Below, in pieces: positions 1 to 64,000 of a stretch of 64,000 nucleotides of DNA. Every line of letters starts with the position of its first letter. Position 1 is the stretch's first letter. The notes below the pieces were generated by a model. The model was not told the DNA's origin, did no database searches, and saw only the letters and a program-made list of their open reading frames with translations. The position numbers and the translations under genes are program-made. This stretch comes from Pseudomonadota bacterium (lineage in GTDB: Bacteria; Pseudomonadota; Gammaproteobacteria; Xanthomonadales; Rhodanobacteraceae): NCBI GenBank assembly GCA_021792975.1, contig JAJYTR010000006.1, forward strand, positions 1-64,000. The letters are read 5' to 3'.

Positions 1-421
1 AGCCGTACTCGCGCTGGAAGGCCGCGGCCTGGGCCGGCCCGGTGTGCGCCGGGTCCACGTTGAACGAGACGATGCGCACGCGCCGCGCCAGGTGCGCCAG
101 GCGCAGTGCGTGCTCCAGCGCCACCAAATGCAGCGCGATCAGCGGGCACTGGCTGGTGCAGTAGGGAAACAGGAACGTCACCACCTGCACCCGGCCGGCG
201 AAATCGCGCGCGTCCACCGGCCGGCCGAGCTGGTTGCGGAAGCCCGTGTAGGCAGGCGCCGGGCCCAGATCGGGCAGCGGCGGCGCGCTGCGGCGGCGCG
301 CCTGCGCCAGCGCGTAGCCCAGCGAGCCGGCCAGCAGCGCCACCCCCGCCAGCAGCAGGCCGTACAGGAACGCCCGTTGCAGCCGCGGGCGCAGGTCGTG
401 CCGGGAGGAAGCGCCGCTCAT
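1..421 (-). CDS. SCO1/SenC-family copper/redox protein (partial, runs off window start)
   Basis: Minus-strand translation MSGASSRHDLRPRLQRAFLYGLLLAGVALLAG...GRPVDARDFAGRVQVVTFLFPYCTSQCPL..., TM anchor plus CxxxC in SCO context. Confidence 0.72.
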   Translation of the reverse strand, partial: MSGASSRHDLRPRLQRAFLYGLLLAGVALLAGSLGYALAQARRRSAPPLPDLGPAPAYTGFRNQLGRPVDARDFAGRVQVVTFLFPYCTSQCPLIALHLVALEHALRLAHLARRVRIVSFNVDPAHTGPAQAAAFQREYG

Positions 422-511
422 CGCCTGCTGGGACTGCGCGGCGCGGCGGAGGTTCCCGGTGCCCGGCCGCGGCCCGGGCCGGGTGCCGTGCCGGGGCGCG
501 CGGCCGCCGGG

Positions 512-802
512 CTACCCCCCATCCGCCGCGGCCGGATCCTGTGCCAGCACCTCGCGCGCGTGCGCCTGCAGCGCACGCCAATGTGCGCGGCAGGCGTCTT
601 CACGCGGGGTACTGGCGGCGATCAGCCGCAGCACCCCGGCGTAGCGCGCGGCCTGCGCCGCCAGGGCATCGTAGTCGGCGCGATCCACCATCGCACGCTT
701 GACGGTGCGGCATACGCCGATGCAGGTCTGCGGCAGTTCTTCCACGCGGCCGCAGCCGATGCACTGCCAGATCTCCAGAGTCGCGGGCATGGCGCCCTCC
801 AC
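512..802 (-). CDS. small conserved hypothetical protein with CxxC (zinc-ribbon-like) N-terminus
   Basis: ORF MEGAMPATLEIWQCIGCGRVEELPQTCIGVC...; start could be 790. Confidence 0.5.
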   Translation of the reverse strand: MEGAMPATLEIWQCIGCGRVEELPQTCIGVCRTVKRAMVDRADYDALAAQAARYAGVLRLIAASTPREDACRAHWRALQAHAREVLAQDPAAADGG

Positions 803-883
803 AGACGTCGGCCGGCAGTCTGCGACGGCGCGTGGCCGCGCGCGATGACCTGGATCAAGGCGGAGACGGCGCCGGTGACCCGC

Positions 884-1708
884 TCAGAAATTGTAGACCA
901 GGTTGGTGGTCAGCAGCGTGTCGGTCTTGGCGGTGCCGGCGTTGGGATTCAGCAGCAGCACGTTGTTGAGCCGGGTGTTGTGGCGGATCTGATAGCCCAC
1001 TTTCAGCGCCAGCCGCTTGTTCATCTGCACCACCAGGCTGGTGGTGTTCTCGGCGAAGGTGTCGAAGCTGGCCGCCTCGACCAGCAGGTGGTTCTCGATG
1101 CGCGTGTTGGCGGTGAGCTGCTGGGAGTAGTTGAGCGCGCCGCGCGCGATGGCGGCGGTATGGCTCACCGTCTCGCCGGCGATGCGGTAGCGCTTGACGC
1201 CCGGGCCCAGCTCGAAATCGAGGTCGGTGCCGGGATCCTTCAGCATCACATGGCCCCAGCTCACCGCCAGCGCGGCCTGGTAGCGGTAGGACGAGAAGTT
1301 GTCGTGGTCGTAGCGCATGGTGCTGACCAGACGGTTGTACGGATCGAGGATCCGCCCTGCGCTGCCGCCCAGCGTGTAGCGGTTGGCGGTGACGCGGTAT
1401 TGCGCCACGTTCACCGTGGCGCCGCCGGGGCCCGGTATGCCCACCTCCACGGTGCCGCGGTTGCGCAGCGCGCTGCCTTCGAAGTGGTAGATCCAGGAAT
1501 CGGACGTGAACTTCAGATCCAGCGCCGCGTTGAGACTTTGCGAGCGCGTGTTGCCGGTGGTGGCGGCCAGGCCCAGCTGGCCGCTGCCCGACCAGCCTCC
1601 GTGCCCGGCCGGGGACGGACCGGCGCCGGTGTTGTCGGCCAGTGCCGGCAGGGCCGTGGCCAACAGCAGCGTCGCGGCGAAGATGCGCAGGGAGGTGCGA
1701 GGAATCAT
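884..1708 (-). CDS. DUF481-like outer-membrane beta-barrel protein
   Basis: Signal peptide MIPRTSLRIFAATLLLATALPALA then GQLGLAATTGNTRSQSLNAALDLKF...; typical DUF481 pattern. Confidence 0.75.
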   Translation of the reverse strand: MIPRTSLRIFAATLLLATALPALADNTGAGPSPAGHGGWSGSGQLGLAATTGNTRSQSLNAALDLKFTSDSWIYHFEGSALRNRGTVEVGIPGPGGATVNVAQYRVTANRYTLGGSAGRILDPYNRLVSTMRYDHDNFSSYRYQAALAVSWGHVMLKDPGTDLDFELGPGVKRYRIAGETVSHTAAIARGALNYSQQLTANTRIENHLLVEAASFDTFAENTTSLVVQMNKRLALKVGYQIRHNTRLNNVLLLNPNAGTAKTDTLLTTNLVYNF

Positions 1709-1846
1709 CGTGGCCTCTTGACGGTGGGTGCGTCCCGCGCGCGGCGCGGCACTCGTATGGCGACTGCGCGACGGCGCGAAAGTTCCGCCGCTTGCCCTCG
1801 CCGGGTCAGCCTCGCATGCTAGCGGCCACTTCCGCGGAATCGCCCC

Positions 1847-2833
1847 ATGGACCGCTACGAGCGCATCGTGCTGCTGCATCGACTGCTGCGTTCGGCGCGG
1901 CGGCCGCTGCCGCTGGCGCGGCTGATCGACGAACTGGGATGCTCGCGCGCCACCGTGTACCGCGACATCGCCTATCTGCGCGACGCGCTGGGCGCGCCCG
2001 TCGAGAGCGGCGCGGGCGACGCCGCCAGTTTCCGCTACGCCGAGGGCGAGGCCACCGGCTTCGAGCTGCCCGGCTTCTGGCTCAACAGCGAGGAACTGGC
2101 CGCGCTGCTGGCGCTGCACGCGGTGGTGGCGCGCGCCGACCCGGGTGTGCTGTCCGGCGCGCTGGCGCCGTTCCGCGCGCGCATCGAGCGCCTGCTGGCC
2201 GAGCACGCCGCGGGCAAGGCGCCGCCGCTGGAGCGCATCCGCGTGCTGGCGCACGGCGTGCGCCGGCTGGACCAGCTCGTGTTCCGCAGCGTGGCCGCGG
2301 TGCTGCTGGCGCGCCAGCAACTGCGCTTCGTCTACCGCGCGCGTTCCACCGGCAGCGAGACGCGGCGCGTGGTCTCGCCGCAGCGCCTGGTGCACTACCG
2401 CGACAACTGGTACCTCGACGCCTGGGACGAGGACAAGGACGCGCTGCGCAGCTTCGCCGTGGATCGCATGCGCCAGGTCGAGACCCTGGGCCAGCGCGCG
2501 CGCGACGTGCCCGACGCCCAGCTCGATGCCGTGCTGGCCGCGGGCTACGGCATCTTTTCCGGCGCGCCGCGCGCGGTGGCGGTGCTGCGCTTCAGCGCGC
2601 ACGCCGCGCGCTGGGTTGCCGACACGCACTGGCACTCGCAGCAGGAGGGCCGCTTCCTGCCCGACGGCCGCTACGAGCTGAAAGTGCCCTATGCCAGTTC
2701 GCGCGAATTGTTGATGGACGTGCTGAAGTACGGCCCCGACGCCGAGGTGGTGGCGCCGCTGCCGCTGCGCGAGGAGATGAAGGCGCTGCTGGCGCTGGCG
2801 CAGCGCGTGTACGAACAGGCGCCGCGCACATGA
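1847..2833 (+). CDS. HTH/WYL-domain transcriptional regulator (YafY-like)
   Basis: MDRYERIVLLHRLLRSARRPLPLARLIDELGCSRATVYRDIAYLRD... N-terminal HTH_11 and WYL-like C-terminal part. Confidence 0.8.
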   Translation: MDRYERIVLLHRLLRSARRPLPLARLIDELGCSRATVYRDIAYLRDALGAPVESGAGDAASFRYAEGEATGFELPGFWLNSEELAALLALHAVVARADPGVLSGALAPFRARIERLLAEHAAGKAPPLERIRVLAHGVRRLDQLVFRSVAAVLLARQQLRFVYRARSTGSETRRVVSPQRLVHYRDNWYLDAWDEDKDALRSFAVDRMRQVETLGQRARDVPDAQLDAVLAAGYGIFSGAPRAVAVLRFSAHAARWVADTHWHSQQEGRFLPDGRYELKVPYASSRELLMDVLKYGPDAEVVAPLPLREEMKALLALAQRVYEQAPRT

Positions 2834-3774
2834 GCGGCCGCGCGCCTGCCGCCAGACCGCGCGTCGCCCTGGCACTGGGCTCCGGCGGCGCCAAGGGCAT
2901 GGCGCACATCGGCGTGATCGCCGCGCTGCACGAAGCCGGCTACGAGATCACCGCCATCGCCGGCAGTTCGATGGGCGCGCTGGTGGGCGGCATCCACGCG
3001 CTGGGCCAGCTACACGTGTACAGCGACTGGGTGTGCTCGTTGGACAAACTCGACGTGCTGCGCCTGGTGGACTGGACCCTGCGCGGACCGGGGCTGATCA
3101 AGGGCGAGCGCATCATCAACACCGTACGCGAACTGGTGGGCGACGCCGACATCGAGGCCCTGCCCATCGCCTATACCGCAGTGGCCACCGACCTGGAGCG
3201 GCAGCGCGAGGTATGGCTTTCGCGCGGCCGGCTGTTCGACGCCATCCGCGCCTCCATCGCCATCCCCAGCGTGTTCCATCCGCATGCGGTGAACGGCCAC
3301 CTGCTGGTGGACGGCGGTCTGCTCAATCCGGTGCCGGTCACCCCGCTGCTGCGCGAGCACTACGACCTGCTGGTCGCGGTGAGCCTGGAGGGTCCGCGGC
3401 GCGCAGCGGCCACGCCGCCGGCTCCGGCGGTGCCCGGCCCTTACCGCCAGCGCATCGCCGGTTTCGTGCAGCATCTGCTCGGACACGGCGACGGCGCCGG
3501 GGCGGCGGCCCCGGCGGGACCGCCCATGCCCGGGCTGCTGGGCCTGTTCACGCAGTCGCTGGAACTGATGCAGGGCAACCTGGCGCGGTTGCGCCTGGCC
3601 GCCTACCGCCCCGACCTGCTGATCGAACTGCCGTGCGACTGCTGCGCGGTGTACGAGTTCTACCGCGCCGGCGAGATGATCGCCCTCGGCCATGCCGAGG
3701 CCGCGCGCACGCTGGCCGACTGGCAACGCACGCATGGCGCCGACCGCGGCGATGCCGCCCCATCCGGAACCTGA
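2830..3774 (+). CDS. patatin-like phospholipase (RssA-like)
   Basis: VALALGSGGAKGMAHIGVIAAL ... AGSSMGALVGG (GxSxG) ... DGG dyad; ATGA overlap with upstream gene. Confidence 0.85.
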   Translation: MSGRAPAARPRVALALGSGGAKGMAHIGVIAALHEAGYEITAIAGSSMGALVGGIHALGQLHVYSDWVCSLDKLDVLRLVDWTLRGPGLIKGERIINTVRELVGDADIEALPIAYTAVATDLERQREVWLSRGRLFDAIRASIAIPSVFHPHAVNGHLLVDGGLLNPVPVTPLLREHYDLLVAVSLEGPRRAAATPPAPAVPGPYRQRIAGFVQHLLGHGDGAGAAAPAGPPMPGLLGLFTQSLELMQGNLARLRLAAYRPDLLIELPCDCCAVYEFYRAGEMIALGHAEAARTLADWQRTHGADRGDAAPSGT

Positions 3775-3785
3775 CGGAGAACCCG

Positions 3786-5195
3786 ATGCGCCACGCCCGC
3801 CGCACCGCCCTCGCCCTGGCCCTCGCCGGTGCCAGTCTCGCCGCCGCCGCCGCGACGCCGCCACCGGCCGACTTCCACCCCGAACTGCGGGCCATCGCGC
3901 AGGCGGTCAGCCCGGCCGAACTGAAAGACACGCTGACCGCCCTGGTCGGCTTCGGCACCCGCCACACGCTCAGCGAGACCGCCTCGAACAGCCGCGGCAT
4001 CGGTGCGGCGCGGCGCTGGGTCAAGGCGCGCTTCGAGGCGATCTCGAAGGACTGCGGCGGCTGCCTGGAAATCGTCACCCCCGCGCAGGTCGTCACCGGC
4101 CCGCGCATCCCCGTACCCACCCGGGTCGAGGACGTGGTCGCCATCCTGCGCGGCACCTCCGATCCGCAGCGCGTGATCGTGATCACCGGTCATCTGGATT
4201 CGCGCGTCACCGACATCATGAACGCCACCAGCGATGCCCCCGGCGCCGACGACGACGGCTCCGGTACCGCCGCGGTGATCGAGGCCGCGCGCGTGCTCAG
4301 CAAGTACCGCTTCCCGGCCACGCTGGTGTTCGGCGTGGACTCCGGCGAGGAACAGGGCCTGTACGGCGGGCGCATCCTGGCGCAGTACGCGGTGGCGCAG
4401 GGCTGGCGCGTCGAGGCCGACCTCAACAATGACATCGTCGGCGGCATCGTGGGCGAGGACGGCGTGATCGACAACACCAGCATCCGCCTGTTCTCGCAGG
4501 GCCTGAAGAGCACGCTGACGCCGCGGCAACTGCGCGCGCTCAACTACACCGGCGGCGAAGTGGATTCGCCCTCGCGCAACCTGGCGCGCTTCATCGGCAC
4601 GCTGGCGCCGCGCTACGTCGACAACCTGCACGTGCGCCTGATCTACCGCACCGACCGCTACGGGCGCGGCGGCGACCAGGTCGAGTTCCTCGACGCCGGC
4701 TTTCCCGCAGTGCGCTTCACCGAGCGCAGCGAGAACTACACCCACGAACACCAGGACGTGCGCAGGGTCGGCGGCGTGCGCTACGGCGACGTGCTCTCCG
4801 GCGTGGACTTCCCGTACCTGGCCAAGGTCACCGCGCTCAACGCGGTGGCGATGGCCGCGCTGGCGCACGCGCCGGCGCCGCCCGCGGGCGTGGCCCTCCG
4901 CGGCGCGGTGACGGTCGACACCACCGTGCACTGGAAGCCGGTGCCGGGCGCCGTGGGCTATTACGTGTGGCGTCGCGAAACCACCGCGCCGCAGTGGCAG
5001 TACCGCCGCTGGGTGGCGGCGGGCGCGGCCGCGCGCAGCAGGGACGGAGCGCTGTCCTTCACGCTGGAGAAGGTCAACATCGACGACTGGTTCTTCGGTG
5101 TCAGCAGCGTCTCCGCCGACGGCTACGCCAGCCCGGTGGTGTTCCCCGGCCCCAACGGCGACTTCGCGCGCCAGGTGCCGGCAGCGGCGCGGTGA
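3786..5195 (+). CDS. M28-family metallopeptidase, secreted
   Basis: Signal peptide; GHLDSRVTD..GADDDGSGTAAVIEAARV..SGEEQGLYGG metal-binding motifs. Confidence 0.85.
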   Translation: MRHARRTALALALAGASLAAAAATPPPADFHPELRAIAQAVSPAELKDTLTALVGFGTRHTLSETASNSRGIGAARRWVKARFEAISKDCGGCLEIVTPAQVVTGPRIPVPTRVEDVVAILRGTSDPQRVIVITGHLDSRVTDIMNATSDAPGADDDGSGTAAVIEAARVLSKYRFPATLVFGVDSGEEQGLYGGRILAQYAVAQGWRVEADLNNDIVGGIVGEDGVIDNTSIRLFSQGLKSTLTPRQLRALNYTGGEVDSPSRNLARFIGTLAPRYVDNLHVRLIYRTDRYGRGGDQVEFLDAGFPAVRFTERSENYTHEHQDVRRVGGVRYGDVLSGVDFPYLAKVTALNAVAMAALAHAPAPPAGVALRGAVTVDTTVHWKPVPGAVGYYVWRRETTAPQWQYRRWVAAGAAARSRDGALSFTLEKVNIDDWFFGVSSVSADGYASPVVFPGPNGDFARQVPAAAR

Positions 5196-5212
5196 GCGCG
5201 CCGAGCCGTCCG

Positions 5213-5716
5213 ATGGAGACGCCGGACCTGCGCATTCGCGCGGTGAGCGCGGCCGATGCGGCGGCCGTCGCCGCGATCTACAACCCCTATGTCGCGGATA
5301 CCTGCGCCACCTTCGAGACCGAACCGGTGGCCGCACAGGATATGGCGGTGCGCATCGCCGAGGTGCTGGACGCCGGCCTGCCCTGGCTGCTGGCCGAGGA
5401 CGCCGCGGGCGCGGCCGGCTTCGCCTACGCCTCGAAATGGAAAGGCCGCTGCGCCTACCGGTTTTCCGTCGAGTCCACGGTGTATCTGCACCGGGACCAT
5501 ACCGGGCGTGGCATCGGTCGGCCGTTGTACGGCCGACTGCTGGAGGAGATCCGCGCGCGGCGGATGCACGCGGTGATCGGCGGCATCGCCCTGCCCAATG
5601 CCGCCAGCATCGCCCTGCACGAGCGGCTGGGATTCCGCAAGGTGGCGCACTTCGAGCAGGTGGGTTTCAAGCAGGGCCGCTGGATCGACGTCGGCTACTG
5701 GCAGCTGCTGATATAG
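5213..5716 (+). CDS. GNAT N-acetyltransferase, phosphinothricin acetyltransferase-like
   Basis: LRIRAVSAADAAAVAAIYNPYV..TCATFETEP ... GRGIGRPLYGRLLEEI. Confidence 0.85.
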   Translation: METPDLRIRAVSAADAAAVAAIYNPYVADTCATFETEPVAAQDMAVRIAEVLDAGLPWLLAEDAAGAAGFAYASKWKGRCAYRFSVESTVYLHRDHTGRGIGRPLYGRLLEEIRARRMHAVIGGIALPNAASIALHERLGFRKVAHFEQVGFKQGRWIDVGYWQLLI

Positions 5717-5826
5717 GAGCGGTTTGCAAAACCGGCCAAGGTGGCGCGGCTTGGCCGCGCCCGTTTGCTTGCATGCAGCCGCTTCGAGTCAGGCGGCAGG
5801 ATGCCCGGTTTTGCAAACTGCTCATA
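5713..5826. repeat. MITE/REP-like palindromic element, copy 1, with ~22-bp imperfect terminal inverted repeats
   Basis: ATAGGAGCGGTTTGCAAAACCGG ... CCGGTTTTGCAAACTGCTCATA; interior matches reverse complement of 23916-24068. Confidence 0.75.
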
Positions 5827-6009
5827 GGAGTCTGCACGCGATCGCAGCGCTGCGGTGTGCCCGGGTTCCATGCCGGCGGCCGGTCTTGCACCGCACGCTG
5901 GCACGGGAGGGGTGCGGGTGGCACAGTGTGCCCGCTACGGCCTGCAAGGCCATCGCTTTCGCGAAGGCGGCCAGGGCGTGACGCGTTGCCGGAATCCGAG
6001 GTGCCGACC

Positions 6010-6399
6010 ATGGGCCGATGCGCAACGGTGGCGGAAAACGATCTGATGGGGTCGTTCCCCGCGGTCGGCCTGTTGTGGATCGCGCCCTGGATGCTGATCG
6101 CCGCCGGCGCGGGTTATGGCAATCCCGTCCACACCGCCCGCTGGACCGCGGGCTTCGCGGTGATGGGAACCGCCTGCCTGGTCAACGCCCGGCGCTGCGG
6201 CCGCCGGCACTGTTTCTACACGGGGCCGCTGCTGCTGGCAGCCCTCGCATCCTTGCTCCATGGACTCGGCGTGCTGCCGCTGGGGCGGCATGGCTGGAGC
6301 TGGATTGCCGGGGTTGCGCTGGGAGGTTCGATCCTCGCGTGCTGCGGCCTGGAAAGGATCATGGGCCGATACGCGGCGCGGCATCCGTCCGACCCATGA
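6010..6399 (+). CDS. small integral membrane protein, unknown function
   Basis: MGRCATVAENDLMGSFPAVGLLWIAPWMLIAAG..., several TM segments. Confidence 0.5.
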   Translation: MGRCATVAENDLMGSFPAVGLLWIAPWMLIAAGAGYGNPVHTARWTAGFAVMGTACLVNARRCGRRHCFYTGPLLLAALASLLHGLGVLPLGRHGWSWIAGVALGGSILACCGLERIMGRYAARHPSDP

Positions 6400-6542
6400 G
6401 CCGGACGGCGGACGCGTCGCCCGGGCGGACCGGGCGGCGCGGTGCAGCCGCTGCCGGCGAGCCGTCGGGATGGAATCGCGCCGGCGGATGCAGAAGGTGC
6501 GCCGCAGGAGCGGCACCGCGCAACGGCGCGGCATGCTGCCGC

Positions 6543-7946
6543 TCAACGCGGCGCGCCGGCGAAGTGCAGCTCCACGCGCAGGCCGGGGTGGTTGTCGCTG
6601 AGCGTCAGCCGCGCACCGTGCAGTTCGGCCACGGCGCGTACCAGCGCCAGGCCCAGGCCGTTGCCGGGCGTGTGCCGGCTGCGGTCCAGCCGTTTGAACG
6701 GCTGCAGCACATTGTCGCGCTCGGTTTCGGGAATGCCTGGGCCGTCGTCGGCCACCACCAGCCGCACGGTGCCCGCCTCGCGCGCCACGCCCAGGCGGAT
6801 GTGCGCTCCGGCATGGGTGTGGCGGATGGCGTTCTCGATCAGGTTCACCAGCGCCTGCACCAGCAGCTCGCGATCGCCGCGCACCACGGCGCCGGCACCG
6901 GCATCCAAACCCAGCAGGCGCCCTTCGGCCTCGGCCACCGGGGCGTAGGCCTCGGCCAGGTCGCCCAGCAGCGCGGCCAGATCGATGGCCACGAAGCCCT
7001 CGCGCGCCTCGCCCGACTCGATGCGCGCGATGCGCAGCAGCGCCTGGAAGATCACCAGCAGCTCGTCGATCTCGGCCAGCGCCTCGCCCAGCATGCCGTC
7101 GAGCTGAGCGGCATCGGCCGGCGGACGTGTGCGCGCCGTCTCCAGGCGCCGGCGCAGGCGCGTCAGCGGCGTGCGCAGGTCGTGCGCGATGTCGGCGCCG
7201 ATGCGGCGCACCTCGCCCAGCAGCGCCTCGATGCGGTCGAGCATCTCGTTGACGGTGCGCGCGATGCGGTCGAACTCGTCGCCGCTGCCCTTGACCGGCA
7301 TGCGCAGCGACAGCCGTCCGGCGCTGATGGCGGCGGCGGCGTCGCTCATCGCCGAAACGCGGCGCAGCATGCGCCGGCCGATCAGCGCGCCCAGCGCCAG
7401 CGCCACGCCCACGGTCAGCAGCAGCACGCCGATGAAGGCGCGGCCGTAGCTGGCTTCCAGCTCGTCGATGTAGGTGCGGTCGCGGCCCACCACCAGCAGA
7501 TCGCCCTGCTCGGTGCCCAGCGCCAGCAGGGTCAGCGTGTGCAGCGGCGGCTCGTGGCCGGTCGGCGAGCGCCGCGCGCGGAACGGCCGGTGCCACCAGC
7601 CCGGACCGGGCGGGCGCCAGCGCAGGTTGCCGGCCAGGAAGCCGCCCTGCGGCGAGAACAGCCCGTACCAGCGCGGCAGCGGCGTGTCCAGGTGCACCCG
7701 CTGCTCGATCTCGCTGCGCAGCGCACCGACGCCGTCGTGGGTGGCCAGCGCCGCCAGGTCCAGCGCGTCGGTGCGGATGTCCTCGTGCAGACGCTCGCGC
7801 ACGTTGCGGGTCACGCTGAGGTACAGCGCCCCGGCCATCAGCACCGAGGCCAGCGCGAACAGGCCGGCCAGCAGCAGGCTGAGGCGGAAGAAACTGCTGG
7901 TCTTATTGGCTCGTGTTGTCGACACGCACGCGGTATCCGTAGCCAC
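6543..7946 (-). CDS. sensor histidine kinase (EnvZ/QseC-type)
   Basis: HAMP region, DIAHDLRTPLTRLRRRLE H-box, N/G boxes ENAIRHT, DDGPGIPETER. Confidence 0.9.
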   Translation of the reverse strand: MATDTACVSTTRANKTSSFFRLSLLLAGLFALASVLMAGALYLSVTRNVRERLHEDIRTDALDLAALATHDGVGALRSEIEQRVHLDTPLPRWYGLFSPQGGFLAGNLRWRPPGPGWWHRPFRARRSPTGHEPPLHTLTLLALGTEQGDLLVVGRDRTYIDELEASYGRAFIGVLLLTVGVALALGALIGRRMLRRVSAMSDAAAAISAGRLSLRMPVKGSGDEFDRIARTVNEMLDRIEALLGEVRRIGADIAHDLRTPLTRLRRRLETARTRPPADAAQLDGMLGEALAEIDELLVIFQALLRIARIESGEAREGFVAIDLAALLGDLAEAYAPVAEAEGRLLGLDAGAGAVVRGDRELLVQALVNLIENAIRHTHAGAHIRLGVAREAGTVRLVVADDGPGIPETERDNVLQPFKRLDRSRHTPGNGLGLALVRAVAELHGARLTLSDNHPGLRVELHFAGAPR

Positions 7947-8592
7947 GCACGGTTTCGATCAGCTCGGGACCTTTCCAGCCGCGGTCGATCTTGGCGCGCA
8001 GACGCGACATGTGCGTCTCGACCACGCTGGTGCGCGGATCGAAGTGGAAATGCCAGACCTGCTCCAGCAGCATGGTGCGCGTGACCACCTTGCCGGCGTG
8101 CCGCATCAGGCTTTCCAGCAGACGGAATTCGGTCGGTGTCAGTTCCAGCGTTTCGCCGTTGCGCGTCACCGTGCGGCTAGCCACGTCCATGTGCAGCGGG
8201 CCGGCGTCGAAGGTGGTCTGCACCGCGGCCAGCGGCGGACGCCGGCCCAGCGCCTGCAGGCGCGCCACCAGTTCGGTGAAGGCGAAGGGCTTGCCGAGAT
8301 AGTCGTCGGCGCCGGCGTTGAGCCCCTCGACGCGCTGCGGCGTCTCGGTGAGCGCCGTCAGCATGATGATGGGCGCACGCAGGTCGGCGGCGCGCAGCGC
8401 CTTGACCAGGCCCAGGCCGTCCAGCTTGGGCAGCATGCGGTCCACCACCAGCGCGTCGTAGGCACCCTGGGTGGCCATGAACAGGCCCTCGTGGCCGTCG
8501 TCGGCGGTCTCGACGTGGTAACCCTCTTCCTCGAGGCCACGCGCGATCCAGTCGCGCGTTTCGCCGTCGTCTTCCACCACCAGAATGCGCAT
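7903..8592 (-). CDS. OmpR-family response regulator
   Basis: MRILVVEDDGETRDWIARGLEEEGY...VDRMLPKLDG..GADDYLGKPFAF..winged helix C-terminus. Confidence 0.92.
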   Translation of the reverse strand: MRILVVEDDGETRDWIARGLEEEGYHVETADDGHEGLFMATQGAYDALVVDRMLPKLDGLGLVKALRAADLRAPIIMLTALTETPQRVEGLNAGADDYLGKPFAFTELVARLQALGRRPPLAAVQTTFDAGPLHMDVASRTVTRNGETLELTPTEFRLLESLMRHAGKVVTRTMLLEQVWHFHFDPRTSVVETHMSRLRAKIDRGWKGPELIETVRGYGYRVRVDNTSQ

Positions 8593-8601
8593 GCCCGCAC
8601 C

Positions 8602-9150
8602 TCAGTTCGAATGACCGCCGGTCCCGGCTGCCGCGCGCGGCCCACCCGAAACCCATGTGGAGCCGGCCTGCGCCGGAACGCGCCCCGCCACGACCCGGCC
8701 CCCCTGCACGAAGATGAACGACCAGCCGTAGCGGCCATTCCGGCGGTGCAGGCGGGCGGCGGCCACCCGGCCGTGGGACGATGCGCGACGCAGAGCTTGG
8801 ACAAGATCCAGCGGCGGACGTTCCCTGCCGCGGGCCACGGCCATTTCATCACCGTGCAGCCAGCGCTGCCAAGCCCCCTGCCAGCGCAGGTCCAGCAGGG
8901 TGCCGTCGGCGCGCGCCAGCCGCACCTCGGCCAGTCGTCCCGGCGCCACCGTGTCCACTTCGACGCTGCCCGGTCCGTTGCGGCAGTCCACGCGCAGCGC
9001 GACGGCGTAGCCGCCGCTGGCCGCCTGCGCATGCCGCACCTGCGCCGTCAGGGAGGGCGCGCCGGCGGGCGGCGGCGGGCAGGCTTGCGCCGCTGCATGC
9101 GGATGCAGCAGCGCGGCCACCCCGTGCAGCAGCGCCGCCAGAAACGACAT
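8602..9150 (-). CDS. secreted hypothetical protein
   Basis: ORF with signal-like N-terminus directly upstream of and co-directional with the two-component system. Confidence 0.5.
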   Translation of the reverse strand: MSFLAALLHGVAALLHPHAAAQACPPPPAGAPSLTAQVRHAQAASGGYAVALRVDCRNGPGSVEVDTVAPGRLAEVRLARADGTLLDLRWQGAWQRWLHGDEMAVARGRERPPLDLVQALRRASSHGRVAAARLHRRNGRYGWSFIFVQGGRVVAGRVPAQAGSTWVSGGPRAAAGTGGHSN

Positions 9151-9244
9151 GTGCGCTCCCCCGATCCGGTCCGCGCTCACGATGCCGCGCAGGCGCCTAC
9201 GCCCACGGCTCGGGGGCTATACGTTTTCGCCATCCGGCCGGCCA

Positions 9245-10057
9245 TCAGCGCTGGCAGCGGGGGCAGTAGCAGCTGCCGCGCTGACCGACCTCGATGCGGC
9301 GGATGACGGCGCCGCAGCGGCGGCAGGGACGGCTGGCGCGACCGTAGACGTTCAATTCCTGCACGAAGTAGCCGGGCAGGCCGTCGGGACCGATGAAATC
9401 GCGCAGCGTGGTGCCGCCCCGGCGGATGGCGCCGGCGAGGATGGTGCGCACCGCCGCGGCCAGCACGGCGTAGCGCGCACGGCTGACGCGGCCGGCGGCG
9501 CGCAGCGGATGGATGCCGGCGGCGAACAGCGCCTCGGCGGCATAGATGTTGCCCACCCCCACCACCACCGACGCATCCATCAGGAAGGCCTTGACCGGCG
9601 CGGTGCGGCCCTGTGCCCGCCGCCACAGGTGGTCGCCGTCGAAGTCCGGCCCCAGCGGCTCCGGTCCCAGTCCGGCCAGCAGCGGATGCACCTGCCCGGG
9701 CGCCTGCCACAGCAGGCAGCCGAACCGGCGCGGATCGGTGTAGCGCAGCACGCGGCCGCCCTCGAGCCGCAGGTCATAGTGGTCGTGCGGGCGCGGCGGC
9801 GCGTCGTTGGGCAGCACGCGCAGCGCGCCGGACATGCCCAGGTGCACCAGCGCGCTGCCGGCAGCCGTGTGCAGCAGCAGGTACTTGGCGCGGCGTTCGA
9901 TGGTCTCGATGCGCTGGCCGGGCAGCCGCCGCACGATCTCCGGCGGGATCGGCCAGCGCAGGTCCGGCCGCCGCAGCAGCACCGCCTCGATGCGGCGGCC
10001 CTCGAGATGCGGCGCCAGCCCGCGCCGCGTGGTTTCGACCTCAGGGAGTTCCGGCAT
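9245..10057 (-). CDS. mutM: formamidopyrimidine-DNA glycosylase
   Basis: [22 protein letters not shown]-terminal zinc finger [25 protein letters not shown]. Confidence 0.96.
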
Positions 10058-10553
10058 GCGCATCTGCCTGCGGACCACCGGTACCGAGGTACGGGCTGTA
10101 GCGCGCCGAGATCAGCGCCACCCGCCCGTCCGGTAACTGCACGTAGCGCTCGGGCGCCAGCGGCGTCAGCGCGCCGAAGGCCAGCCGCGTGCCGTCCAGC
10201 CACAGCAGCGCCAGCGGCGGTGCCAGGCCCAGGCGCGCGGGCACCACCGCGGATGCCGGCAGCCAGCGCACCACCGGCGCGGCGGCGATGCCGGCCAGCG
10301 CGTCCAGCCGTACGCGGCCGACCGCCGCCGGCGGCGTGCCGCTGCGCCACCAGTGCCCGCCGCGCCGGACGAAATCCAGCCGCGCGGCGCCCGGCAACTG
10401 CACGCCGATGCGGGTGATCGCGGCCGGCGCGATCGGCAGCAGGCGTCCGTCGCGCAGCGCCTGCTGCTGGCGCCGCCAGGCCCACAGTGCGGCCAGCAGC
10501 AGCAACGCGGTGACGGCCAGCAGCACCAGGCCGTGGCGGACGGCGCGGCGCAT
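10041..10553 (-). CDS. DUF4340-like membrane-anchored protein of a Gld-type ABC system
   Basis: Short N-terminal TM and repeat-like beta region; genomic position next to GldG-like protein. Confidence 0.55.
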
Positions 10554-11881
10554 CAGCGGCGGCGCCGGCGCAGCCACAGTGCGAACGCGCCGGCCAGCAG
10601 CAGCGCGGGCAGCAGGATCAGCGCGGCGGTCAGCGCATCCAGGCCGCGCTGGCCGATGCGCAGAAAGCGGTCGGGCGCGGCGCGCGGCGGCAGGCGCACC
10701 AGCGCATCGTCGCCCAGCAGCCAGTCGAAGACGCGCGTGCCCAGCGCGGCGTTGCCGCCGTTGCCGAGAAACGTGTTGGAAAGGAAGTCGCCGTCGCCGA
10801 TCACCACCACGCGCTGCTGATCGCGCAGCGGGTTGGCCGACAGCCGGCTCAGCGCGAAGCCGAAATCCAGCGGCCCGCGCAGATCGCCGGTGGCGGCCGA
10901 ATAGGCCGGCACCGGACCGGTACCGGCTGGTGCGGTGTAACTCCGCGCGGACGAGCGCAGCAGCGGCGTGTACTTCCAGTTGCTGCCGCTGCGCGCCAGC
11001 GCCACCACGCCGGGGAACAGCGTGTCGAGCGTGAAACCGCGGGTGATGGCCGCGGGTGGATAGCGCGCGACCAGCACCATGCGCGGATCGGCCAGTCCCG
11101 CCGCGGCGCCGGCGCCGTCGATGATTTCGCCCGGCAGCTGCACCAGGCCCAGTTCCTTCGCGAGCGGCGTCAGACCCAGATCCGTGCTGCCCGGATCGGT
11201 CAGCCACAGCAGGTTGCCGCCCTCGCGCAGCCAGTCGACCAGCTTGCGCACGGACGGCGGCGCCAGCCGTGCCAGCGGACTGGCCAGTACCACCAGACCG
11301 GCGTTCTGCGGGATGGCCGCCACCTGCGCCAGGTTGACCGGCACCGCCTGCACGCCCTGCGCCGCCATTTGCGCCATGAACGCGCCCAAATCGGCATTGG
11401 CGCGGCCGGAAGGCGAGCGCTCGCCGTCGCCGGTGATGAAGGCCACGCGCTGCGTGCCGCCGCGCGCCAGGCGGGCCAGCGCGTCGGTGAAGGCCTGGTC
11501 GGAAAGCTGCGTGAGGTGCAGGCTGCGCGCGCCGTGGCGCAGCACCAGCTCGCCGTCCACCGTGATGCCGGCGGCGCGTGTGGCGCCGGGATCGGCGGCC
11601 GGATCGACGAAGCGCAGCGTCAGGTCGGGCTTGAAGCGCCGGTAGCGCGCGATGAAGCCGCTGATCTCCGCACGCAGTCCGCGGCCGGGGCTGGCGTAGC
11701 TGGTGACCTCGAGCGGCCCCTGGATCCGCCGCAACAGCGCCACGCTCTGCGGCGCGATGCTGGCGCGCGCGTCCCAGCTCCAGTCCCAGGTGGCGCCGGC
11801 GCGCGTGCTCAGGTACCCCAGCGCACCGGCCGCGGCCAGCAGCATCAGGTACACCGCCAGCGAAGCCAGGCGCGCGCGCAT
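10553..11881 (-). CDS. GldG-family ABC-type transport auxiliary protein
   Basis: N-term TM, SIAPQSVALLRRIQGPLEVTSYAS..., IDGELVLRHG, C-terminal TM FALWLRRRRR. Confidence 0.75.
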   Translation of the reverse strand: MRARLASLAVYLMLLAAAGALGYLSTRAGATWDWSWDARASIAPQSVALLRRIQGPLEVTSYASPGRGLRAEISGFIARYRRFKPDLTLRFVDPAADPGATRAAGITVDGELVLRHGARSLHLTQLSDQAFTDALARLARGGTQRVAFITGDGERSPSGRANADLGAFMAQMAAQGVQAVPVNLAQVAAIPQNAGLVVLASPLARLAPPSVRKLVDWLREGGNLLWLTDPGSTDLGLTPLAKELGLVQLPGEIIDGAGAAAGLADPRMVLVARYPPAAITRGFTLDTLFPGVVALARSGSNWKYTPLLRSSARSYTAPAGTGPVPAYSAATGDLRGPLDFGFALSRLSANPLRDQQRVVVIGDGDFLSNTFLGNGGNAALGTRVFDWLLGDDALVRLPPRAAPDRFLRIGQRGLDALTAALILLPALLLAGAFALWLRRRRR

Positions 11882-12639
11882 CAGTCCAGCGCCCGTTCGC
11901 GCGCCAGACGCTGGATGGCGAGACCCAGCGCCAGCGCGATCAGGATGCCGAAATAGGCCAGATCCTGCGTCGCCACCAGCCCGCGCAGCATGGGCTGCAG
12001 GTGCGTGGGCAGGCTCAGCCAGCGCAGCAGCGGTGCGGAGAGCTGTGGTGCCCGGCCCTGCGCGGCGCCGGCCCACAGCGCCAGGGTCACCGCCAGCGCC
12101 AGCGCCGCTGCCAGCACCGGCTGCCGCGTGAAGGCCGAGGCCGCCACGCCCACCGCCAGCAGCGCCGCCAGCAGCAGCGCCAGCCCCAGCGTGGCCGCGG
12201 CCAGCTTGCCGTAATCCAGATGCGTGGCCGGCGCCAGCAGCAGCGGCAGCAGCAGCACCAGCGCCAGCAGCAGCCACAGCCACAGCAACTGCGCCAGGTA
12301 CTTGCCCAGCACGATGGCCGCTGCCGGCAGGCCCTGCGCCAGCAGCAGCGGCAGCGTGCCGGCGCGGCGCTCGCCGGCCAGCGTCTGCATGCTGAGGATG
12401 GGCGTGAGCAGCAGCGCGATCTCGGCGAACTGCGCCAGCAGCGGTACCGCCACGATGTCGGTGTAGCCGGGTGCCGCGGGCAGCGTGGCCAGATGCGCCT
12501 GCGCCTTGAGGAACGCGCCCAGCGCCAGCAGCAGATTCCAGCCCAGCCAGCCCAGCACCGCGGCCGCCAGCACCCAGGGCCAGGGGCGCAGCAGCAGCCG
12601 GCGCAGTTCGACGCGCAGCAGGGCGGGCACGGCGCTCAC
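11881..12639 (-). CDS. ABC-2 type permease
   Basis: Multi-TM with LTPILSMQTLAGERRAGTLPLLL (ABC-2 motif). Confidence 0.85.
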   Translation of the reverse strand: MSAVPALLRVELRRLLLRPWPWVLAAAVLGWLGWNLLLALGAFLKAQAHLATLPAAPGYTDIVAVPLLAQFAEIALLLTPILSMQTLAGERRAGTLPLLLAQGLPAAAIVLGKYLAQLLWLWLLLALVLLLPLLLAPATHLDYGKLAAATLGLALLLAALLAVGVAASAFTRQPVLAAALALAVTLALWAGAAQGRAPQLSAPLLRWLSLPTHLQPMLRGLVATQDLAYFGILIALALGLAIQRLARERALD

Positions 12640-13568
12640 GTGGCGCGCGCCTCGGCGCCGCCGGCAATGCGGGCGAAGGTCTGCGCCAGGGTGTGCGCCG
12701 CCGGCTCCAGGCCGTGCAGCGCCACACCGGCGGCCAACAGTGCCGGGGCGATGGCCGCCACATCGGCGCCTGCGCGCAGCCGCACGCGCAGGCGCGCGTC
12801 CTCCTCGATGGCGATCGCCTGCGCCAGCGGCGCCAGCACGGCGCGCGCGCGTTCCGACCCGCCGGGCTGCACGGTGACGCTCCAGGCATCAGCGCGCATA
12901 TGCAGCGGCTCGTCGTGGCGCAACGCACCCTCGTGCAGGATGGCCACGCGCGTGCATTGCGTCTCGACCTCGGCCAGCAGGTGGGTGGAGATCACGATGG
13001 CCGCGCCGTCCGCCGCATGCGCGCGCAACAGCGCGCGCAGGCGCTCGGCCTGCAGCGGATCGAGGCCGTTGCCTGGCTCGTCCAGCACCAGCAGGCCGGG
13101 ACCGTGCAGCAGCGCGCAGGCCAGGCCCACGCGCTGGCGCTGGCCCAGCGAGAGCAGGCCGCACAGGCGCCAGCGCAGCGGCGCCAGGTCCAGGCGCTCC
13201 AGCAGCGCGTCGCGCGCGGCGGACAGGGCCGTGCCGCGCAGGCCGCGCAGGCGGCCGTGCGCGTCGAGCTGCTCGCGCACGCTCAGCTCCGGCCACAGCG
13301 GCGCCTGCTCGGGCAGGTAGCCGATGTGATCGCGCGCACGCCGTGGCGATTCGGACAGGTCGACGCCGTCCAGTTCGACGCGCCCCGCCGTGGGCGCCAG
13401 CACCCCAGCCATCAGCATCAGCGCGGTGGACTTGCCGGCGCCGTTGACACCCAGCAGGCCCAGCACCTCACCGCCCCGCAGGCCCAGCGTCAGCGGGCTG
13501 AGGACAGTGCGCCCGGCGCGGATGCGCGCGGCGGCATGCAGGGCGAGCCGTGCGGGGGCAGACGACAT
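12636..13568 (-). CDS. ABC transporter ATP-binding protein
   Basis: Walker A GVNGAGKST, signature LSLGQRQRVGLA, Walker B LLVLDEP. Confidence 0.93.
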   Translation of the reverse strand: MSSAPARLALHAAARIRAGRTVLSPLTLGLRGGEVLGLLGVNGAGKSTALMLMAGVLAPTAGRVELDGVDLSESPRRARDHIGYLPEQAPLWPELSVREQLDAHGRLRGLRGTALSAARDALLERLDLAPLRWRLCGLLSLGQRQRVGLACALLHGPGLLVLDEPGNGLDPLQAERLRALLRAHAADGAAIVISTHLLAEVETQCTRVAILHEGALRHDEPLHMRADAWSVTVQPGGSERARAVLAPLAQAIAIEEDARLRVRLRAGADVAAIAPALLAAGVALHGLEPAAHTLAQTFARIAGGAEARAT

Positions 13569-13668
13569 GGTGCGGATTGTCACGTTCGCTGACTGCGCGC
13601 CGCAACCGTGCTGGCGGGTACGGCGGGACGGGTCTAAGCTGCGCCGCGTTCTGTACCCCGTGAGTCCC

Positions 13669-14868
13669 ATGTCCGATTCCCTGCTGAGCTTTCTCGCCCA
13701 CGGCCTCACCCGCGCCGGCCTGGGCACGATGGCGCTGTACCTGCTGGTGGTGACCCAGCTGACCATCTTGTCGGTGACGCTGTACCTGCACCGCAGCCAG
13801 GCGCACCGCGGCGTCGATTTTCATCCGCTCATCGCGCACTTCTTCCGCTTCTGGACGTGGCTGACCACCGCCATGGTCACCAAGCAGTGGGTGGCGGTGC
13901 ATCGCAAGCACCACGCCAAGGTCGAGACCAGCGAGGACCCGCACAGCCCGATGGTGTTCGGCATCCGGCGCGTGTTCTGGCAGGGCGTCGAGCTGTACCG
14001 CGTCGCCGCCGCCGACCGGGATACCGCCGAGAAATACGGCCGCGGCACGCCGGAGGACTGGATCGAGCGCAATCTCTATGCGCGCTTTCCCGACGCCGGC
14101 CCGACCCTGCTGGCGCTGGTCAGCATCGCCCTGTTCGGCTTCTGGGGCCTGGCCATCTGGGCCATCCAGATGCTGTGGATCCCGTTCTGGGCCGCCGGCT
14201 TCGTCAATGGTCTGGGCCACTGGTGGGGCTACCGCAATTTCGAGTCCTCCGACACTTCCACCAACCTCTTGCCCTGGGGCCTGTGGATCGGCGGCGAGGA
14301 GCTGCACAACAACCACCACGCCTTCCCCAGTTCGGCCAAGTTCGCGCTGCGCCGCTTCGAGGTGGACATCGGCTGGGTGGTGATCCGCCTGCTGGCCGCA
14401 CTGCGCCTGGCCCGGGTGCTGCGCGTGGCGCCCGCGCTGGACGTGCGCCCCAACGTGCACCTGCCCGATACGGAAACGCTGAAGGCGGTGCTGACGCATC
14501 GCTTCCGCGCCCTCACCGACTACTACCGCCAGGTCATCGTGCCCACGCTGCGGGACGAAGCCGTGCAGGCCAGCGAGCGTGTGCGGGCGGTGCCCGGCAA
14601 GCTGCGCCGTGCGCTGGCCGATGGCGGCCGCTGGCTGGACGGCGAGGGGCGCGCGCGCCTGCAGGCGCTGGTCGAGCGCCGCCCCACCCTGCGCACCGTG
14701 GTCGAATACCGCGCGCGGCTGCTGGCCGCGCTGGACCAGCGCGTGCCCGAGCAGGCGCTGAAGAATCTGCAGCAGTGGGTGCGCGAGGCCGAAGCCAGCG
14801 GCATCGCCGTGCTGCAGCAGTACGCCGCGCGGCTGAAGGGCTACGCCCTGCCGGCCGCCGCGACCTGA
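13669..14868 (+). CDS. acyl-CoA/fatty-acid desaturase (delta-9 type)
   Basis: His boxes HRSQAH, HRKHHA, HNNHHAF. Confidence 0.9.
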   Translation: MSDSLLSFLAHGLTRAGLGTMALYLLVVTQLTILSVTLYLHRSQAHRGVDFHPLIAHFFRFWTWLTTAMVTKQWVAVHRKHHAKVETSEDPHSPMVFGIRRVFWQGVELYRVAAADRDTAEKYGRGTPEDWIERNLYARFPDAGPTLLALVSIALFGFWGLAIWAIQMLWIPFWAAGFVNGLGHWWGYRNFESSDTSTNLLPWGLWIGGEELHNNHHAFPSSAKFALRRFEVDIGWVVIRLLAALRLARVLRVAPALDVRPNVHLPDTETLKAVLTHRFRALTDYYRQVIVPTLRDEAVQASERVRAVPGKLRRALADGGRWLDGEGRARLQALVERRPTLRTVVEYRARLLAALDQRVPEQALKNLQQWVREAEASGIAVLQQYAARLKGYALPAAAT

Positions 14869-14915
14869 ACGCCGGGCCCGGTGCCGCACGCGGGCGCCGG
14901 CCGCCCCTCTCAGTC

Positions 14916-15379
14916 TCAGCCGGCCGTGAAGTCCTCCTCGAACAGCGCGTAGGGCGTGCGCCGCATGCCCTGTGCGGCGTAGGTCTGCTGCGCGCGCGCG
15001 TTGTCCTGCTCGACGTACAGACGCAGCCCCGCCGCGCCCGCCGCCTGCGCGCGCTCGCGCACGGCCCGGTGCAGCGCGCGGTAGACCCCGGTGCGGCGCA
15101 GGGCGGGCAGCACGTACACGCTCTGGATCCACCAGAAATCGCCGCCGCGCCAGTCGCTCCACTCGTAGGTGACCATCAGCGTGCCGGCGTATCGGCCATC
15201 ACACTCGGCCAGCAGATAGAAGCCGCGTGCCGGCTCCCGCAGCAGCGTCGCCACGCCGCGGGCCAGCCGCTGCGGGTCGAGACGCCTGTGCTCGGTTTCC
15301 AGCGCCATGGCGGCGGCACACTCGACCAGGAAGCCGTGGTCGTCGGGGCGCGCCGCACGCACCTGCACGACAGGGCCGG

Positions 15380-15383
<4 letters not shown>
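14916..15383 (-). CDS. GNAT-family N-acetyltransferase
   Basis: VRAARPDDHGFLVECAAAMA...SVYVLPALRRTGVYRALHRAV. Confidence 0.8.
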
Positions 15384-16779
<1,396 letters not shown>

Positions 16780-16783
<4 letters not shown>

Positions 16784-17772
16784 GGCGCGCCCTCCGCCAG
16801 CGGCAGGCGCAGCACGAACAGCGCACCGCGTGTGCTGGACGCCAGTTCGAGTTCGCCGCCCTGCTCGCGCAGGCCGGCGCGCGCCAGCGCCAGGCCCAGG
16901 CCGGTACCGCCGGGACGACCCGACACCCAGGGCTGGAACAGCCGCGCGCGCAGATCGGCCGGCACCCCGGGGCCGTCGTCGTGTACCTCGATGCGCAGCA
17001 CGCGGCGGCCGCCGGCCAGCCGCGCGCCGACCTCGGCGCGCGTGCGCAGCGTGACGCTGCGCGCACCCGCCTCGTGCGCGTTGCGCAACAGGTTCAGCAG
17101 CGCCTGCACCACGCGTGCGGCATCGCCCAGCGCCGGCGGCAGGCTGGGATCGTAATCGCGCTGCAGATGCGGCGCGTCCGGCTGCGCCAGCAGCAGCGCG
17201 GCCACCTGTTCGAGCGGCGCGTGCACGTCGAAGGGCGCGACCTGCGGCGGCGCGCCGGCATCCTGCAGCAAACGCTGGCCCAGCGCGGCCAGGCGGTCGC
17301 ACTCGCCGCGGATCAGCGTGGCCAGCTCGCGCTGGGCCGATGTCGGCGCTTCGCGCTCCAACAGTTGCGCCGCGCCGCGCATGCCGGCCAGTGGGTTGCG
17401 CAGCTCGTGCGCCAGGCTGCGCAGGGCCGGCAGCGGATCCTCGGCGACGGCGGCGGTGGCCGGCAGTTCGATCAGCACGGCGGCGTCCTCCAGCGGCTGC
17501 AGCCGCAGCGGTAATGCCACATCCAGCTGCGGCGTCGGCCCCAGCACCACGGCGCCCAGGTGCAACGGCCGGCGCTCGGCACGGCAGCGCGCCACCGGCT
17601 CCAGCAGACCGGGCGCCAGCGTCGCTAGCAGTCCGCCACGGCAGCGCGGCGGGCTGCTGCCCAGCCGCTGCGCGAAAGCGACGTTCAGCCAGGCCAGGCG
17701 GTCACCGGCGTCGGACACCGCCATGCCGGTGTCCAGCAGATCGCACAAGGCTTGCGCATCGGGTAGTGCCAT
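16780..17772 (-). CDS. ntrB: nitrogen regulation sensor kinase NtrB
   Basis: PAS-like N-term, SLAHELRNPLAGMRGAAQLLERE H-box, HDDGPGVPADLR; paired with ntrC. Confidence 0.88.
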
Positions 17773-17895
17773 TGCACCAGTCTAGAGCGCGGGGGCGGGC
17801 GTCTGCAGCGCGCGCTGAAGGCTTTTGTCACACGGCCGGCTCGAACTGTTGTCACAATCGGGCCGACCTCCCTTCCCCTGCCGCACGACGATCGC

Positions 17896-19020
17896 ATGCA
17901 CCTGGTGGACACCACGCTGTTCTACGCACCCCACAGCGGCGGGGTGAAACGCTATCTGCACGAGAAGCGGCGCAGCCTGGCGGCATGGCCGGAAATCACG
18001 CACACGCTGCTGGTGCCGGGCACCACGGATGCCCTGATCGCCGGCGGCATCAGCACGCTGGCGGCACCGCGCCTGCCGCACCGCGCCGGCTACCGCTGGC
18101 CGCTGCGCCGGCATGCCTGGCGCGCGGCGCTGGTCGCGCTGGCACCGGATCTGATCGAGGCCGGCGATCCCTACCTGCCGGGCCGGGCCGCGGCCGAAGC
18201 CGCGCAGCAGCTGGGCATCCCCGCGGCGGCGTTCGCGCATTCGGACCTGCCGCGCCTGCTGGGCCGCTACATCGGCGCGGCGGGCGTGCGCGCCGGCGAG
18301 GCCTGGCTGCGGCGGCTGTACGCACGCTACGACGCGGTGCTGGCGCCCAGCCGGGTGATCGCCCGGCGCCTGGCCGACGCCGGCATCGAGCGCCTGGCGC
18401 TGCAACCGCTGGGCGTGGACGACGGCATCTTCCACCCGCGCCAGAACGTGCTCGACCTGCGTGCCCGCCTGGGCCTGCCGGCGCGCACGCGGCTGCTGGT
18501 CTTCGCCGGACGCCTGGCGCCGGAGAAGAACATCGCCACGCTGCGCGCGGCGGTGCGCCGGCTGGGTGCGCCCTACCACCTGCTGCTGGTGGGCGGACGC
18601 GACGCGCGCCGGCTGGACGCGGGCACCAGCGTGCTGCCCTACGAAGCCGACACCGGACACCTGGCGCAACTGCTGGCCAGTTGTGACGCGCTGGTGCACG
18701 CCGGCACCCAGGAGACCTTCGGCATGGTGGTGCTGGAGGCCTTCGCCTGCGCGCGCCCGGTGGTGGCGGTGCCGGCCGGTGCCCTGCCCGAACTGGTGGA
18801 CGCGCAGGTCGGCGTGCTGGCGGCGCAGGCCGGCGCCGCCGCGCTGGCCGAGGCGGTGGCGGCGCTGTACACGCGCGACCGCGCGGCGCTGGGCGTTGCG
18901 GCACGCGCGCGCGTCGAACACAACTACGCCTGGCCGCGGGTCGTCGCCCGGCAGTTGGACACCTACCGCGCGCTGCTACACCAGCCGCGTGCCACCGCGC
19001 TGGCCGGAGTGGCGCTGTGA
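17896..19020 (+). CDS. glycosyltransferase family 4/group 1
   Basis: LLVFAGRLAPEKNIATLRAAV..., HAGTQETFGMVVLEAFACARPVVAVPAGALPELV. Confidence 0.9.
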   Translation: MHLVDTTLFYAPHSGGVKRYLHEKRRSLAAWPEITHTLLVPGTTDALIAGGISTLAAPRLPHRAGYRWPLRRHAWRAALVALAPDLIEAGDPYLPGRAAAEAAQQLGIPAAAFAHSDLPRLLGRYIGAAGVRAGEAWLRRLYARYDAVLAPSRVIARRLADAGIERLALQPLGVDDGIFHPRQNVLDLRARLGLPARTRLLVFAGRLAPEKNIATLRAAVRRLGAPYHLLLVGGRDARRLDAGTSVLPYEADTGHLAQLLASCDALVHAGTQETFGMVVLEAFACARPVVAVPAGALPELVDAQVGVLAAQAGAAALAEAVAALYTRDRAALGVAARARVEHNYAWPRVVARQLDTYRALLHQPRATALAGVAL

Positions 19021-19781
19021 GCGGCCTGCTGTGCATCGCCCTGCACGACGTGGCGCCGGCCACCTGGGATGCCTGCCGGCGCTGGCTGGACCAGCTCGAT
19101 GCATTGGAAGCCAGCGCGCCGACGCTGTTGCTGGTGCCCGATTTCCACGGCCGCGGCGGCTTCGTGCAGGCGCCGGCCATCGTCGACGAACTGCAGCGGC
19201 GTGCCGCGGCCGGGGCCGAGCTGGCGCAGCACGGCCTGCTGCATCAGGACCGCGCGCCGTCGCCGCGCACCCCCGCGCAGTGGCTGCGCCGGCGCGTGCT
19301 GACCGCGGGCGAAGGCGAGTTCGCCGCGCTGGACGGGCCCGCCGCCGCGCGCGCGCTGGCGCAGGGCCGCGCCCTGTTGGCGCAGAGCGGACTGCACGTC
19401 CGCGGTTTCGTGCCGCCGGCCTGGCTGGCCAGCGCGGCGGCGCGCGCGGCGATCCGTGAAGTGGGCTACGCCTGGACCTCCGATCACCGCGCGCTGTACG
19501 ACCTGCCGCGCGCGCTGCGCGTACCGGCGCCGGTGCTGGCCGCCTCGCCGCGCAGCGGCTGGCGGCGCGCCGCCAGCCGCGTCTGGCTCGGCGCCGCGCT
19601 GCGCGCCACGCACGCCGCGCCGATCGTGCGCGTGGGGCTGCATCCGGCTGACGTCGAATACCCGGCGCTGCTGCGCGCCTGGCGCACCGTGCTGCGTGCG
19701 CTGCTGGACCGGCGCACCGCCGTCACCAAACAGGAGGCGCTGCAGATGCATCCGGCCGCGCTGCACGAGGTGCACGCCTGA
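19017..19781 (+). CDS. DUF2334-like polysaccharide deacetylase family protein
   Basis: CIALHDVAPATWDACRRWLDQLD..LLVPDFHGRG..ELAQHGLLH. Confidence 0.75.
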   Translation: MSGLLCIALHDVAPATWDACRRWLDQLDALEASAPTLLLVPDFHGRGGFVQAPAIVDELQRRAAAGAELAQHGLLHQDRAPSPRTPAQWLRRRVLTAGEGEFAALDGPAAARALAQGRALLAQSGLHVRGFVPPAWLASAAARAAIREVGYAWTSDHRALYDLPRALRVPAPVLAASPRSGWRRAASRVWLGAALRATHAAPIVRVGLHPADVEYPALLRAWRTVLRALLDRRTAVTKQEALQMHPAALHEVHA

Positions 19782-20746
19782 TGCGCCGCCTGGGCACTCT
19801 GGGCGCGGGCATACTGGCACTGGCCTTCGCGCTGGCGCTGCCGCTGGCCTGGGGCGGCCTGCCGGCGCTGCGCAGCAGCCTCGACTTCCCGCGCGCCGCG
19901 TGGGGCGCGGTGCTGCTGCTGGCGGCACTGGCGGCGCTGGCGCGGGCCACCCGCCAGCAATGGCTGCTGAAACGGCTGGGCGCCGCGCCGCGTCCCCGCC
20001 TCAATTTGGCCGTCTCGCTGGCCACCGAAACTGCGTACACGCTGACCCCGGGCAGCACGGGCGGCCTGCCCGCCTCGGTGTGGCTGCTGCGCCGCGCCGG
20101 CGTGCCGCTGCATGCGGCGCTGGCGGTCAGCGCTGCCGACCCGCTGCTGGATGCGCTGTTCTTCGCCATCGCGCTGCCGGCGGCGGCGCTGGCGCTGACG
20201 CTGGAAACCGACGTGCCGCTGCTGCGCGAGGGGGCCTGGCTGGTCAGCGCGCTGCTGCTGGCGGCGCTGGGCATGGCCTGGCTGCTGCGCCGGCCACTGC
20301 TGCGCCGGCTGGCCGCCATCGCCTGGCGGCGTCCGCGCTGGCGGCGCGCCTGGCGCGAGCTGCGCGGCAGCCTGCGCGATCTCGCCCGCGGCGGCGTGCG
20401 GCTGTGGCTGCCGCAACTGCTGCTGGCCGCGGTGCAGTGGTGCGCGCGCTACGGCATCCTGGCGGTGATCGTGCACGCGCTGGGCCATCCGCTGCCGTTC
20501 GCCCTGCTGCTGCTGCTGCAGGGCGTGGCGCTGCACGCCGCGCAGTGGACCGGCGCGCCGGCCGGCGCCGGCGGCGCCGAACTGGCGCTGGGCCTGGCGC
20601 TGGGCGCATGGATGCCGGCCGCCAGCGCGGCCAGCGCGGTGCTGCTGTGGCGCATCGGCACGCTGCTGCTGCCCACGATCGCCGGCGCGCTGGCGTTCAT
20701 GCTGCTGGGCGCGCGACGCGGGCAGGCGGTGCCCGAACCGGGCTGA
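19781..20746 (+). CDS. lysylphosphatidylglycerol synthase TM-domain/UPF0104-like membrane protein
   Basis: Multi-TM, TLTPGSTGGLPASVWLLRRAGV...ALAVSAADPLLD; overlaps upstream gene. Confidence 0.7.
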   Translation: MRRLGTLGAGILALAFALALPLAWGGLPALRSSLDFPRAAWGAVLLLAALAALARATRQQWLLKRLGAAPRPRLNLAVSLATETAYTLTPGSTGGLPASVWLLRRAGVPLHAALAVSAADPLLDALFFAIALPAAALALTLETDVPLLREGAWLVSALLLAALGMAWLLRRPLLRRLAAIAWRRPRWRRAWRELRGSLRDLARGGVRLWLPQLLLAAVQWCARYGILAVIVHALGHPLPFALLLLLQGVALHAAQWTGAPAGAGGAELALGLALGAWMPAASAASAVLLWRIGTLLLPTIAGALAFMLLGARRGQAVPEPG

Positions 20747-20782
20747 GCGGCCCGCCGCCGCGCGCCGCGCGACCGCTGCCCG

Positions 20783-22099
20783 CTACAGCACCTGCTCGCC
20801 GTGCAGGCTGATGTCCAGCCCTTCGCGCTCCTGCTCCTCGCTGACGCGCAGGCCGATCGTCCAGTCCAGCAGTTTGAGGATGACCAGGGTCACCGCCGCG
20901 TCGTACACCACGGTAACGCCCACGCCCTTGGCCTGGATCAGCAACTGGCCGAGGTTGCCTTCCAGCACGCCGGCGGTGCCGCCGATGGCCTTGACCGCGA
21001 ACACGCCGGTGAGGATGGCGCCCAGCGCGCCGCCGATGGCATGCACGCCGAAGGCGTCGAGCGAATCGTCGTAGCCGATCATTTCCTTCATGTAGACCGC
21101 GGTCCAGAAGCACACCATGCCGGCGGCGATGCCGATCGCCAGCGCCCCGCTGGGGCCGACGAAGCCGGATGCGGGGGTGATGGCGACCAGTCCGGCCACC
21201 GCACCCGAGCAGGTACCCAGCACCGTGGGTTTTCCTTTCGCCGCCCACTCGGTGAACATCCACGCCAGCGCCGCCGCCGCGGTGGCGATCTGGGTCGCGG
21301 CCATGGCCATGCCGGCGCGGTCGCTGGCGGCGACGGCGGAACCAGCGTTGAAGCCGAACCAGCCCACCCACAGCAGCGAAGCGCCGATCAGGGTGAAGGT
21401 GAGGTTGTGCGGAGGCATCGGCTCCTTGCCGTAGCCCAGGCGCTTGCCCAGCACCAGCGCTGCCACCAGGCCGGCCACGCCGGCGTTGATGTGCACCACG
21501 GTACCGCCGGCGTAGTCGAGCACGCCGTCGCCGCCCAGCCAGCCGCCCGGTCCCCACACCATGTGGGCGATGGGCACATAGACCAGCAGCAGCCAGGTGC
21601 CCATGAACCACAGCAGCGCCGAGAACTTCATGCGGTCGGCGAACGAACCCGCGATCAGCGCCGGGGTGATGATCGCGAAGGTCATCTGGAAGCACATGTA
21701 CGTGGTTTCGGGAATCGTCGGCGCCAGCGCGTTGACGCTGTCCAGGCCCATGCCGGCCAGGAAGAACCGGCTGAGCCCGCCGATGAACGGATTGCCCGCG
21801 GTGAACGCCAGGCTGTACCCGGCGATCATCCACAGCACGGTCACCAGACAGGTGATGGCGAAACTCTGCATCAGCGTCGCCAGCACGTTCTTCTTGCGCA
21901 CCATGCCGCCGTAGAACAGCGCCAGGCCGGGGATGGTCATCATCAGCACCAGCGCCGTGGAGGTGAGCATCCAGGCGTTGTCGCCGCTGTTGATGAAGGC
22001 CGCAGGCGCGGGCGCCGGCGTGGCAGCCTGCGCGGTGACGGCGGCGGCGGCCAGCAGGGCGGACACGCCGGACAGGATCGGGACGAAGCGTTTGTTCAT
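20783..22099 (-). CDS. amtB: ammonium transporter
   Basis: NSGDNAWMLTSTALVLMMTIPGLALFYGGMVRKKNVL; highly characteristic. Confidence 0.97.
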   Translation of the reverse strand: MNKRFVPILSGVSALLAAAAVTAQAATPAPAPAAFINSGDNAWMLTSTALVLMMTIPGLALFYGGMVRKKNVLATLMQSFAITCLVTVLWMIAGYSLAFTAGNPFIGGLSRFFLAGMGLDSVNALAPTIPETTYMCFQMTFAIITPALIAGSFADRMKFSALLWFMGTWLLLVYVPIAHMVWGPGGWLGGDGVLDYAGGTVVHINAGVAGLVAALVLGKRLGYGKEPMPPHNLTFTLIGASLLWVGWFGFNAGSAVAASDRAGMAMAATQIATAAAALAWMFTEWAAKGKPTVLGTCSGAVAGLVAITPASGFVGPSGALAIGIAAGMVCFWTAVYMKEMIGYDDSLDAFGVHAIGGALGAILTGVFAVKAIGGTAGVLEGNLGQLLIQAKGVGVTVVYDAAVTLVILKLLDWTIGLRVSEEQEREGLDISLHGEQVL

Positions 22100-22127
22100 G
22101 GCGGAAGCCCTTGTGCGGTTGACGGAC

Positions 22128-22496
<369 letters not shown>

Positions 22497-22536
22497 TCAA
22501 CATGCGCGGCCGGTGCAGTCCGGTAGCGCCGCCCGT

Positions 22537-23718
22537 TCAAAACAGGAAGCCAGCCTCCAGGAGAGCCCGAGCTTGGGTCGGGTTGTTTCCCTGCGGGCCC
22601 CAGACAGTGCCGGCGGTGTAGCGGGTCGCCTGTACCAATGAAAATTCGGCGCGGACAAAAAAACCTTGGTCCTGGTAAGTCGGCGTGATCGTGAACGACC
22701 ACGCCTTGCTGCCGGGGCCGTACAGGAGATTGACGGCCCCGTCGTAGGCATTGCCAGTGCTGGCGATATATTCGGCGCGGGCCGCCAGAGAAACATGGGG
22801 AGAAAAGCTGTAACTCGCCAGGATGGCCGCGCCCTTGGTCGCCGTATCACGCCCCACGCCGATCGTGGAATTGGCGGGCACGTCGGTGTACTGGAGATAG
22901 GGCTGAATCATCCATGGCCCGGAGGCATAGGTATAGATCAGATTGTAGATATCGCTGTTATTTTGATAGAGCGGAGTGGCCAGGCTGGAATAATTGGTGT
23001 GCCCCATATTGCCCATGGCTACGACACTCACCGTGTTGGCGGAATTGATCGCATAGGACAGGGCGCCGGAGATCCAGTTGTAGCGCTTCGAGTAAAACCC
23101 ATCACTCCATTGCAGCGAAGCGCTCAGCGGTCCGGCGCTGTAATTAGCCTGAATGCCGTGGGCAACGGCATTTTCCTGATTCCACAACAGGCCGCGCTCG
23201 ATATTCATGTTTTCGAACGTGAAGGTGTATTCCGCACCGATCAGGGTGGGCAATTTGCCGATCAGCACAGAGAACGTGTCGCTCGGCGCAATCTTCAGAT
23301 AGGCTTGCGGCAGTGCGCCGTAGTAATCGTTGACGGTATTGCCGGTGGAGAGGAACGGCGTGCCCAAGGCGGGCATGTTGTAGGCGCCGGCCTGGAGAAA
23401 GAACTGGATCAGTCCATGCGTCTTCTGGATGAAGATCTGGCCATTACTGATGTCGGCGCGGGAGGATCGATCGCCGGCGCTGGGGTGGTCCTGCCAGACG
23501 CCCATGCCGCTCATCACCCCGGTGATGTCCAATTCTCCAAGCGGGCCCGCATTGAACAGAAAAGGCGACGGCGAAACCAGCGGACCAGTCATCGCCGGCA
23601 TCGGCAAGGGTGCGGCATGGGCGGGGCTGGTCCCGAGAAGCAGCATGCTGGCCAGTAAAGCCGAGTGGATCAGCCGTCGTCTTGTGCGATAAAGCGGTAT
23701 GCGGATTGACGTGGCCAT
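22537..23718 (-). CDS. outer-membrane beta-barrel porin-like protein, likely co-transcribed with glnK-amtB
   Basis: Signal peptide, porin-like repeats, C-terminal ...LEAGFLF aromatic end. Confidence 0.8.
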   Translation of the reverse strand: MATSIRIPLYRTRRRLIHSALLASMLLLGTSPAHAAPLPMPAMTGPLVSPSPFLFNAGPLGELDITGVMSGMGVWQDHPSAGDRSSRADISNGQIFIQKTHGLIQFFLQAGAYNMPALGTPFLSTGNTVNDYYGALPQAYLKIAPSDTFSVLIGKLPTLIGAEYTFTFENMNIERGLLWNQENAVAHGIQANYSAGPLSASLQWSDGFYSKRYNWISGALSYAINSANTVSVVAMGNMGHTNYSSLATPLYQNNSDIYNLIYTYASGPWMIQPYLQYTDVPANSTIGVGRDTATKGAAILASYSFSPHVSLAARAEYIASTGNAYDGAVNLLYGPGSKAWSFTITPTYQDQGFFVRAEFSLVQATRYTAGTVWGPQGNNPTQARALLEAGFLF

Positions 23719-23832
23719 TGGTTCTCCTTCAAGCCGGATGGGATATGGGTGAACTGTTGCGTACGCAGGCCTGTTCGTTCTGTTGCCCAATGTGCTTGCG
23801 GACATCATTTCTTCATTTTCTGTCGGATTTGT

Positions 23833-24210
23833 TCATGGCACAGTCCGATCAGATTTAGGCTTTACCTCAGGGTGTATCGAAATCGCTGCCCATGCCGTTT
23901 TCATAACCACCGATCGGTTTGCGAAACCGGGCATCCTGCCGCCTGACTCAAAGCGGCTGCATGCCAGCAAACGGGCGCGGCAAAGCCGCGCCACCTTGTC
24001 GCGACCAGCACTTGCGTGCTCGTCGCGTCGACACATCCATGTGCCGAAGCGGCTATGCAAACCGCTCCACCCGGGCTCCGCACCCGGTGCCGCAGGATCG
24101 ATGGCAACGGCCGACCATGAGGCCACGGGCGGTTCGGTCGCGGTCCGGGTGTCCGCTGAGGCCGAAAACGCAATGGCAATCGTGCAAGACACGAGAACGG
24201 CAAGCTGCAT
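23833..24210 (-). pseudogene. possible signal-peptide-bearing ORF running into repeat element (candidate truncated gene)
   Basis: MQLAVLVSCTIAIAFSASADTRTATEPP... signal peptide-like N-terminus; C-terminal half is translated repeat copy 2. Confidence 0.3.
23916..24068. repeat. MITE/REP-like element, copy 2 (inverted relative to copy 1, with ~55-bp extra internal hairpin segment)
   Basis: GGTTTGCGAAACCGGGCATCCTGCCGCCTGACTCAAAGCGGCTGCATGCCAGCAAACGGGCGCGGCAAAGCCGCGCCACCTTG ... TGCAAACCGCTCC, near-identical to reverse complement of copy 1. Confidence 0.72.
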
Positions 24211-24266
24211 ATCGGCCTCGACAGGTCGGCGGCAACGTTGTGTTGCGGCGCTGCCTCAACCGTCAA

Positions 24267-24282
24267 AGCATCGATCATGCCA
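24267..24282 (-). promoter_or_regulatory. candidate sigma54 (-24/-12) promoter reading toward porin-glnK-amtB
   Basis: Minus strand TGGCATG-ATCG-ATGCT vs consensus TGGCACG-N4-TTGCW; correct 10-nt GG-GC spacing. Confidence 0.55.
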
Positions 24283-24335
24283 TCCTTTACAATCATAAAG
24301 TTGTAAAGATATAGCCCTGTATTGCACCAAATATT

Positions 24336-24381
24336 GCACTTTTATCGTGCTATATGATGACGCTCTGCATGCTCATGGTGC
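24336..24381 (-). promoter_or_regulatory. candidate tandem NtrC-binding sites (enhancer)
   Basis: GCAC-N7-GTGC at 24336-24350 and GCAT-N7-GTGC at 24367-24381; centres ~31 bp apart, upstream of candidate sigma54 promoter. Confidence 0.5.
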
Positions 24382-24805
24382 GATGCAAAATCGAGCGGCG
24401 ACCGGGACTCTAGTCGGAACGATCGCCGGCATTCCGGCCTTGCCGGCCTACACTTACTCTGGCCGGAGAACCGGCAGGGGACAGTCGTGCGGGCCACCCG
24501 CACGGGGCGGGTTCGAGCCGTTCCTCGCCGCAAGCCGCTGCGTACCATCAACGGCAGCCGGCGGCTCGCAGCAAATCGGCAACCCATCGCGCCGCACGAG
24601 GCTGCAAGGGATCTGATCGGGATGAACGACGACGTGCCTGCCACGAATCGCTAGTCGGCAGGCGCGCGGCGGTTACAAAAGGAAGGTCCGAGCACGTCCG
24701 GACCTTGCGCACGCGAGGGATGGCCTGCCGCGCAACATATGTGCAGCTGCGTGTTGCGGCGTATCCGGGTACATGTCGGAGCCGGACCCGACGCCCACTG
24801 GCAAG

Positions 24806-24841
24806 TCCAGAGCCTGCCCCGGACTTGATCCGGGGATGGAC
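24806..24841. repeat. palindromic intergenic repeat/hairpin downstream of ubiE
   Basis: GTCCA..CCCCGGA-CTTGA-TCCGGGG..TGGAC. Confidence 0.55.
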
Positions 24842-24869
24842 TGGTTCAGAGGCTCCAAAACAGACGCTT

Positions 24870-25616
24870 TCAGAACCGGTAGCCGCGATGGATGGCGACG
24901 ATGCCGGCACTGAGGTTGTGCACGCTCACCGACTCCAGGCCGGCGTTTCCCATCATCGCCCGCAGCGTGGCCTGGTCGGGATGCTTGCGGATCGACTCGG
25001 CGAGATAGCGGTAACTGCCGGCGTCCTGCGCGAACACGCGGCCCAGCCGCGGCAGCACCTGGAACGAGTGGAAGTCGTACAGCGGCCGCAGCCACGCCTG
25101 GGTGACGCGCGAGAACTCCAGCACCAGCGCTCGCCCGCCTGGGCGCAACACCCGCCGCATCTCGCGCAGCGCGGCGTCCTTGTCGGTGACGTTGCGCAGG
25201 CCGAAGGCGATGGTCACCGCATCGAAGCTGGCGTCGGCGAAGGGCAGCGCCTCGGCGTTCATCTGTTGGAAATCCAGACCCTTCAACATGCCGCGGTCGA
25301 GCAGGCGGTCGCGGCCCACGCGCAGCATGTCGGCATTGATGTCGCCCACCACCACCGCACCCTGCGCGCCGACCACCGGCAGCAGCAGCGCAGCGATATC
25401 GCCGGTGCCGCCGGCCAGATCCAGCACGCGGTCGCCCGCGCGTACGCCGCTGGTGGCGACGAAAAAGCGTTTCCACAGCCGGTGGACGCCGAAGGACATC
25501 AGATCGTTCATCAGATCGTAGCGGCGCGCCACCGAGGTGAACACCTGGCCGACCAGGCGCTGCTTCTCGGCGACGGGCACCTCGCGGTAGCCGAAATGGG
25601 TGGTGGGCTCGCTCAT
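24870..25616 (-). CDS. ubiE: ubiquinone/menaquinone biosynthesis C-methyltransferase
   Basis: [54 protein letters not shown]. Confidence 0.96.
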
Positions 25617-25751
25617 GCGCGCAATGGTAGCCCACGCGCCCGCACCGCGATCCCCGCACCGTGCGGCGGCGTCGCGGTGGTGGGCCGGCGCGCGTGCCAT
25701 CCTCGGCAGCATCCCGCTCGGGTGGAGCAACGGCATGCCGGATCGAGCTGC

Positions 25752-26210
25752 GTGGTTGCGGACTCCCGCAGCGATGTGCTGGCTGCGCGCCGGCCTCTGG
25801 GCGGGCTGGTGGCGGGCACCCCAGACGTGGGCGCCGCGGCGCTGATCAACCGGGTCAGCCCGGTGCTGATCCTGCGCGTCATCGCCGGCGGGCTGCTGGG
25901 GCGCGCGACGATCGCCAGCGGCGGCACCGCCGTGGCCCTGCCGGGCCTGCTGTTGCAGTGGGCGATGTCGGTGCTGATCGCGGGGATTTTCGCCCTCGCG
26001 GCGTTGCGGATGCCGGTGCTGCGCCGGCATTTCGTGCTCGCCGGCTGCGGCTACGGCATGGTGGTGTTCGTGGTCATGGAGTTCGTGGTGGTGCCGCTGT
26101 CGGCGCTGCACCACTGGCCGCCGCTCGGCGTGCCCTGGCGAGTACGGAACCTGCCGGCCATGTTCGTCTTCGGCATCCTTGTCGCCGCCTTCGCGCGGTG
26201 CCACCTGTGA
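25752..26210 (+). CDS. small integral membrane protein, unknown function (start uncertain)
   Basis: [42 protein letters not shown]..., 4 TM-like segments. Confidence 0.55.
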
Positions 26211-26220
26211 TCGCACGCAT

Positions 26221-27429
26221 TCACAGCCGCGCGCGCCGGTCGGCCAGCAGCAGTTCGGCCAGCAGCAGTTCGGCCGGCAGCGGCGCGGCGGCCATGCCGC
26301 GCGCGAACAGCATCGCCTGGAAGCGCTCGCCCATGGCCTCGGGCAACATCAGGCGCTTGATCTCCTGCGCCAGCGCGTACAGGCCCGCGGCATCCAGCCC
26401 CTGCGCGGCTTCGGCGTGCACCGCGGCGACGCCGGCCGCCTGCAGGAACCGGCCCTGCGGCACGTAGGCGGCCAGCTCCAGGCCGGCCGCCGCGCCAGCT
26501 TCGGCCAGAGCGCTGAAGTCCACGCTGGCGGTGAGATCCTGCAGGCCCGGATGGAAGAACACGTCCTCGTGCACGCGATGCCGGTAGAACGCGCGCAGCG
26601 TGCCGTTCCGGCGCTGCGGGTGGTAGTACTCGGCGCGCGGGTAGCCGTAATCGACGAACAGCGCCAGGCCCTGCTGCAGGGTGCCCGCCACTGCCTGCAT
26701 CCAGTACGGCAGCTGCGGCAGCAGTTCGGAGCGGTAGCCGTCATCGAACGGTCGGCCCAACCGGTGCTCGAGATGGCGCACCGCCCCTGCCACCAAAGCA
26801 TCGGCCGGCCGGTCCTGGCGCACGAAACGGTCTTCGCCGTCCAGCGCCACGTACTCCTCGAACACCTCGCCGCCGCGCAGCGTGAAGCGCGTGACCGGCA
26901 GCGCGTCGATCACTTCGTTGGCGAACAGCACGCCGTGCCAGGGCGTCTCGGGGGGGCGATCGATCCACTGCACGCGCGCGAACAGCGCGTCCGGCAGGCG
27001 CGCGCGCAGCCGCGCCTGCTGGCGCGCCCGCAGTTCGGCGCTGGGCTCCAGCAACCGGTAGCACGCCGGCAGCGCATCGCGCGATGCCAGTGCCAGCAGC
27101 GCGTGTTCGGCGAAGGCGCCGCTGCCGCCGCCCAGCTCCAGCCAGTCCGCGCCGTGCCCGAGACCGCGCAGCGCCGGCGCCAGCGCAGCAGCCACGCAGC
27201 GCGCGAACACCGGCCCCAGCTCGGCGCTGGTGACGAAGTCGCCGTGCGCGCCGAACTTGCGTGAGCCGGCGCTGTAATAGCCGAGGCCCGGCGCGTACAG
27301 CACCCGCTCCATGTAGGCGCTGAACGGCAGCGGCCCGTGCGCGGCGATCCGCTCGCGCAGCACCGCCGCCAGGTGCGCGGAGTGGGCCAGGGCGTCGGCG
27401 TCGGGGGCGGGCAGGTCGAGGGTGTGCAT
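26221..27429 (-). CDS. MidA/DUF185-family class I SAM-dependent methyltransferase
   Basis: [53 protein letters not shown]. Confidence 0.9.
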
Positions 27430-27470
27430 CGGGCGAGGATAAGCCGGGCGCGTCAGCGCGCCTGCGCGCA

Positions 27471-27500
27471 TAAAAAATGGGCCGGCGAGTGCGCCGGCCC
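27471..27500 (-). terminator. rho-independent terminator of TonB-dependent receptor gene
   Basis: Minus strand GGGCCGGCG-CACT-CGCCGGCCC-ATTTTTTA; 9-bp stem plus T-tract. Confidence 0.85.
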
Positions 27501-27537
27501 ACCATCCGCCTACGCGCTGCTTTCCGGACTGTGCCGG

Positions 27538-30417
27538 TCAGCCGCCGAAGCGGTAGTTGAAATCCAGGAAGTAGGAACGCCCGAACGGGTTGTAGGCGCC
27601 GAAGTCGTAATACGGCCAGCCGGTGAAGCTGTTGTCGCGCGGCGGCATGCGGTCGAACACGTTGTTGACCGTCAACATGACGCGCGCATCCGCCGACAGG
27701 TTGTAGCGCACTGTGGCGTTGTACAGCACCCAGGGTCTGACCCGGCCGGCGCCGTAGCTGGCGTAGACCGTCGGATTGGTGTACGCCGCCTCGTTGGGCA
27801 GCTTGCCGTAGCGGATGCCGGTCAGCGTGGTCGACCAGTTGCCGATGTTCCAGGTCACATAGGCGCTGAAGATGCTCTTGAACTCCGGACCGATCGCCGA
27901 ACCGCCCTGCGCCGACAGGTAGTCGTAGTAGGGGTTGTGCATCAGGTCATAGGTCGGAGCCCCCGGAGCCAGCTGCAGGGTATGCCGCAGTGTCACGTTG
28001 TACTGCGCGCCGAAATCGAACTCGCCGTAGCGGCCGGCGTCGTACCGGTAGCTGGCCGAGGAGATGATGCCGTTGACCCGTTCGCGGGCAATATTGATCG
28101 GCATCACCGTCACGCCCAGCAGCTGATACGGCACCGGACCGTTGGCCGGGCCACGGCGGATAGCCGCCTCAGCCGCGATGCACGCCGGCGAAGTCGCCGG
28201 AATCTGCCCCAGCAGGCATTGCGCGTCCGTCTGCAGCAGCGCGTCGATGCTCTGGTACTGCACCTCGTTGCTGATGCGGATGTCGTAGTAGTCGGCCTTG
28301 ATGTTCAGATTGGAGGTCGGCGACCAGACGATGCCGCCGCCCCAGGACTTCGAGGTGATCGGCTGCAGGTTCACATTGGAAGCGTTGGTACCCTCGATCT
28401 GCGGGGTCACGCGCGGATTGGGGATCGTGGAGCACTGGTTGAACGGCGTCCCTGGATACAGCAGCTCGCACTGGTAGTAGTCGGTCACCGAAGTGAAGAA
28501 GCCGCTGGGGCCGTTGAAGACGTAGCCCATGTCCGGCATGCGGAACGCCGTCGAGTAGTTGGCGCGCAGCAGCAGGGTCTTGATCGGACGGAATTCGAGG
28601 CCGATCTTGTACGTGGGCTTGCTGGCAGTGCCGCCGCCGTCGTTGTGGAAGCGGTCATAGCGCGCGGACACGTCGGCCGTCAGCATGCTCGTGATCGGCA
28701 CGTTGAATTCCATGGCCGCGGCGTAGTTGTTGCGCAGGCCGCCACCGGACGAACCGGTGATGCCCCAGAAACCGCCCGAAGCCAGGATCGGATTCACCGG
28801 CAGCGACCAGCGCTGGTCTCCCACCTGCAGCACACCCGCGGCGCCGACCTCACCCGCAGGCAGCGAAAACAGGTCGGTGTTGGTGACTTCCAGGTTGAGG
28901 TTCTGGGTGTAGGCCTCGCTACTGCTGTGGATGATGCCCAGGAAGCTCTGGTACTGCGCCGGGGTGAAGCTCTGGTAGAACTTCGCGTAGTTGGGTGCGT
29001 AGATCGGGTAACCGTAATAGGTGCCCAGTTGCGGTCCCATGAACTGGTTCTCGAAGAACTGGTTCACCTTGTCGGTCAGCGGGCGCGGCTCGTTCGAGGT
29101 CAGGTTCTCCTGCGAACGGGCGTAGTACAGGTTGTAGTTCCAGTCGGTCTGCCCCAGCGAGCCCTTGATGCCGGCGGCGGCATTGTAGGAGCGGTTGAGG
29201 AAATGCGTCGCCCCGGCCGCCAGACCGCCGGTTTCCTCGGGCGCGAAGGTCTCATAGAGGTACTGGAAGGTGCCGGTGTTGGCGTTGACGAAATAGTTGA
29301 AGTTGTTCGGCGACCAGAAGTTGTAGAACGGGCCTGCGTAAGATTCCTTGCTGTTGATGTCATACAGCACGGTGCCGTACAGCTCGGCATTGCTGTTGAG
29401 GCGGAAGCGCGCGGATACATAGGCGCTGCCCGAGTGATCGCTGTTCATCAGCGTGGTGTAGCCGGGCAGGTAGGCGCTCCCGCAGCGGTAACCCGCAACG
29501 GCGTACTGGCCATTGCCGAGGTAACGCATCGCCGGGCCCCGCACGGTCGTGCCGCCGAACTGGTTGCCGATCTGCGCGCAGGCGTTGGGGACGATACTGT
29601 TGGGGTCGACCACGCCGTTGCTGGCATCGAAGATGAAGTAAGAACCTGACGGCACACCGGCCAACTGCGGGTTCGGATTGCTGTAGGTGCTGGCGGTCAG
29701 GCTGCGCTGGAAGGCCCAGATCGGTTTCTGGTCGGTGTATTGCAGGCCGTAGACCATGCTGAAACGGCCCTTGTCGTAACCGCCGACCACCTGCACGCGC
29801 TGGCTGCCGCCGCCACCGTCCGAATAGCCGCCGGCACGGTAGTCGAAGTCCACGCCCTGCACGTGATGCTTGAGGATGATGTTGACCACGCCGGCAATGG
29901 CGGCCGAACCGTACAGCGAGGACTGGTTGCCCGGCACGATCTCGATGCGGTCCACCATCGCCAGCGGAATCGAGGAGATGTCGGTGAAGCTGAAAGAACC
30001 GTTGTACAGCAGCGGATAGTCGGCCAGCGGATGGCCGTCGACCATGATCAGGGTGAAGTCGGGCGGCAGGCCCAGCAGGCTGATGGTTTCGGCCCCCGGG
30101 GTGAAGCCGGCCTGAAACTGCTGACCTTGCACCTGGCCGGTCACCAAGGGCTGCGCGCGCAGCGCCTCGTAAAGATTCGTGAAGCCCTGTTTCTTGATGT
30201 CGTTGGCAGTGATGGTGATCACCGGTGTCGCGGTCTCGATCTCGGACTGCGGGATGAGTGAGCCGGTGACGATGATCTTCTTCAGTTCCTTGGGCTTCTT
30301 GTCCTGCTTCTGCGAGGCCCCCTGGGTGCCCTGCGCGTGGGCCGGCACGGCGAGGGTCGAAGCGGACAATGCGGCCACGATCGCGGTCGCCAGCAGATGG
30401 CGTTGCATGGGCTTCAT
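27538..30417 (-). CDS. TonB-dependent receptor
   Basis: Signal peptide, KKIIVTGSLIPQSEIETATPVITITANDIKKQGFTNLYEALR plug domain, C-terminal YFLDFNYRFGG. Confidence 0.93.
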   Translation of the reverse strand: MKPMQRHLLATAIVAALSASTLAVPAHAQGTQGASQKQDKKPKELKKIIVTGSLIPQSEIETATPVITITANDIKKQGFTNLYEALRAQPLVTGQVQGQQFQAGFTPGAETISLLGLPPDFTLIMVDGHPLADYPLLYNGSFSFTDISSIPLAMVDRIEIVPGNQSSLYGSAAIAGVVNIILKHHVQGVDFDYRAGGYSDGGGGSQRVQVVGGYDKGRFSMVYGLQYTDQKPIWAFQRSLTASTYSNPNPQLAGVPSGSYFIFDASNGVVDPNSIVPNACAQIGNQFGGTTVRGPAMRYLGNGQYAVAGYRCGSAYLPGYTTLMNSDHSGSAYVSARFRLNSNAELYGTVLYDINSKESYAGPFYNFWSPNNFNYFVNANTGTFQYLYETFAPEETGGLAAGATHFLNRSYNAAAGIKGSLGQTDWNYNLYYARSQENLTSNEPRPLTDKVNQFFENQFMGPQLGTYYGYPIYAPNYAKFYQSFTPAQYQSFLGIIHSSSEAYTQNLNLEVTNTDLFSLPAGEVGAAGVLQVGDQRWSLPVNPILASGGFWGITGSSGGGLRNNYAAAMEFNVPITSMLTADVSARYDRFHNDGGGTASKPTYKIGLEFRPIKTLLLRANYSTAFRMPDMGYVFNGPSGFFTSVTDYYQCELLYPGTPFNQCSTIPNPRVTPQIEGTNASNVNLQPITSKSWGGGIVWSPTSNLNIKADYYDIRISNEVQYQSIDALLQTDAQCLLGQIPATSPACIAAEAAIRRGPANGPVPYQLLGVTVMPINIARERVNGIISSASYRYDAGRYGEFDFGAQYNVTLRHTLQLAPGAPTYDLMHNPYYDYLSAQGGSAIGPEFKSIFSAYVTWNIGNWSTTLTGIRYGKLPNEAAYTNPTVYASYGAGRVRPWVLYNATVRYNLSADARVMLTVNNVFDRMPPRDNSFTGWPYYDFGAYNPFGRSYFLDFNYRFGG

Positions 30418-30705
30418 CGGGCGAAACTCCCTGTGTGGATGCGAGTTCTCGAGACCGGCGCACCGTGGAGGACGGCACACCTGCAGACCGTGCGCGTGCG
30501 CACAGCCCTTAACCCGAACCTAACGCTGCCGGCAGTGGAGGAGCCAGTGGCGTGCCACTGCTGTAATTCAAATGTATTGATTTGGATGGTTGTTTTGTAA
30601 TCGAAGTGAAAATGCCGTGCAGCACAGACCCGGCTCGCCGGACTCGATGGGACGATCCGAGGAGCCCCGCCTGATGGGCACCATCCCCGTCGCTGCGATT
30701 CGGAA

Positions 30706-31179
30706 TCAAAGGCCCTGCCGTTGACGCAATTCGGCCAGCGTGGCGCCGCTGCGCGGATCGACGAGTCCGGGTGCCAGCGCGCTGAGCGGGCCCAGCACCC
30801 AGGGTTGCAGCAGGTCGCGGTGGGGCAGACGCAGCCCGTCGCGGTCCACGACCCGATCGCCGAACAGCACCAGGTCGGCATCCAGCGGGTGGCTGGAGAG
30901 CCGCGGTGCGGCGCGGTCGCGGCCCAGCCGCCGCTCCAGTCCGTGCAGCCAGGCGCGCAGCGCCCAGGGGTCGAGGTCGCTGTCCAGCCCCACCGCCAGA
31001 TTGACCACCTCGGGACCGGCGTAGCCCACCGGCGCGGCGCGCCAGGGTGGCGACACGGCCAGCGGTCCGAAGCGCCCGCGCAGTTCGCGCAGCGCGGTGT
31101 CGAGGTTGCGCTCGGGCTCGATACTGCTGCCCAGGCTGAGCCAGGCACGTCCGGACGTCGCCACGCCGGTGCCGCTCAT
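30706..31179 (-). CDS. folK: 2-amino-4-hydroxy-6-hydroxymethyldihydropteridine pyrophosphokinase
   Basis: WLSLGSSIEPERNLDTAL...SHPLDADLVLFGDRV...LPHRDL. Confidence 0.93.
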   Translation of the reverse strand: MSGTGVATSGRAWLSLGSSIEPERNLDTALRELRGRFGPLAVSPPWRAAPVGYAGPEVVNLAVGLDSDLDPWALRAWLHGLERRLGRDRAAPRLSSHPLDADLVLFGDRVVDRDGLRLPHRDLLQPWVLGPLSALAPGLVDPRSGATLAELRQRQGL

Positions 31180-31577
31180 GGCGTCGCCGCGGGGCCCGCG
31201 GCCGCTTCCCCCGGCGCCACGCGCTGGATCACGACCCCCGCTCCCGCCGCCCCGGGTACCGCGCCCGGCTTGTCGATGCACAGGCGCAGCGCGCGCACGC
31301 CGAACTCGCGCATCAGCAGCTCGCCCATGCGCTCGGCCAGGGTTTCCAGCAGCGCCGGCTGCAGCGCGGCGGCCAGCTCGCGCAGCCGGCGCGCGATGGC
31401 GTCGTAGTCCAGCGTGTCGGCCAGGCGATCGCCGGCGGCCGCGGCACGCGTATCGCAGGCCATCTCCAGATCCACGCGCAGCAGCCGCGGCGCGGCGCGC
31501 TCGTGCGCGTGCACGCCGATCACGGCGTGCACCTCGAGGCCCCGGAGGACGATGCGGTCGCGCAGCCCGGCGTGCAT
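31176..31577 (-). CDS. folB: dihydroneopterin aldolase
   Basis: DRIVLRGLEVHAVIGVHAHERAAPRLLRVDLEM; adjacent to folK. Confidence 0.9.
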   Translation of the reverse strand: MHAGLRDRIVLRGLEVHAVIGVHAHERAAPRLLRVDLEMACDTRAAAAGDRLADTLDYDAIARRLRELAAALQPALLETLAERMGELLMREFGVRALRLCIDKPGAVPGAAGAGVVIQRVAPGEAAAGPAATP

Positions 31578-31626
31578 GCGGGCAAGCATAGCGAGCCGCG
31601 CCGCGCGCGCGGCGGAAACGCACCGC

Positions 31627-32667
31627 TCAGACGGCCGGCGCGGCCAGGCTCTCCAGCGGCCAGCGCGGACGGATGCGGATGGCCTCGTTGCCGCGCTCGC
31701 CGGCGGCCAGTCGCAGCGCGCCGACGTGGGCGATCATGGCGCCGTTGTCGGTGCAGAACTCGGGGCGCGGAAACCAGGTGCGGAATCCGTCCTGCGCGCC
31801 GGCCTGCACCAGCGCCTCGCGCAGCGCCCGGTTGGCGCCGACGCCGCCGGCCACCACCAGCCGCGTGCCCTGCATCTGCCGCAACGCGCGCCGGCATTTC
31901 CCGACCAGCGTCTCCACCACCGCGGCCTGGAAGCCGGCGGCGATGTCGGCACGCGCGGCGTCGGACCGGTCGCTGCGCCGCCACGCCAGCAGCACCTGCG
32001 TCTTCAGGCCGGAGAAGCTGAAGTCCAGCCCCGGACGGTCCAGCAGCGGACGCGCGAAGGCGAACGCGTCGGGCCGCCCCTGCGCGGCCAGCGCGGCCAG
32101 CGCCGGCCCGCCCGGATAGGGCAGCCCCAGCAACATGGCGGTCTTGTCGAAGGCTTCGCCGGCGGCATCGTCCAGGGTCTCGCCCAGCAGGGCGTAGCGG
32201 CCGAGGGCGGCCACGTTCACCAGCATGCTGTGGCCGCCGGACACCAGCAGCGCCACGAACGGCGGCAGCGGCGGATCGGGCTCCAGCAGCGGCGCCAGCA
32301 GGTGGCCTTCCATGTGGTGCACGCCGAGGGCGGGAATCTCCAGCCCCCAGGCCAGCGCGCGCGCCGCGCCGGCGCCCACCAGCAGCGCGCCGGCCAGGCC
32401 GGGGCCGGCGGTGTAGGCCACGCCGCCCAGGTCGCGCGGAACCAGGCCGGTGGCACGCAGGGTGGAGCCGATCAGCCCCGGCAGCCTGCGCACGTGGTCG
32501 CGGCTGGCCAGTTCGGGCACCACGCCGCCGTACTCGGCGTGCAGGGCCGCCTGGCTGTAGAGGCGGTGCGCCAGCAGTCCGCGCGCGGGGTCGTACACGG
32601 CCACGCCGGTCTCGTCGCAGGAGGTTTCCACCCCCAGCACAGGCTTTGAAACGCCCGCCGACGCCAC
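31627..32667 (-). CDS. tsaD: tRNA N6-adenosine threonylcarbamoyltransferase
   Basis: [17 protein letters not shown]...[18 protein letters not shown]...[10 protein letters not shown]. Confidence 0.96.
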
Positions 32668-32675
32668 GCTATACT
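32646..32675 (+). promoter_or_regulatory. candidate sigma70 promoter for rpsU
   Basis: TTGAAA-18 nt-TATACT, ~40 bp upstream of rpsU, overlapping divergent tsaD start. Confidence 0.6.
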
Positions 32676-32716
32676 CTCCGGCTCGCCCGCATCGCGGGAG
32701 TCTATCCGGAGTGTCC

Positions 32717-32932
32717 ATGCCCAACGTCAAGGTGCGCGAGAACGAGCCGTTCGAGGTCGCTCTGCGCCGCTTCAAGCGCACATGCGAGAAGGCCGGCGTG
32801 CTGGCCGAGACCCGCAAGCGCGAGTTCTACGAAAAACCGACCCAGGAGCGCAAGCGCAAGCGTGCCGCCGCGGTCAAGCGCCAGGCTCGCCGCGTGTCGC
32901 GCGACAGCGCGCGCCAGACGCGCCTGTACTGA
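32717..32932 (+). CDS. rpsU: 30S ribosomal protein S21
   Basis: [55 protein letters not shown]. Confidence 0.98.
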
Positions 32933-32967
32933 GCCGCCTGCGGACGGCGTCCGCCGCCCACCGGACG

Positions 32968-33411
32968 ATGGCGCTCAAAGACCAGATCACCGAAGCCATG
33001 AAGACCGCGCTGCGCGCGGGCGACAAGCCGCGTCTGGGTGTGCTGCGGCTGGCGCTGGCCGCCATCAAGCAGCGCGAGGTGGACGAGCGCATCCAGCTCG
33101 ACGATGCCCAGGTGCTGGCGGTGCTGGAAAAAATGCTCAAGCAGCGCCGCGATTCCCTGGCGCAGTACCAGGCCGCGCAGCGCGCCGACCTGGCCGCGCA
33201 GGAACAGTACGAAATCACCGAACTGCAGCGCTGGCTGCCCGCGCCGTTGACGGCGGCGGAGCTGGATGCGCTGATCGAAGCCGCCATCACCGAGACCGGC
33301 GCCGGCGGCGCCCGCGACATGGGCAGACTGATGGCCGCGCTCAGGCCCAGGGTGGCCGGCCGCGCCGACATGGCCGCACTGTCCGCGCGCATCAAGGCGC
33401 GCCTGGGCTGA
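32968..33411 (+). CDS. yqeY: GatB/YqeY domain protein
   Basis: MALKDQITEAMKTALRAGDKPRLGVLRLALAAIKQREVDERI. Confidence 0.92.
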   Translation: MALKDQITEAMKTALRAGDKPRLGVLRLALAAIKQREVDERIQLDDAQVLAVLEKMLKQRRDSLAQYQAAQRADLAAQEQYEITELQRWLPAPLTAAELDALIEAAITETGAGGARDMGRLMAALRPRVAGRADMAALSARIKARLG

Positions 33412-33571
33412 TCCGCCCGACCCCGCGCCCCGCCCGCGCACTCCCAACCCCCCACGCCCTCCGCGCAAGCCGCGCGCTGCGCATCGGGCCGACGCGTACA
33501 GCACTTCTTTCACATGCCGGCGGGCGGCCGGGGCGCCTACTCTTGCGCCTCCCGCGCAACAGGCCCCGCCC

Positions 33572-35272
33572 ATGCCGACGGACACGACCTCGCGCACCGC
33601 CCGCTTCGCGGGGCAGGCGCTGCTGATCGTGCTGCTGCTGTGCTCCGCACGCGCATCTGCGGGTACGCCGGCAGCACCCGAAACCGCGCAGCGCTGGTTC
33701 GCCGAAGGCGCCGCCGCCGCACGCAAGGCCATCGCCGAGGCCGGCGGTCCACAGCGGGCGCGCAACGTCATCGTGTTCCTGGGCGACGGCATGGGCTTCA
33801 CGACCGTGGCCGCCGCCCACATCTACGCGGGCCAGCGGCTGGGTGCGGACGGCGAACGCTTCCGTCTCAGCTTCGAGCGGTTTCCGTACACCGCCTTCAG
33901 CCGCACCTACGAAACCGACCAGCAGACGCCCGATTCGGCCGGCACCATGACCGCGATCATGACCGGCGTGAAAACCAGGGCCGGCTTCATCGGCGTGGAC
34001 CAGGCCGCCCGCCGCGGCGACTGCCGCAGCGCGCAGGGGCACACGCTGCCGACCCTGCTGGAACTGGCCGGCCGCGCCGGCCTAGCCGCCGGTGCCGTCA
34101 CCACCGCGCGCATCACCCACGCGACCCCGGCCGCCACCTACGGCCACAACCCCGAACGCGGCTGGGAAGTGGACGCCGACCTGCCGCCGGAGGCGGTGCG
34201 CGCCGGCTGCGGCGACTTCGCCGCACAGATGATCGCCAGCGCGCACGCGGGGCTGTTGCGCGTCGCGCTGGGCGGCGGCCGCACCGAGTTCATGCCCGCC
34301 GGCCAGCCGGATCCGCAGCACGAGGGCTTCTTCGGCCAGCGTCTGGACGGACGCGACCTGGTCGCCGCATGGCTGCGCCTGCCGCGTAGCCGCTACGTAT
34401 GGAACGCGACCCAGTTGACCGCCGTCGATGCGGCACGCACGCGGCACCTGCTGGGCCTGTTCAACCCCTCGCACCTCGAATACGACTACGACCGCCGGCG
34501 GAGGAAGCTGGACGAGCCCACGCTGGCGCAGATGACCGCCATGGCCATCGAGGTGCTGCGGCGCAACCGCAAGGGCTACTTCCTGATGGTCGAGGGCGGC
34601 CGCATCGACCACGCGCTGCACGCCGGCAACGCCTTCCGTGCGCTGGACGAAACCCGCGCCTTCGCCGAGGCGGTGGCCGAGGCGGTACGCAGGACCGCGG
34701 GCACCGGCACCCTGATTGTGGTCACCGCCGACCACAGCCACACGCTGACCTTCGCCGGCTATCCCCGGCGCGGCAACGACATCCTGGGCCTGGTGACCGG
34801 CGCCAGCGGCAGCTACGACGCGGTGGTCCGCGCCGGTCCGGCGCGGGATGCGCTGGGCCGGCCCTACACCACGCTGGGCTTCGCCAACGGCCCCGGCTAC
34901 AGCGGCGCCAGCGACCGCCAGCCCGAGGGCAGCAAGCACCATCCGCATCTCGCGGGGAGCGTGGAAGGCATTGCGCAGGGCCGTCCGCAGATCACCGGCG
35001 CGCAGGCACGCGATCCGGACTATCTGCAGGAAGCCGCCGTGCCGCTGAAGGAAGAAACCCACGGCGGTGAAGACGTGGGCATCTGGGCCCGCGGGCCCGG
35101 TGCGCGCGCCTTCCACGGCGAGTTCGAGCAGAACGCCATCTTCCATCTGATCGTGCAGCAGATCCCGCGCCTGCGCGCCGCGCTGTGCCGGCTGGACGCC
35201 TGCGATGCGCACGGCCTGCCGGTCCGTCCGCCGCATCTTCCTGCGGCCGCGCCGGCGGTTCCCGCGCGCTGA
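33572..35272 (+). CDS. alkaline phosphatase (PhoA superfamily)
   Basis: NVIVFLGDGMGFTTVAAAHIYAGQ; DSAGTMTAIMTGVKTRAGFIGVD; VEGGRIDHALHAGNA; TADHSHTLTFAGYP. Confidence 0.93.
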   Translation: MPTDTTSRTARFAGQALLIVLLLCSARASAGTPAAPETAQRWFAEGAAAARKAIAEAGGPQRARNVIVFLGDGMGFTTVAAAHIYAGQRLGADGERFRLSFERFPYTAFSRTYETDQQTPDSAGTMTAIMTGVKTRAGFIGVDQAARRGDCRSAQGHTLPTLLELAGRAGLAAGAVTTARITHATPAATYGHNPERGWEVDADLPPEAVRAGCGDFAAQMIASAHAGLLRVALGGGRTEFMPAGQPDPQHEGFFGQRLDGRDLVAAWLRLPRSRYVWNATQLTAVDAARTRHLLGLFNPSHLEYDYDRRRRKLDEPTLAQMTAMAIEVLRRNRKGYFLMVEGGRIDHALHAGNAFRALDETRAFAEAVAEAVRRTAGTGTLIVVTADHSHTLTFAGYPRRGNDILGLVTGASGSYDAVVRAGPARDALGRPYTTLGFANGPGYSGASDRQPEGSKHHPHLAGSVEGIAQGRPQITGAQARDPDYLQEAAVPLKEETHGGEDVGIWARGPGARAFHGEFEQNAIFHLIVQQIPRLRAALCRLDACDAHGLPVRPPHLPAAAPAVPAR

Positions 35273-35540
35273 GCCCGCGGCATCGGCGCACGCGCCGCCT
35301 TCTTCCGCTGCCGCGGCGCCCGCCGCGCACGTCGCCGCGCGCAATCTTGCCGTTTAACGACGGCGGAAATACGAGTCCCATACAACGCCTATCCGGCGCA
35401 CCGATGGCGTGAGCACGTTGTTAGCCTCGGGTTAGCGGGTTGTGCGGCGAGGCTGGCCGCAATCCACGTACAGGATCCCGCGCGCGGCGCCTTCGATGCG
35501 CCGCCCGTTTTTGCCCCCACCCTCAAACAACGGGTACACC

Positions 35541-38390
35541 ATGCAGACCACACTCACACGCAAGCCCCTTGCCGTCGTCATCGGACTGACCCTGGCCCTG
35601 TCCGCCGGCGTGCTCGGCGCGAACGCCTACGCCGCCGCACCGCAGAACACCGGCGGCGCTGCCGCAACCGGCAACTCCAGCACGGCGCCGAAGAAAGTCG
35701 AACGCCTGAAGACCATCATGGTCACCGGCTCGCTGATCCCGCAGATCGACATCGAGACGCCGGCACCGGTGCAGGTGATCAGCGCCGAGCAGATCAAGCG
35801 CAGCGGCTTCACCTCGGTCGAGCAGGTGGTCCGCTCGATCAGCGCCGACAACAGCGGCACCATCCCCAATGCGTTCACGCTGGGCTTCGCGGCGGGCGCC
35901 TCGGGCGTGGCCCTGCGCGGCCTCAACGTGGGTTCCACCCTGGTGCTGATCGACGGCCAGCGCACCGCGCCCTACGCGCTGGACGACGACGGCCAGCGCT
36001 CGTTCACCGACCTCAACTCGATCCCGCTGAACGCGGTCTCGCGCATCGAGGTGCTGAAGGCGAGTTCCTCGTCGATCTACGGCTCCGCCGCGATCGGCGG
36101 CGTGGTCAACATCATCATGCGCCGCACCTTCCACGGCGTGGAAGCCAGCGCCGAGGCCGGCACCTCGCAGCACGGCGGCGGCACCATGACCCGCGGCAAC
36201 TTCATGGCCGGCACCGGCAGCCTGGAAACCGACGGCCACAACGAGTACATCGACGTCGAATACCAGCGGATCGACCCGATCTTCCTGCGCAATCGCGGGT
36301 TCCCGTTCAACACCGCGAACCTGTCCTCGATCGGCGGTTTCAACGGCATCGGCGGCCAGCCCTTCCTGAACTCGGGCTCGATCTACGGCTCGGTGGCCCC
36401 GGCCACGCTGGGCACCCCGGGCGACCTGCTCACCGGCCAGCAGATCCCCGGCACGCTGGTGCAGCCGCTGCGACCCTGCGGCCCCGGCAGCACCTCGGTC
36501 ACCACGGCCGGGGTCGGCACCTACTGCACGCAGAACTTCGTTTCCCAGTACGACGCGGCATCGCCGCAACTGACGCGCTATGCGATCGACGGGCGCGTGA
36601 CCTTCAAGGTCAACAGCGACACCACCGGCTACCTCAACGCCAGCTACGTGCAGGTGCAGACGCAGTCGTTCGGGCCGCCCTCGCAGATCCAGATCTCCAC
36701 GCCGGTCAACTTCGGCGCGGTGGCGCTGCCGCCCACCCTGCTCAACGGCCAGCCCAACCCCAACGATCCCTTCGCGGCGCAGGGCCAGTACGCGCTGCTG
36801 AACTACGCGTTCGGCGATCTGCCGGGCTTCGGCACCCTCAACTACACCAACCACAACATGCGCCTGGTGGCCGACCTGCACGGCTACTTCGACAGTTGGC
36901 GCTACAACGCGGCGGCAGTGATCAACCACACCTACCTGACCGAGAACTTCTACGGCTTCCTCAACATCCCGACGCTGCTCAACGACATCCAGACCGGCGC
37001 CTACAGCTTCATCAATCCGGCCTCCAACAGCCCGGCCGTGCGGGCCGCGCTGGCGCCGGCGATCAGCAACACCGCCACCACCGATCTGCAGGAGGTCTCG
37101 CTGACCGTGTCCCATCATCTGTGGCACATGGACGGCGGCCGCAGCGCGCTGGCTCTGGGCGGCAGCGTGCGCCACGAGTCGCAGTACGAACCCGAGTTGA
37201 ACCCGGGCAACCAGGCGCTGGGCCTGGGCAACACGCAGATCATCGGCTCGCACAAGGTGGCTTCGCTGTACGGCGAGTTCCAGGCGCCGCTGCTGAAGTC
37301 GCTGGAGGCCGACGTCTCCGGCCGCTTCAGCGACTACTCGGACTTCGGCAGCAACTTCTCGCCGGCGGCCGGCATCAAGTGGCAGCCGTTCAAGATGCTG
37401 GCCCTGCGCGGCACCTTCTCCAAGGGCTTCCGCTCGCCCAGCTTCGCCGAAAACGGCTCCAGCCAGACCACCGGCTTCATTACCGAGCAGGTGCCGGCCA
37501 ACTTCGCAGCGGCGCATAACAACGACGCCTACACCCAGCCCTATGCGATGGCGATACAGAGCACGGCCAACCCCAACATTCGCCCGGAGACCTCGACCAG
37601 CTACACCCTGGGCGCCGTGCTGCAGCCGCTGCCCAACCTCAGCGCTACCATCGACTACTACCACATCAAGGTCAACAACATCATCACCGGCGGCAACGTG
37701 GCGGTACCCTTGAACGCCTACTTCGCCGGCCAGCCGATCCCGCCCGGCTACACGATCCAGTACGACCTCCCCGATCCCAACGCGCCCTCGGCGCCGCTGC
37801 GCCCGATCCTGGTCGGCGCCCCCTACATCAACGCCAACTCGCTGCTGACCAAGGGCGTGGACGTGGATGTGCGCGGCACCTTCCACTTCGCCGACAACCT
37901 GCAGTGGATCAGCGAGTTCAGCGCCACCGATATGCTGACCTGGAAGAAGAACTTCGGTCAGGGCTACCTGCAGTTCGTGGGCACCCAGGGACCGTACATC
38001 CTGTCCTCCGGCGCCGGCACGCCGAAGTGGCGCGCGTCGTGGGCCAACACGCTCACCGATGGCCGCTGGTCGGCGACGGCGACGGTCTACTACGTCAGCG
38101 GCCTGTACATGAGCGTGCCGGATGTGACCGGGGACTACTCGTGCTTCTCGCAGGGACCCAACGGCAACCTGCCGCCCAACTGCACGGTGCCCTCGTTCAC
38201 CTACGTCGATCTCAACGGCAGTTACCACCTGACGCACAACATCGACATCTTCGGCGGCATCGAGAACCTGTTCGACCGCGGCCCCGGATTCGACCCGATC
38301 GACTACGCCGGCGTGAACTGGAACCCCACCTACCAGCAGCAGGGCATCGTCGGCCGCTACTTCCAGCTCGGCGTGCGGGTGCGCATGTAA
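35541..38390 (+). CDS. TonB-dependent receptor
   Basis: LKTIMVTGSLIPQIDIETPAPVQVISAEQIKRSGFTSVEQVVRSIS plug domain; C-terminal YFQLGVRVRM. Confidence 0.93.
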   Translation: MQTTLTRKPLAVVIGLTLALSAGVLGANAYAAAPQNTGGAAATGNSSTAPKKVERLKTIMVTGSLIPQIDIETPAPVQVISAEQIKRSGFTSVEQVVRSISADNSGTIPNAFTLGFAAGASGVALRGLNVGSTLVLIDGQRTAPYALDDDGQRSFTDLNSIPLNAVSRIEVLKASSSSIYGSAAIGGVVNIIMRRTFHGVEASAEAGTSQHGGGTMTRGNFMAGTGSLETDGHNEYIDVEYQRIDPIFLRNRGFPFNTANLSSIGGFNGIGGQPFLNSGSIYGSVAPATLGTPGDLLTGQQIPGTLVQPLRPCGPGSTSVTTAGVGTYCTQNFVSQYDAASPQLTRYAIDGRVTFKVNSDTTGYLNASYVQVQTQSFGPPSQIQISTPVNFGAVALPPTLLNGQPNPNDPFAAQGQYALLNYAFGDLPGFGTLNYTNHNMRLVADLHGYFDSWRYNAAAVINHTYLTENFYGFLNIPTLLNDIQTGAYSFINPASNSPAVRAALAPAISNTATTDLQEVSLTVSHHLWHMDGGRSALALGGSVRHESQYEPELNPGNQALGLGNTQIIGSHKVASLYGEFQAPLLKSLEADVSGRFSDYSDFGSNFSPAAGIKWQPFKMLALRGTFSKGFRSPSFAENGSSQTTGFITEQVPANFAAAHNNDAYTQPYAMAIQSTANPNIRPETSTSYTLGAVLQPLPNLSATIDYYHIKVNNIITGGNVAVPLNAYFAGQPIPPGYTIQYDLPDPNAPSAPLRPILVGAPYINANSLLTKGVDVDVRGTFHFADNLQWISEFSATDMLTWKKNFGQGYLQFVGTQGPYILSSGAGTPKWRASWANTLTDGRWSATATVYYVSGLYMSVPDVTGDYSCFSQGPNGNLPPNCTVPSFTYVDLNGSYHLTHNIDIFGGIENLFDRGPGFDPIDYAGVNWNPTYQQQGIVGRYFQLGVRVRM

Positions 38391-38427
38391 TCCGTTCCTG
38401 TCCTCTTCTCCAACGTACAGGACTTCC

Positions 38428-38455
38428 GCGCCGGCCCCGTGCCGGCGCTTTTTTT
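38428..38455 (+). terminator. rho-independent terminator of TonB-dependent receptor gene
   Basis: GCGCCGGC-CCCGT-GCCGGCGC-TTTTTTT. Confidence 0.92.
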
Positions 38456-38542
38456 CGGCAGGCCGGGCAACGACCCTCTTGCCGCGCGCGCAGCGGCCGG
38501 TATATGAAGCATGGGCCGCATGCGCGATCCGGGAGCCGGGCC

Positions 38543-39094
38543 ATGCCCACCCACATCCTCGACGCCTCCTCCTCTACCGCACTGTGGCGCGATGCGGTGC
38601 TGGAGGCCGCGCAGCGGGCCCAGGTACGGCTGGACGAGGAGCTGGAGAGCTATCTCGTGTTCGTGCTGATGCGGCATCTGGGCGATGTGGGCCTGGGCGC
38701 GCGTGCACTGGCGCTGGATTACCTGGACGCGCTGCTGGCCCAGGGCCGCACGCGCGAGCAGGCGCTGCGCGATACCGGCGATCGCTGCCTGCTGATCGCC
38801 GGCCTGTTTCCCGAGCAGGCGCGGCGGCGCAACGTGTCGCTGGACTATTTCCTGGACCTGGGTGCCGCTGCCTACCGCGCCGAGGCCGAACACGTGCGCG
38901 CCGCGCTCGGCGCGCTGTACCTGCACCTGGCCGTCGCCTTCGCGGCGCTGGTGCGCGCGCTGGTGGCGCTGCGCAGTCTCTCCGGCGAGTGGCACGGGCT
39001 GGACGCGCTGGCCCGCTACGCGCTGGCCCGCACCGACGGCCGTGACGAATTCCACGGCGCCGTGCTGCTGCCGGCCCCGCCCCGCACGCAATAG
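38543..39094 (+). CDS. conserved hypothetical protein
   Basis: 184-aa ORF MPTHILDASSSTALWRDAVLEAAQRAQVRLDEELESYLVFVLMRHLGD... Confidence 0.65.
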   Translation: MPTHILDASSSTALWRDAVLEAAQRAQVRLDEELESYLVFVLMRHLGDVGLGARALALDYLDALLAQGRTREQALRDTGDRCLLIAGLFPEQARRRNVSLDYFLDLGAAAYRAEAEHVRAALGALYLHLAVAFAALVRALVALRSLSGEWHGLDALARYALARTDGRDEFHGAVLLPAPPRTQ

Positions 39095-39248
39095 CCCCGG
39101 GTGCCGCCTGCTCGCCCCCGCCGCGGGCCGGCCGCCGGCAGCAATGACGATGCGGAATCCGACTCCGCGCGGCGCGGCGGCGGCTGCGGTTGCGCGCCCG
39201 CACCGCACGCGCCAAGCTCGTCGTTCCGATCCGCGACGGTGTACGGCC

Positions 39249-39827
39249 ATGCGCGTGTGCGTCTACTGCGCCTCCAGCGATGCGGCGCACCCCGAGTTCC
39301 GCAGCGCCGCGCGCCGGCTGGGCGAACGGCTGGCCGAGGGCGGCTGCACGGTGGTGTACGGCGGCGGTTCGGCCGGCTCGATGGGGGCGCTGGCCGAGGG
39401 CGCGCTCGGCCGCGGCGGCGAGGTCATCGGCGTGCTGCCGCGCTTCATGGCGGACCTCGAATGGGGCCACCCCGGCCTGACCCGGCTGGAACTGGTAGAG
39501 GACATGCGCGAACGCAAGCACCGCCTGCTCAGCGGTTCCGACGCGGTGGTGGCGCTGCCGGGCGGCTGCGGCACACTGGAGGAGCTGTTCGAGGCCATCA
39601 CCCTCAAGCGCCTGGGCCTGTACTTCAAGCCGATCGTCCTGCTCGACACGCGCGGGCTGTTCGCGCCGTTGACGCGGTATCTCGATGCGCTGATCGACGC
39701 GCGCTTCATGAACCCCGGACACGGCGCCATGTGGCAGCGCGTGGCCACGCCCGAGGACGTGCTGCCGGCCATCCGCGCCACCCCCGAGTGGCGCGGCGAC
39801 GCGCGCGAATACGCCATCGCGCGCTGA
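39249..39827 (+). CDS. LOG-family protein (cytokinin riboside 5'-monophosphate phosphoribohydrolase-like)
   Basis: VCVYCASSDAAHPEF...VYGGGSAGSMGALAEGAL...PGGCGTLEELFE. Confidence 0.93.
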   Translation: MRVCVYCASSDAAHPEFRSAARRLGERLAEGGCTVVYGGGSAGSMGALAEGALGRGGEVIGVLPRFMADLEWGHPGLTRLELVEDMRERKHRLLSGSDAVVALPGGCGTLEELFEAITLKRLGLYFKPIVLLDTRGLFAPLTRYLDALIDARFMNPGHGAMWQRVATPEDVLPAIRATPEWRGDAREYAIAR

Positions 39828-39887
39828 CCGCTTGCAAAGCGCAAGGCGCGCCCCATCTCGGAACTTCCGACCGCTCCGGGACGCCCC

Positions 39888-41255
39888 ATGTCCATCCCCA
39901 GCGCCGCGCCCGACACCGTGATCGCCGACGAGCGCGCGCTGGTCGAATATCTGGCGTCCGGCGAGAAGCCGCGCGCCGACTGGCGCATCGGCACCGAACA
40001 CGAGAAGTTCGGTTTCCACCTGGATGATCTGCGCCCGCCGCCCTACGCGGGCGCACGCGGCATCCGCGCGCTGCTGGAGGGCCTCGCCGCGCGCCACGGC
40101 TGGCAGATCGTCCGCGAAGGCGAGCTGCCGGTGGCCCTCGCGCGCGGGGGCGCCTCGATCACGCTGGAACCGGCGGGACAGCTCGAACTCTCCGGTGCGC
40201 CGCTGGCCGACATCCACCAGACCTGCTGCGAGGTCGACCGGCATCTGGAGGAAGTGCGCGGCGTCGCCGACCCGCTGGGCATGGGCTTTCTCGGCATGGG
40301 CTTCCAGCCCAAGTGGCGGCGCGAGGACATGCCGTGGATGCCCAAGGGCCGCTACGCCATCATGCGCCGCTACATGCCCACACGCGGCGGCCTGGGCCTG
40401 GACATGATGACCCGCACCTGCACGGTGCAGGTCAACCTCGACTACGCCTCCGAAGCGGACATGGTGAAAAAGTTCCGCGTCGGACTGGCACTGCAACCGA
40501 TCGCCACCGCGCTGTTCGCCGATTCGCCGTTCACCGAGGGCAAGCCCAACGGGTTTCTGTCCTATCGCTCGCACGTCTGGACCGACACCGATCCCGACCG
40601 CACCGGCATGCTCGACTTCGTGTTCGAGGACGGCTTCGGCTACGAGCGCTACGTCGATTACATCCTCGACGTGCCGATGTACTTCAGTTACCGCGATGGC
40701 CGCTATGTAGACCTGGCCGGGCGCAGTTTTCGCAGCTTCATGGCCGGCCGGCTCGACGAACTGCCCGGCGTGCGGCCCACGCTGCGCGATTTCGCCGATC
40801 ACCTCACCACCGCTTTTCCCGAGGTGCGGCTGAAGCAGTACCTCGAGATGCGCGGCGCCGACGGCGGCCCCTGGAACCGCCTGTGCGCGCTGCCCGCGTT
40901 CTGGGTGGGCCTGCTGTACGACGATGCCGCGCTGGATGCCGCCTGGGATCTGGTCAAGGATTTCAGCATCGCCGAGCGCCATGCGCTGCGCGACGGCGTG
41001 CCGCGACGGGCGCTGCAACTGCCGTTCCGCGGCGCCAGCGTGCGCGAGCTGGCGCTGCAGGCGCTCAAGATCGCGCAGGCCGGTCTGGTCCGGCGCGCGC
41101 GGCGCAACGCCGGCGGCGCCGACGAGGCGCAATTCATCGAGCCGCTGCTCGAGTTCGCGCTGGCCAACCAGACCCCCGCCGAGCGCAAGCTCGAGCTGTT
41201 CCACGGCGAATGGGGCGGCAGCGTGGACCCGGTGTTCCGCCAGTTCGCGTATTGA
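39888..41255 (+). CDS. gshA: glutamate--cysteine ligase (plant/proteobacterial type)
   Basis: [13 protein letters not shown]...[54 protein letters not shown]. Confidence 0.92.
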
Positions 41256-41297
41256 GCCGAGGCGCGGCAGGCGCCGGCGCGGCCGTTTCGCTTTTCG

Positions 41298-41715
41298 GCT
41301 GTCATCCCCGGGCGCGCGCAGCGCGAACCGGGGATCCAGTGCTACTTGCGGGGTGCCCGTCTGGATCCCGGCTCGGCGCTGTGCGCCGTCCGGGATGACT
41401 GGCCGGCTCGGCCCTGCGGGCCGTCCGGGATGACGTCAAGTAGAGAGTGGGGCGGCCGGGAGGATGTTTTGCTTTTGATGTCATCCCGGGGCCGCCGCAG
41501 GCGGAACCCGGGATCCAGCGACTTGGCTGCGACGGTTTGCTTTGCGCGTTGCCCACATGGGCGACGCCCGCATTTGCGTGGTGCCCGTCTGGATCCCGGC
41601 TCGGCGCTGTGCGCCGTCCGGGATGACATCATAGAGAAGGAGCGGACCGGCCGTCCTGGATCAATGGCCGGCTTGGCGCTTTGCGCCGTCCGGGATGACT
41701 GGCCGGCTCGGCGCT
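41298..41715. repeat. intergenic array of palindromic ~40-bp repeats including a 48-bp perfect direct repeat
   Basis: GGTGCCCGTCTGGATCCCGGCTCGGCGCTGTGCGCCGTCCGGGATGAC at 41352-41399 and 41580-41627; related partial copies between. Confidence 0.85.
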
Positions 41716-41789
41716 GCGCGATACGCGAGGCAACACCGCTTGACTGTGCGGGCTTGTTGCCGCGCGCGCGCGCCGGCACACTGGCCGGC

Positions 41790-42299
41790 ATGAATGCCGT
41801 GACCCGCCGGGATGCCGTGCCGCCGATGCCCGATGCCGATGCGCTGGTGCGGCTGGTGGCGCGCATGCGCCGCGAGATTCCGCTGACGGCGGCGATGGGA
41901 CTGGAAGCGGGCACCCTTGCCGGAGATAGCCTGCAGTTGCGCGCGCCGTTGGCGCCCAACGCCAACGACAAGGGCTGCGCGTTCGGCGGCAGCCTGGCCT
42001 CGTTGATGACGTTGGCGGCATGGGCGCTGATCGAACTGCGGCTGCAGGCGCGCGGCCCGCGCTGCGAGGTGTACGTGCAGGACAGCGGCATCGACTATCT
42101 GGCCCCGGTGTGGGGCGAGCTGCGTGTGACGGCGCGGTTGGCCGCAGGCGAGGACTGGGCCGCCTTTTTCGCGGCGCTGGATGCACGCGGCAAAGGTCGG
42201 CTGACGATACTGGCGCAGGCCGATCATGCGGGCATGCCGGCCACGCGCATGCGCGCGCGCTTCGTGGCCAAGCGCAGCCACGCCGGAGGTGCGGCGTGA
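41790..42299 (+). CDS. YiiD C-terminal-domain/hotdog thioesterase-like protein
   Basis: MRREIPLTAAMGLEAGTLAGDSLQLRAPLAPNANDKGCAFGGSLASLMTLAAWA. Confidence 0.8.
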   Translation: MNAVTRRDAVPPMPDADALVRLVARMRREIPLTAAMGLEAGTLAGDSLQLRAPLAPNANDKGCAFGGSLASLMTLAAWALIELRLQARGPRCEVYVQDSGIDYLAPVWGELRVTARLAAGEDWAAFFAALDARGKGRLTILAQADHAGMPATRMRARFVAKRSHAGGAA

Positions 42300-42718
42300 T
42301 GGGCCGGCGCGCCCTTGCGCTGCTGCTCCCCGCCCTGCTGCTGGCCGGCTGTGCCACCGACCGCCGGCAGAGCGACCTGCGCACGACCGTCGATGCCTAC
42401 GGCAACACCCTGCGCTGGGACGGGCTGGCGGCGGGATTTCCGTACCTGTCGCCCGCGCTGCGCGCCCGGCATCCGCTGAGCCGCTTCGACGCCTCCCGCT
42501 ACGACCAGTTGCGCGTCAGCACGTACGAAGTGCGGGGCGTGCTGCCCAGCGCGCCGGACCGCTACCGGCAGGTGGTCGCGATCGGCCTGATCAACCGCAA
42601 CACGCAGACCGAGCGCACGATCCTCGACAAGCAGACCTGGCGCTGGGACGTGAAGGACAAGCACTGGTGGCTGGTCTCGGGACTGCCCGACATCACCCGC
42701 GGCGACCGCGGCGACTGA
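42299..42718 (+). CDS. hypothetical lipoprotein
   Basis: Lipobox LLLAGCATDRRQ; ATGA overlap with upstream gene. Confidence 0.75.
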   Translation: MGRRALALLLPALLLAGCATDRRQSDLRTTVDAYGNTLRWDGLAAGFPYLSPALRARHPLSRFDASRYDQLRVSTYEVRGVLPSAPDRYRQVVAIGLINRNTQTERTILDKQTWRWDVKDKHWWLVSGLPDITRGDRGD

Positions 42719-42720
42719 CT

Positions 42721-43233
42721 TCAGCGGCTGCGGCCCAGCGCCGCCAGCAGGCCGCGCAGCAGCACCGCCGGCGCGGGCGGACAGCCGGGAATGCGCACGT
42801 CGACCGGCAGCACGCGGTCCACCGCGCCGGCGCTGGCGTAGCTGCAGCCGAACTCGCCGCCGTCGCAGGCGCAGGCCCCCGCGGCGATCACCAGCTTGGG
42901 AGCGGCCATGGCCTGCCAGGCATCCAGCAGCGCCGCCTGCATGTGTCGGCTGACCACGCCGGTGACCAGCAGTGCATCGGCATGTCGCGGCGAAGCCACG
43001 AAGCGGATGCCGAAGCGTTCGAGGTCGTAGTACGGATTGCCCAGCGCATGCAGTTCCAGCTCGCAGCCGTTGCAGGAACCGGCATCGACGTGGCGGATCG
43101 CCAGACTGCCGGCGAAGCGCGCGTCCAGCCGTCGCCGCACCTCGATGCCCAGCGTCTCCAGCGGCGCGGCATCCGGCGGCTCGGTCAGCGTGCCGGTGCG
43201 GACGATGCGGTTGAGGATGCGCAGCATGCCCAT
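42721..43233 (-). CDS. HyfI/NuoB-like small subunit of Ehr-type complex
   Basis: DAGSCNGCELELHALGNPYYDLERFGIRF...GACACDGG...PGCPPAP; 4Fe4S ligands present. Confidence 0.88.
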   Translation of the reverse strand: MGMLRILNRIVRTGTLTEPPDAAPLETLGIEVRRRLDARFAGSLAIRHVDAGSCNGCELELHALGNPYYDLERFGIRFVASPRHADALLVTGVVSRHMQAALLDAWQAMAAPKLVIAAGACACDGGEFGCSYASAGAVDRVLPVDVRIPGCPPAPAVLLRGLLAALGRSR

Positions 43234-43237
43234 GACC

Positions 43238-44812
43238 TCACAGATCGTGGCCGGCGTAGCTGCCGTTGACCGACTTGTTGCACACGGGGAAGTCGGCGAC
43301 GATGTTGCCCGGCAGCAGCCGCTCCAGCGCCGGCCAGTTGAACACGCTGGGATCGCGCGGCACGTAGCAGGCCACGCGGCCGGCGGCGTCCAGGCGCACC
43401 CAGGCCAGGGTTTCCCCGCGCCAGCCTTCGACCATGCCGAGCCCGGCGCCGCCGCCGGCAGGCGCCTGCCAGGACGCCGCGACGGGCCCGGCCGGCAACT
43501 GCGCGAGCAGCGCGTCCATCAGCTCCAGCGACACCTGGATTTCGTCCAGGCGCACGCGCAGCCGCGCGGCCACATCCCCCTGCGTATAGACCGGCACGCG
43601 CACGGCCAGCGTGTCGTAGGGCGCATGCGGCGCGTCGCGGCGCAGGTCCAGATCCTGCGCGGAGGCGCGCCCCACGAAGCCCAGGCAGCCCAGCGCGCGC
43701 GCGTCCGCGGCGGACAGCACGCCGGCGCCGATCAGGCGATCGTCCAGCGAGGGATGGTCGAGCACGATGTCGGTCAGCGGCGCGAGCACTGCGCGCAGTT
43801 CGCGGTGGTCGGCCAGCAGTGCGGCCATGCCGTCCGTGTCGAGATCGCCGCGCACGCCGCCCGCGACCAGGACGTCGAACAGCAGCCGGTGGCCGAACAG
43901 CGCCGCGCTGCGCCGCTGCCAGCGCTCGCGCAGCGCGCCGAATTGCATCTGCGCAAAACTGAAGCCGACGTCGTTGGCGATGCCGCCGGCATCGCCCAGA
44001 TGATTGGCCACGCGTTCGCGCTCCAGCAGCAGCGCGCGCAGGGCCAGCGCACGCGGCGGCACGGTGGCACCGGCGGCGCGCTCCAGCGCCATCGCCGCGG
44101 CCCACGCGTGCGCCACTGCGCTGTCGCCGGACACGCGTGCCGCCAGCCGCAGCAACCCGGCACTGTCGCGGCCCGCCGCCAGCGCCTGCACGCCACGATG
44201 CGCCCAGCCCAGCCGCAGCTCCAGCCGCAGCACCTGCTCGCCCACGGCGGCGAAACGGAAATGACCGGGTTCGATGGTGCCGGCGTGGATGGGGCCGACC
44301 GGCACCTCGTGCACGGCATCGCCGTGGACCGTCGCGAACGGATAGTCGGTGTCGCCCGGCGTCCGCGCGCGGGGCACGGGCGGCGCGCGCAGGGGGTGTT
44401 CCTGCTCGGACCAGGCGCGGTGACGCAGCCAGCGGCGGGTGTCGGCAAGGCCCTCGAACCGCACGCCCAGCAGATCGGCGCAGCCGCACTCGATGCGCAC
44501 GGCCGCGGCATAGTACGCCCCCAGCGAGGGCAGCGCGGGCGCCGCGGCATCCTCCAGCGCAGCGCGCAGCAGCAGGTATTCGCCGTCGCGTGCGAACAGC
44601 GCCAGGGCCTGCCACGGATGCACGCCGTGATCCACCCACAGCCCCGCGAAGCGCGCGCCGGCCTGCGCCAGCGCGGCGCCCGCCACCGCCCATTCGCACA
44701 CCTGCACGTCGACCGCGCGCGCCGGTTCCGGCGCGGCCGCGGCGGACGGACCGGCCGCACGCCCCAGCGCCGCCGCCAGCACCTGCCGCAGGGTCGGTGA
44801 CGGCGTGTTCAC
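43238..44812 (-). CDS. HyfG/NuoCD-like 'hydrogenase' large subunit lacking [NiFe] cysteines
   Basis: NuoC+NuoD-like fold; L1 position reads ARVSGDSAVAH, L2 position DPSVFNWP; GTG start. Confidence 0.85.
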   Translation of the reverse strand: MNTPSPTLRQVLAAALGRAAGPSAAAAPEPARAVDVQVCEWAVAGAALAQAGARFAGLWVDHGVHPWQALALFARDGEYLLLRAALEDAAAPALPSLGAYYAAAVRIECGCADLLGVRFEGLADTRRWLRHRAWSEQEHPLRAPPVPRARTPGDTDYPFATVHGDAVHEVPVGPIHAGTIEPGHFRFAAVGEQVLRLELRLGWAHRGVQALAAGRDSAGLLRLAARVSGDSAVAHAWAAAMALERAAGATVPPRALALRALLLERERVANHLGDAGGIANDVGFSFAQMQFGALRERWQRRSAALFGHRLLFDVLVAGGVRGDLDTDGMAALLADHRELRAVLAPLTDIVLDHPSLDDRLIGAGVLSAADARALGCLGFVGRASAQDLDLRRDAPHAPYDTLAVRVPVYTQGDVAARLRVRLDEIQVSLELMDALLAQLPAGPVAASWQAPAGGGAGLGMVEGWRGETLAWVRLDAAGRVACYVPRDPSVFNWPALERLLPGNIVADFPVCNKSVNGSYAGHDL

Positions 44813-46284
44813 AGCAGGCCGCTCCCGGTGATCAGCCGCGTCGCCTGGTCCAGCCAGTGTGCGAGTGCCGCCGGAATGGCGATGCCCAGCAGCAGCACCA
44901 GCGCGAGATGCAGCGCCACCGGCAGCATGTTGGCACGCACCGGATACTGCCCCGGCGGCGCCGCGCCGAACACCATCGGCTGCGCGCTGCGGAACAGCCC
45001 CGCGCAGGCCACCACCAGGCCCAGCACCAGCAGCGGCGTCAGCCACGGCCAGGCCTGCATGGTGGCCGCCAGCAGCAGGAATTCGCTGGTGAAAATGCCG
45101 AACGGCGGAAATCCGGCGATGGCGGCCACGCCCAGCAGCAGGCCCCAGCCCACCGCCGGCTGCGTGCGGATCAGCCCGCGGATGCGCTCGATGCGCTGCG
45201 TGCGGGCGATGTGCGTGGCGTGGCCCACGGTGACGAAGATCGAGCTCTTGGTCAGCGCGTGCACCAGCATGTGCAACAGCGCGGCGAAGGTGGCCAGCGG
45301 TCCGCCCACGCCGAAACCGAAGCTCATCAGCCCCATGTGCTCGATCGACGAGTAGCTGAACAGCCGCTTGATGTCGCGGCGCCGGTGCAGCGAGATCACC
45401 GCCGTGAGGAAGGTGAGCAGGCCGAAACCCATCAGCAGGTGTCCGGCCAGTCCCGGCGTCGCGCTCGACGCCAGCGCGGCGTCGGTCAGCATCTTCATGC
45501 GCACCACCGCGTACAGCGCCACGTTCAGCAGCAGCCCCGAAAGCACCGCCGACATCGGCGTGGGGCCTTCGGAGTGCGCATCCGGCAGCCAGCTGTGCAG
45601 CGGCACCAGACCCACCTTGGTGCCATAGCCGACCAGCAGAAACACGAAGGCCACCACCATCACCCGTGGTTCGAGCTGCGGCGCAATGGCGTACAGCGTG
45701 CTCCAGCTGAGGCCGTTGGCGCCGGCCGGCAGCACGTGCTGCGCGGCGAAGTAGAGCGCCACCGTGCCGAACAGCGCCTGCGCGATGCCCACGCCGCAGA
45801 GGATGAAATACTTCCACGCCGCTTCGATGGCCGCCGGCGTGCGGTACAGCGAGACCAGCAGCACCGTGGCCAGCGTGGCGCCTTCCACCGCCACCCACAG
45901 GATGCCGAGGTTGTCGGTGGTCAGCGCCAGCAGCATGGTGAACAGGAAGCCCTGGTACATGCTGTGGTAGAGGCGCATGCCGCGTGCGCCCACGCGTTTC
46001 TCCTCGGCGTGCACGTAGTGCATGTAGGGCCGCGAGAACACCGCCGTGGTCAGGCCGACGAAGGCGGTCAGCACCACCAGGTAGACATTGAAGGCATCGA
46101 CACGGAAGCCGTGCGCCGCCAGCGTGCCGTGCATCAGCACCTGCGCGGCCAGCCCCAGCGCGCCGGCCAGGCTCAGCGCCGAGAGGCCGAGGTTGACCCA
46201 GCCGGCCACGCGCGCACGCGGCAGCAGCGCCAGCAGCGGCACGCCCAGCAACGGGGTGAACACGGCCAGCACGATCCACATCAT
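44809..46284 (-). CDS. HyfF/NuoM/MrpD-like proton-translocating antiporter subunit
   Basis: Multi-TM; VEGATLATVLLVSLYRT, GLVPLHSWLPDAHSEGPTPMSAVLSGLLLNVALYAVVR. Confidence 0.88.
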   Translation of the reverse strand: MMWIVLAVFTPLLGVPLLALLPRARVAGWVNLGLSALSLAGALGLAAQVLMHGTLAAHGFRVDAFNVYLVVLTAFVGLTTAVFSRPYMHYVHAEEKRVGARGMRLYHSMYQGFLFTMLLALTTDNLGILWVAVEGATLATVLLVSLYRTPAAIEAAWKYFILCGVGIAQALFGTVALYFAAQHVLPAGANGLSWSTLYAIAPQLEPRVMVVAFVFLLVGYGTKVGLVPLHSWLPDAHSEGPTPMSAVLSGLLLNVALYAVVRMKMLTDAALASSATPGLAGHLLMGFGLLTFLTAVISLHRRRDIKRLFSYSSIEHMGLMSFGFGVGGPLATFAALLHMLVHALTKSSIFVTVGHATHIARTQRIERIRGLIRTQPAVGWGLLLGVAAIAGFPPFGIFTSEFLLLAATMQAWPWLTPLLVLGLVVACAGLFRSAQPMVFGAAPPGQYPVRANMLPVALHLALVLLLGIAIPAALAHWLDQATRLITGSGLL

Positions 46285-46985
46285 GGCCGCGGCTCCGGTT
46301 CCTCGTCCTGCTCGATGCTGGCCGAGAGCTGGCTGAGACGGTCCACGTCGAGGCTGTCGATGCTGTCCTTGATCTGCAGGAAGAACACGCCGAACAGCAC
46401 CATCGCCACCAGCACGTCGAAGGCCACGCCCAGTTCCACCACCAGCGGCATGCCGTGCGTGCTGGCCACCGCCGCCAGCAGCAGGCCGTTTTCCATCGCC
46501 ATGAAGCCCAGCACCTGCGCCAGCGCCTGCCGCCGCACCACCATCATCAGCAGGCCCAGCAGCACGACGGCCAGGCTGATGGCGATCACGTTGCGCGTGG
46601 CCGAGTGCTCGAACTGCGCCACCGGCGCCGCTACCCAGTCGGCGAACACCACGATCGCCGCGGCGGCCAGCAGGGTCAGCGCCGGGTGCGCCAGCGGATC
46701 CGCCTGGCGTTCCAGCGCCAGCCGGCGCAGCAGCCGGTGCAGCATCCACGGGATCAGCAGCACCTTCAGCGCCAGGGTGATGGCGGCCGAGACGTACAGG
46801 TTGACATCGCCGCTGGCGGCGCCCATCAGTGCCGCCACCGCGGCCACCAGCAGGCCCTGCCAGGCGAACACGTGGATGGCGGCCAGCAGCCGCGATTGCG
46901 CCAGCAGCGCGAACGCGCTGAACAGCGCCATCGCCGCCAGCACCAGCACGGCCTGATCCAGCAGCGGCAGCGCGGCCAGGCTCAC
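46281..46985 (-). CDS. HyfE-like membrane subunit
   Basis: Multi-TM; RRQALAQVLGFMAMENGLLLAAVASTHGMPLVVELGVAFDVLVAMVLFGVFFL; GTG start. Confidence 0.85.
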   Translation of the reverse strand: MSLAALPLLDQAVLVLAAMALFSAFALLAQSRLLAAIHVFAWQGLLVAAVAALMGAASGDVNLYVSAAITLALKVLLIPWMLHRLLRRLALERQADPLAHPALTLLAAAAIVVFADWVAAPVAQFEHSATRNVIAISLAVVLLGLLMMVVRRQALAQVLGFMAMENGLLLAAVASTHGMPLVVELGVAFDVLVAMVLFGVFFLQIKDSIDSLDVDRLSQLSASIEQDEEPEPRP

Positions 46986-47938
46986 AGCGCGGCCTCGAGG
47001 ATTACGTGGCTGAGCAGGCCCAGCAGCGCCAGTAGAAAAGCCAGGGTGAGGTAGCCCGGCACGCGGAAGACGCGCATCTTGGCCAGCACCGTTTCGCTGA
47101 CCGCCAGCAGCGCCGCCAGCAGCGCCAGCTTGAGCGCCAGCAGCGGCAGCGCCAGCAGCAGTGCCAGCGGATCCGCACGCGTGGCCAGTCCCCAGGGCAG
47201 GAACAGGTCCACGGTCAGCATCGCGAACAGCAGCAGCTTCAGCTGCGCCGCCCAATCCATCAGCGCCAGGTGGCGGCCGCTGTATTCCAGCAGCATGCCC
47301 TCGTGGATCATGGTCAGTTCGAGGTGCGTGGCCGGGTTGTCCACCGGGATGCGCCCGCACTCGGCCACGCCCACCATCAGCAGCGCCGCCAGCGCGAACA
47401 GGTACGAGGGCCGCAGCACCGTCGTGCCGCCCAGCGTGGCATCGGCCATGCCGGCCAGGTTGGTGGTGTGCGTGGTCATCGCCAGGGTGAAGATCACCAG
47501 CAGCAGCGCGGGCTCGGCGAACGAGGTCACCAGCATCTCGCGCGCCGCGCCCATGCCGCCGAAGGGCGTGCCGGCATCCAGCCCCGCCAGCACCAGCATG
47601 AAGCGCGCCAGCCCCAGCAGGCCGATCAGCGCGATGGCGTCGGCGATGCGCGCGCCGGGCAGCACGGTGCTGAACACCGGCAGCGCCGCGGCGGCCAGCA
47701 GCGTCGCGGCAAACACCACGTACGGCGCGGCGCGGAACAGCGGCGAAGCGGTGCGGGCGACGACGGCTTCCTTGCCGAACAGCTTGCGCAGATCGCGATA
47801 CGGCGTCAGCAGCGGCGCCCCGCGGCGATTCTGCAGGCGCGCCTTGATACGGCGCACCAGGCCCGCCAGCAGCGGTGCCGCCGCCAACAGCAGCAGCGGC
47901 TGCAGCAACGCGGCGGCGAGGCTCAGGAAACGATCCAC
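46982..47938 (-). CDS. HyfC/HycD/NuoH-like membrane subunit
   Basis: RRIKARLQNRRGAPLLTPYRDLRKLFGKEAV...AECGRIPVDNPATHLELTMIHEGMLLEYSGR; GTG start. Confidence 0.9.
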   Translation of the reverse strand: MDRFLSLAAALLQPLLLLAAAPLLAGLVRRIKARLQNRRGAPLLTPYRDLRKLFGKEAVVARTASPLFRAAPYVVFAATLLAAAALPVFSTVLPGARIADAIALIGLLGLARFMLVLAGLDAGTPFGGMGAAREMLVTSFAEPALLLVIFTLAMTTHTTNLAGMADATLGGTTVLRPSYLFALAALLMVGVAECGRIPVDNPATHLELTMIHEGMLLEYSGRHLALMDWAAQLKLLLFAMLTVDLFLPWGLATRADPLALLLALPLLALKLALLAALLAVSETVLAKMRVFRVPGYLTLAFLLALLGLLSHVILEAAL

Positions 47939-49914
47939 AGCAGCACCAGCAGGGTGATCAGCGACCAGGCCAGATAGCGCCGCACATGGCCGGCCTGCGC
48001 ACGCCGCGCGAGATCGGCGGCGCGGTCGGCCAGCATGCCCAGCGGGCGGTACAGCCAGACCCAGGTGCGATCGCCGACCTCGACTTCGTGGCGGTCCGCA
48101 GCAGTCGTCTCGCGCAGCGCATAGGCGGGCGCGAACACGCGCCGCTGCGGCTGCGCGAAGCCGGCGGCGCTGTACTGCATGCGCGGCGTCGGCGGCGCAT
48201 AGCCGCAGTCCCAGGGATCGGCGCGGCGCACCGCCGCGCCCTGCCGCGGCCGCAGCAGCAGCACGCCCAGCGCCCCGACCGCCAGCAGCACCGCCAGGAT
48301 CGGCAGCGGCGCGTAGCTCGAAGTGGCCGGATCCAGCGGCGTCAGCCACAGCCAGCCCGTGCCGGCCGGCGCGCTGCCGGTCAGCTGCAGCGCGGCGCGG
48401 CCCAGCAGGCCCAGCAGCGGCCCGGGCAGCAGCGCGGCCACGGCGATGCCGGCCACCAGCAACGCCTGGCCCGCCAGCATGCCGCCGCCCACCTCGTGCG
48501 CGTGCCGCGTGCTGCGGCTGCGCGCACGGCCCAGGAACGCGATGCCGTAGGCGCGCACGAACACGGTCGCCGCCAGTGCCGCGGTCAGCGCCAGCGCCGC
48601 CGCCGCCAGCGGCACCAGGATGCGCAGCAGGCCGTCGTGCAGCCGCCAGGCCTGCAGCGCCGCCTGGAAAGTCAGCCATTCCGACACGAATCCGTTCAAC
48701 GGCGGCACCGCCGCCATGCCCAGGCAGCCGATCAGGAACATCCAGCCGGTGCGCGGCATGCGCCGCAGCAGGCCGCCCAGCCGATCCAGGCTGCGCGTGT
48801 GCGCGCCGTGCAGCACCGCGCCGGCGCCCAGGAACAACAGGCCCTTGAGCAGCGCGTGGTTGAGCGCCTGGTACAGCGCCGCCAGCAGCGCCAGCGCCGC
48901 CAGCGCCGGATGTCCCGCGGCCTGGAAGATCTGCGCCAGGCCCAGGGCCAGGAACACGATGCCCAGATTCTCGATCGACGAATACGCCAGCAGGCGCTTG
49001 AGATCGCTCTGCTGCAGCGCCAGCAGCACGCCCAGCACGGCGCTGGCCGATCCCACCACCACCAGCGTCACGCCGTAGCCCCATTGCGGCACCCCCAGCA
49101 GATCGAACGTCACGCGCAGGAAGCCGTACAGCGCCACCTTCAGCATCACCGCCGACATCAGCGCCGAAATGTGCGAGGGCGCTGCCGGATGCGCCTCCGG
49201 CAGCCACACGTGCAGCGGCACCAGGCCGGCCTTGGCGCCGAAACCGGCCAATGCCAGCGCGAAGGCGATTGCCGCCCACAGCGCATCCGGATGCGCCGCG
49301 CGCATGGCGGCGAACGAAAACCCGCCGCCGGCCGCAGCCAGGACGCCGAAGGCCAGCAGGATCAGCAGGCCGGCCACGTGCGCCAGCAGCAGATACACGA
49401 ACGCGGCGCGCCGGTGGTCGGCGTGCTCGTGCTGGAAGCACACCAGGAAATACGACGCCAGCGACATCAGTTCCCACGCCACCATGAACAGATACGCATC
49501 GGCCGCCAACAGCACGCCCAGCATGCCGGCCACGAACAGGCCGGTGGAGACCCCGAGCGTGGCCAGCGAATCGCGACCGTTGCGGAATTCGCGCGCATAG
49601 CCCGGGCCGTACACCGAAACCGGCAACAGCACCGCACCCAGCATCAGCAGGAACACGCCGGCCAGCGGATCGACGCTGAGCTGCCACGGCAGCCACGGCA
49701 GCCCCAGCGGCAGCACGGCTCCCTGCGCCACGTCGAACCCCAGCGCCAGGGTGCCCGCGGCCAGCGCGCAGACCGCCGCCAGCCCCAGCAGCGGAAACGC
49801 CAGCAGCGACAGTGCGCGCGGCCAGCGCGCAGCCAACGGACTCACCGCCGCCGAGGCCAGCGCCGCCAGCACCGCGGCTTCGGCCAGCGGCAGGGTCAGC
49901 GCGGCGGCACTCAC
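47923..49914 (-). CDS. HyfB/HycC-like antiporter subunit
   Basis: Multi-TM; KAGLVPLHVWLPEAHPAAPSHISALMSAVMLKVALYGFLRV. Confidence 0.9.
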   Translation of the reverse strand: MSAAALTLPLAEAAVLAALASAAVSPLAARWPRALSLLAFPLLGLAAVCALAAGTLALGFDVAQGAVLPLGLPWLPWQLSVDPLAGVFLLMLGAVLLPVSVYGPGYAREFRNGRDSLATLGVSTGLFVAGMLGVLLAADAYLFMVAWELMSLASYFLVCFQHEHADHRRAAFVYLLLAHVAGLLILLAFGVLAAAGGGFSFAAMRAAHPDALWAAIAFALALAGFGAKAGLVPLHVWLPEAHPAAPSHISALMSAVMLKVALYGFLRVTFDLLGVPQWGYGVTLVVVGSASAVLGVLLALQQSDLKRLLAYSSIENLGIVFLALGLAQIFQAAGHPALAALALLAALYQALNHALLKGLLFLGAGAVLHGAHTRSLDRLGGLLRRMPRTGWMFLIGCLGMAAVPPLNGFVSEWLTFQAALQAWRLHDGLLRILVPLAAAALALTAALAATVFVRAYGIAFLGRARSRSTRHAHEVGGGMLAGQALLVAGIAVAALLPGPLLGLLGRAALQLTGSAPAGTGWLWLTPLDPATSSYAPLPILAVLLAVGALGVLLLRPRQGAAVRRADPWDCGYAPPTPRMQYSAAGFAQPQRRVFAPAYALRETTAADRHEVEVGDRTWVWLYRPLGMLADRAADLARRAQAGHVRRYLAWSLITLLVLLWIVS

Positions 49915-50183
49915 GATGCCGCCTCGCGCGCCGCCGCCGCCGGCTTCAGCCGCACGCCGCGGCCGCCGCCGGCGCTGTTCTCGCCTTCGCCGATCAGCAG
50001 CACACCGGCTTCGTCGAGCGCCGCGATCAGCCGGGTCAGCGAATCGACCGTGCCGCGCACCGTGCCCTCACTGGCCTCCATGCGCTGGATGGTGGGCAGC
50101 GACAGCCCGCTGCGCTCGGCCATCTGGCGCTGGTCGAGGCCGAGCAGGGCGCGCGCGGCGCGCAGTTGCGAAGCAGTGATCAT
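49911..50183 (-). CDS. XRE-family HTH regulator
   Basis: MITASQLRAARALLGLDQRQMAERSGLSLPTIQRMEASEG; overlaps hyfB-like start. Confidence 0.85.
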   Translation of the reverse strand: MITASQLRAARALLGLDQRQMAERSGLSLPTIQRMEASEGTVRGTVDSLTRLIAALDEAGVLLIGEGENSAGGGRGVRLKPAAAAREAAS

Positions 50184-50579
50184 GCATCAATATCAGCGCA
50201 TGAAACATGGATTGTAATGCTTCAAACATCATACACCGCTGCCGGCGACAACCGCCGCCACCGCCGCCGGATGCTGCCGCGGCGCCGCCTGCAGCGGGCT
50301 GGCGGCTGGCCTTGGCGGCGATGCGTGCGGCGGTGGGCTGGCGGATTCTGGTGCCCCCCGCCCGCCCTGTCTGCCGCGCCGCCTGGACAAGGGGAACGCC
50401 GGTGGACCCTGGCCGGGTGCCGCTGCCGCGCGCGGATGGCCGCTTGCGGCGGCGGCGCGTGCATCCAAGAATGCGGGCATGCAGAGTGTCGCCGGCAACG
50501 CGCAGGCCGTCCGCCCCCGCGCGCCGCGGCCTGCGTGCAGCGACGGCCGGGCGGGCTGCCGGCGGCGGGGCCGGCACGC

Positions 50580-51701
50580 ATGAGCGCAGGCACACGCATG
50601 CCCGCCGTATTCCTCGGCGCCGACCGCTACCGCGGCAGCGTCTTCCCGGACCACCACCCGCTCGCCATCCCGCGTATCGCCACGGTGCTCGATCTGTGCA
50701 CGGCACTGGGCTGGCTCGACCCGGCCCACCATCGAGAATGTCCGCTGGCCACCGACCGGGAACTCGCGCAGTTCCATGACGCGGGCTACATCGCCGCCTT
50801 GCACCGTGCCGACGCGGGCGGGATCCCGAGCGCGGCGGATCGGGCGCAATACGGCATCGGCACGCTGGAGAATCCGGCAGCGCCCGGCCTGTTCGCCCGC
50901 GCGGCGGGCGCCGTCGGCGGATCGATCCTGGCCGCGGACCTGGCGATCGCCGGGCACGTGGTGTTCCACCCCGCGGGCGGCATGCACCATGGCCATCCGT
51001 CCCGCGCCCGCGGCTTCTGCTACTTCAACGACGTGGTCTTCGCCCTGCGGCGGCTGGAAGAGCACGGGCTGCGGCGCATCGCCTGCGTGGACTTCGACGC
51101 CCATCACGGCGACGGCGTGCAGGAAGCGTTCCGCGACGATCCGCGGGTCCATACCGTCTCCATCCACGAAGCGGGGCGATGGCCCTACACGGGCGCCGCG
51201 GAGGACCGCGGCGGCGGGCGCAGTCTCAACCTGCCGGTCCCGGAGGGCTGCAATGACACCGAATTCCGGCTGCTGCTCGACGTGGTGGTGTGCCCGGCGC
51301 TGCAGCGGCTGGATCCGCAGGCGGTGGTGGTGGTCTGCGGAACCGACGCCCTCTCCGGCGATCCCCTGTCGCGCATGGTGCTGAGCAACCTCGCGCTGTG
51401 GGAGGCCGTCGACCGCGTTCTGGCCATGGCGCCGGTGCGCATCGTACTGGGCGGTGGCGGCTACAACCCGTGGACGCTGGCGCGGGCCTGGACCGGCCTC
51501 TGGGGGAGGCTGCGCGGGGCGGATTTCCCGGATGTCCTGCCCCCCGCCGCACAGGCCATCCTGGGTCTACTTCAGTGTGATCTAATAGACCACGAGGCGA
51601 TCGATCCCGCCTGGCGGACCACGCTCGCGGACACCCGGAATCCGGGGCCGGTGCGCGGCGCCATCCATGCCCTGATCGCCGGTGCGTCGGCAGGCCCCTG
51701 A
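50580..51701 (+). CDS. histone deacetylase/AcuC-family Zn-dependent amidohydrolase
   Basis: HPAGGMHHGHPSRARGFCYFNDV; CVDFDAHHGDGVQEAF; GTDALSGDPL; LGGGGYNPW; active-site residues retained. Confidence 0.9.
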   Translation: MSAGTRMPAVFLGADRYRGSVFPDHHPLAIPRIATVLDLCTALGWLDPAHHRECPLATDRELAQFHDAGYIAALHRADAGGIPSAADRAQYGIGTLENPAAPGLFARAAGAVGGSILAADLAIAGHVVFHPAGGMHHGHPSRARGFCYFNDVVFALRRLEEHGLRRIACVDFDAHHGDGVQEAFRDDPRVHTVSIHEAGRWPYTGAAEDRGGGRSLNLPVPEGCNDTEFRLLLDVVVCPALQRLDPQAVVVVCGTDALSGDPLSRMVLSNLALWEAVDRVLAMAPVRIVLGGGGYNPWTLARAWTGLWGRLRGADFPDVLPPAAQAILGLLQCDLIDHEAIDPAWRTTLADTRNPGPVRGAIHALIAGASAGP

Positions 51702-51729
51702 TTCCGCGCTGCGTGCGCCGGAGGTACGG

Positions 51730-52818
51730 ATGGACTGGCACCAGACCCTGATGGGCATCGAAGCGTTCGAGGATGCGGTCTTCGATGCCGGACTGGTGCA
51801 GCGGATGCAGGCGCGGGCCGGCGCGACGGCGGGGCGGCCGCTGCGCTTTTCGACCCCCACGTTCAAGGACTTCGACAGCGGCGAGCTGCACGGGTGCTCG
51901 CGCAACCGCTTCCCCGCGTTCTCCATCACCGGCGGTGCCTGCGGGCTGCAGTGCGACCACTGCCAGGCCAGGATCCTCGAGCCGATGATCGCCGCCCCCT
52001 CGCCGGAGATCCTCGATGCCAAGGTACGCACGCTGGTGCACACGCAGGATCTGGGCGGGTTCCTGCTGTCCGGCGGTTCCAACCGCCGCAACGTCATCCG
52101 CTATGAACGCTATTACCCCGTCCTCGAGCGGCTGAAGCGCGACTTCCCGCATCTGCGCATCGCCATCCACACCGCGCTGACCGACGCGCACGGCGCGCGT
52201 GCCATGGCGGCCGCCGGCGTGGACACGGCGATGATGGACGTGATCGGCAGCGCGGACACCATCCGCGAGGTGTACCACCTGCAACGTCCGGTGGACGACT
52301 TCGAGGCGACGCTGGCCGCGCTGTGCGAAACGCCCATGCAGGTGACACCGCATATCGTCATCGGCCTGCACTACGGACGCCTGCTGGGCGAGAGGACCGC
52401 GCTAGAGATCGTCGCCCGTCACCCGGTCAGCTCGCTGGTTCTGGTGGTGGTGATGCCGTTCTACGCCAGGCCCGGCACCTTCAGCGTGCCGGCCACCGGC
52501 GACGTGGGCGAGATCTTCCTGGCCGCGCGTGCGCGGCTGCCCGACCGCGAGGTGCTGCTGGGCTGCGCGCGGCCGGCCGGCCTGCACAAGCGCGTTACCG
52601 ACGCCTACGCGGTGATGGCCGGGCTGGACGGCATCGCCTTCCCCGCCGAAGGCGCCGTGCAGGTGGCGCGCGCCATCGGCCGGCCGTTCGACCAGCAGCA
52701 CGCCTGCTGTTCGATCCGGTTCGGCGACGGCGCGACGGGCGCGGCGCAGCGGCAGGCCGCGGATGCTGCCGGCCGCGCCGCCGCATTCCATGGTGTCCAT
52801 GCGGGAGCGCACCCATGA
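51730..52818 (+). CDS. radical SAM lipoyl-synthase-type protein (LipS1/LipS2 pair member)
   Basis: Radical SAM motif GGACGLQCDHCQA (CxxxCxxC); biotin-synthase-like; adjacent to second LipS-like and lipoate ligase. Confidence 0.75.
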   Translation: MDWHQTLMGIEAFEDAVFDAGLVQRMQARAGATAGRPLRFSTPTFKDFDSGELHGCSRNRFPAFSITGGACGLQCDHCQARILEPMIAAPSPEILDAKVRTLVHTQDLGGFLLSGGSNRRNVIRYERYYPVLERLKRDFPHLRIAIHTALTDAHGARAMAAAGVDTAMMDVIGSADTIREVYHLQRPVDDFEATLAALCETPMQVTPHIVIGLHYGRLLGERTALEIVARHPVSSLVLVVVMPFYARPGTFSVPATGDVGEIFLAARARLPDREVLLGCARPAGLHKRVTDAYAVMAGLDGIAFPAEGAVQVARAIGRPFDQQHACCSIRFGDGATGAAQRQAADAAGRAAAFHGVHAGAHP

Positions 52819-54080
52819 GCTGCTTCGAACCGGCCGGAATCGCGAAGCCTGCAGCCGGACCGGCGGCGCACGACGTCAACCCGTTCGCGGCCATGCAGCC
52901 GCGCGCGCCGGCCCCGACTCCGGCGGACCTGCGCAACGGCGGCCGCGTCAAGCGCGACGGCGTGGCGCCGCGGGGCGTGTACCTGCCCAACGACAACGTG
53001 CTGACGCCGCAGATGCGCTCGCCCGAGTACGTGCAGATCTCGACCGCCGCCGCAATGACGCTCGGCATCATGCCCGGGCGCATGCACCGCTGCGAGTGCA
53101 CCCGCTGCCTCAACCTGCTACTGACCTATCCCGAAGGCTGCCGCGCCAATTGCGCCTACTGCGGCCTGGCGCGCCACCGCGAGGCCGAGCGCGACTACGC
53201 CGATCGCAACTTCATCCGCGTCGACTGGCCCGCGGTGCCGATGGAGCAGATCCTCGACATCGTCGCGCGCGATCCCGCGAACAGCCCGTTCCACCGCATG
53301 TGCATCTCGATGATCACGCACCCGCGCTCGGACGAGGACACCGTGTCGGTGCTGCGCGCCTGGACGCGGCGCATCGACCCCGCCGCGATCCCGGTCTCCA
53401 TCCTCTCCAACCCCACCACGATGGCGCGCGAGGACGTGGTGCGGCTGAAGGACCTCGGCGCCGACATCTTCACCGTGGCGCTGGATGCCGCCACCCCGGA
53501 GATCTTCGACCGCACGCGCGGCAAGGGCGTGCAGTCGCCACACAAGTGGAGCCGGTACTGGGAAGTGCTGATGCATGCGCGCGACGTGTTCGGGCCACGG
53601 AAGTTCGGCGCGCACATCATCATCGGCATGGGCGAGACCGAACGCGAGGCGCTCGAGCTGGTGCAGAAGCTCGTCGACCTCGGCGGCCACAGCCACATGT
53701 TCTGCTTCTTCCCGGAGAAGGGCTCGCTGATGGACCACCTGCCGGCCACGCCACGCGACCAGTGGCGCCGGGTGCAACTGGCGCGGTACCTGATCGACTA
53801 CGCCGGCGTGCGCGTGGAACAGATGCGTTTCGGTGACGACGGGCGCGTGCTCGACTACGGGCTGCCGCGCGCCGAACTGGACGCGGTGATCGACGCCGGC
53901 ATCGCCTTCCGCACTTCCGGCTGTCCCGGCAAGTTCCGTGACGACGTTTCGGCCTGCGACCGTCCGTACGGCGATTCCCCGCCCAGCAACATCGCCAGCT
54001 ATCCGTTCCAGCCCGGCCGGTCGGATCTGCGGCGCGTGCGCCGCCAGCTGCGCATACCCGTGGTACGCGAGGACGCATGA
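52815..54080 (+). CDS. radical SAM lipoyl-synthase-type protein (LipS1/LipS2 pair member)
   Basis: RCECTRCLNLLLTYPEGCRANCAYCGLARHREAERDYADRNFIRVDW; CxxxCxxC plus auxiliary-cluster-like cysteines; ATGA overlaps on both sides. Confidence 0.78.
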   Translation: MSCFEPAGIAKPAAGPAAHDVNPFAAMQPRAPAPTPADLRNGGRVKRDGVAPRGVYLPNDNVLTPQMRSPEYVQISTAAAMTLGIMPGRMHRCECTRCLNLLLTYPEGCRANCAYCGLARHREAERDYADRNFIRVDWPAVPMEQILDIVARDPANSPFHRMCISMITHPRSDEDTVSVLRAWTRRIDPAAIPVSILSNPTTMAREDVVRLKDLGADIFTVALDAATPEIFDRTRGKGVQSPHKWSRYWEVLMHARDVFGPRKFGAHIIIGMGETEREALELVQKLVDLGGHSHMFCFFPEKGSLMDHLPATPRDQWRRVQLARYLIDYAGVRVEQMRFGDDGRVLDYGLPRAELDAVIDAGIAFRTSGCPGKFRDDVSACDRPYGDSPPSNIASYPFQPGRSDLRRVRRQLRIPVVREDA

Positions 54081-55153
54081 GTCCGACCGTGCGGGTGGTG
54101 GATGCCGGCCTGCAGCCGGGGCGGCTCAATATCGCGATCGACCAGGCGATCATCGACCTGCACCAGGCCGGAGCGGTTCCCGACACCCTGCGCTTCATCC
54201 ACTTTTCGCCCACCGCGCTGGTCGGCCGGCACCAGGACCTGAGCGCCGAGATCGACCTCGACTATTGCCGCGCCCACGGCATCGGCGTGGGCCGCCGCAT
54301 TACCGGCGGCGGCGCCATCTATCTCGACGAAGGCCAGCTCGGCTGGGCGCTGGTCCTCAGGCGGGACGCGCTGGGGACGGGCACGCTGGGCGAGGCCGCG
54401 GCACGGATCTGCCACGCGGTCGCCGCCGGCCTCGGCCGGCTGGGCGTCGACGCGCGGTTCCGGCCGCGCAACGATATCGAGGTCGACGGCCGCAAGATCA
54501 GCGGCACCGGCGGTTTCCATGACGGCGACACCCTGCTCTACCAGGGCACGGTGCTGGTCGATGCGGACACCACGCGCATGCTCGGCGCCCTGCGGGTGCC
54601 CAGGGCCAAGCTCGAACGGCACCAGGCCGATTCGGCCGCGCGGCGCGTCGTCGGCCTGCGCGAGCTCCTCGGCGCGGATACGCCGCCGATGGGCCGCGTG
54701 CAGCAGGCGCTGGCCGAGGGCCTCGCCGCCGGTCTGGGCCTGCGTTTCGATGCGGGAACCCTGACCGATGCCGAGCACGCCCTGGCCCGCGACCTGCACC
54801 AGCGCTGGATCGGACGCGACGACTTCGTGGCCGAAATCGATGGCGCCGGCCGCGACGCCGCGACCCGGATGGGCGAGTACCAGGGTGCCGGCGGACGGGT
54901 GGCCGCCTACCTGCGGCGGGAAGGGCCGCACCGCCGGCGCATCGGGCACCTGCTGCTGACCGGCGATTTCTTCGTGGCGCCGCCGCGCCTGGTGTTCGAC
55001 CTCGAGGCGCATCTGCGCGGCACCGACCTCGCCGACCTGCGCGCCAACGTCGCGGCTTTTTTCGCCGGCCGCGAGGCGGGCACGATCTCAATCACCGCCG
55101 GCGATTTCTGCACGGCGATCGAACGGGCCGCGGACGTGGCGGGGACGGACTGA
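54077..55153 (+). CDS. lipoate-protein ligase-like protein (sLpl-type, paralog 1)
   Basis: GRRITGGGAIYLDEGQLGWALVL; FRPRNDIEVDGRKISGTGGFHDGDTLLYQGTVL; catalytic Lys retained. Confidence 0.85.
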   Translation: MSPTVRVVDAGLQPGRLNIAIDQAIIDLHQAGAVPDTLRFIHFSPTALVGRHQDLSAEIDLDYCRAHGIGVGRRITGGGAIYLDEGQLGWALVLRRDALGTGTLGEAAARICHAVAAGLGRLGVDARFRPRNDIEVDGRKISGTGGFHDGDTLLYQGTVLVDADTTRMLGALRVPRAKLERHQADSAARRVVGLRELLGADTPPMGRVQQALAEGLAAGLGLRFDAGTLTDAEHALARDLHQRWIGRDDFVAEIDGAGRDAATRMGEYQGAGGRVAAYLRREGPHRRRIGHLLLTGDFFVAPPRLVFDLEAHLRGTDLADLRANVAAFFAGREAGTISITAGDFCTAIERAADVAGTD

Positions 55154-55224
55154 ATGGCCGGCCGCCCGCGCATGCGCCGCCGTCCGGGCACGGCATTCCC
55201 GCGCGGCGGTGGCGGCAGGTCCGC

Positions 55225-55935
55225 ATGATCACCCTGGCCGTGCTGCAGCACACCGATGCCGAATATCTCGGGCTGCTGGAGGATCATCTCGAGGGGCGCA
55301 ACATCCGCTTCCGCTACCACCGTCTGCACACGCCGGGCGGCAGCCTGCCGGCTGCACCGGAGGACTTTGCCGGACTGGTGGTCCTGGGCGCGGGGCCGCG
55401 CGGTTTCGCCAGCGGCGAGCGTCTGCCCGGGATCGCCGCGGAGGTTCGCCTGATCGAAGCCTTCCTCGCGGCCGGCCGCCCCGTGCTCGGCTTCGGCCTG
55501 GGCAGCGTGCTGCTGGCCGCCGCCGCCGGCGGCGGCGGCGAGGCGGCGCCGCTGCGCTTCGAGGTCGGCGCGGCGCGGCGGGTGGACGCGGCGGCGCTCG
55601 CGGGCCAGTTGCCGGCGCACTACCCCTACGCGCTGTACATGCGCGACCGCCCGCTGCTGCCCGCGGCATCGCGGGTGCTGGCGGTGGACGCGGCGCGGGG
55701 GGACCCGCTGCTGTTCGAGGTCGCCGCAACGGGATTCGGCTTCCCCGCGCATCCGGGGTTCAAGCGCGCGATGGTCGAGGATCTGGTGATGGAGTTTGCC
55801 GAGGCCCCGGAGGATGCCGCGGCGGGTCTCGCGCGCATGGCCGGGGCCCAGCGCGGAATCGCCGAGGCGCTCAGCGCGATGATGGTGGGACTGGTGCAGG
55901 TGGCGCGGCTGATGCCGCCCGCCGCGCCGGCCTGA
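55225..55935 (+). CDS. class-I glutamine-amidotransferase-like protein without nucleophilic Cys
   Basis: VLQHTDAEYLGLLEDHLEGRNIRFRYHRLH..LVVLGAG..; nucleophile-elbow position reads GFGLGSVLLA. Confidence 0.75.
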   Translation: MITLAVLQHTDAEYLGLLEDHLEGRNIRFRYHRLHTPGGSLPAAPEDFAGLVVLGAGPRGFASGERLPGIAAEVRLIEAFLAAGRPVLGFGLGSVLLAAAAGGGGEAAPLRFEVGAARRVDAAALAGQLPAHYPYALYMRDRPLLPAASRVLAVDAARGDPLLFEVAATGFGFPAHPGFKRAMVEDLVMEFAEAPEDAAAGLARMAGAQRGIAEALSAMMVGLVQVARLMPPAAPA

Positions 55936-55950
55936 GGCGGACGTCCCGCG

Positions 55951-55971
55951 CGCGGCGGAACGCCCGCCGCG
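55951..55971. terminator. possible bidirectional hairpin between convergent operons
   Basis: CGCGGCGG-AACGC-CCGCCGCG; no T-tract. Confidence 0.35.
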
Positions 55972-55977
55972 GACGGG

Positions 55978-57312
55978 TCAGTATTTCCAGGCCAGCGCGA
56001 CGCCGAGCGTGTCCTCGTACATGCGGATCGACGCCCCCTGGCTGGGGCCGCTGCCGGTGACGGTATGCGTGAACGCGTGCACGTAGTCGAAGGACAGGTC
56101 GGTGGAGCGGCTCAGGGCGTAGGTGGCCCCGAGTGTCACGTGGTCCTCGACCACGCCCGGCGCCAGCACGTTGATGAAGACGTCCTCGCTGGGGATCGGC
56201 TGGCCGCTGCGGTTCCATCCGGCGCGCAGGGTCAGGCGGGGACTGAAGGCGTAGGCCATGCCGAGCTTGATGACGGTGACGCTGCGCCAGCCGAACCCGG
56301 TGCCGCCCGGCGTACCGAGCCCGCAGCTGGCGGGTGCGGCGCAGACCAGCGAATTGATCTGCGGGTTGGCGATGGCGGGGATCCGGCCGTACTCGATGCG
56401 TTCGACGTCGCCGGCCAGGATCAGGCCGGGGCTGGGCGTCCAGGCCGCACCGAACCCGTAGTTGGCCGGGATGTCGAACTTGCCGCCGTCCGCGAACAGG
56501 CCGTTGTAGCGCTTGAACCGGCTCATGCTGATCTTGGGCTGCCAGGTCAGGCCTAGGGACAGCTCCGGCGTCGGATGTCCGATCCAGCCGATCCGCACAC
56601 CCACCCCGTCGGACTGCGCATGTAAATTGTTGGTGACGTTGGGCGGATTGCTCGACAGGCCCTGGAAGGCCTGGATGCCGTTGATGCCGAAGTTCTGGTG
56701 GACGATATCGAGCGAAATGCCGATGGAGTTGGCGTCGTCGATGCGGTAGGCCAGCGTGGGCGCGATGAACAGCTGCTGCAGGTCCACGCCCACCGAGCCG
56801 ACCCCGAAGGCGCCCAGTTGGCCGACCGGAGAGGCGAGGCAGGCGGAAAGATTGCCTCCGAACTGCTGCAGCACCTGCGGGTTGGCGCACTGCGCGCCCC
56901 GGGTGGCGCCGTTCAGCGTGGCGTACCCGGTGTTCATGCCCCCGTTGCCGAACACCGAGACGCCCAGCGCCAGGCGCCGCGTGAGCATGCGGTTGTAGCC
57001 GAACTCGGGAATGTAGAAATCGCTGGTCTGGTTGCCGCTGAAACTCATCGCGCCGCCCGGGGTGGCCAGCGTGGCCGAGCGCTGCGGCCGGAACAGGCTC
57101 ACCCCCACGTCGAGCCGGTTGCCGATCAGCGCCATGCCGGCCGGATTGGCCGCCGCCGCGAGTGCATCCAGAGGCAGGGCGATGCCCACGCCGCCCATGC
57201 CGACCGATTGCACGCTGTAGCCGGGCTGGAAGTAGCCGTCGGTCGCCGTGGCCAACCCCGAGGTGGCCAGCAGCGATGCGAGGACCGTCAGTCTGATTCG
57301 CTTGCTCAGCAT
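55978..57312 (-). CDS. FadL/TodX (OMPP1)-family outer-membrane transporter
   Basis: ATDGYFQPGYSVQSVGMGGVGIALPLDALAAAANPAGMALIGNRLDVGVSLFRPQR; C-terminal GVALAWKY. Confidence 0.88.
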   Translation of the reverse strand: MLSKRIRLTVLASLLATSGLATATDGYFQPGYSVQSVGMGGVGIALPLDALAAAANPAGMALIGNRLDVGVSLFRPQRSATLATPGGAMSFSGNQTSDFYIPEFGYNRMLTRRLALGVSVFGNGGMNTGYATLNGATRGAQCANPQVLQQFGGNLSACLASPVGQLGAFGVGSVGVDLQQLFIAPTLAYRIDDANSIGISLDIVHQNFGINGIQAFQGLSSNPPNVTNNLHAQSDGVGVRIGWIGHPTPELSLGLTWQPKISMSRFKRYNGLFADGGKFDIPANYGFGAAWTPSPGLILAGDVERIEYGRIPAIANPQINSLVCAAPASCGLGTPGGTGFGWRSVTVIKLGMAYAFSPRLTLRAGWNRSGQPIPSEDVFINVLAPGVVEDHVTLGATYALSRSTDLSFDYVHAFTHTVTGSGPSQGASIRMYEDTLGVALAWKY

Positions 57313-57505
57313 ATCGATGCCTCCTCAGTGACCCCTGCCGGGGCGGGTCGCCGGCCGGGTACGGCCGGCGGGGTGCGCAGGTTGGTCCTGCGCAAAGTCT
57401 GGGCGGCGCGACCGTGCGCGCGGGCCTGCGGATCCGGGCGTGGCGCGGGCGGCGGATGGCTGCCCGCTGCGCCGTGCCTGCCCGCGCAGCGGGGCCGCGG
57501 CACGC

Positions 57506-58591
57506 TCATGCGCCGGCCTCCGCCGGCAGCGCCTGGCGCAGTGCCGCCGCCAGATGCGCGGGCTCGACCCCGGGCATGTCCAGTCCCAGCGCGCGCATGT
57601 GGCCGTCGATGAGCGCCTCGAGCGAGGCGTCCACGGCCGCGCCGCGCAGCGCGCGGGCCAGTGCCGCGATCCCCGACGCCGGAAAGCAGGTGAAGTCGCC
57701 GGACAGGTCGAGATCCTGCAAGCGGCCTTCGCGGTACAGCACACGGGCGCGCAACAGTCCGCCGGGGGCCTTGTAGACCGACTCCGCGAGATGGACGCCG
57801 CCGGTGATCTTGACCGCTGCCGCGACGCGGCGGCGCTGCGCCTGCTGCAGGAACTCCGGATCGAGCAGACGCGCTTCCCAGTCCGCGACGGCCGCCTGTT
57901 CGCCGGCACGCAGCGCATCGGCGCCCGGCGCGAGGCCGAACTCGTCCCGCACGGCCGCGAGCAGCGCCGCAACGATGCCCTGTCGCGCCGGCACGCTGCC
58001 GAGTTCGCGGCGGATCGTGGTCATGTAGTCCTCGAGCGAGCTGCGCAGCTTGTCGCGGAATTTCTCCGAGGGAACGCGCAGGCAGCGCGCCATGGCGGCG
58101 GTGTCGAAATCCAGCAGGAAGCTGCCCACGAAGACGGTGGCCGCGCCGATCTGCGCGGCGCCGGTACCGCCGATCTTGCGACCGTGGACGTGGATGTCGT
58201 TGATCGGACGCAGGCACGCGGGGATGCCGAGGGCACGGTAGGCGCCCAGCACCGGCCGCACAAAGTGCGCATACAGGGCCGAGACGCCGCGGGGCGCGCG
58301 CGCCGCCGGCCAGATGAAGTGGAAGAACAGCTGCTGCGAATCGAGGTAGACCGCGCCGCCGCCCACGTAGCGGCGCAGGACCGGCAGCCCCGCGCGACGG
58401 CAGTACCCGGTGTCGACCTCGGCCTCGAGGGACTGGTGCAGGCCGATGCACACGTAGGGCTCGGCCGGCGTGGCCAGGGTCAGGACCGGGGTGCCGTCTG
58501 CCGCCATCGCGTCGGCCACCCCGTGGTAAACGGCCTGCGACCGCACCGCCGAAACCGATCCCACATCGATCACGCGCAGGGGGCTGCTCAT
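57506..58591 (-). CDS. lipoate-protein ligase-like protein (sLpl-type, paralog 2)
   Basis: RRYVGGGAVYLDSQQLFFHFIWP; LRPINDIHVHGRKIGGTGAAQIGAATVFVGSFLLDF. Confidence 0.85.
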   Translation of the reverse strand: MSSPLRVIDVGSVSAVRSQAVYHGVADAMAADGTPVLTLATPAEPYVCIGLHQSLEAEVDTGYCRRAGLPVLRRYVGGGAVYLDSQQLFFHFIWPAARAPRGVSALYAHFVRPVLGAYRALGIPACLRPINDIHVHGRKIGGTGAAQIGAATVFVGSFLLDFDTAAMARCLRVPSEKFRDKLRSSLEDYMTTIRRELGSVPARQGIVAALLAAVRDEFGLAPGADALRAGEQAAVADWEARLLDPEFLQQAQRRRVAAAVKITGGVHLAESVYKAPGGLLRARVLYREGRLQDLDLSGDFTCFPASGIAALARALRGAAVDASLEALIDGHMRALGLDMPGVEPAHLAAALRQALPAEAGA

Positions 58592-58700
58592 GGGCGGCTT
58601 GCCTCGGAAAGTGCGGGCGTTCCTCTCCCGCGGAGTACCGGCCGCTCCCTTGCGGGCGCGGCCGGTGCGACCCCCCGCGGGGCCGGTGCGATCCGTCGCC

Positions 58701-58928
58701 TTACTGCGTCCGCCGGATGCGGAAGCGGAACTCGTTGCCGGCCGCGGTGGATTCGACCAGCGCATGGCCGGTGGCCTTGCAGAAGGCCTCGAAGTCCTTG
58801 ACCGAACCGGGGTCGGTGGCCTGGATCGCCAGTACGTCGCCGACGGCCATCTCCTTGAGCGCTTTCCTGGCGCGCAGGATCGGCAGCGGGCAGTTCAGTC
58901 CGCGCGCGTCGAGGGTGTGGTCGGCCAT
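58701..58928 (-). CDS. tusA: TusA-family sulfurtransferase
   Basis: MADHTLDARGLNCPLPILRARKALKEMAVGDVLAIQATDPGSVKDFEAFCKATGH; catalytic Cys in CPLP. Confidence 0.93.
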   Translation of the reverse strand: MADHTLDARGLNCPLPILRARKALKEMAVGDVLAIQATDPGSVKDFEAFCKATGHALVESTAAGNEFRFRIRRTQ

Positions 58929-58943
58929 GGTGCGGTCCTCCGC

Positions 58944-59441
58944 TCAGATGAACAGGTTGATGTCGGATTTCATCGCGGTCTCGATATAGGTGGCCGCGCC
59001 GCCGACGATCGGGCCTTCGATCATGTCTTCGGGCCTGAACTCGAACAGGTCCATCGTCATCTGGCAGGCGATCATCTGCACGTCCGCCTCGATCGCCGCG
59101 GCGCGCAGTTCCTCGATCGAGGCGACGCCCTTCTTCCGGATCAGCGACTTCATCATCGCCGTGGCCGCGGCATCCGCGCCGGGCAGCGCGCCGAGCAGGT
59201 TGGGCATCGCCATGTGCCCGCCCAGCATCGGCATCGCCATGGCGGAATTGCCCAGGGTGGTGATGGACAGGTCGAGCTGCTTCTTCAGCAGGCCGAGGCC
59301 GTAGAACGTGAAGAACATGGACACCTCGAGCCCCATCGCGGCCGCCGTGGTCGCGAGGATGAACGGCGGATAGGCCCAGTCGAGCGAGCCTTTGGTGACG
59401 ATCATCGACATGCGCTTGGCGCGGGATTCACTCGTGTTCAT
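58944..59441 (-). CDS. DsrE3-like (DsrE/DsrF/DrsH superfamily) sulfurtransferase
   Basis: MIVTKGSLDWAYPPFILATTAAAMGLEVSMFFTFYGLGLLKK...QMIACQMTMDLFEFRPEDMI. Confidence 0.9.
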   Translation of the reverse strand: MNTSESRAKRMSMIVTKGSLDWAYPPFILATTAAAMGLEVSMFFTFYGLGLLKKQLDLSITTLGNSAMAMPMLGGHMAMPNLLGALPGADAAATAMMKSLIRKKGVASIEELRAAAIEADVQMIACQMTMDLFEFRPEDMIEGPIVGGAATYIETAMKSDINLFI

Positions 59442-59472
59442 GGTCGGTCGGCCTATGCGGACAATGGGGTGT

Positions 59473-59922
59473 TCAGGTGGCGCAGGCGCAGCCGGCGAAA
59501 CCGTCGGCCGCCATCTTCGCCTCATACGGAGCGGCGACCGCGGTGCCCGGCACGAGCGTGGCCCTGGCCTCGGCCCATGCCGCCGGCCGGACCTTCATCA
59601 GCCATCCCGCCTGGTAGGGATCGGCGTTGGCGGTCTTGGGATCGCCGACCAGGGCTTCGTTGATCTCGACCACCTCGGCGTCGCAGACGATCTTGGCCGG
59701 GCCGACCCATTTGCCCGACTCGATGGTGGCGCAGGACTTGCCCGCCTGCACCGGCTTGCCGGGCTTCTTGGGGGTGACCGCGACGAGCTGTCCGGCCAGG
59801 GCTACCGCGACCGAGGTCATGCCGAGCGTGACGGTGCCGTCGGCTTCCTCGCGGTACCACATGTTGTTGGGCACGTCGTACAGCAGTTCATCCGGCAGGT
59901 GGCACCCGCGGGCGGTGGCCAT
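59473..59922 (-). CDS. lbpA: lipoate-binding protein LbpA (GcvH-like)
   Basis: PDELLYDVPNNMWYREEADGTVTLGMTSVAVALAGQLVAVTPKKPGKPVQAGKSCATIESGKWVGPAKI; lipoylation Lys in ESGKW; sHdr context. Confidence 0.9.
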   Translation of the reverse strand: MATARGCHLPDELLYDVPNNMWYREEADGTVTLGMTSVAVALAGQLVAVTPKKPGKPVQAGKSCATIESGKWVGPAKIVCDAEVVEINEALVGDPKTANADPYQAGWLMKVRPAAWAEARATLVPGTAVAAPYEAKMAADGFAGCACAT

Positions 59923-59925
59923 GGC

Positions 59926-60378
59926 TCAGGTCTCCTCGGCGCCCGACGGCACGGCGGCATCGGCGGCGCGCAGCGGGCGCGACGCGCAGCAGAATTCGCC
60001 CAGGCGCGCATTCTCGAGTTTGCCGTCGATGAACAGTTGCAGATGGATCGCAACGGCGGCGGCCATGCGGAAATGGCGGATGCGCGTACCCGGATCCGTC
60101 CCGGCGACGGCGACATTGCAGTGATAGACCAGCTCGCGGCAGCTCTCGCGGCAGGCGTTGAAGCTGGGATCCGGGCGTGCCGCCTGGCGCTGCAGGGCCA
60201 GCAGGCGGAATCCCTCGTGCGTCCGCGTGGTCGGCGGCACGCCGTGCGCCTGCAGCCAGCGCTCCAGGGTGGCCTCGGCGATGCCGAGCAGCCGCTGCGC
60301 CAGCGCGTGCGGCGATCCGCTCAGTACCGCATCGGACTGTGCGGCAAACGCTTCCGCGGCGGAGCCCGGGAGGTCCAC
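59926..60378 (-). CDS. conserved hypothetical protein of sHdr locus (~150 aa)
   Basis: ORF between hdrB2 and lbpA; GTG start overlapping hdrB2 stop is plausible. Confidence 0.6.
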   Translation of the reverse strand: MDLPGSAAEAFAAQSDAVLSGSPHALAQRLLGIAEATLERWLQAHGVPPTTRTHEGFRLLALQRQAARPDPSFNACRESCRELVYHCNVAVAGTDPGTRIRHFRMAAAVAIHLQLFIDGKLENARLGEFCCASRPLRAADAAVPSGAEET

Positions 60379-60379
60379 C

Positions 60380-61303
60380 TCAGCCCAGCCCCTTCGCCCG
60401 CAGCAGATCGCGCGCATCGGCGAAGTTCTCATGGATGCCGACGGCGCGCGCGGACAGCCCGAGCGCCAGCCCCAGCAACTGGGTGAAATAGAGGATCTTC
60501 ACCCGCGTGGCCTTGCCGAACACCCGCGCGGCACGCGCCTGGTGCATCTCCAGCCCCGAGTGGCAGGTGGGGCATTCGGTCGCGATCACCTCCGCACCGC
60601 AGGCTTCGGCCGTGGTCAGCAGGTTGAGCACCAGCCGGGTCGAGGTGTCGGAATCGGAGAGGGTGTGCGCGCCGCCGCAGCAGGCGGTCTTCAGCGGGTA
60701 TTCGACGTTGACCGCGCCGGCCGCCGCCAGCAGGTCGTCCATGAAGTGCGGCTTGCTGGTGGATTCGGAATCGGGGCCCTGGTCCTTCTCGGGGAAAATG
60801 TGCCGCGGACGCGAATACATGCAGCCATAGTAGTTGGCCACCTTCAGCCCCGCGAGCGAGCGGCGGATGCGCGCCTTCAGCCCCTCCGGGCCGATGGCGG
60901 CGCGGATCCAGTCCAGCGCATGGATGGTCTCGACCTCGCCGGCGGCGTAGGGTGTCTCGCCCGACCTGGCCGCGAGCTCCGCGACGGTGGCCCGGGAGGC
61001 GGGGTCGTGGGCGAGGTCGTACTCGGCCTTCTTGAGGTTATGGTAGCAGCCGTTGCAGGGCGCCATCACGGTGCGCTGGCCCATGCGGCGGGCGATGCCG
61101 AGGTTGCGCGCCGACAGGAAGGTCTGCAGTTTGGGGTCGATGTTCTTCACTTCCATCGCGCCGCAGCAGTTCCAGCCTTCCAGCTCGACCAGGCGCAGGC
61201 CCAGCGCCTTGCCCACCGCGCGGGTCGAGCGGTCGTACGCATGCCCGGTGCCCTCGAGGGCGCAGCCCGGGTAGTAGGCCACTTCGCGGCAGGTGTCGGT
61301 CAT
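60380..61303 (-). CDS. hdrB2: heterodisulfide reductase subunit B-like (sHdrB2)
   Basis: Two CCG motifs: YYPGCALE..WNCCGAME..APCNGCYH and YYGCMYS..KTACCGGAH..TECPTCHSG. Confidence 0.9.
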   Translation of the reverse strand: MTDTCREVAYYPGCALEGTGHAYDRSTRAVGKALGLRLVELEGWNCCGAMEVKNIDPKLQTFLSARNLGIARRMGQRTVMAPCNGCYHNLKKAEYDLAHDPASRATVAELAARSGETPYAAGEVETIHALDWIRAAIGPEGLKARIRRSLAGLKVANYYGCMYSRPRHIFPEKDQGPDSESTSKPHFMDDLLAAAGAVNVEYPLKTACCGGAHTLSDSDTSTRLVLNLLTTAEACGAEVIATECPTCHSGLEMHQARAARVFGKATRVKILYFTQLLGLALGLSARAVGIHENFADARDLLRAKGLG

Positions 61304-62055
61304 GGCGCGGTCTCCTTGGATGCGGGGCCGAGTCCGAGCGCGGCGCGGCGGCGCGTGTTCTGGGTCTCGACGTAATCGTGCACGACACGGCGCACGCGGC
61401 CCCAGCGCGGCGTGCGCGGGTGCACCAGGGCGGCGAGCCCCAGTCGCGCCAGCAGACCCACGGGCAGCCTGGCGACCAGTCCCCTGACGATCGCCACCAG
61501 CCAGGGCTGCGCCAGCGGCTGGCCGGTGCGCCGGAAGAAGCGGCGCAGCAGGCGCCCTTCCTCGATGCGCCCGGTGGCGAACACCTGCGCCGAGAACTCC
61601 TCGTCGAACGCCATCGACGGGTTGGTCGGCACGTGGCCCTTCAGTTCGAGCCATTGCGCGGTGGCCTTCATCACGCCCTCGGGCACCACGTCGCGCGGAC
61701 AGGCGTAGGTGCATTTGTGGCAGGACACGCACTGCCAGATGATCTCCTTGTCCCGCAGCAGTTCCTGCTCCATGCCGAGGCGGATCAGGTAGATCCAGTA
61801 GCGCGGGTTGAAATCCGGGTTGATGGCGTTGACGGTGCAGGCATTGGTGCAGGAGCCGCACTGCCAGCAGCGGTGGATGTTCTCGCCGCCCGGCAGGGCG
61901 GCGATCTCGTCCTGCAGCCGTTCGTTGTAGTCGGTCAGCACCCGCGCGCCGATGAAGGTGCTCCAGTCGCCGGAAACATCGACGCCCTCCAGCACCAGGT
62001 GCTCCTGGCGTCTGAGATCCTCCTTGCGGATCAGCGATTTCTCGTGGATGGGCAT
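61300..62055 (-). CDS. hdrC2: heterodisulfide reductase subunit C-like iron-sulfur protein (sHdrC2)
   Basis: Two 4Fe4S motifs CWQCGSCTNACTVNAI and CVSCHKCTYACPRDV; overlaps hdrB2 start. Confidence 0.9.
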   Translation of the reverse strand: MPIHEKSLIRKEDLRRQEHLVLEGVDVSGDWSTFIGARVLTDYNERLQDEIAALPGGENIHRCWQCGSCTNACTVNAINPDFNPRYWIYLIRLGMEQELLRDKEIIWQCVSCHKCTYACPRDVVPEGVMKATAQWLELKGHVPTNPSMAFDEEFSAQVFATGRIEEGRLLRRFFRRTGQPLAQPWLVAIVRGLVARLPVGLLARLGLAALVHPRTPRWGRVRRVVHDYVETQNTRRRAALGLGPASKETAP

Positions 62056-62063
62056 GTGCGGTC

Positions 62064-62906
62064 CTAGCCGGGAGCCGCGGTCACGGCTGCGACCGCGGCG
62101 GGCGGCTTGAGCTTGATCCGCAGGCCGTCCCCGGACCAGCAGTCGAGCCCCAGCAACCGCCGGGTATGGGCCAGCGGATCTTCCTCACCGGTGAAGTCGC
62201 GCTTGAGGTAGGCGCCGCCGCGGTCATTGATGTAGCGCGCGTAGATCTGCGCACAGAGCAGGTCCTGCAGCAGGGCGAGGTCGCGGTACATGCCCGCCTC
62301 GCGCAGGAAACCGTCCAGTTCGCGGCGCAGGGTGCGGAACGTCCCGACGCGGTCGGAGGGCAGCATGGCCGCCGCCGCGTCGTCCTCGAACCAGATCTCG
62401 CGCAGCACGCCGCTGCCGACCGCCGCGTCCCACATCCAGCGCGTCATCAGCGGCACGCGCTCGGGATCGGTGAAGTGCAGCAGTTCGGCGGCCAGGTCGC
62501 GCAGCCAGCGCTCGCGGGTGCCGCCGGGCACCCGGGCGAGGAAGGCGTCGAAGCGGTCCTGCAGGTCGCCGCCGCCGTCGAGCAGCGCGACCAGGTGCCC
62601 GTGCAGGGAGGCAAAGCCGTTCACCGCCAGCCAAGAAGCGACGTGCCGCCGCACGGTTGCCATCAGGGTGCACAGGGCAAGCAACGGCCCCTCCTCGAGA
62701 CCGGCGATGCGCCCGCCGCCGGCCAGTTCGCCGAACAGGCGCACCTTCAGCCGCAGCGCGTCGAGAACCGTCTCCAGTCCTCCGGCACGGGCGGCGGCAT
62801 CCCGCAGCGCCTGCAGACCCGCGCGCAGTGCCGGTCCGCTGAGATCGAGTGTCGGCAGGACCTCGACCGCTGCGGGGGTGGCGGGGACGGGAGGACGGCG
62901 GGTCAT
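62064..62906 (-). CDS. conserved hypothetical protein characteristic of sHdr loci (between hdrA and hdrC2)
   Basis: 280-aa ORF in the conserved 'hyp' position of hdrC1B1A-hyp-C2B2 loci. Confidence 0.75.
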   Translation of the reverse strand: MTRRPPVPATPAAVEVLPTLDLSGPALRAGLQALRDAAARAGGLETVLDALRLKVRLFGELAGGGRIAGLEEGPLLALCTLMATVRRHVASWLAVNGFASLHGHLVALLDGGGDLQDRFDAFLARVPGGTRERWLRDLAAELLHFTDPERVPLMTRWMWDAAVGSGVLREIWFEDDAAAAMLPSDRVGTFRTLRRELDGFLREAGMYRDLALLQDLLCAQIYARYINDRGGAYLKRDFTGEEDPLAHTRRLLGLDCWSGDGLRIKLKPPAAVAAVTAAPG

Positions 62907-62909
62907 GGC

Positions 62910-63959
62910 TCAGGCGATGGCCGCGGTCCGCTGCGCACCGGCCAGCGCCGCGATCGCGGCCGCCTGGCCCTGCGCGATCGAATCGTCGATGGTCTCCGGC
63001 CCGGTCGCCGCACCGGCGACGAATACGCCCGCGCGGTCGGTCATGCCGCTGCCCGCGTAGCTGGGCGCTTTCTGCAGGTAGCCGTGGCGTTCCAGCGCCA
63101 CGCCGAAAGTGGCCGCGATCTCGCGGTTGTCCACGTTGGGATCCATGCCGATCGCGTGCACGACCAGATCGAAGGGGATGGTGATGGGACGCTTGACCAG
63201 CGTGTCCTCCCCCTTCAGCACCAGCCGGCGGCCGTCCGAAGTGACTTCGGCGATGCGCGCCTTGATGTACTTCACCCGGTATTCCTCCTGGCTCTGCCAG
63301 TAGTACTTGTCCTCGTAGAGGCCGAAGGTGCGGATGTCCATGTAGTAGATGTAGACGCTGCACTGCGGCAGCGCCTCGCGGATTTCCATGGCGATGTTGG
63401 CCGATACCGTGCAGCAGATCTTCGAGCACCATTCGCGGCCGATCTGGCGGTCGCGCGAGCCCACGCAGAGCAGGATCGCGACGCGCTCGGGCGCACGGCC
63501 GTCGGAAGGACAGTGGATGCCGCGACCGGACGAGAGCATCTGCTCGACCTGGGTGGTGGTGACTACGTCGGGATAGGTGCCGAAGCCCCACTCGGGCTTG
63601 TTCACCGAGTCGAAATGGGTGAAGCCGGTGCACAGGATGGCCGCGCCGGCGCGGCGCGTGCGGCCGTCGGAAAGCGTGACCTCGAACGCGCCGGGGGTGC
63701 CGCGGAAGCCGGTGACCCGGGTGTCGGTCAGCACTTCGATCCGCGGATGGGACTGCACGCGCGCGACCATGCCGCCGATGGCGTCCCGCGCCCATTCGCC
63801 GGAAGGCACCAGCTTCGCGTAGCCGGACAGGATGGGCGCGCCGCCCAGGCGCCCGGCCTTGTCCACCAGCAGCACCGGCCGGCCGGTGGCGACCAGCGCG
63901 TGCGCCGCCGAAAGACCCGCCGGGCCGCCGCCCACTACCAGGATGGCGCCGTCGCTCAT
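62910..63959 (-). CDS. hdrA: heterodisulfide reductase subunit A-like flavoprotein (sHdrA)
   Basis: ILVVGGGPAGLSAAHALVATGRPVLLVDKAGRLGG; ILLCVGSRDRQIGREWCSKICCTVSANIAMEIRE; GVFVAGAATGPETIDDSIAQGQAAA. Confidence 0.92.
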   Translation of the reverse strand: MSDGAILVVGGGPAGLSAAHALVATGRPVLLVDKAGRLGGAPILSGYAKLVPSGEWARDAIGGMVARVQSHPRIEVLTDTRVTGFRGTPGAFEVTLSDGRTRRAGAAILCTGFTHFDSVNKPEWGFGTYPDVVTTTQVEQMLSSGRGIHCPSDGRAPERVAILLCVGSRDRQIGREWCSKICCTVSANIAMEIREALPQCSVYIYYMDIRTFGLYEDKYYWQSQEEYRVKYIKARIAEVTSDGRRLVLKGEDTLVKRPITIPFDLVVHAIGMDPNVDNREIAATFGVALERHGYLQKAPSYAGSGMTDRAGVFVAGAATGPETIDDSIAQGQAAAIAALAGAQRTAAIA

Positions 63960-64000
63960 GTCGCGGTTCCGGCCAGCGCGCGGCGCGGCACGTAGCCGGG
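63956..64000 (-). CDS. C-terminus of upstream gene, probably sHdrB1 (partial)
   Basis: ...PGYVPRRALAGTAT* with ATGA overlap to hdrA; identity inferred only from conserved locus order. Confidence 0.4.
   Translation of the reverse strand, partial: PGYVPRRALAGTAT

Follow-up and report, generated by a model that had tools for sequence, protein, structure and literature searches.

What would a zinc-dependent deacylase of the HDAC superfamily do in a sulfur-oxidation locus? The sHdr system is a widespread cytoplasmic sulfur-oxidation route in which lipoate plays an unusual and poorly understood role. In the stretch of 64,000 nucleotides analysed here (the window), which comes from a draft genome estimated to be 76% complete, the sHdr genes converge with an operon for lipoate assembly, and the first gene of this operon encodes such a deacylase. 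That the locus combines sHdr sulfur oxidation with a dedicated lipoate assembly is almost certain. The fuller reading, of a complete type I sHdr system with a private lipoate operon plus an HDAC that would deacylate LbpA, is, taken as a whole, narrowly probable.

The sHdr Core and Its Carriers

Every gene named in the preliminary description between positions 50580 and 64000 was found in the order and orientation claimed, and the positions of the open reading frames bear out the convergence of the lip operon with the minus-strand sHdr genes. This region and the 2.5 kb of contig C70 that follow it encode the sHdr core C1-B1-A-H-C2-B2-I, LbpA, DsrE, TusA and the convergent lipS1-lipS2-slpl genes. 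The minus-strand core and carrier genes, with their continuation past the window, are as follows.

C70:66124-66507, beyond the window, after sHdrC1: a further DsrE gene
C70:65349-66089, beyond the window: sHdrC1 (PF13183 match)
63956-64000, minus strand: 3' end of sHdrB1, whole gene C70:63956-65335 (PF02754 match)
62910-63959, minus strand: sHdrA, FAD subunit (PF07992, 62.6 bits)
62064-62906, minus strand: sHdrH (51 homologues)
61300-62055, minus strand: sHdrC2, 4Fe-4S subunit (PF13183, Fer4_8, 41 bits)
60380-61303, minus strand: sHdrB2, CCG-domain subunit (PF02754, 81.6 bits)
about 59926-60417 (start codon uncertain), minus strand: sHdrI (present in 39 loci)
59473-59922, minus strand: LbpA, lipoate-binding protein (PF01597, GCV_H, 104 bits)
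58944-59441, minus strand: DsrE-family sulfurtransferase (PF13686, DrsE_2, 166 bits; NF047629, 212.1 bits)
58701-58928, minus strand: TusA sulfur carrier (PF01206, 87 bits)

Type I sHdr is defined by the presence of shdrC1B1AHC2B2 within one syntenic cluster (PMC11582611). The genes hdrB1 and hdrC1, for which the preliminary description had pointed beyond 64 kb and whose absence it had regarded as an argument against an sHdr locus, both adjoin the window end, with another DsrE gene after them. The sHdr core is therefore complete, and its six genes shdrC1B1AHC2B2 are contiguous. The CVGSRD...CSKICC region of HdrA reads as had been described, and the Hdr subunits do not fall into methanogen or other Hdr clades, since the A, B and C subunits are ~50-80% identical to sHdr homologues in loci of the same architecture (sHdrA mostly 66-81% identical to sHdrA of related loci). 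For sHdrH and sHdrI, no Pfam match was obtained, and fold searches of the PDB with their AlphaFold models (pLDDT 87 and, from ORF residue 32 onward, 88.5, respectively) retrieved no solved relative.

Eighty named loci carry this same set of genes, with LipS2 at 74-86% identity, so that a chance assembly is excluded. Among the further genes conserved in these loci, only an ArsR-type regulator could be read from sequence. The remaining conserved ORFs around the 80 loci are mostly antisense shadow ORFs.

As is characteristic of the LbpA of a type I sHdr system, the protein is encoded in the cluster, bears the lipoyl lysine (located, as previously read, inside ESGKWVG, which is identical in 43 of 43 copies) and is distinct from GcvH. 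It is 57-79% identical to LbpAs of HDAC-type loci and 35% identical to the separate GcvH of the same genome, encoded on contig C80, and neither gcvP nor gcvT lies beside lbpA. The gene initially described as dsrE3-like does belong to the DsrE family, but NCBIfam names it DsrE2 (212.1 bits for a cut-off of 210) and not DsrE3.

The Lipoate-Assembly Operon and Its Neighbours

The plus-strand operon and the neighbouring minus-strand genes comprise the following features.

50580-51701, plus strand: HDAC-superfamily Zn-dependent deacylase, class I HDLP/AcuC-like (PF00850, 230.9 bits)
51730-52818, plus strand: LipS1, radical-SAM lipoyl synthase subunit (NF053742, 177 bits)
52815-54080, plus strand: LipS2, radical-SAM lipoyl synthase subunit (NF053743, 185 bits)
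54077-55153, plus strand: sLpl(AB), octanoate/lipoate:protein ligase (PF21948, LplA-B_cat, 155 bits; LplB domain match)
55225-55935, plus strand: LipX, GATase-like (NCBIfam GATase matches)
55978-57312, minus strand: FadL/TodX-family outer-membrane transporter, lipY-like (PF03349, 76 bits)
57506-58591, minus strand: second lipoate:protein ligase (PF21948, 122 bits; LplB domain, 49.5 bits)

The two genes proposed as lipS-like have LipS1 and LipS2 as their best NCBIfam matches, but with scores under the trusted cut-offs (177 for 230 and 185 for 270); LipS1 is 63-83% identical to LipS1 of related loci. ATGA stop/start overlaps join lipS1 to lipS2 and lipS2 to slpl, and the sLpl(AB) sequence contains the motifs RRITGGGAIYLD and GRKISGTGG. 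The clustering of lipS1, lipS2 and a two-domain ligase, which is characteristic of sLpl(AB)-LipS1/S2 assembly, is in synteny with the 80 loci. No lipT lies between lipS1 and lipS2 in this locus, which is also the case in 31 of 76 related loci; this oxidoreductase gene is found in about half of the bacteria with LipS1/S2 and is not a required feature (PMC10332631). Two canonical LipA genes are also present in this genome, and the LipS1/S2 route is therefore an extra, dedicated one.

The accessory genes had been considered as possibly undescribed. This no longer applies to the FadL-like and GATase-like genes, which correspond to the published lipY and lipX (PMC10332631), and the locus type itself, with these two partners, is already published; this leaves the genes for the HDAC and for the second ligase. 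Alignment with solved GATases revealed that the nucleophile cysteine (GxCxG) of class I glutamine amidotransferases is found in none of 63 LipX copies, being replaced by Gly in 61, including the window copy, and by Glu in two. LipX is thus probably a pseudo-amidotransferase, which corrects its working annotation as regards the nucleophile.

The second ligase, which sits between tusA and fadL, shares 31% identity with sLpl(AB), of which it is a distinct paralogue, and has kept the catalytic Lys. Orthologues 65-66% identical occupy the same tusA-fadL slot in the two nearest MAGs, where the FadL-like gene also adjoins the ligase. That this gene is a generally conserved sHdr feature finds no support, since same-slot close orthologues are restricted to these two MAGs, the ligase being elsewhere unlinked or absent.

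The HDAC: Active Site, Phylogeny and Linkage

The closest solved structure to the window HDAC is that of Aquifex HDLP (1c3p, E 7e-67). The catalytic residues H136, H137, D171, D173, H175, D178, D256 and Y295 are all present, and the His dyad, the Zn ligands (Asp/His/Asp) and the Tyr of class I enzymes are invariant in 23 of 23 aligned lip-linked HDACs. Nearly all lip-linked copies show xGGxHH and GGGY (AGGMHH and GGGY in the window) in place of RPPxHH/EGGY, the open-foot-pocket signature that marks enzymes capable of cleaving off longer acyl chains (PMC11532494). The same signature is observed in alphaproteobacterial AcuCs from genomes without sHdr and is general to class I/AcuC enzymes; octanoyl or lipoyl substrates are therefore not singled out by it.

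The lip-linked HDACs form one clade (SH-aLRT 99), apart from the AcuC of Bacillota/Actinomycetota. The sister of this clade comprises general alphaproteobacterial AcuCs from genomes lacking sHdr; it is formed by AcuC-like copies sampled from HdrB1-negative genomes, some of them near photosynthesis genes. Such copies occur in about 30 alphaproteobacterial HdrB1-negative genomes, so that a strict sHdr specificity of the subfamily across Proteobacteria was rejected. Aquifex HDLP groups weakly (82) with the HDACs of sHdr Gammaproteobacteria.

An HDAC gene is found in 58 of the 69 evaluable named lipS1 loci, directly upstream of lipS1 in 46, and four of the 11 loci without it carry one elsewhere in the genome. 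With 58 linked loci, an accident of this window is ruled out. Among 369 genomes of the same class, the HDAC subfamily is carried by 21 of the 22 HdrB1-positive and by 1 of the 347 HdrB1-negative ones (Fisher p 5e-32). It does not track LipS1/S2 in general, since it is absent from five LipS1-positive genomes that lack HdrB1 and have lip clusters free of hdr genes (G035, G045, G178, G186 and G311). It is also absent from G267, a LipS1-positive genome whose lip cluster lies at a contig edge, from G106, which has HdrB1 without LipS1, and from G378, a MAG whose locus contains both hdr and lip genes. Among Gammaproteobacteria of another layout, about ten genomes have the HDAC 6-9 kb from a second lipoate ligase; the gammaproteobacterial HDAC adjoins CbbQ/VWA-like genes, which suggests other partners.

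Possible Roles of the HDAC

By analogy with relatives, the DsrE/TusA carriers would deliver sulfane sulfur to the sHdrC1B1AHC2B2(I) complex and to LbpA for oxidation in the direction of sulfite. Octanoate would be attached to LbpA by sLpl(AB), with the insertion of two sulfurs by LipS1 and LipS2. The HDAC, a predicted Zn-dependent lysine deacylase, could then act on LbpA by cleaving the epsilon-amide of lipoyl-lysine acyl groups that are unfinished (octanoyl), damaged or unwanted. The free acid released might return to the ligase, in a role of proofreading or on/off control. Such an LbpA deacylase, whose substrate and direction of effect are deduced from gene context and motifs, is a plausible proposal that falls a little short of an even chance.

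That the HDAC accompanies sHdr in 21 of 22 sampled genomes, and does so in two different contexts, speaks for a step so far overlooked, in which the acyl group of LbpA would be controlled or repaired. The HDAC gene with which the lip operon begins, of which no description was found in the sHdr papers searched, suggests a putative additional step in lipoyl-group handling. A more specific version, in which this clade would be a dedicated sHdr part acting as LbpA delipoylase/de-octanoylase, is rather doubtful. It could give Aquifex HDLP, a long-known and early structural model for the HDAC family, a physiological job, and would offer a concrete hypothesis on what a group of bacterial HDACs, perhaps HDLP among them, acts on. 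The papers listed by a literature search include no zinc HDAC acting as a lipoamidase and, to our knowledge, this would be the first one in such a role.

The HDAC might instead be an AcuC-like lysine deacetylase, switching an enzyme of the locus, such as sLpl or an sHdr subunit, through acetyl removal and leaving the lipoyl group untouched. AcuC acts on acetyl-CoA synthetase, as illustrated by the deacetylation of AcsA by BsAcuC (PMC11532494), and sLpl makes acyl-adenylates like AcsA (PMC10332631). The nearest non-sHdr relatives of the HDAC are annotated as AcuC, and the distant AcuCs of Paenibacillus and Anoxybacillus lie beside acetyl-CoA synthetase genes. This alternative appears unlikely, however, since the HDAC tracks sHdr plus LipS within the class sampled and no acetyltransferase was recognised, by a coarse search, among the conserved genes of the loci.

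Because sLpl accepts only free acids, a supply role has also to be considered, in which the HDAC would release octanoate or lipoate for the pathway from acyl amides, either imported through FadL (lipY) or carried by other lipoylated proteins. The lack of octanoyltransferase activity of sLpl(AB), which takes free precursors (PMC10332631), fits with this idea, as do the FadL-like genes accompanying the HDAC in many loci; it becomes quite improbable in view of loci without FadL and of LipS1/S2 genomes without sHdr, which do without the HDAC. Least of all does the HDAC look like a house-keeping passenger travelling with the cluster by horizontal transfer: MAGs of Alpha-, Beta- and Gammaproteobacteria do share the whole cluster, and HDAC divergence follows that of LipS2 (r 0.84) and HdrA (r 0.78) over 39 loci, a correlation that is partly due to shared ancestry of the loci and that also counts in favour of the LbpA deacylase, but the gene is kept even when unlinked, its clade is separate from the alphaproteobacterial AcuC, its active site is retained, and the HDACs of gammaproteobacterial sHdr genomes belong to a clade of their own, with other surroundings.

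Comparison with Known Systems

The shdr-lbpA2-lipS1-lipT-lipS2-slpl(AB)-lipX locus of Hyphomicrobium denitrificans (PMC6067878, PMC10332631, PMC11582611) shares with the window the C1B1AHC2B2 core, LbpA, sLpl/LipS1/LipS2, LipX and nearby TusA/DsrE genes. The window differs by the absence of lipT between lipS1 and lipS2, the second ligase between tusA and fadL, the convergent layout and the HDAC heading the lip operon, of which no mention was found in the main texts of these three papers or in the open-access sHdr papers searched. The lipS1-slpl-lipT-lipS2-lipY clusters of Thioalkalivibrio sp. K90mix and Thiorhodospira sibirica encode the same lipoate-assembly enzymes, with lipY nearby, but in a different gene order (PMC10332631). 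In gammaproteobacterial genomes of this layout, an HDAC of another clade is found elsewhere, often 6-9 kb from a second ligase.

The reaction proposed for the HDAC, removal of lipoyl from lysine, is that of the lipoamidases Enterococcus Lpa and the sirtuins CobB/SrtN (PMC5596343), which belong to different protein families. By its fold family, its full set of catalytic residues and its GGGY motif, the window HDAC resembles Aquifex aeolicus HDLP (1c3p) and Bacillus AcuC (PMC11532494).

Architecture of the locus

The source genome, a draft of 2.28 Mb (76% complete), carries the locus on a contig of 71,459 bases, the window being bases 1-64000. Gene calls and family searches recovered both converging gene sets of the preliminary description as it had stated them. 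It had also pointed past 64 kb for hdrB1 and hdrC1, and both were found there, together with a DsrE gene:

63956-65335, sHdrB1, just past the window end
65349-66089, sHdrC1, past the window end
66124-66507, DsrE gene, past the window end

With these genes the sHdr set is complete, the core reads shdrC1-B1-A-H-C2-B2-I-lbpA, and it fits the published definition of type I sHdr (PMC11582611). After lbpA, the minus-strand operon continues with dsrE-tusA-ligase2-fadL. The lip set is also complete, in the order hdac-lipS1-lipS2-slpl(AB)-lipX, with ATGA overlaps at lipS1/lipS2 and lipS2/slpl. Divergent plus-strand ORFs beyond the sHdr core (contig 66724-67643; 4724-5643 of extracted region L005) look by eye rhodanese-like and PaaI-type thioesterase-like. 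Upstream of the locus (43000-49900, minus strand), ORFs resemble membrane subunits of a NADH dehydrogenase/hydrogenase-4-like complex.

The sHdr-LbpA pathway and the sLpl(AB)-LipS1/S2 assembly route have already been described (PMC6067878, PMC10332631), and so have lipY, the FadL-like gene for a putative transporter of fatty acids, and the GATase-like lipX. In relatives, LbpA is essential to sulfur oxidation via sHdr, free acids are the sLpl substrates and LipS1/S2 insert the sulfur (PMC6067878, PMC10332631). The overall reading of an sHdr locus with its own lipoate assembly is thus correct, and such a locus is published as a kind.

A conserved deacetylase-family gene

The lip operon opens with a gene of the HDAC superfamily (50580-51701, plus strand). 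Scanning 84,980 species genomes with LipS2 gave 80 named loci, from metagenome-assembled genomes (MAGs) titled Alpha-, Beta- and Gammaproteobacteria, with lipS1 in view in 76. HDAC lies directly upstream of lipS1 on the same strand in 46 of these 76 and elsewhere in the locus in 12; it is absent from 11, four of whose genomes carry it elsewhere, and the remaining seven are cut too close to judge.

HDAC is also associated with sHdr itself. Among 369 genomes of the same class, strong matches to the window HDAC (>230 bits) occur in 22, the next group reaching only 158-160 bits. HdrB1 likewise occurs in 22, spanning about 14 family codes, and 21 genomes are common to both sets (Fisher p = 5e-32, uncorrected for relatedness). 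The sole genome with HDAC and no HdrB1 (G337) is 75% complete and shares its genus with an HdrB1-positive one. The sole converse case, the single-contig genome G106, also lacks LipS1; it carries a complete sHdr core, two LbpAs and a second-type ligase. Genomes with LipS1 and no HdrB1 lack HDAC (G035, G045, G178, G186, G311 and G267, the last with its locus at a contig edge). HdrB1 occurs in four of 190 alphaproteobacterial genomes, all with a strong HDAC match; about 30 others there carry AcuC-like copies, so specificity in this class rests on the tree.

In that tree (81 rows, quick IQ-TREE, SH-aLRT support only), 29 lip-linked or sHdr-genome HDACs, including the window copy, form one clade (99). 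Sister to it is a group of alphaproteobacterial AcuCs (96), which also takes in one copy from an sHdr genome (G380). Some members of this sister group lie near photosynthesis gene clusters on plasmids (L260, Roseobacter litoralis; L261, Thalassococcus), with no sHdr genes in view. HDACs of sHdr Gammaproteobacteria with another layout form a separate clade (99), joined by Aquifex HDLP (82). Sequence divergence of HDAC tracks that of LipS and Hdr across 39 loci (correlation r 0.72-0.84), as a co-inherited unit would give.

HDAC chemistry is intact, the zinc ligands, His dyad and Tyr being invariant in the alignment. At the foot pocket the sequences carry xGGTHH or xGGMHH together with GGGY, the type tied to longer-acyl removal, and not the RPPxHH and EGGY tied to acetyl only (PMC11532494). 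Such motifs are common to AcuC in general, so this pocket would permit a C8 substrate without proving one.

A second genomic context brings HDAC close to ligases again. In about ten gammaproteobacterial sHdr genomes, a second lipoate ligase lies 6-9 kb from HDAC; those examined in detail have a CbbQ-type ATPase and/or VWA-like protein among its direct neighbours. That HDAC sits near ligases under two different gene layouts speaks for a part in lipoyl or octanoyl chemistry. Its proposed activity is deacylation of LbpA. Genes for the CbbQ-type AAA ATPase and/or VWA-like protein adjoin HDAC in regions L314 (5186-10347), L310 (5164-10300) and L308 (18-4535) of sHdr Gammaproteobacteria; an aldo/keto reductase gene follows HDAC in L308, with look-alike ORFs in L304 and L313.

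LipX, the second ligase, sHdrH and sHdrI

The nucleophile Cys of LipX is lost in all 63 lip-linked sequences (Gly in 61, Glu in 2); the window copy (55225-55935), aligned with solved GATases, has Gly. Judged from these residues, an ordinary glutaminase is unlikely, and LipX is more probably a scaffold or binding protein. Ligase2 (57506-58591, minus strand) is a distinct paralogue that keeps the catalytic Lys. In each of the two nearest MAGs an orthologue (65-66% identity) stands at the equivalent position. Other genomes, G106 among them, carry unlinked orthologues of greater divergence. Ligase2 could plausibly serve in scavenging or act on a second target. sHdrH (62064-62906) and sHdrI (59926-60417) are conserved, with confident AlphaFold models (pLDDT 87 and 88) that matched no PDB fold at E<=0.001. 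Invariant Cys of sHdrI are C63 and C117-C118 (modelled numbering).

Comparison with known systems

In the open-access sHdr/lipoate literature searched, main texts mention no histone deacetylase or deacetylase, and no paper in the set searched that pairs lipoate terms with sHdr or LbpA contains the word "deacetylase". The locus is an instance of a published kind; its conserved HDAC sets it apart as a variant that is, within the reach of these searches, undescribed. Also encoded in the source genome are two LipA proteins and a GcvH distinct from LbpA (35% identity); canonical lipoate synthesis therefore coexists with the dedicated route, as the literature reports for other sHdr organisms.
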